Part shown: positions 1 through 29,015 of the stretch, one piece after another | Position numbering within the stretch: position 1 is the stretch's first letter | How the letters are laid out: every line of letters starts with the position of its first letter | DNA from: Saccoglossus kowalevskii | Taxonomy: Eukaryota > Hemichordata > Enteropneusta > Harrimaniidae | NCBI RefSeq assembly: GCF_000003605.2 | Contig: NW_003142811.1 | Span: 41,219 to 70,233, forward strand | Length of the DNA stretch: 29,015 bases | Reading direction: 5' to 3' | Translations under genes and position numbers: made by a program | Notes under the pieces: generated by a model | Databases searched by the model: none | Told to the model about the DNA's origin: nothing | Seen by the model: only the letters and a program-made list of their open reading frames with translations

Positions 1-287
1 AATCAAAACGTAAAGGTTGAATCCTTCCATCGGTAGCGCCTGAACCGAGCATTTATTCATTACATACTCTACGTCCGGAACACATATATCGGAGCTCAAA
101 CGGGCGTAAACTATCGTTAGAGTGTGCGCCTATGCATATGGTAAACTGTAAATAGTTAATACTACAATATAGTTACGTTTGTACAATTATGACATCATGA
201 GTATATTAGTATAAGTTATCACAAATTTTCTACGAGCAATGACGACGTCGTGAAATAATTATGACGTCTCGAACGACACGACTTTTA

Positions 288-400
288 TGAATGAACGGTA
301 GAAGGCGCTCTGACGCACACGGTCATACATTCACTACATGTTTCTCAAGATGAATGAACGGTAGAGGGCGGTCCAACGCACACGTATATACATTCACTAC
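288..400. repeat. Tandem pair of a 50-bp unit, 63-bp period
   Basis: A 50-bp unit occurs at 288-337 and again at 351-400 with about 7 mismatches. Both copies begin TGAATGAACGGTAGA and end with CATTCACTAC. The unit is richer in GC and CpG than its surroundings. Each copy holds a TAGARGGCG core (TAGAAGGCGCT, then TAGAGGGCGGT) resembling the central part of the CTCF recognition motif; the upstream CCAC half of that motif is absent. The repeat is directly visible; a regulatory role is inference. Confidence 0.85.
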
Positions 401-2066
401 GTTAATAAATACGTGGCTTTTTTGCATACTAACGTGGTTTATTACACAATAGATGTAAATTGTATGAAATGTTTACATGGAGTACATATTTTTAGCATGG
501 TTAAGTATTTGTTAACGTTTTAAAAAAATCTTGAATTTTTTACATTAATTCCATGCATATCGGTGGTGATCTCTATACGAAATGAGCGATTTCGTATTCG
601 GCATAGAAGAAAAGCGAATACGTCCTCACCTCTCATAATATTCAGCACCAGTAGAACAAGTTAACTTTTTGTTTATAATGAAAGTGAATAATACAACATT
701 TTTGGCAAAAAAGAAAACAAATTTACAGTCATCTTTTTTACTGCCAGGTTTGAGGGGGTACATCCATCATTCCGATTGTGTGCGCGCAATTATTATATTA
801 TGTAGGTTTCCGACCAGAGAAATTGACAAGTATTTGTAACAGTAACAAATAACAATGATGACCTCTCTGTCGACCAATAATTTAGTCAAGAATGCAGTGT
901 TTTCCTTATACATGTTCGTCTTGAAGGTAATACAGAATAATTGTGCCTTGGCTCAATATTGGTTGGCTGGTCGTGCATTATATGTTTATTAATGTGTCCC
1001 GTGAAATAATTATCATGGCAATGCATATTTTATTTGTATACATTGTGTTCCTTCGTCACACTGAATAGCAAACAACAATGAAATCAAACTATTAGAAAAA
1101 AAGGTGGGTTTAACTATTGAAAGCGCCAATTCAATAGGTTCAAGATAATGTTTGTTTGTAATTACTTTTTCAATGGGGGTAGAATATTTAATATTATTAA
1201 ACTTCGTTCAATCACGATTGATTTGTGAACTGGCTTTATAGACCAGTTTGTGTGGACGATCATGAAATATTTAAGCAATTACGCTCGCTTAAGGTGGGTA
1301 CACCACTCGATATACTGAATTATGTACATTAGGATCCAGAGAAAATGGCTTTTCTACGTTAAAATGTTTACACAATTTGAAGGGTAACTGGCCAATTGAA
1401 AATGCAGTTTAACATAAATCGAATGTCTGACTCATCATACTTTTTTTAAATGTACGTGTGTAACATTCAGCAGTACATGGTTAGACAAAATTTTGGAATT
1501 TCCTTCATCATCTCGTCTAGTAGGAAATTGTACTATATTATAGCGTCATCTAATTGTGCGTTATCTCCTAGTCTTTGACAGAAATGAAAATTTCATTTTT
1601 TTGTCTGTGTCACATAGTCATCGTTAGAATCATTTCTTTTTTATTTTGCTTTTTTTGTTTATTTGTTTTCCTGGAAGCATATTTATGTATTCCTTTCCAC
1701 CAACATCGAAACCCCTTTTAAACGAATTCTTGGTCAACATTTGCATTCTAAATTGATCACGTCTCCCCAATAAAAAGAACTTCTTTATAAATCTAACTGA
1801 TTATTATTATTTTTAAACATTATCACCAGAGTCTTTGGAGATGTAGCTCGTATTCTCTGTTTTCATATGACATTCTCGTTTGCATGACATCGTTCCCTAA
1901 CAACCATAGCCACACACATGGCAAGCCAATTTAAAAGTGCTTCTTCTCGATATAATGCTAAAAACTAGTTAGAAATGTTATAGCGACGACGTGACCCACT
2001 AATATGCATACAATTCATTTTAAGTAAACCGTTTGAAGTACCCCTATGCTACAAGAGTGATATTTT
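401..2066. other. Non-coding stretch, no gene seen
   Basis: AT-rich sequence with homopolymer runs and no open frame or RNA gene that I can support. No repeat shared with the rest of the window was noticed here. Confidence 0.65.
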
Positions 2067-2213
2067 TGATGTAATATTGTGTGTAGTTTTCACTTGTGAA
2101 GTATTGAAAAAAAATGCATTTGCTGTAATTTATTAGATCTCCTTGTGAATAAAGTTGATTTGATATATAAACGCAACGATCATTCTCTGTTTAACGTGGT
2201 TGCTGTTACATCA
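2067..2213 (-). repeat. Probable 3' LTR of the gypsy element
   Basis: On the minus strand this segment begins TGATGTAACA, directly after a polypurine tract, and ends TATTACATCA. The two ends are a 9/10 inverted match, as expected for LTR termini of the TG...CA type. Inside lie a TATA-like TTTATATATC (plus 2162-2171) and an AATAAA signal (plus 2129-2134) in the right order for a U3-R-U5 layout. At 147 bp it is short for a gypsy LTR. No second copy exists in the window, so the LTR call rests on terminal structure and position. The plus-strand reading, a LINE-like 3' end with AATAAAGTTGATTTGATA, is a less favoured alternative. Confidence 0.6.
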
Positions 2214-2223
2214 CCTCCCTAAA
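2214..2223 (-). other. Polypurine tract of the gypsy element
   Basis: The minus strand reads TTTAGGGAGG immediately before the putative LTR start TGATGT. A purine run directly abutting the 3' LTR is the plus-strand primer of LTR retrotransposons. The short frame at 2219-2419 terminates (TAG) inside this tract, which is a common arrangement. Confidence 0.6.
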
Positions 2224-2419
2224 TATCAACACAGTAAGGTGAAGAATTTATATTCAGTACAAATCTGGCCTCTCTTTTATGGAAAAGTTTGGCTGTATAC
2301 TTTTCAATGCACTGCATTATTACCTCACTTTGGAGCCTCCGGAACTCACGGAGATCCTGATCAAAACACGATCTATATTGAGCTAACTTGTTTGACTTTT
2401 GTGAAATTGTTGTAAAGCA
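2219..2419 (-). pseudogene. Short last open frame of the gypsy element
   Basis: A 66-codon open frame runs on the minus strand from just after a TAA (plus 2420-2422) to a TAG at plus 2219-2221. It reads ...CFDQDLREFRRLQSEV... in its middle and ...KLFHKREARFVLN... near its end. It has a balanced composition unlike chance frames nearby and stops exactly at the polypurine tract. It may be the carboxy end of the polyprotein left after the internal deletion. I do not recognise a domain. It lacks a useful start codon and is not an independent gene. Confidence 0.4.
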
Positions 2420-2642
2420 TTAAGTCAGATCTTTTCTTGTACACTGTACGTTATTTTCATTCCTCGGTTTTGCGTTCGTAATCCATTGAGGCCTAATTGA
2501 TTTGGATAATTTACTAAAGTGAGATACAATCAAAGAAGGGTGACCCAACATGTCTAAAAACAATCGCACGTTCGAAGCACTTCCTGGACGTTTCATGTCA
2601 CGAATGGATTAACTACGCGTTTTATCACAATGCATGCATTTT

Positions 2643-3252
2643 TTACCAAATACGAAGCGAAAAAAAAAATATTTGTGGAACTGAAAATACACATTTTCTT
2701 AAACCTAGCGTAATTCCTTTATCACACAACGTAGTCAAACACTTATCTAGGGTCCGGTAATGCACATTTTGAGTTTTACTGTGTATAATATCGACTGCGA
2801 TACTTTCAATACTTGCGAGATCTGACAGTGCTAAAGTCATTTTATTTTGGCAAATTTCAGCAGTCGCATTTATGCCAAATGGGAGATGTTCATATCGCCT
2901 TAAACCAACATAGGTACTTATTGTGGTGAGATTTCCACATTCTTCTTCGAGTTCAAATTGCAAATAGTGATCATTAGCGTCAAGTTTACTATTTCTTGCA
3001 CAGACAGGGTTACATGGCGCTCTCTGAATTTACGACAATGTAATCGCCACATATTCTCACATTATCAGCTCCAGATTTAGGCACAACAACAAAAGGAATT
3101 ACCCATGGAGTTGGACCATTTACCTACTCCAAAATATCGTCTTCCTGTAATAATTTTCATTCGTTTTCGACCTTTTTTCTCAAATGGTATGGAACGTGTC
3201 TATGGCCTTGTTTTAAGGGTCTGACTTTCGAATCAATATGTAACTTGTATGT
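2643..3252 (-). pseudogene. pol: Gypsy reverse transcriptase, broken
   Basis: The RT would copy element RNA into DNA. On the minus strand, the amino-terminal RT motif appears at plus 3250-3185 (LHIDSKVRPLKQ, then VPYHLRKKVENE). It is followed by GPTPWVIPFVVVPKSG (plus about 3115-3070), RICGDY, KLDANDHYLQFELEEE, then LTTISTYVGLRRYEHLPFGI and the LRKCVF block near the end. These match the gypsy RT block order. Damage: in-frame TGA and TAG codons between the first two blocks, a frameshift with a deletion of roughly 20 codons between RICGDY and KLDAND, and a polymerase motif reading SIAVDII where families have a double aspartate. Only one of the catalytic aspartates remains. Confidence 0.9.
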
Positions 3253-3400
3253 TATTTTTCGCTGCATTCATCCATCCAAATGTACTTTTATAATTATAAA
3301 TTATTTTTTTCACAGAATCTGGACAATATGGGATATTCTAGTTAATGTTACTCTTTGTATCACGTCGTGTATTGTTTTGTCGCATGGTGTACATGTGATC

Positions 3401-3733
3401 CTATTCGTCGTGATTGTGTGCATATTCTTTCTGAATGAGAATTAATTTGTTTCTCTGAAAACCGTAGGCTTCTTTCATGACGGATAGTCCAAAATTTACA
3501 AAACTGTAGCTGTCCAGTACTATACAGGTTTCCAGGTCAACATTGGTTTGTACTATACATTTACATTTTGTTTTCCAAGAAGAAACTTTCCTATCCATTG
3601 TTTCTAAAATTACATTATCATTAATAAATTCATTATCATGCCTATTTAATACGTTACATGAAGCACCAAAATCTAACTTGAAATCAATGGATTTATTCTC
3701 CGTATTCAACGTAGTGAAGGGAAGTTTTGCATG
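3401..3733 (-). pseudogene. pol: Gypsy aspartic protease fragment
   Basis: An open minus-strand frame reads FKLDFGASCNVL near its start (D codon at plus 3671-3673). This corresponds to the retropepsin active-site motif D-T/S-G-A followed by the hydrophobic NVL typical of gypsy elements. Here the residue after the aspartate is F instead of T/S, so catalysis would probably be lost. The frame runs about 100 residues, the right size for a retropepsin, but later motifs are weak. It lies between the CCHC remnant and the RT, as expected for gag-pol, and in a different frame from both. Confidence 0.75.
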
Positions 3734-3874
3734 TTATTGGTTAAAATTAGTAAATTGAATATATACTCGTCTCTGTCGGAGCAATCGTCAGCACAGGTAT
3801 GTTTGATTTTAGTACTTAGATTGTTAGAATCTTTCCTTTTTCAACCTTCTAACTTGTGACAACAACGAACAGAG

Positions 3875-3963
3875 TGTACAGTTTTATGGCAAAAGTTGAA
3901 TTGTTTACCCATTGCAGGGCAATGACTCTTGTGTGGAGATTCATGACCCCATTTATCACAAGG
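3875..3963 (-). pseudogene. gag: CCHC zinc-knuckle remnant of gag
   Basis: The minus strand reads CDKWGHESPHKSHCPAMGK followed by NFCHK. This fits the gypsy nucleocapsid pattern in which a knuckle (C-x2-C-G-x-H...C-P-A-x-G-K) is followed by a second C-x2-C unit. The second cysteine is W here. It lies between the gag capsid remnant and the protease, as expected, but in a frame of its own, so at least two frameshifts separate the three parts. Confidence 0.6.
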
Positions 3964-4097
3964 GCGTTGCGTCGTCGGTACTTGGTCCAGAGATCTACGG
4001 GCGTTCTGAGGGAACTCTATGGGAGAACGCGCTGCCGTCAGGTTGGTGGTGGAGTTTCGTCGTTGACAGGAAATGTCTTCACGAAATCAGGATAACC

Positions 4098-4513
4098 ACC
4101 TATACCTATAGTGTCATGGCCAAGAGACATTTCATCTTGCAAAGTACGACGGCGAACCTTCTCAATCTTCTCTCCCTGTATGAGTTGATGTTTATTTTCG
4201 GCGTCTACTGTGTCTTCAATACCACAGTTATTTATCTGTTTCCTTGAACGAGTTACAAACTTGTCAATGCTTTCCTGCTGTCGTCTTGATTGGCACACTG
4301 AAATTGATAAATTTTAAACTCAAGAACGTAAAAAGAAAGTAGTCTTCTAATGCTTTAATCAAATGGCTAGACTCTCGTATGTCGCCGTTTTTGTAGAGTG
4401 AATGGAATCATGATGGCCATCGCATCTTCATAACATATTGAATACTACGTTCATGCGCTGCGTATCTTTCCAATAGTAAAACACGACATTCCAACTGTCT
4501 ATTAACAATTCGC
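4098..4513 (-). pseudogene. gag: Gypsy gag capsid remnant
   Basis: Gag would form the particle. The minus strand carries, in order and across frame changes, YAAHE near plus 4475, GYEDAMAIMIPFTL-like text near 4435, HLIKALEDYF near 4350, then CQSRRQQESIDKFVTRSRK and the stretch ending VRRRTLQDEMSL near 4115. This is the usual capsid series of gypsy gag: an E-E/D-A segment, a K-x-LE-x-YF segment, an ESID-x-(F/Y)VT-x-L(R/K) segment and an LRRR-x-LR/Q segment. Each is recognisable from the family; intervening residues are eroded. No start codon or intact frame survives. Confidence 0.75.
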
Positions 4514-4620
4514 GTCCGTTTTGTGCGATTATTGTATACACAGCAAAACAACTTATATGCTGGCCACACACGTAAATGTGCTAATAAAAAGTATTTCAGT
4601 GTTTAAAAATAGCTTTGCGT

Positions 4621-4703
4621 GTTGCTATTACTGATGCTAGATCATTGGCTGTCAAGTGTTTACATTTTGAATGACCTATGACATCATGCATATATGCACG
4701 TAG
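4621..4703 (-). repeat. R2 promoter-like repeat, copy 1 (inverted)
   Basis: The reverse complement matches 8501-8600 very closely, including an identical block of about 33 bp (minus strand of plus 4646-4684). The block contains TGATGTCA, AGGTCA and TGTAAACA in fixed spacing. Relative to copies 2 and 3 it lacks about 14 bp that carry the TATA-like segment. It lies about 110 bp upstream of the gag remnant in the same orientation, so it may belong to that element's leader or to another inserted element. Confidence 0.8.
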
Positions 4704-4800
4704 ATTTGGAGTCAATGATCACGGGATATTGAATCCCAGTTATAAAGATTATTGTGGCGGTATGCATTTAAATACACACTCGAATTAGATGACATTTCAT

Positions 4801-4830
4801 AATAATTAACCAATCAATAATTAACCAAAT
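4801..4830. repeat. 15-bp tandem duplication
   Basis: AATAATTAACCAATC (4801-4815) is followed at once by AATAATTAACCAAAT (4816-4830), with two differences. A simple local slippage product. Confidence 0.9.
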
Positions 4831-7071
4831 TACTTTATATTAGTACACAATAAACACAACTTAACACAATCGATTATTTCGGTGCAAAAATAATATATAC
4901 CACTGTCTTACATTGACTATTATATGTTATTGTATGATTTTTCTTAAACTTCCGCTTTGTATGAAGGTCTACTGTTTATTGGAACATTTCATTCTTCAAT
5001 ATAGGCTTTTTGTATATGTTCAGAAATCCCCATATCCTATGATACTTACAACATGACTCCTTATATATGATAATGGTATACCTTTTAGTGAAATATACAT
5101 TTGCGAACGAGATTATAAAGAAACGAAGTTCCCGAACGTTGATGACCCGTTGATACGTAAGATCATTTATAAAAGTTAGAAATCTTTTATATATGGGCAT
5201 ATGATTATGCTTGAGAACGTGCAGCCTTATTAGTAGTCCGATAATGTAGTTTCAATGAGTAAAAACCAAACAATACTTTACACTAAAATAAATACAATAG
5301 GTTAAATATGCGATTACTTGGCTACTTTTGTATAAAACTGCCCTCTAATAATTCAGATACGAACACATTAAGAACATATAAACACTCACATACAACATTG
5401 AAAGTAGCTGTAATGGCACTTTAGTATAATAGAATAAATAAATAAATGAGGATCGTTTCCCATTAGATGATGATGTTTTACCCCCTGCCAGGGAAATTAG
5501 GGAGTAGCAACTTTTTAACCTTGGCAAGAGAAGTTGCAGATACGTCAACTAAAATAATATATTATAGTGAAAATATAACACGATAACTATTGTAAAAAAA
5601 CTAAATATACTATGTGTTTATATAGTTATTTTATCTACGTTATTTATAAAAATAAAACAATACAACTCAACTTTGTTTTCTCACAACTTCATTTCAAAAT
5701 ATAACTATAACCACTTTACTTCATATGTATTAATGTCAAATCACAACATCTGCAACTTAGTGAGTTATCAACTAATATTATTGAACAAAACATGTACCGT
5801 GTCTGCCAACTTTGGTGCTTAAATCTTGCATGTCAATGTTTTACTGTTATGCTACTGACAACAGCGTAACAGCTGCGTGCACTGAACAAATGAAATTTTG
5901 TTGTGGTTTTCTGCATCCATTTTGACGATAAGTTTTAGATTACCGTATCTTTAGTTATATAAACTTAAAAAGAAACCTTGTATTCGATGCCCATGTTCGT
6001 TTGTGCGAACTCACTAGCCAACACAATATGTTTGCGTGATTCTTAGTACATGCAGACGTGACAAGATTGTAAGGTCGGTGTTATTTGCATAGATTGACGA
6101 CTGAAATGCTATTCATTCCATTTTACGCAACTGATTCTCTTCAAATTAAGTTGGCGTACTGAAATATGAGAGATTAGAGTTCCACAAACTTTTATTATTT
6201 AGGAGAAAACCCGAAAATATATATGCAAAGAATTTGTGAATGTATAATAACTGTGTTTTTTTGTGCCATATATTCCGTGAATATAAGGGTTTTGACAAGA
6301 CAGATGTAAAGTTAAAAATCTTTTAGCCTGGTTGTCATAGGTTAACATTTAGGCTTTATCTCTGTATTTACACGGATTTTTTCGTGTTTATATAGTCCCG
6401 TAAATTAAGTGAGTCAGACCCAAGATTGATAAACCTCCCGCATCTTGAGCATTTTTAATTTAATTCGCATCACTACAAAATTACCAACACGAAGTAGTAT
6501 TCAATTATTCATACAGAAACACTGTGCATCCCCATCCACCACAACAAAGATGTTCCCAAGAACAAAATGATGTTACAATAAATAGCATAATATTGTGGTA
6601 TTAGAGTATCTGTTTTTAGTTATATACAGGCAAACATAAATCAAATAGAAACTTGCTTTGATCTAAAAATAATAATATCCTTATTCGGGATACACTCTAA
6701 CAAACAACTACTTACTAAATATGGTTTACATAACCAGTGCGTCTCGTATCATTTACAATAGTTATACACGTTATACCGACAGTATGCTAGTAGGTTATAC
6801 GTGTTTACATGTACTATCAATACAGTATGGGAGCTATATTATTTGTGTAATGCCGTTTGCTTTTATTCCTTTAAATTTCTTGCTCATTTTATGCATTCAC
6901 TAAATTACAATATCCCAATATGCCCATCTATAAGACAATTCCAACGTTTTTTATTAACGTTTTAGAAACTCGTTTCTTTACGGTGCTTTGTTATGTTATT
7001 TACCAACCTCAGAAAATCAACTATAGAATTTGGACAACTAGGGATTTCTAGTCCCTTCCATTGCTGGTACT
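4831..7071. other. Non-coding stretch, no gene seen
   Basis: Very AT-rich. Open frames here (for example 4976-5200 and 5345-5548 on the minus strand, 6721-6903 on the plus strand) are short, have AT-driven composition and show no motif. A small less AT-rich patch at about 5450-5545 follows an AATAAATAAATAAATGA run; it could be the edge of an old insertion, but I cannot identify it. Confidence 0.6.
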
Positions 7072-7335
7072 TTAACTACTTGCAAATTTGGTCATATAAA
7101 CAGATGGTGTTTCAAATGCTACGGGTCTGTTGCTCATCTTAATAAGTGTATTGTCATGGTAAAAAATTAACAGCTTGGGTTGGAAACAATAGAGAATGAA
7201 GCCTACTATCTCATTACAGTCATCAGTTAGAATCATTGTGACAAACATGTCTTGCATAGATGAGTCATATGTTGCTGCTACAAACAATGAATGAGTGGAT
7301 GAATTTTCTTGATGTAGATATAAGTGAAAACAACA
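7072..7335 (-). pseudogene. Unrecognised 88-codon open frame in GC-richer patch
   Basis: On the minus strand an open frame of about 88 codons runs from a stop near plus 7338 to the stop at 7072. It contains DDCNEIVGFILYCFQPKLL and SNRPVAFETPSVYMTKF. It has no ATG near its beginning. The text is more protein-like than other chance frames in the window, and the DNA from here to about 7870 is richer in CpG than its neighbours, with many CG dinucleotides at 7600-7860. That pattern fits an exon or a decayed mobile-element gene. I recognise no family, and the length alone is not significant in this much sequence. Confidence 0.2.
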
Positions 7336-7439
7336 CTCTCAGTGTATGTGGCACTAGTATACGGTTTCGCTTAACGCAGACGAAATATTTCCAATGTAAA
7401 TTAGGTCGATGTTACGCAACGGCGAGTACAATAAATAGC

Positions 7440-7870
7440 CCAAACAGCAAGGACGTCTTTTGTTTCCAACAATGACCCACCAACAAGGAAACAACCATCC
7501 TTTGTTTTTATCCATTGAGTTCTCAAGTGGGGAAGAGCCAAGAAAAATGAATATTTACTGAATCAGTTCATCGAGGCATACTCAGTAATACAGTCCCAGT
7601 ATCGACTCACACCAATAACGGAATCAAGTATGGCTATAGTCGTCCGCGAATTCGAATAAATCTTACCGAGTTTCTCGCGGTTCGTAATAACGTTTTTGTC
7701 ACTTCATGTTGCTAGTCCAATTATAAAATAAATTCTAAAATGACCAACACTCGACAACCCTCCAAAGTCGAAAATATGGTCCCTACAACACGAGCAAAGC
7801 CAGACATGTGTGTGACGTCACTTCCTTGATACATCACAAGCCGACCGAACACTGGGTGTCACGATCCAAA
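7440..7870. other. CpG-richer non-coding patch
   Basis: This segment is less AT-rich than its flanks and dense in CG dinucleotides (for example GTCCGCGAATTCG near 7650 and TGTGACGTCA near 7811). TGACGTCA is a perfect CRE/ATF palindrome. It could be a young insertion not yet depleted of CpG, an LTR, or a regulatory element. No terminal repeats were found. Confidence 0.4.
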
Positions 7871-8500
7871 CCGTATTTAATAAGTTTTAAAATCACTTAT
7901 TTTGCCTGATTTGACCACCACGCACTCGCCTAACACATAAATGGGAACATTTGGGAAAACACTATATGTATTAAAGATGGATTGCTAGTATCTTCAGCTA
8001 TCCATTTTAAGCCGACCAAAATGGCAACAGGCTGGCACCTTTATAGATAATACATAATAGGTATGCAAATGCGGTCAAAGATCGGCCGTCTTGTCAGTTT
8101 ATTGTTGGCAATGCTTACATTAACAGAACTATTCATTGGGTGGCCTAGAGTTAGTACAATTAAGGTACAATTCTAGTTCTCTGGCCATCAAACATGATTA
8201 ATCGTGTTTTTTTGTGTGTAAATAAAGTAATAATAGCCAATACCATATTCGTTGAAACATGTTTATTACAGAAAATCGGCTTAAGTTTGGCAAATTTACC
8301 TAATTTATATTCAGGAATTGTGTATATTATTACCGAACGAGTTAATTGCTTGCGATAAGATATGTTATTCATCAATCTACAATATTGTGCACTACTATAA
8401 AGACAATAGGTGAATGCATGTGCAATTAGTCACCAGATTGGAGTGTGTATTCAACGCATACAGCCGTATTACTTATATAGAGCACGAACTGACAATAATA

Positions 8501-8600
8501 CTACATGCAGATACGACTGATGTCATAGGTCATTCAAAATGTAAACACTTCGCAGCCAAAGTATTTAAATAGCTGATCTAGCATCAGATGTAGCAGCAAC
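8501..8600 (+). repeat. R2 promoter-like repeat, copy 2
   Basis: This is the most complete copy of R2. It contains TGATGTCA (8518-8525), AGGTCA (8527-8532) and GTAAACA (8541-8547), then a TATA-like TATTTAAATA near 8562-8571, then TGATCTAGCATCAG and AGCAGCAAC. Similarity to copy 3 continues weakly for about 40 bp more (GGCAGT..., GCACAGAA). The combination of factor-like sites and a TATA-like box in fixed order suggests a promoter, either cellular or carried by a mobile element. No open frame of note follows. Confidence 0.8.
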
Positions 8601-9821
8601 TGGAATAGCTGGCAGTTGAATGTTTTGTAGCACAGAAATCATAATTGATTTAATCATTGAACGGTGAAACGTATGATACCCAAACAAATATTGCTGGTAA
8701 TATTTAGGATTATTCGAATCGATATTTTGGTAAAACGATTCTTGTCTTACAGTATTTTAATATGAAAACTGCATGATTTATTCGAAATACGGTAAGGTAA
8801 ACTAGAGTGAACTTCGTTTAATCTAAATGCCTGTATTTATACCGATATTGAAGCAACCACGTAACCTATGGAAGCGGGAATACCATAATATTTTGCACAA
8901 TCCGCGACAAAAAAACCCACAAACATGAGCTTGGTGAAAATGGTATACGGCGTATTTTACAATGGCTTGCTTCATTAAAAGTACTTTCTCGACTAATCAG
9001 AACGACGTATTCGTGCAAGTGAAATGCTGATATAATGTCATGTAACTTCAATTTTTAATTCCACCATGCCATTTTTTGTAGTGAGCGTCAATCAAAATTA
9101 CATAATTCAAAATCAGAATTCAAATCATTTACTCCAGAAAATATGTATTGTATTAAAAGTAAACAAGGTTTTCAAAATGTTATGTAATTGTGCATAATTT
9201 GACTGAAATAGTGTACCTTCTTTAATAGTGAGTGACTGCGAACCAATCACAGCCACGTCTCTCGCGACAGCCAGGTTGCAGTATGTCATTGCTCAGCGTT
9301 ATAGGGTACAGTACAGTACACAGTTTTTTTGTGAAATTTATTTTAAACTGTGGAATGTATTTTTTAGAACCAATTTGGAAGATAGTGATAAGAACTGCTT
9401 GCAGACTCAAAAACTTAAGCAAATCATGGTACAGGCTATGAAAGATCGTGCACTTGATCACTATATCCGGCCGATCACCAGTACGTCATATGTTAAACAG
9501 ATTTCACCATACAACGAGGTAACGAGGTCGCCATGTTTCACACGTATATAATAGGTAATTTTCCTGTTCACATACGAGTGTAGATTCATTCTACTCACCA
9601 TTTTCGTCTGTCAGAGAACGCGATTAAAAGATGAATCTGTGGAACAGCTTTGCTCATATGATGGGGTAGGTGCGGGCGCACAGTAGAACATTTCGTTATC
9701 ATTCAGTATAGATATTGGTTTACATCTCATTAATACACATACATTAACTTGGCGATTCATTGTATTAAAAATGTAATCGTAGCTCTGTGTATCAAACTAT
9801 GTGCAAATGGTCACATTACGG

Positions 9822-9968
9822 AATATGTCAATTTGTTGAAATCTACAAGAAGTCAAGTTCTCCTGTTCAACATTGTGGTTTGAACTTTGCTCAGACATTG
9901 TGTAAATATACTTACTCAAGCAATTTGTTAAGGTAAATCGTGTAGGCACACAATATGTAACCCATTAA
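9822..9968 (+). repeat. Direct duplication, copy 1
   Basis: This roughly 147-bp segment matches 10207-10362 in the same orientation, about 390 bp away. Shared blocks include TGTGGTTTGAA, CAGACATTGTGT, TTAAGGTAAATCGTGT and CACAATATGTAAC/ACAATATGTAAC. In one frame both copies read CGLNF(A/V)QTLC, but that may simply reflect DNA identity. No gene is visible. Confidence 0.85.
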
Positions 9969-10062
9969 TTAGCCAAACTAGATGCGCCGCTGAAGAAGAC
10001 ATACCATGAGAGTTTGCACAATCCTCCTATAAACACAACCGTGCGCGTCTGTGTATGGAGTT

Positions 10063-10108
10063 GATTGTGCAAAATTGAGGCGGATAATCTACGAGATTTT
10101 GCACAATC
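10063..10108. other. 13-bp perfect inverted repeat (hairpin)
   Basis: GATTGTGCAAAAT (10063-10075) and ATTTTGCACAATC (10096-10108) are exact reverse complements with a 20-nt loop. The same arm recurs as TTTGCACAATC at 10013-10023 and as ATTTTGCACAATC at 8890-8902. It lies between the two copies of the direct duplication. Confidence 0.9.
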
Positions 10109-10206
10109 TACGTCATATGCACACAAGAGTGAACGAGTGTGTATCTGTTATGTGAAGTGTAAACCACAGTTTGCACACAATTAACGTCTGGGCAAAATTA
10201 TGTGCT

Positions 10207-10362
10207 GATATGTCAAAAAATAAAGTCAACAAGAAGTTAATTTTCCCTGGTTGTTGCTGTGGTTTGAATTTTGTCCAGACATTGTGTGACCTTACGCACT
10301 CAACCAATGTGTTTACACAAGTTAAGGTAAATCGTGTGGACAAACAATATGTAACACATTAG
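10207..10362 (+). repeat. Direct duplication, copy 2
   Basis: Second copy of the segment at 9822-9968. It is about 10 bp longer because of a short extra stretch (TGTTTACACAAG region) before TTAAGGTAAATCGTG. Open frames on both strands across this copy are not shared with copy 1 beyond a short block, which argues against coding constraint. Confidence 0.85.
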
Positions 10363-11211
10363 TACACCACCTCTATAAATAAACTGCACGCAAGAATAAT
10401 TATATTCTACAATCACCAAATTAAATGAATATTTCGTGTCTCTCGCCAAGGAATATTTCCTGATAAACTCATTAGTGGTACATGGCAAATAGAATATTCT
10501 GCAACTATACATCGTGTGTACATTTCCCATATTATCTGAAATAAATTGTTGTTACAGTCCTTTTAAAAGCAATGTTCATTTGAGTGATGCAGTCTAGATG
10601 GAGAATAATATTAAACGATTTGAATGAAATGTTGGTGTGATTTATTCACTGTGATACCGAACATGTGGATTATTATTTTATTATCTGACAACAGACCTGC
10701 AAATTCCAGGCACCATGTATGAACCTAACGCGATAACAAACATGGTAATAATTTGTTTTATTATTCACTATCTGCAATATAAATTTTAACAAAACTGAAA
10801 CAAACAAATACACACAATACCAATACAGTAGCTTAGGCTGTTTGATCTGCGTGGGTTTTATACTCACCAAGTTCAACATTTCCTTCCAACAGCAAAATGC
10901 TAAACGTAAATATGTTAGCAGCTGTTTCCTATGAGTGAATATTAATATCGATAAGAAACAGCACATGATGCAAATTACCACCTACCAAATATTTTTTACT
11001 TGAGACATTATTTTCTATTTTAGTTTATGATTAGTGTAAGAAACAGTTCATTATTTACTACGTTGAACGCACACAAGGTCAGCATATTTATATTCCCACA
11101 AATATATACAGTTTGTCGTATTATTGTTCACTGTTTTGTGATGTAATTGTGACAAATATTTGGGTTAACTGTTTCATTGAATACCGAAATGCATCATGGG
11201 CTAACATACAT

Positions 11212-11287
11212 ATTCCCGCCTAATACGTTACCTATAGCTATCACGTGTTTACGTTTGCGAGTGCATCGCCGTACGGCCGAGGTGAGT
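11212..11287 (+). promoter_or_regulatory. Promoter-like module A1 with splice-donor-like end
   Basis: ATTCCCGCC (11212-11220) is followed by TAATACGTTAC, a TATA-like TATAGCTA starting at 11233, CACGTG at 11242-11247 and GGTGAGT at 11281-11287. TTCCCGCC fits the E2F/DP consensus and CACGTG is a class B E-box. The TATA box would place a start near 11263, giving a first exon of only about 20 nt before the GTGAGT donor. The paralogue B1 keeps every element with nearly the same spacing. Confidence 0.65.
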
Positions 11288-11470
11288 ATCGTTTACCCAA
11301 TCTTGTGTCCTTCAAATCAACTGCTTTTATTTTATATATCTTTCATAATAACAGCATATTCAATGTGTGTTAACATTATATTAAACTAAATTTGTTTAAA
11401 ATGAGCTCACAGTGGCAAGGGGTGATCGCGCTTGTCAGGACTGCCTGATCAATGATCACAGCATTGAGAC

Positions 11471-11514
11471 CTCGTGCCATACTCAATATGAAGTACTTCG
11501 TACACCGGCACTAG
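11471..11514. other. Nested inverted repeat downstream of module A1
   Basis: CTCGTGCC (11471-11478) pairs with GGCACTAG (11507-11514) with one mismatch. Inside, TATGAAG (11487-11493) pairs with CTTCGTA (11496-11502) with one G-T pair. The segment is less AT-rich than its surroundings. Copy B has an unrelated small hairpin, GTGGTA...TACCAC at 19335-19351, at a similar distance from its module. Confidence 0.6.
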
Positions 11515-11794
11515 CCAGTATTAATCTTGACATCAAAATCCAATTCACTTAGAAATTTCATCTGATTTGATCATTTTGTTGCTACGGTCATATGGGTGAC
11601 TAAACTAACGCTAATTTATTTGATTTCCCTTTGTCGTGGCTTCAATAGAATGTACAAGAAGATTAATTTACCAATTATTTTACCTTCTTTTTACAGTATA
11701 AAATAACAATTATATATTTGCAAATTAGATTGAACTAACATATCAAATAATTTAATACATGAGATGAATATATAGCACAGTTTAACAACATACG

Positions 11795-11850
11795 ATTCCC
11801 GCCTAATAAATTACTTATAAAGATATTACGAGACAAAGTTCGCAATTGAA
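11795..11850 (+). promoter_or_regulatory. Promoter-like module A2
   Basis: ATTCCCGCC (11795-11803), TAATAAATTAC, TATAAAGA at 11816-11823 and TTCGCAATT near 11839. The E-box position holds ATTACGAG, so that site is lost. Upstream, CACAGTTTAACAA is shared exactly with module B2, and a TATCAAA...TACATGAG block sits about 55 bp before the box, as in B2. Confidence 0.6.
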
Positions 11851-12009
11851 TCAGCCCAATGTTAAGTTGCATGTCTCCATAGTACGAATTATAATATCAT
11901 TTCAGATTGCTTCATCTACATAGATCTAATTCTCTGAATTAATATCTGAAAATTAATTATGTTATTTCTAAAATAAATTTACATGTCACAGTATCAATTA
12001 GAAATTTCT

Positions 12010-12019
12010 GGAAATTTCC
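12010..12019. promoter_or_regulatory. Rel/NF-kB-type palindrome
   Basis: GGAAATTTCC fits the symmetrical kB consensus GGRNNNYYCC and is preceded by a near copy of its half (GAAATTTCTG). It lies between modules A2 and A3 and is absent from the paralogous position in copy B. It is a ten-base match, so chance is possible. Confidence 0.35.
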
Positions 12020-12052
12020 TTGTCCAATATACGACCACAAAGCTGAATTGTT

Positions 12053-12070
12053 ACTTGTAACGTTACAAGT
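12053..12070. other. 18-bp perfect palindrome
   Basis: ACTTGTAAC followed directly by GTTACAAGT is a perfect 18-bp palindrome, upstream of module A3. The matching place in copy B (around 20030-20050) reads ATTTGTAACGATTTCTGAG and is not palindromic, so the structure arose or was lost after duplication. Confidence 0.9.
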
Positions 12071-12150
12071 GAGTTTACACCAATTATGAAGCATGGTTCA
12101 ACTGTCATTGTATATATCATACTCTATCAACGTATGCATTAACGACATAA

Positions 12151-12205
12151 GATTCCCGATTAATACGTTAATTATATAAATATCACGTGGACATTGACTC
12201 GCTGC
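12151..12205 (+). promoter_or_regulatory. Promoter-like module A3
   Basis: GATTCCCG (12151-12158), TAATACGTTA, TATAAATA from 12175 and CACGTG at 12184-12189. Its paralogue B3 keeps a CTGCCGAAGTGAGTATC donor region; here the same place reads CTGCCAAAGTCGATATG, so the GTGAGT is destroyed, and about 13 bp before it are missing. Confidence 0.6.
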
Positions 12206-12496
12206 CAAAGTCGATATGCTGGTTTATTGAATATTTATCCACTCCTGCATAGGATACAATACAACTAATGGACTAATCACTGTGAAACAAGCCTGGTTCT
12301 TATTATTTTTAATAGCTGAAGTGCGTTTGGTATATAATAGCGTTTTGCGCTTTTTCCCCATTCTTTCGGTTGTTTTTTAATTTGTTTTCCTTGGATCATT
12401 CCTCGGATTATGTCTAAGAATAGAATAATTCAAAATATTTGTACACGAGTTTTACTTTTACGCCCAAATGCTCTGTGAATCAACATATACATATAG

Positions 12497-12545
12497 TGTT
12501 CCCGCTATGTATGTCACTTACAACCTATAAATACCACGTGTTTTG
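12497..12545 (+). promoter_or_regulatory. Promoter-like module A4
   Basis: TGTTCCCGC (12497-12505), then TATAAATA from 12526 and CACGTG at 12535-12540. The GC box to TATA spacing is about 28 bp, 5-7 longer than modules 1-3, and module B4 has the same longer spacing. The upstream GAATCAAC...CATATAGT stretch is also shared with B4. No GTGAGT follows. Confidence 0.6.
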
Positions 12546-14000
12546 CGTTTTTATCTATTTCAAATCTATTGCGTATTATCCCTGTTATAAAGGTTTGCTA
12601 ATGCGTTATAATTTATATGGACTTTGACCTGATTCAATGCATATTATTTATACTCAAGACACCAACTACCTTCTTTCTTAAATGTCTATAAATGAGAATA
12701 AATATCTAATTGAACATATATTTTAATTACCAATACGCGATAACACGTCTGGAGTGATTGGTTTTGCCATATTAGAACGGGTTTGTTCATGCGCAATTAA
12801 GGTCATATTACCTTGTTGACACATTCATACAAGGAATCAAAACGCACAAAACAAGAAAACAATTCTATATGTAAGTTCGAAGATTAACAAGACCAATATC
12901 TGTAGCACTTGTGAAAGAGTTCCGAAGTTTTAACTGCTTGAAACCAAGGCTGTATGACATTTGTATTCTTCCAAGTGCCATTGAACCTTCATCAATATCT
13001 TAAATTATCAGATGGATGTGACATTTAATCAATAAAACGTATAAAAGTGTTTTTCATTCAATTCTATCAGTCAGAATATTTGTATAAAATTGTACATGTA
13101 TATGATTAAGGACATAACGAATTCTTTTTTACGGCATTATTTTGTAAGGAGGTATAGGTTTGTTGTAAAATTATATTTTTTCTAATCAACTTGATGGTTA
13201 TATGATTTGTTTTCAATTACTTTTGGCAGCACCTGGCTTAATCGAGTTCAATAATAATATTTGTAATATTTATGCGGAGAGTAAACAAATGGTTTTGTTT
13301 TTGTTTTTCCAATCCGAGAGTGTATAAGTGAACTTGCAATTGTAATTATAACAATCTACTGAATTTGAATCAATTACTAATTGAAGTCAACTTTTGCACC
13401 AACCGTTGGTCACTAAATGGCACAAATTAATAAATTTGAAAAAAACATAATGTCCAAACTCACTTAATGTTTTTTTGTTGCTTTTTTGTTTCACTGTCAC
13501 ATAATATCAATATATTTAATCATGCCAATTGTCTTTTAAAAAGGGTAATTAAAAATTATTCATTAGATGTTTTGCTGCAATTTGAATTTATGAATTGACA
13601 TTTTATTATTTTATTATTTCACCCACTAAATTCAGTGTACTTATTTCATAGATGGTTTATCGCTACTGATAACTTCCTCGGTCAAGACGTTCAAAAACAC
13701 CTTTTTCAAAGCCTCATGAGAAAACTTCATCAATTTTACTAGGGAGTTCAAAACACAAATTATGAGGAAAAATCATAATATCAAAATTGAGATAAAGGTT
13801 AATCCGAACTTGAGGTTAATGTTTTCGGTTAAGATGTTTACTTCAAATCAAACAGATTATATTGATACAAAGGGGTAATCGCAATTTAAAATTGAAAACA
13901 TTTCATTCCGTATTCAATTCCGGGAGCTCGTAATTTCGGTGTACATGAGCAGTCAGCTGTTAAATTGAGACCAGTCGTATTCGTGTTCGGTTATTAACCC

Positions 14001-14024
14001 CAGATATGCAGATATACAGATATG
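14001..14024. repeat. Three 8-bp tandem units
   Basis: CAGATATG, CAGATATA, CAGATATG in a row, directly abutting R2 copy 3. R2 copies 1 and 2 carry related but shorter TGCATATA/TGCAGATA text at the same place. Confidence 0.85.
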
Positions 14025-14130
14025 CATGATGTCACAGGTCAATTTAAATGCAAACACTCGACTGCTAGTGTATTGTAATATTTCATCTAGCTACAGATAT
14101 AGCAACGTGTAGTTGGCAGTGTCTCGAAAT
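14020..14130 (+). repeat. R2 promoter-like repeat, copy 3
   Basis: TGATGTCA (14027-14034), CAGGTCA, AAATGCAAACACT, then TGTATTGTAATATTT in place of the TATA-like box of copy 2, then ATCTAGCTACAG and TATAGCAAC. More diverged than copies 1 and 2 but collinear with copy 2 throughout, including the stretch that copy 1 lacks. It lies about 250 bp after the end of duplication A; no R2 copy follows duplication B. Confidence 0.7.
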
Positions 14131-14729
14131 ACAATAGTTGATTGTATATATTGCACAGAAGTACCAATTTGCGTAAATCAGTACGTACTAGGTTGCGTAT
14201 GTTTACTATTGTGACCAGCATGTTAGTTATTTAGCTTATATCAACAAGAGACTATAACGAGTAAAATTTAAATAATGTTATTATTGTTCGTTATAGACTT
14301 GCAATGTAGTTTTCATTTTGATGAGAAAGAACTTATAGGTGTATTACTGACTTCAATTGGTAACTCCATAACCGCGGCTGCACTTAATTTCAGAACATGA
14401 AGAATGTACTGTATTTTGATAAAGTATTTACAATATGTGTAAATCAAGTAATATTTCTGAGTAATATCTGGAAAGTATGTTGGTGAGAACCAATATTCAT
14501 CTCTTAGGTTGTCAACCAATTATTGCCCGTTTCCCTTGTTATAGTTGACATAAAATTAACACGTCTCCAGGATCAATGTTATTTATGCTTCAGAAAGAGC
14601 CTACACTCATGTGAATGTATTATAGTTTCATGCCATTGTATTTGCATGACGTGTCCCTTTTGATACAATTAATTAAGCTCAATGTCAAATTTGAGAATTA
14701 ATTTCCAGTCCTTGCTTTTAGAACTCATC

Positions 14730-15130
14730 CTAATGATTATTATTTGCAAAATGTCATTTCACCGTTTCTTGCTCTTTCTACCTTCACATTTTAATTGTTT
14801 CTCTTGATTCTTCCGGCCTGTGTTTCCTGGTTTACTTTAATTATGGAATATTTAGTTTTTTATGACTCTCATGTTCTTTATTGTATGATTTTATTTCTCA
14901 TTTTACTCTTCCAAGCCTATTAAAATGAAGTTTGTCACATCATTTACTCTCTCAACTTCTATAGTTAAATTTAGTTCATGCTTTACACCACCAGTTACCA
15001 TGGTATGATTTTCCTCTCAAACTTTAATGTCTCAACAATTATGGTATGGTATGTGTTTCAAATTTCAATCACTCGGTCCTTGTAGTGTGATTTTTGTCTC
15101 ATGCTCTTCCCTCTCAACTCATATTGTGTT
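14730..15130 (+). repeat. Degenerate pyrimidine-rich tandem repeat
   Basis: A motif beginning G(T)ATGATTTT and continuing with TCTCA..TCTTCC occurs near 14883, 15003 and 15086, and related text (ACTCTCATGTTCTTT, TCTTGCTCTTTC) precedes them. CTCTCAACT recurs near 14950 and 15113. Periods are irregular (about 120 and 83 bp). The plus strand is strongly C+T rich. Probably an old minisatellite. Confidence 0.5.
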
Positions 15131-17345
15131 AGGCGTGCATGACGTGTCGTTGTTTTCTCGTTGCAATACTGTTCTATGCTTGCAAGTCAGTCTTCCGTGA
15201 ACCGGATTTTTTTCAGCGGTACAACGATCCGCTGGCTCCAGCTTGATTTAAAGATTTAGCAGTTTAAATTGTTAATCACAGTTTAGTGTAATTTCATCGT
15301 CATTAGTTTCATTAACAGTAAATGTAGTAAATCAATAATACAGATTATGAAGGCAGCTTTTGCCCTCGGCTACCCTGAGATTAATGTCCTGTCAGAAGCA
15401 CTACATTATGGTTTCATTTTTTTAGCATACACTGAGTTTAATATTGCGTATATTGTCGAGTGCACTTTATTTATTTAATTTATTAAATTATCGTAAAAAG
15501 TTGTAGTTTTGTATCGCTTTGGCGTCATTTGATTTGACGTGTTTTGTCCAATTATGCTGGTCAAACGCTGGGAATTTTGCAATAGTTAAGGTTGATAACT
15601 GCCTCAGTTTAACCCATTCACTCGTACATTGTTTACTTTTGGATAAATGTCCCTTGCTACTGTAGGGACTCTAACTCGTTGCGAATTGACTTAAATACAC
15701 AGGGTTTTAATCTGACTGATTCCTGCTGGGATTTGAGCAATGTGCAATGTGACTAAATTAATAACATGTTCCCTTTATATTGAGTAAACCGTTACCTGAT
15801 AGTATATGATTGCGTTTGCTGTATATTCCCATTGACTACAGCAGAGTCACGAATTACTGCTTATTGGATATTGGTTATATACAAACATACAAGTCACAAT
15901 TAGTGCACGCCTTTTCATCACATGATGTACAATTATTTAAAAATGAGAGAAATAATTATCCGAAAAAATAAATAAATCAGACTTGCCTGATATAATTACT
16001 TGCATAGGAAAATAAATTATATTTGTACTCTTGTCAATGATGTTGCAGTGTTTTGCAATCTTCAATATTTTACATTGTCACTGGTTGACATCCTGCAGAC
16101 GATTGAGTTTCCCGCGGTAACAACCTTCTGTTTGTATAATGCATTCGTTTACTCGATGTATACTTTCAGTATGTCAGGAAATCGATACATTTATCTACGA
16201 AACATATATTTGAAGTAAATACGGGATAGGTCATGTTTGAGGCTACTCCGTATATTTCAACGCTTCAGCTCTTTTAGCCTTGTTACGATTACGAGATGGG
16301 AATTTTTTGGCGAACGTTTAATAATACAATTCTTATTTTGTGCGAAGGGAAATGACGAACCTTAATAGTAAGAGTCTTTGAAATAATGCGTTTTCATCAT
16401 TCAATTTTGAGCAATATCATTTCATTGCGGCGATTGAATAATTTCATCGTCCGGGTTGTAACTACACGTGTTTTTTTTCATCTGGAATGAACAGTTCCAT
16501 CGCTGGCTGAGAAATAGATATTTTAGATAATGAATTAAAATGATACACAGATACATATCTTAGTTAACGAATTGTTAAATCTTGCAAAAATATTTAGCAT
16601 TATACTTGTCTGCATATTTACTGATTATGCAAATCATTTGATGGTGTACATTTAGATTGACTGACACGTTACTGTGCTTCAGTATATACTTAATACATAT
16701 CGCTTGATATGTTAGACATTTATGACTCACGTGTGTATATTCGTATTTTCATTAGGATGTTGCCAAATCGACGCCATGTTTGTTAGTGTTAGTAGTTAGT
16801 AACATTCCTCTATTCAGTAACTTATACGTTTTGAGAGGTTTGACCCAGAGTTTGCATGACCTTTAATGTATTTGTACATACAAAATAACTCATTTGCGAT
16901 TTTAAGAAAAACGCTTAATGTGTTTAATTATAAATCACTTAAAGTGATTTTAAAGTTGGACGAAAATGTGTAATATTTTAAAAAACATAGATTTACACTG
17001 TAACAACTGATCCGTAGTACATGGTTTTAACAGTGCCCTATTAATGCTTTCAGCATTTGAAGATGGAAAAGTACGGACAATATTAAGCCGTGATTTAAAA
17101 CATTAACGCAGTTTTTAAATGGTTATGAATGGTTATAGTTAACATTTTCGAATTGTTTTAACTGCAGCTCCTGACTATAATTATACGGGGCAACTTTGCT
17201 TAGTACAACTCTTTATCGTCTTATTGACACTACTCAACAATATGTTAAAATAAGAATATGTATTTTATTTTTTCGCCAGGAAGAGCATTGTCCTGTTAAC
17301 ATACAGGTCCAGGACATTGTTGTCTTTGATAAGTAATTTTATCAA
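15131..17345. other. Non-coding stretch, no gene seen
   Basis: AT-rich, with only short open frames (such as 16000-16218) that carry no motif. It holds one 19-bp near-palindrome, AAATCACTT-A-AAGTGATTT at 16932-16950, whose arms resemble NK2-type homeodomain sites. Otherwise nothing was noted. Confidence 0.6.
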
Positions 17346-17388
17346 ACAATCGGTTCTACACAAAATCAGCTAGACATAGAACGATTGT
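17346..17388. other. 12-bp hairpin with one bulge
   Basis: ACAATCGGTTCTA (17346-17358) pairs with TAGAACGATTGT (17377-17388) over 12 base pairs with a single bulged G and an 18-nt loop. No poly-T terminator or known RNA family is recognisable. Confidence 0.8.
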
Positions 17389-17819
17389 CCATTCATTTTG
17401 AATGCTGATCATGTATTTCCTTTAACACCTCTTTTTAAACTAAAGAAGGCATAATGCATGGCATTGATGACACACGTGATCACATATTTGTTGTGAAACA
17501 GGCTACTATGAAAGAATATGTTCCGATGTTAGCCGTAATGTAATAAGCATAAATATTCCCAGGTTTCTTACATTTCTAAATGTTTAGGACAAATTTTGCC
17601 GGGATGACTTGAATTCAAATGTTATTTATGTGCACACAACAAACGTATTGCATACCTGTTTAACGCTTCTAGATTTAACTGAGCATGTAAAATAATTGTG
17701 ATCTAATTGATATGCACTAATTTATTTCGATATTACAAACAAAAATAATAATAATTGTTTTTTCATTTCATGGCAACTTACAGACATTATTCAAAATCGC
17801 AATCAAAACACCTTTATTT

Positions 17820-18620
17820 CAAATAAGTTGATGCTACCAGGGAATCAAAATTTGGGACGTAAATTATTTGGACGACAATTATAACCAAGGGGTGAGAGAC
17901 TACTTACCGCGGCGACATGAAGCTACGGTGTCTGCGACCCCAATCATATTTTAATTTTAGTAAGCTAAGGCAAAACCCGTGTTTATGCTATGAGAAAGTG
18001 CAGTATTTTAGTGGAAATACATTTTTTACTATCACGGCGAACGCAATTTAATGCGAGTGAATTCCCCTACAAATTTCCCTAGTTGTTTGCGGTGTCCAAG
18101 GGCAAAAACATTGTTATGCAAATTAGCTTTAGTTGAAATTTTGAGTTTTCTCGACGATTTGAACCAAAATGTTATCGGCAAGACTCGGGGTACGACAGCG
18201 ACAGTCAATGAAACGTTATTGAAGGCAAATGAACATGTCAGCCAAAAACGACTGTTTCGAGTTGTGGCGTAAAATGAAGGCACATACCATTTTGACGCTT
18301 GAGGGGAATGGAAATCAGTTGATTTGAGGGTGTCACAATAAGCGAGGGAGCAATTCGTGTTTATGCTACGAAAAAATGCAGACCTTGAACGTACTTTTTG
18401 GACTTTGGTACTACGTAAATTTTGTTTGATATCCTAAGGTTTTTAGGTTCATGTGCTGCAAGTTACAGAGCACATACCAAAGCGGTCGTCGCTCAGCAAA
18501 TAATCAAGCAAAAGAATTTTCGATGTCGAAATCGCGAAACTCGCTCCTTTTACGCAAACTGGGACGTTCAAATTACATAACGATATACAGGACGACGAAG
18601 CTTAGCTCTATGCTGATATA
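17820..18620. mobile_element. CpG-richer, internally repeated block
   Basis: This block is clearly less AT-rich and more CpG-rich than its flanks. It contains an internal direct repeat: CGTGTTTATGCTATGAGAAA... (from about 17978) recurs as CGTGTTTATGCTACGAAAAA... (from about 18358), about 380 bp apart, with ATACATTTTTTACT/GTACTTTTTGGACT after it. GCACATACCA recurs at about 18280 and 18470. The overlapping open frames on both strands at 18032-18283 are a by-product of composition. A fragment of a fairly young mobile element is the best guess; no terminal repeats or protein motif were found. Confidence 0.4.
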
Positions 18621-19114
18621 AATGACATATCATGTCATTGCATAGCGTTTAAGGGTACATAGAAGCACGATGCAGTGTTTTAACTCGACTTTAAGTGAAG
18701 GGTCATTTCCAAGAGTAATCTCCATGTAGCCGTATGTGGAACTACATATTAGTTCATGATTACGCACGTAACAGTTTATTGACGCTGAATAAAAAAAGTA
18801 GAAAATAATATGTGGATGAGTCAATATAACCATCATCCGCGTTTCTGTTGATATTATATAGGATGATTTGAATTGGTCACATTAGAAATTCAACTTTTTG
18901 AATTGTTTAAATCCACAACAGATACCATTGATAATCTAGAAAATGAAATTTAACAATTTTTCTCGTTATTGCTATTGGTTGTGTTTTGTGGTTCGTCATT
19001 AACTTTATGAACTGTAAAATTACTGCGTAGGTTATGACTCAAAAGCCAAAACATATTTGTGTAACTAACACATCAAACACCGAAATGCCTTCTGGGTGAA
19101 GCCACACTAACATC

Positions 19115-19193
19115 ATTCCCGCCTAATACGTTACCTGTATGCCTGTCACGTGTTTACATTCGCAATTACACCATTGTGCGGCCTGAGGTGAGT
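19115..19193 (+). promoter_or_regulatory. Promoter-like module B1 with splice-donor-like end
   Basis: ATTCCCGCC (19115-19123), TAATACGTTAC, a weak TATA position (TGTATGCC near 19136), CACGTG (19147-19152), TTCGCAATT (19159-19167) and GAGGTGAGT ending at 19193. E-box to GT distance is 41 bp versus 40 in A1. A CATCAAACAC...GAAATGCC block sits about 44 bp upstream and resembles the one before B2, so the modules share more than their cores. Confidence 0.65.
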
Positions 19194-19719
19194 GTCATTT
19201 TCAAAACCATTGCTCCCAATGTATACAACTGATATAGTATTCAACAACATACGTTAACACTATAATTTAGATGAATTTGTGTCAGTTACCTCACAGTCGG
19301 AGAATAGATATTCTAAATTATTATGAGCCAAATTGTGGTAATGTGTACCACTGCATGACTGCGTCTGTTTCGTGTGCTTTGCACTAATGTTAAAGTTTTT
19401 CATTTTCCGCAGAAATCTCTACTTTGTGTGACATGCGTTACATTCCTTGATTTTTAGGATATTTACATATTCCATCCACACATAGCGCAGAGTTAGCTTG
19501 GTCCGCATTGATATTCTTGCTGATTTTGTCAGTCCAATTTTGGTTGATTTTTCAATAAAAATATATTGCAGTTTTTCACTTGTTATGAAATTTCTACTTC
19601 AGTACACATTTATAAATTTATGAATTATATTTTAACACAGTAGAAAATAGCAAGTAACCAAACTCATCAAACATTGAAATACATGAGGAAGAATATACAG
19701 CACAGTTTAACAATACAAG

Positions 19720-19776
19720 ATTCCCGCCTAATAAGTTACTTATTTAAATATTATGTGACAGAGTTCGCAATTGTAT
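19720..19776 (+). promoter_or_regulatory. Promoter-like module B2
   Basis: ATTCCCGCC (19720-19728), TAATAAGTTAC, TATTTAAATA at 19741-19750, a degenerate E-box (TATGTG) and TTCGCAATT near 19764. It matches A2 over more than 120 bp including the upstream block. No donor-like GTGAGT follows. Confidence 0.6.
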
Positions 19777-20100
19777 CAACTCGCTGATTGTATCTTTCAC
19801 CATATGTCTCGTAGTTCAAATTCACTAACCATAGTTCAGACGTATAATACGAATTGTGTTATGTACAGTCATATCAGAGTTCTATGTTTTTATTGGTCAA
19901 TTTGTTTAGATTTTAACTTCGACCTAATTTCCAGTGTAATTAGATATTCTAAAACGTAATTATGTTATCACAAGAGTAAATGTATGTGAAACACAATTAA
20001 TTACTAGTATAACTACAAAGCTGAAATGGTATTTGTAACGATTTCTGAGACATGGTCTGTGAAAATATTATATAATCCCACGCACGCATTACCAACATGA

Positions 20101-20180
20101 GATTCCCGCCAAATATGATACTTATAAAAGTATCACATGGCCATATTCACAATTCTATCACAACTGCCGAAGTGAGTATC
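20101..20180 (+). promoter_or_regulatory. Promoter-like module B3 with splice-donor-like end
   Basis: GATTCCCGCC (20101-20110), TATAAAAG at 20123-20130 (the best TATA box of the set), CACATG at 20134-20139 and GTGAGT at 20172-20177. A start about 30 bp after the TATA box would fall in TTCACAATT, an initiator-like sequence, again leaving a roughly 20-nt exon before the donor. Confidence 0.65.
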
Positions 20181-20696
20181 TAGGCGCGTTTACAAATAGT
20201 ACAAGTTTTCAATGCAAAACAGTTTGTTGCTATACACCTTTTTTGAATAGTAATGTGCACCAATTCGTTATACTTACACTAGTCGTTATTAGACACTCAA
20301 AACGGAAGCTTTATTTCAAAAATTGTTTTAAATAAACGAGTTTCCAGAAATTTAATTCGAAACATGTTTAAAATTACCCGCCAAAATATCATGACCTGCT
20401 AAAATCCATGTGCTGGTCTCTTGAATATATACTCACTTTAGCCTGAAGTAGGGCACAGTACGGCCTTTATTATTGCTGATTTTGTTGTTTCAAGAGTGTT
20501 TTGTTATTATTAATGTACTGTTAATTTATATTTGTTTTCGTTTGTTTCAATATTTTGACATAATTTTTTTGAATTGTACAATCACTGTTTGAATTATGAT
20601 TATGTATACACATAGGGAGCAATTCAAAACATTTGTATCAGGGTTACACAAACACGACGAGCCCTCAAATACACTGCGAATCAACGTACATATAGT

Positions 20697-20760
20697 ATTC
20701 CCGCCCTGAACGTTACGTATTACTTATAAATACCACGTGACCATGCGTGCAACTTCATCG
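20697..20760 (+). promoter_or_regulatory. Promoter-like module B4
   Basis: ATTCCCGCC (20697-20705), ACGTTACGT, TATAAATA from 20725 and CACGTG (20734-20739). It shares with A4 the extended 28-bp box-to-TATA spacing and the identical TATAAATACCACGTG. No GTGAGT donor is seen downstream. Confidence 0.65.
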
Positions 20761-21973
20761 GCACACTTACAGTTCTAATTGAATCTGTGTTGCAAACACC
20801 AAAATAAAGCTGGGATATTGAGTGATAGGTATGATTATGGTAGATCAACAATCTGTACTATTTTGTAATTGGTTCAGAAGTGATACAGTTAGTAAACTCA
20901 AGAATTTGGAAATTTGATTCAGCCCCAAAGAGTTAAAGTGACCTTGAAATTTGTGAATCTGAATCAATTTTCTACTGGAAGTCAAATTTTAGACTATGCG
21001 TTAGATTACTATGAGTAACAATTTCAAAGAAAAGCATAATGTTCAAAAAAATCTGTATGGCAAGTGTTTTACCATATCACGTATATAAACATTAAACGCT
21101 TTTGTGTTGACAAGACTAGTTTTTTCATTTTAGAATTGTAATGGTTTCAATTATTATTTGCTTTTTCAGTGTGATTTCAGCTCCTCTTATTCTTATTATG
21201 ATTTCATGGACATAATTCGATTCCAAACATATATTTTGTGTGCCAGAGTGTTCAATTCCGAACTTTACAAGTGGTATATGTACAAGTAGCTATATGTTAT
21301 TTATTTAAATATTGTTTCTAGCCAATGATTGTTTCGAAACTTAGTGTTTTGATTCTTTGCACGTGTTATTCCGACTGAGACGGATTGTTCAAACACTCTT
21401 TTATAATATACTTCAATTTGACTTTAAAGCATAAATTATGAAGACTAAAAGTGTTCAGAATTTGAAATAAAGTAAAAGTCAAGACACGTCAAAAAACATT
21501 CTTCTCATAGGGAATTGATCAAAATGGTCGAAAAAGATACATATTTTGCCAATCATCTTACACTATAAAAGTCTGATATAAAATATTATTTCTGACCTTA
21601 GTTATTGTCTAATTTTATAATAAACATGCTTCTTTTTGTAATTGCCAAACATTTAAAATTGTGGAAGGGAAATTATATATAGCGCCATATGCACATTTGT
21701 ACAAAATTTTAATTTTAATGTTGTGCGAATAATTGTAATATCATTAAAAGTATAAATCGATTTTTAAATAATCGTGTTGTGTAGCCAATGAAAAACATAC
21801 ATTACAGGCATGTAAATCCCTGTTGTAAATATAACACTAGCTGTTTAATAAAAAGAATATATGTATATCGCTTACTGTCCTGATTTCTGGTTATACAATT
21901 CGCTATCTCGAATATGATTTTAAGAATACAAGATCTCTTACAAAATTTTCAATAACTTTGATCAATAAAAAAT

Positions 21974-22009
21974 ATTCATTCATCTATTCATTCATTCATT
22001 CATTCATCC
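21974..22009. repeat. (CATT)n microsatellite
   Basis: Imperfect CATT repeats directly after TTTGATCAATAAAAAATATT. A tetranucleotide tail after an AATAAA-like signal is typical of some LINE 3' ends, so this may mark an old LINE insertion, but no LINE coding text precedes it. Confidence 0.85.
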
Positions 22010-25003
22010 AATCATACTATAATTCACCATCTATTCATTGAGTAATAAAACAAAACAAAAATATGATTGTTGATAAAAACTTTAAATGTCATCTAAAAGA
22101 AGTTTTGAAAATGTAAAAGGCAGAGTGTTAAAACAACAGCAGAGGATGTAAATAAATACTAAAATATTTGTTGTAATTACCCAAGTTGAACATTACTTTC
22201 TGCTGCCCGGTGTTACTTGCAACAATTACATCTGAATAGGCAAGTGCTGTCTTGTAGAATAACCTTCCAATAGGGCACATATATGGAATAACACATTACA
22301 TTCAGTGGGCTAAACACAGCTAACAAATTATAATTAAATGTCACACTATATAATATGATTAACCTAATGACTATGACACACAATGTATTTGTTCAATCAT
22401 ATTAATAGCATGAGCTTTAAATTCAAATGGGAGTGAAGATTCGTCAGAAATACTGGATTGTGACAAATATATTGTAGTAAAAATTGTATTTATGTGCCAA
22501 ATTGCATTAATTTTTCACTGGCTATGAGATATAATACTCTACTTTAATAACTATTTAGTATTTATGAATCTTTTAAAACCGATTAGATGTGTATAAATAA
22601 TTATACTATGTACATGAAAACACCGTGAATCTTCCAAAATCCTAAGAACAATGGGCAATTCTAAAACTGAATATGTTTTTGTGCAATCTTAAATGTGCTT
22701 ATTTCATAAATGAGTAGGGAAATGTGAGAATTATGGTATAATATTTTGAGAAAAATATATCTCCAACTAGATTTTGTCTAATGACTGCTGGTCAAACCTC
22801 TGGTAACTCAACCCCTTGTCTCCAAGTAACATCCAGTGGAAATTGATTCAGCAGCTTATCATAATCACATATTTCAGGTAGGGCATTTTATCTTTGGAGT
22901 TGAAATAATTCAATTTCTAATCCACTTGTTGGATTTTGACTCCTGCTATTACATCGCAAGTTGGACTACTTGCCGAGTTAGTATTTGTTTTGAAAACACT
23001 GTATACAAGGATTTCCTGTGACATACATTATGGGATATATATATGATATAACAGAAAGACAATCTTACTCTATCCATGGATGTATTCCTCTATATAAACA
23101 ATATATTGTGTGGATAATATTATCCGAAAAATATTGTGCCAATAATATTAAATTTGTTAGTTTTGATTGCATTTTTTGAAAAGTCTTAGACAAACCAACT
23201 TGAAGGAACATCCTGATACGGTCTGTTGCGAAATAATATGTTAACTTTCTCAAAATAAGTCAGCCATACATTTAAGAGATAAAAAATCAAATTGAGTATA
23301 TAATAAAGAATGAATGCGCAATAATGGTAGGGAATAATGTATGTGTAGTAATATATTTGCAATTGTTTTAAATATCAATACAATCATTTTGTGAATTCAT
23401 TTCAGGTATCAAGCGGCTGTTGAATTGCACGCACTAATACCGCTGGCGCATGAAATATGATTACTTGTTGTGCAATTGTGTGTTATACTGCGTCAATATT
23501 TAGACTTTAACCGCTGATGGATATATTGACTTACCATGTGTATATAACGGAGTGCATTTATTAGTGTGAATAGACGCTATTAACATAAAAAACACTTTAA
23601 ATACATTATGTTCTTACAACGCAGCTACAACTATTGTACGTACTGACATATACTCTTGCTGTTAATTTAGAGGTAAAGTAACTCTTACTATTACTCTGTT
23701 GTTGTTTTTGTGAATAAAAATAAGTACATGTCAAGATTCGAAATTCTAACAGAAAAGTTACATTTTGAAATGTGTTGCAAATTAAATTATACCTAGTAAT
23801 ACATTATAAAGCATGCGTAGATTTTTAGGATAGGATACACGTTTCAGTACAACATGGTTTTGTGCTTTAACTAGTAAGTATGATTAGTATGAATAAATCT
23901 TCGCAATTGTAGACTCAGAGCCACACCGAATACCAACTCACATTACACATATATAATTTTAGTAATGGAATATATACAAATCATAGAATTTCAAAACACC
24001 CTTTTTGTTGTAATTTAATTCGAAGCACATTGACACATCAAACCGCAATGATGAGAGTGTTTTATGGCGCTATTTGTTCAAAACAACCATATCGTTATTT
24101 ATAAAATACTGTACTATAATATTTACTGAGGTCAGTTGCCAGGTCAACGCAACTATTTTCTATTATTTCAATTGCTCAATTACATAGTATATAGATATGT
24201 ATACATACTCCAAACGTTTCGTAGAGGCGTTATGTTTGCTATTTGTTCGAACATTGCAATAACATTTATGTTGGATAACAGTTCTAATCGTGTGATCTGA
24301 GGAATGAAATGAATTTAGAGAATTATTTTTAGGGTGATGCGAACTGATACGTCAATATGAGATTCATTGACCATGTGTATTTATCAGATTGCATACTAAG
24401 AAACAGGATTTCAGAAATCTGTAATGGCCATTCTACAACTTTAATATTCACGTTGGATGCTAAAAGTGACTCATTATATTTTTTGACAATCAAGAACTCA
24501 AGTGCTTTCCCATCTTCAAATTGTGCATATCTACAAAAATTGTGTTATGTTAAAATTAAGGTTTCATCATGTCCATCTACACATAAAACAATTCTGATTT
24601 TAGTTTCAAACATCTGTCGTTCTATTAATTGCGCCCTCTATACTGTATGCTATATTTTATTGACAATCTGACGAGAAGAGGTAAATAATCAGATCAGTGA
24701 GGAATAGGAATAGGAATAGCTGGTACAGGTTACAAAAAATAAAAACGGCATTTTATGCCTTTACAGGAAATAAAATTAAAGTTCCGCTTACAGTAAAAAA
24801 ATAGGTTTTTACGCTTTGCAGATGAAGAAAATTCCTAATTACATTGTTTAAAATATTTGATATCTGGGTTTAGAATCAATATTAGAAATTGCGTACGAAT
24901 AACGACATTTAATGTGGAGAATGCATTATACGCTTGCAAAAAATAAGATCCTTCTACAAATTACGGGCGAATAAAATATTTGATTACATTTTAGACCTTG
25001 ACG
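22010..25003. other. Non-coding stretch, no gene seen
   Basis: AT-rich. The longest open frame, 24357-24671 on the plus strand (104 codons), has no motif and is a length expected once or twice by chance here. A GGAATA triplet repeat lies at 24701-24718. Nothing else is supported. Confidence 0.6.
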
Positions 25004-25050
<47 letters not shown>

Positions 25051-25110
25051 TTGATTTATTTATTTAGTTATTTATGTATTGTTTATTTATTTGTTTATTT
25101 GTTTATTTAT
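25004..25110. repeat. (TTTA)n microsatellite
   Basis: About 100 bp of TTTA repeats with a few substitutions (TTGA, TTAG, TGTA, TTTG). The open frame crossing it encodes only low-complexity residues and is not a gene. Confidence 0.95.
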
Positions 25111-25939
25111 CATTATTACGAAAATAAAAACAATAGATTATAGCTTACGAAAAAACACCTTGCCGACCCTCATCAGTGTGACTTAGTGGTCCATAAAACA
25201 TATGCCCTCAATGACTGTGGTTGTATTATTATTTCTTTTTTTTTTTCTTTGGACAATTCAATAATATAGGGAGTCAGTACCTCCTGAAAAAAACTCTGAT
25301 ACAATGAATAAATATTTGTCTTTACAAAGGTCGCGCATACAAATCGTCGCGCTCAGTAAATAAATACCAAAATTGGTTGGCCAAACTGCTTCAACAAATC
25401 ATACCATATATGGGAAGGAATGTGAAGATATCAACGTTTCTTTGTTACTGCTGCTGTTTTCGCGGAATCTGTAAACCAAATATTATGTACTACCTTCACA
25501 CCAATATTTACTAAATTTACAGCTCCACACAACGCATTCTTGATAGTGTGCCAATATCATTAGTCAAGGTTGAGATGGAAATAAATAACAAAACAAGTAA
25601 CTGAGGTGGTGACTGCGTTTCGTACAGTTTCGACTAATTTTATTATCAAAATAACATGGCCAAAATGTGATTATTGTTTGTGAATTTTATTACACAATGA
25701 TATTTTATTACTAAACTTCTAAGAAAAAGCTAAAAAAATAACGCTTGTTACCGTTCTAATATTCTTTTCCTCACAAGTTCTATTTCGTCGCCATTCCTCA
25801 CTAGCATTGTAATGGTGACATAATGGTTACACTACAATACAACAAGACTACCAACCTAATGTATTATGACAATATTTCATCTTGTATAAAACGAGCAAAC
25901 TGTGCGCAGATTTGATCAATCAATTGTGAATTGCACTCA

Positions 25940-25971
25940 GGCGATACAGCTTTGGATTCTGCTGTATCGCC
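25940..25971. other. 11-bp GC-rich perfect hairpin
   Basis: GGCGATACAGC (25940-25950) and GCTGTATCGCC (25961-25971) are exact reverse complements around the 10-nt loop TTTGGATTCT. The stem is strikingly GC-rich for this window. Pairing does not extend well outside, so a microRNA precursor is unlikely. It does not match the histone mRNA stem-loop. Confidence 0.9.
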
Positions 25972-26098
25972 ACAAATTACCGTGGTGTTTCAAATAGTAC
26001 ATATTATTAAATTCATGAAACAAATCTGTCATGTTGTCTTGTTTTATAGTTTTAGCATTTTAAAAAACTATATTTTTTACTAATAGAGCGCCACCACC

Positions 26099-26185
26099 AT
26101 GCAAACAAATATTAGAAATTGGGATTTCCTGTCCCTCAGGAATGTATTTGAATTAATTATTTGTTGTTCAATCATTCAAGTCTAA
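26099..26185 (+). CDS. Candidate 28-codon micro-ORF with strong Kozak context
   Basis: The ATG lies in GCCACCACCATGC, close to the ideal vertebrate-type start context, after a TATATTTTTTA run. The frame encodes 28 residues (beginning MQTNIRNWDFLSL) and ends TAA. The product has no recognisable motif. Context and length could both be chance. Confidence 0.12.
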   Translation: MQTNIRNWDFLSLRNVFELIICCSIIQV

Positions 26186-26728
26186 TTATTTCCTGTTCAC
26201 TTTATTACATGGAGGAAAAAATAAGGAAAATACTACGACATAATATTAGCATTTTAGTATACCATTCATAGCCATGTCCATATTTTACTGCTGTTTTCGT
26301 CGAATCAATGTAATAATCGTTTACTGCCTACAAACAAAGAAATAACTTCACAAATAAGTTGAACACGTTACGACTCAGTTTACCAGACCCTTTCACACAC
26401 GATATATTATTATGCTATTTCCTAACGCACACATATTAAATACATTGACAAAGTAAAAACAAAAATGTAAATCAGGCTTGTAATTACTAGTACTAGAAGT
26501 ACCTCGAACACAACAATGATAACTGTAAAAGTGGATAAATTCGAAGCAGCCATCACATTTAAAATTCAAACGATCTAGTTGAATGTCAATCAAAACCAAA
26601 CTCTATGTTTTGAAAGACAAAATATACTTGTAACAAAACAACATACACAAGTAAAATATTAAATATCACAAGCAAGGGAGCAAACAAAAGTTAGCTGTAA
26701 AACACGAAAATGTGCATGTGGGAAAGCG

Positions 26729-26815
26729 ATGAGTAACGAACAGAACAGAGCTCGTGGTTCATCAAGGAAACTTAGCGATGGCGAAGTTAGATATATATGT
26801 ATAGACAGCTGTTGA
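26729..26815 (+). CDS. Candidate 28-codon micro-ORF, hydrophilic
   Basis: An ATG in AAAGCGATGA opens a 28-codon frame beginning MSNEQNRARGSSRKLSDGE and ending TGA. Its composition is unusually rich in polar and charged residues for this AT-rich DNA, unlike the F/I/Y/L-rich chance frames around it. It may be a real small peptide, a leader ORF for the frame at 26872, a first-exon fragment, or chance. No family is recognised. Confidence 0.15.
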   Translation: MSNEQNRARGSSRKLSDGEVRYICIDSC

Positions 26816-26871
26816 AAACAGGAACTTCTTTGATCTCATATCAGCAGATTCACGTGAAAAAATAGAAACGA

Positions 26872-27066
26872 ATGGCAAGCCAAGCATTAGAAAGATATTT
26901 ATGGATTAATCGGGATTCAGCTACACTAGTGTTTGTAACTGAGTATATAGACTTGTGCGTATTGGTTCTGGAATTGTCTATATCTAAATATATGCAAACA
27001 ACCAGGCTTTCTTTGATTCACCCCAAATTATTCGAATGTGTATTCAGAAATTTAAGAAATTGTTAA
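26872..27066 (+). CDS. Candidate 64-codon ORF, unrecognised
   Basis: A 64-codon frame starting ATGG and beginning MASQALERYLWINRD. It follows the small frame at 26729 by 56 bp. Composition is mixed in the first third, then hydrophobic. No motif, no signal peptide, and the length is compatible with chance. Confidence 0.12.
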   Translation: MASQALERYLWINRDSATLVFVTEYIDLCVLVLELSISKYMQTTRLSLIHPKLFECVFRNLRNC

Positions 27067-27242
27067 AATAATCCTTTACAGGTATATGTCTGACAAATAA
27101 TATTGCGCAATTCCCCAGGCAGTAATACAAATTATTGCTGATACTAATCACTTTTTGTTATACTTGAACGTGTCGGATGATCTTTGTATTGGCCACATGT
27201 AATCGCCGCAGTACGCTTCATGTATAGATTATTAAATGTTTA

Positions 27243-27323
27243 GTTTGATGATTGATAAACATATATTCACTGTGACACTGTTGCGTTCATGTTTGATGAT
27301 TGAAAAACATATATTCACTGTGA
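27243..27323. repeat. Tandem pair, 48-bp period
   Basis: A 33-bp unit beginning GTTTGATGATTGA and ending TTCACTGTGA occurs at 27243-27275 and 27291-27323 with a single difference. The near identity suggests a recent event. Confidence 0.92.
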
Positions 27324-27844
27324 AAATATGAAAATGTTTGCATGTTCTGCTGTCAACATTATTTGACAATGTGAGATACGCATTTTATATCTCGATTGTA
27401 TTTTTCTATTTGTAGTACACGTTTGAAACACTTGAAAAGGGTTTACATATATGACACCATTTTGTCGTTTAATTTTTCTGGGCATTGTTTTATTTGTGTA
27501 AACATTCTATTTTTATGTAGATTGTAAACAGGTCAGATATATTCATATGCAGAATGTAATTTCCACTGATAAGTGTACACTGGTATTGCCGTAGCTATTG
27601 TGAATAAGACCTACTTATTTGAGACTTGACTTTAGTCAATTTCTAACCGCAACAGCAATTCGCTAACAATTGAGCTAATTAGCTTTTTTTGGTGGTGAAT
27701 GTAGTCGTAACAAATTATACTTGCAAATGAGAAAGAAGGAACGTAGCATCAATATAGCATAGTCAAAAACCGTAAACGTGTCAATTAAAAAATTGTATTA
27801 TTTATACTAATTTTGCGTAACTAACTCGGTTATCGTTTTGTTAT

Positions 27845-28171
27845 TCATGAGAAATTCGTAACTGGATACGTGCCGAGCATTTTTCTTTCTTTCACAAATA
27901 ATTTACGAGCAGTAACTAAAGAAGGGGTTGTTTTCCTGTGATTTTTATCGCGTCTAGTTATGGTCTTCTTGTCCAACATTGGCGCAGCAAATTGTTTCTT
28001 CGAACATCGGCAATTTTGTTTCATAATGAAAATAATTTTATTAGATCTCTCACAAGAGAAACTTGAAGGATTAGCTTGTGTGTTAATACCCAACTTGTAC
28101 AGTGGGGCAGTAATGTTCGTCAGTGGATTATCACTCGTTGGTGTTTGTATAACAATGGAAGCAATGTCACG
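27845..28171 (-). pseudogene. Unrecognised 108-codon open frame
   Basis: On the minus strand a frame is open from a TAG at plus 28172-28174 to the stop at 27845. It reads NPLTNITAPLYKLGINTQAN early and SLVTARKLFVKERKML late, with a lysine/arginine-rich middle. The same frame continues sensibly above the TAG (TAGIWNPVLL), which hints at a decayed coding sequence. The opposite strand is open too (27960-28232), so composition may explain both. I recognise no domain. Confidence 0.2.
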
Positions 28172-28497
28172 CTACAGCAGTACAGGATTCCAAATGCCAG
28201 CTGTTTTCTTAAATTTTTACACTACCGCTTGAAATTATTCGTGATTCGATTAGCTAAGGAATATATTCTTGCTGGATAGCACCGAGTCTGATATAAATAT
28301 ATGTTTGAACTAAAAGTATAACAACCCTCATGAGTAGGTGGTTTGACATTTTAAAGAAGTTCAGCACTAGTTAGCTGTCATTGATGTGAAGGTTGAAATC
28401 CCATGCTATAATGATATTATAGGTTGTAAGAGGAATTCCAAAAAAAGTAGTAATTTTTTTTCTTGTGGAATATGCTGACTTGTACAGAACGTACATA

Positions 28498-28720
28498 TTT
28501 AGCAGTGATTTTTAGCAGTGAATCTCAGGTAATCCAGGATTATGTCGCCAAGTGGCGGCATGAGACGGCCTCAAATAACCTTTCAATGTAAATAATAACA
28601 ATCTCGTCTTTATGTGTCCCTAATGTAAAGTTTACAGATTTGTATACGGTGTCTTTGTCGTGTTCGTTTGTGTCACCCGGGGTTTGCGTTGGATTACTTC
28701 CATTGTTCCTCATTTGATAT
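28498..28720. other. Less AT-rich patch with small palindromes
   Basis: TTTAGCAGTGA occurs twice in tandem at 28498-28520, and CGCCAAGTGGCG forms a short palindrome near 28549. The sequence to about 28720 is less AT-rich than its flanks (ACGGCCTC, CACCCGGGG). It could be a conserved or recently inserted segment. No reading frame or RNA family is recognised. Confidence 0.3.
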
Positions 28721-29015
28721 AATGTTTAATAAGTTTAGCGCACAAAGCTAATAACTGAAGAAGGTGTACTTTGGGCTATTATGTGTTTTTTTCATATACA
28801 AATGAATGATTAGTGGCAGAAAACTAGAAAAATAAAAGTCAATTTTTCAGTTTGTCTATTTTCTGATAAAATATTCGGCACAAACTGTTACTGTCAAAGT
28901 ATGTAATGTTCAAATGATTGTTAGTAAACTCAATCTACTTTTTATTATACCTTGGATAAATACCTATCAATTCTATACAATACCAAAATAAAAACCTACT
29001 ATAATCATGGCGATT
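28721..29015. other. Non-coding tail, nothing seen
   Basis: AT-rich sequence with no open frame, repeat or motif that I can support. Confidence 0.6.

Follow-up and report, generated by a model that had tools for sequence, protein, structure and literature searches.

Our analysis of the window, meaning the whole 29,015-nucleotide stretch of Saccoglossus kowalevskii DNA under study, revealed eight related modules in two blocks of four, A (about 11.1–13.8 kb) and B (19.0–21.5 kb), as a first-pass annotation of the same DNA had proposed; a further array, C, is present in the same genome. The modules combine a short box (ATTCCCGCC in its exact form) with a TATA-like element and, in most cases, an E-box, the labels E2F-like, bZIP-like and E-box being ones that we take to apply to these sites. 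The features in the window are as follows.

11110..13800, plus strand: block A, duplicated segment, edges approximate (the match of A to C begins at 11118)
11182..11287, plus strand: module 1A, box at 11212, E-box CACGTG at 11242
11282..11287, plus strand: 5' splice site of 1A, GAG/GTGAGT, joint top plus-strand donor score in the window
11729..11863, plus strand: module 2A, box at 11795, TATA, without E-box and without donor within 100 bases
12122..12227, plus strand: module 3A, box ATTCCCGAT at 12152, TATAAATA, CACGTG, without donor
12465..12573, plus strand: module 4A, box GTTCCCGCT at 12498, long spacing, TATAAATA, CACGTG, without good donor
19010..21470, plus strand: block B, segment matched to A, edges approximate (likeness to locus C extends on both sides)
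19085..19193, plus strand: module 1B, box at 19115, E-box CACGTG at 19147
19188..19193, plus strand: 5' splice site of 1B, GAG/GTGAGT, joint top plus-strand donor score in the window
19653..19788, plus strand: module 2B, box at 19720, without E-box and without donor within 100 bases
20072..20177, plus strand: module 3B, box at 20102, TATAAAAG, CACATG
20172..20177, plus strand: 5' splice site of 3B, GAA/GTGAGT, fourteenth best plus-strand donor
20662..20772, plus strand: module 4B, box at 20697, long spacing, TATAAATA, CACGTG, without good donor

With at most one mismatch allowed, the window has seven occurrences of ATTCCCGCC, where 1.32 would be expected, and 0 of 100 shuffles reached that count; six of these occurrences are modules, all exact, and the remaining one lies at 8873 on the minus strand. 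When the window was scored with a two-block matrix made from all eight modules, the modules themselves reached 55.7–71.9, the other eight of the 16 plus-strand rows listed were register shifts inside modules scoring at most 14.1, and the top minus-strand score was 5.5. Each pair was also removed from the matrix in turn, the six other modules remaining in it; six or seven plus-strand positions then scored higher than the module concerned for seven of the eight, and 4A was weaker, with 12 plus-strand positions and one minus-strand position above it. The layout of box, TATA box and usually E-box described in the first pass holds for the eight modules, except that the TATA box of module 1 is poor (TATAGCTA in 1A, TATGCCTG in 1B), that 2A and 2B have no E-box and that the boxes of 3A and 4A are altered. 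The longer box-to-TATA distance noted for module 4 was confirmed, at 28 bases against 21–23 in modules 1–3 of A and B.

Module order is the same in the two blocks, and each module of A is nearest to the module of the same number in B, both by BLAST (72–84% identity) and in trees, where SH-aLRT/bootstrap support was 92.2/87 for 1A and 1B against the rest, 94.4/95 for 2A+2B, 85.8/81 for 3A+3B and 92.5/86 for 4A+4B; the trees support the proposal that four distinct modules existed before the block was duplicated. The best conserved pair is module 2 (84% over 113 bases by BLAST, 79% over 136 in a second alignment). The spacing, said to have been preserved, is roughly so between modules 1 and 2 (583 bases in A, 605 in B) and 2 and 3 (357 and 382), and is not between 3 and 4 (346 and 595). 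Cores have indeed outlasted the spacers, which were said to have drifted, but the inter-module spacers still carry traces of homology between A and B (z of 3.7, 6.4 and 9.1, and -1.2 past the right edge), so the copying took in the block as a whole.

Locus C carries modules 1–3; module 4 and a counterpart of array A were not found there. Comparison with the window showed that flanks were duplicated along with the modules, in the same order, the likeness being detected only as far as window position 26230, and tblastx of positions 26000–29015 against C gave no matches. The module 1 tree places the branching of A ahead of the separation of B from C (B+C, 98.4/92). Modules 1–3 are 81.8% identical between B and C with 5% gapped, and the rest 75.1% with 13% gapped, the module value being reached by 0.24% of circular shifts; this excess of module conservation is modest. 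All modules of each array share one strand (eight in the window, three in C).

A feature new to this analysis is a good 5' splice site 38–41 bp past the E-box in five of the 11 modules (1A, 1B, 1C, 3B and 3C). Scored with splice-site frequencies, the 3C and 1C donors rank second and third on the modules' strand in the 14.5 kb of locus C, and they are donors nonetheless although their letters have changed (to GTGAGA and GTGCGT, respectively); donor letters are 73.1% identical between B and C (26 columns), less than the modules as a whole. The stretch from E-box to donor holds no ATG in 1A, 1B, 1C and 3B and one in 3C, and B and C share 22 identical bases in the presumed leader of module 3, with no other exact occurrence in the readable genome. 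In a neutral simulation under three assumed divergences, a donor was kept in all three module 1 copies with probability 0.01–0.09 and, for a single module, in both its B and its C copy with probability 0.07–0.21, the simulation being a simple one whose score threshold was set post hoc by 3B and whose module types, 1 and 3, were chosen after inspection. The other six modules (2A, 2B, 2C, 3A, 4A and 4B) lack a good donor within 100 bases, and the best conserved pair, module 2, is among them; if the common ancestor had a donor these six are losses, which the simulation left uncounted. Local second exons reached through strong acceptors in the module 1–2 interval, at 11697 (rank 5) and 19413 (rank 4), were also considered; these acceptors are not shared, and the reading was dropped because C has CG where B has the AG of the 19413 acceptor.

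At locus C, a coding gene is predicted on the same strand with its ATG at C:13333, 10.5 kb downstream of the array. The prediction was made by eye: an ATG exon resembling a signal peptide is followed by additional exons bounded by splice sites, and these have an Ig-like look on visual inspection but matched nothing in Pfam. A mediocre acceptor-like site (rank 36) is present at C:13270. The array is farther from the gene than is the top donor of C, at 11439, so the start of the gene may lie at that donor. No splice target for the leaders was seen in the window; exon-like ORFs on L019, on the same contig and strand, had no Pfam match above the cut-off, did not resemble the gene of locus C and were left out of account.

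Our preferred reading, held at a probability of roughly one half (about 0.52) and drawn from sequence, is an array of alternative Pol II promoters with short leaders in types 1 and 3 that would be spliced to a downstream coding exon. Each module, with its E2F-like box, TATA-like element and usually E-box, would act as a Pol II promoter; types 1 and 3 would give a leader exon of about 17–26 nt ending in the 5' splice site, a length which assumes that transcription starts about 30 bp past the TATA-like element; and the leaders would be joined by splicing to a downstream coding exon, the candidate at C being the gene described above. The four types came first, followed by block duplication (A and B) and later copying of the locus (C), and array A is most likely partly decayed. 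The promoter role, start point, polymerase and splice partner of the modules are what we infer here. Where the first-pass annotation had suggested short transcripts or alternative first exons from an array older than its duplication, the older array stands, alternative first exons are favoured because a donor follows at almost the same distance in five of the 11 modules, and short independent transcripts draw no support from the Rfam and fold results. This suggests that the leaders of types 1 and 3 are alternative starts of a longer message and not short-RNA genes.

The modules might instead be regulatory elements, with E2F-like, bZIP-like and E-box sites and without transcription of their own, the donors being by-products of shared sequence, which we regard as unlikely but deserving of weight. 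Consistent with it, A and B share the 20-base core ATTCCCGCCTAATACGTTAC of module 1 letter for letter though the TATA-like part is not kept, and module 2 is the best conserved pair yet has neither E-box (2A and 2B) nor donor; left unexplained are the common orientation of all modules and the donors of types 1 and 3, which are among the best locally in three arrays despite changes of letter.

Somewhat more doubtful are independent short noncoding RNA genes, one per module, transcribed by Pol II or Pol III from snRNA-like promoters. The compact arrangement of box and TATA would suit them, as would the finding that none of the seven ORFs of at least 55 codons overlapping a module matched Pfam. 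However, Rfam gave no family at gathering score in the window, and a search of 11000–21600 up to E 5 gave six weak matches (best E 0.22), all below gathering; of the folds listed within the blocks, the eight strongest had no clear counterpart in the other block when compared by eye, without shuffles; B–C identity drops to 71.2% at +80 to +150; and the distance from box start to TATA-like element (the element chosen by a script) runs from 13 to 28 bases across modules, against the 12 bp between PSEA and TATA that an excerpt of PMC4227766 gives for fly U6 promoters. A tRNA scan with bacterial settings found nothing clearly common to A and B. Spliced-leader RNA was considered for the short leader and set aside: B–C identity falls past the donor and leaders differ between modules, the Sm-like site being checked by eye only. 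Among the literature matches listed, there was no promoter of such kind for ATTCCCGCC and nothing fitting duplicated arrays of noncoding first exons.

It is improbable that the modules are relics of a promoter array that was once active and has been decaying since its duplication, core likeness being owed in part to gene conversion. The altered boxes of 3A and 4A, the missing donor of 3A, the 10 bp missing between box and TATA in 3C, the lack of a detected module 4 in C and the modest B–C excess all agree with decay; against it, 1B, 1C, 3B and 3C retain the box (one base changed in 3C), an E-box-like word and the donor, and in module 1 the B copy clusters with that of C instead of A, which argues against recent A–B conversion there.

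That the modules are promoter pieces of an ordinary mobile element is scarcely credible, although the window also contains repeats of other kinds and part of a degenerate reverse transcriptase, since copies in the readable genome are few and confined to two loci, module order is preserved and the flanks were duplicated too. The earlier annotation had named hundreds of dispersed copies as the sign of such an element; the 20-base core with up to two mismatches gave six matches in the readable genome, each of which is a module (reversed control, none). The core had no match in viral contigs. Module 2 has three copies and module 4 two, all at these two loci, and searches with these sequences turned up no other copy in the readable portion of the 572 Mb assembly, which makes a dispersed mobile element unlikely.

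If the leaders of the preferred promoter array are used, promoters and not coding exons would have been multiplied as ordered arrays, the gain lying in the timing and place of production of a single message. The three arrays, which differ in age, also allow fixed parts (the E-box-to-donor distance) to be told apart from drifting ones (the box-to-TATA spacing). A bolder version, quite improbable in our judgement, is a promoter-choice device in which several near-equivalent promoters, multiplied blockwise, carry tiny interchangeable leaders and a cell picks one of them for a downstream cell-surface receptor gene; this would resemble the promoter choice of protocadherins, but with the protein unaltered.

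Among known systems, snRNA-type promoters (PSE and TATA) likewise place a short conserved box ahead of a TATA-like element; unlike them, the modules have no fixed box-to-TATA spacing, are followed by no known RNA in Rfam and, in five of 11 cases, have a splice donor behind them. In the clustered protocadherins and UGT1, variable first exons encode a large part of the protein. The modules resemble both in forming a tandem array of related, presumed promoters that have a motif in common, whereas the predicted leaders are only about 20 nt long and mostly without ATG, and coding first exons of that type were not seen (longest module-overlapping ORF 90 codons, none of seven matching Pfam). For the clustered protocadherins, an excerpt of PMC4978886 describes a conserved sequence element as the promoter motif common to the array. 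A close comparison is human NR3C1, the glucocorticoid receptor gene, with its known alternative noncoding first exons; here a good donor is present in only five of 11 modules and the common exon is putative, and, as distinct from NR3C1, the modules can be recognised as copies of each other and stand in an ordered array, itself duplicated.

The window holds eight modules of one kind in two blocks, A and B, each module comprising a box, a TATA-like element and usually an E-box. Modules are named by type (1 to 4) and array, with boxes starting as follows:

Block A, modules 1 to 4: 11212, 11795, 12152 and 12498
Block B, modules 1 to 4: 19115, 19720, 20102 and 20697

BLAST of the window against itself paired like-numbered modules (1-1, 2-2, 3-3, 4-4), types 2 and 3 also cross-matching more weakly, and an eight-module tree recovered identical pairs, both concurring with the claim of the first-pass annotation that each module in A is closest to its namesake in B. 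The longer box-to-TATA spacing described there for type 4 was also borne out, exceeding that of modules 1–3 of A and B by 5–7 bases.

Scored against 200 dinucleotide shuffles, the three inter-module spacers retained A-B homology (z 3.7, 6.4 and 9.1), as did a tail (13340-13860 against 20920-21500; z 4.5), beyond which it ceased (z -1.2); homology was doubtful on the 5' side of module 1 (z 1.6) and directly 3' of module 4 (z 1.7). Since spacers and tail retain homology, a block of about 2.5–2.7 kb was copied, its spacers then drifting; the earlier account of drift stands, corrected in that the spacers, too, show residual homology.

A third array, C, lies in 14,506 bases at the readable end of contig C1011 (reverse complement), in which no fourth module was found:

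C, modules 1, 2 and 3: 1837, 2445 and 2782

To the left of A, C aligns with pieces of the window between 9747 and 10867; the match resumes at 18716, so that C is without about 7.85 kb that include array A. Spacers, too, can be aligned between B and C, with the module 4 stretch missing from C. The tree joined the B and C copies of module 1 (98.4/92, SH-aLRT/bootstrap) and, with weak support, those of module 2 (67.5/60) and module 3 (53.2/65); these groupings suggest that array A predates the divergence of B and C. In module 3C, the box-to-E-box distance is 10 bp shorter than in 3B, about one helical turn.

In the readable genome, where DNA match counts are lower bounds, module 2 had at least three matches (A, B and C) and module 4 at least two (A and B). 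Exact matches to the module 3 leader, the predicted short first exon between start and splice donor, occurred in B and C only, and allowing 3 mismatches added 7 against 8 for its control. A pattern of box, 10–30 bases and TATA was in no excess genome-wide (94 matches versus 92 for the control pattern), with six of the 94 judged by eye to be family members (4 in the window, 2 in C1011). That the modules are promoter pieces of an ordinary mobile element is very improbable, the hundreds of dispersed copies expected of one being absent: the 20-base core at up to 2 mismatches had 6 matches in the readable genome (modules 1 and 2 in A, B and C) and its reversed control none.

The window corresponds to 41219-70233 of contig C3367 in the 572 Mb assembly. 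It (33% G+C, mean over 1-kb rows; CpG observed/expected 0.96) looks, by eye, intron-rich, ORF-poor and animal-like. A Pfam scan of 49 among its 100 ORFs with 55 or more codons gave only matches under the cut-off, and none for the seven ORFs overlapping modules, all of which were scanned. The best match and other features are:

2643-3029, minus: degenerate reverse transcriptase piece (Pfam, E 0.0021, under cut-off)
3401-3733 and 4038-4313, minus: degenerate retrotransposon-like stretches near that piece, by eye
8505-8595, 14014-14104 and 4645-4703 (minus): element in three copies, the best sharing the core GATGTCATAGGTCATTCAAAATGTAAACACTT
9839-9967 and 10223-10361: direct repeats, 73% identity, next to which lies the 90-base fold that came out strongest in the window scan (10041-10130)
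9207-9970: resembles about 2337-3103 of L021, another piece of the same contig, in opposite direction (partly by eye)

Exon-like ORFs at 96-4335 (+) of L019, a further piece on the same strand and contig, end in a transmembrane-like stretch by eye and had no Pfam match above cut-off.

Splice donors (5' splice sites) were scored with an approximate frequency matrix. The top two on the window's + strand are 11282 and 19188, 70 and 73 bases past the 1A and 1B boxes, and 20172, 70 bases past the 3B box, ranks fourteenth; in C, 2842 (3C) and 1910 (1C) rank second and third, the best (11439) lying away from any module. E-box-to-donor distances are 40, 41, 41, 38 and 38 bases (1A, 1B, 1C, 3B, 3C), and the box-to-TATA distance is 13–28 bases across the eleven modules, the value of 17 for 1C being doubtful. 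Within 100 bases of their boxes, modules 2A, 2B, 2C, 3A, 4A and 4B have no donor that reaches 8.3, a threshold set afterwards at 3B's own score; 2A has one scoring 9.2 at +274, with no counterpart seen in 2B. In a simple neutral simulation, which covered the donor-bearing types and used that same threshold, retention of the donor had probability 0.01–0.09 for all three module-1 copies and 0.07–0.21 for one module's B and C copies, depending on assumed divergence.

With window 20372-20758 (module 4, missing in C) removed, B-C identity was 81.8% in modules 1–3 (-60 to +79; 401 aligned columns, 5% gapped), a value attained by 0.24% of circular shifts, and 75.1% outside them (1861 columns, 13% gapped). 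By part, it was 81.2% from -60 to -15, 81.2% in the core, 85.9% from +37 to +69, where start and leader are predicted, 73.1% at the donor (26 columns) and 71.2% from +80 to +150. Donor columns are therefore not the most conserved letters; judged by sequence, donor letters vary between copies while predicted donor status is retained.

On the modules' strand, an ATG exon resembling a signal peptide begins at C:13333, followed by AG/GT-bordered exons, and the predicted protein is partly Ig V-like with cysteines missing, all by eye. The joined Ig V-like stretch had no Pfam match, the rest gave chance matches (one at E 0.72), and, at E 0.1, nothing else in the readable genome matched the ORF containing the fourth exon. 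Only position links array C to this predicted gene.

We favour, at a probability of about 0.52, alternative promoters arranged as an array, types 1 and 3 having very short leaders; the lack of donors in six modules counts against this account and keeps the figure from being higher. Types 2 and 4, which this account leaves unexplained, may use other donors, have a regulatory role or be relics. Among known systems, protocadherin clusters are alike in their promoters, which stand in tandem and have a motif in common (PMC4978886). They differ in lacking noncoding leaders of the kind predicted here.
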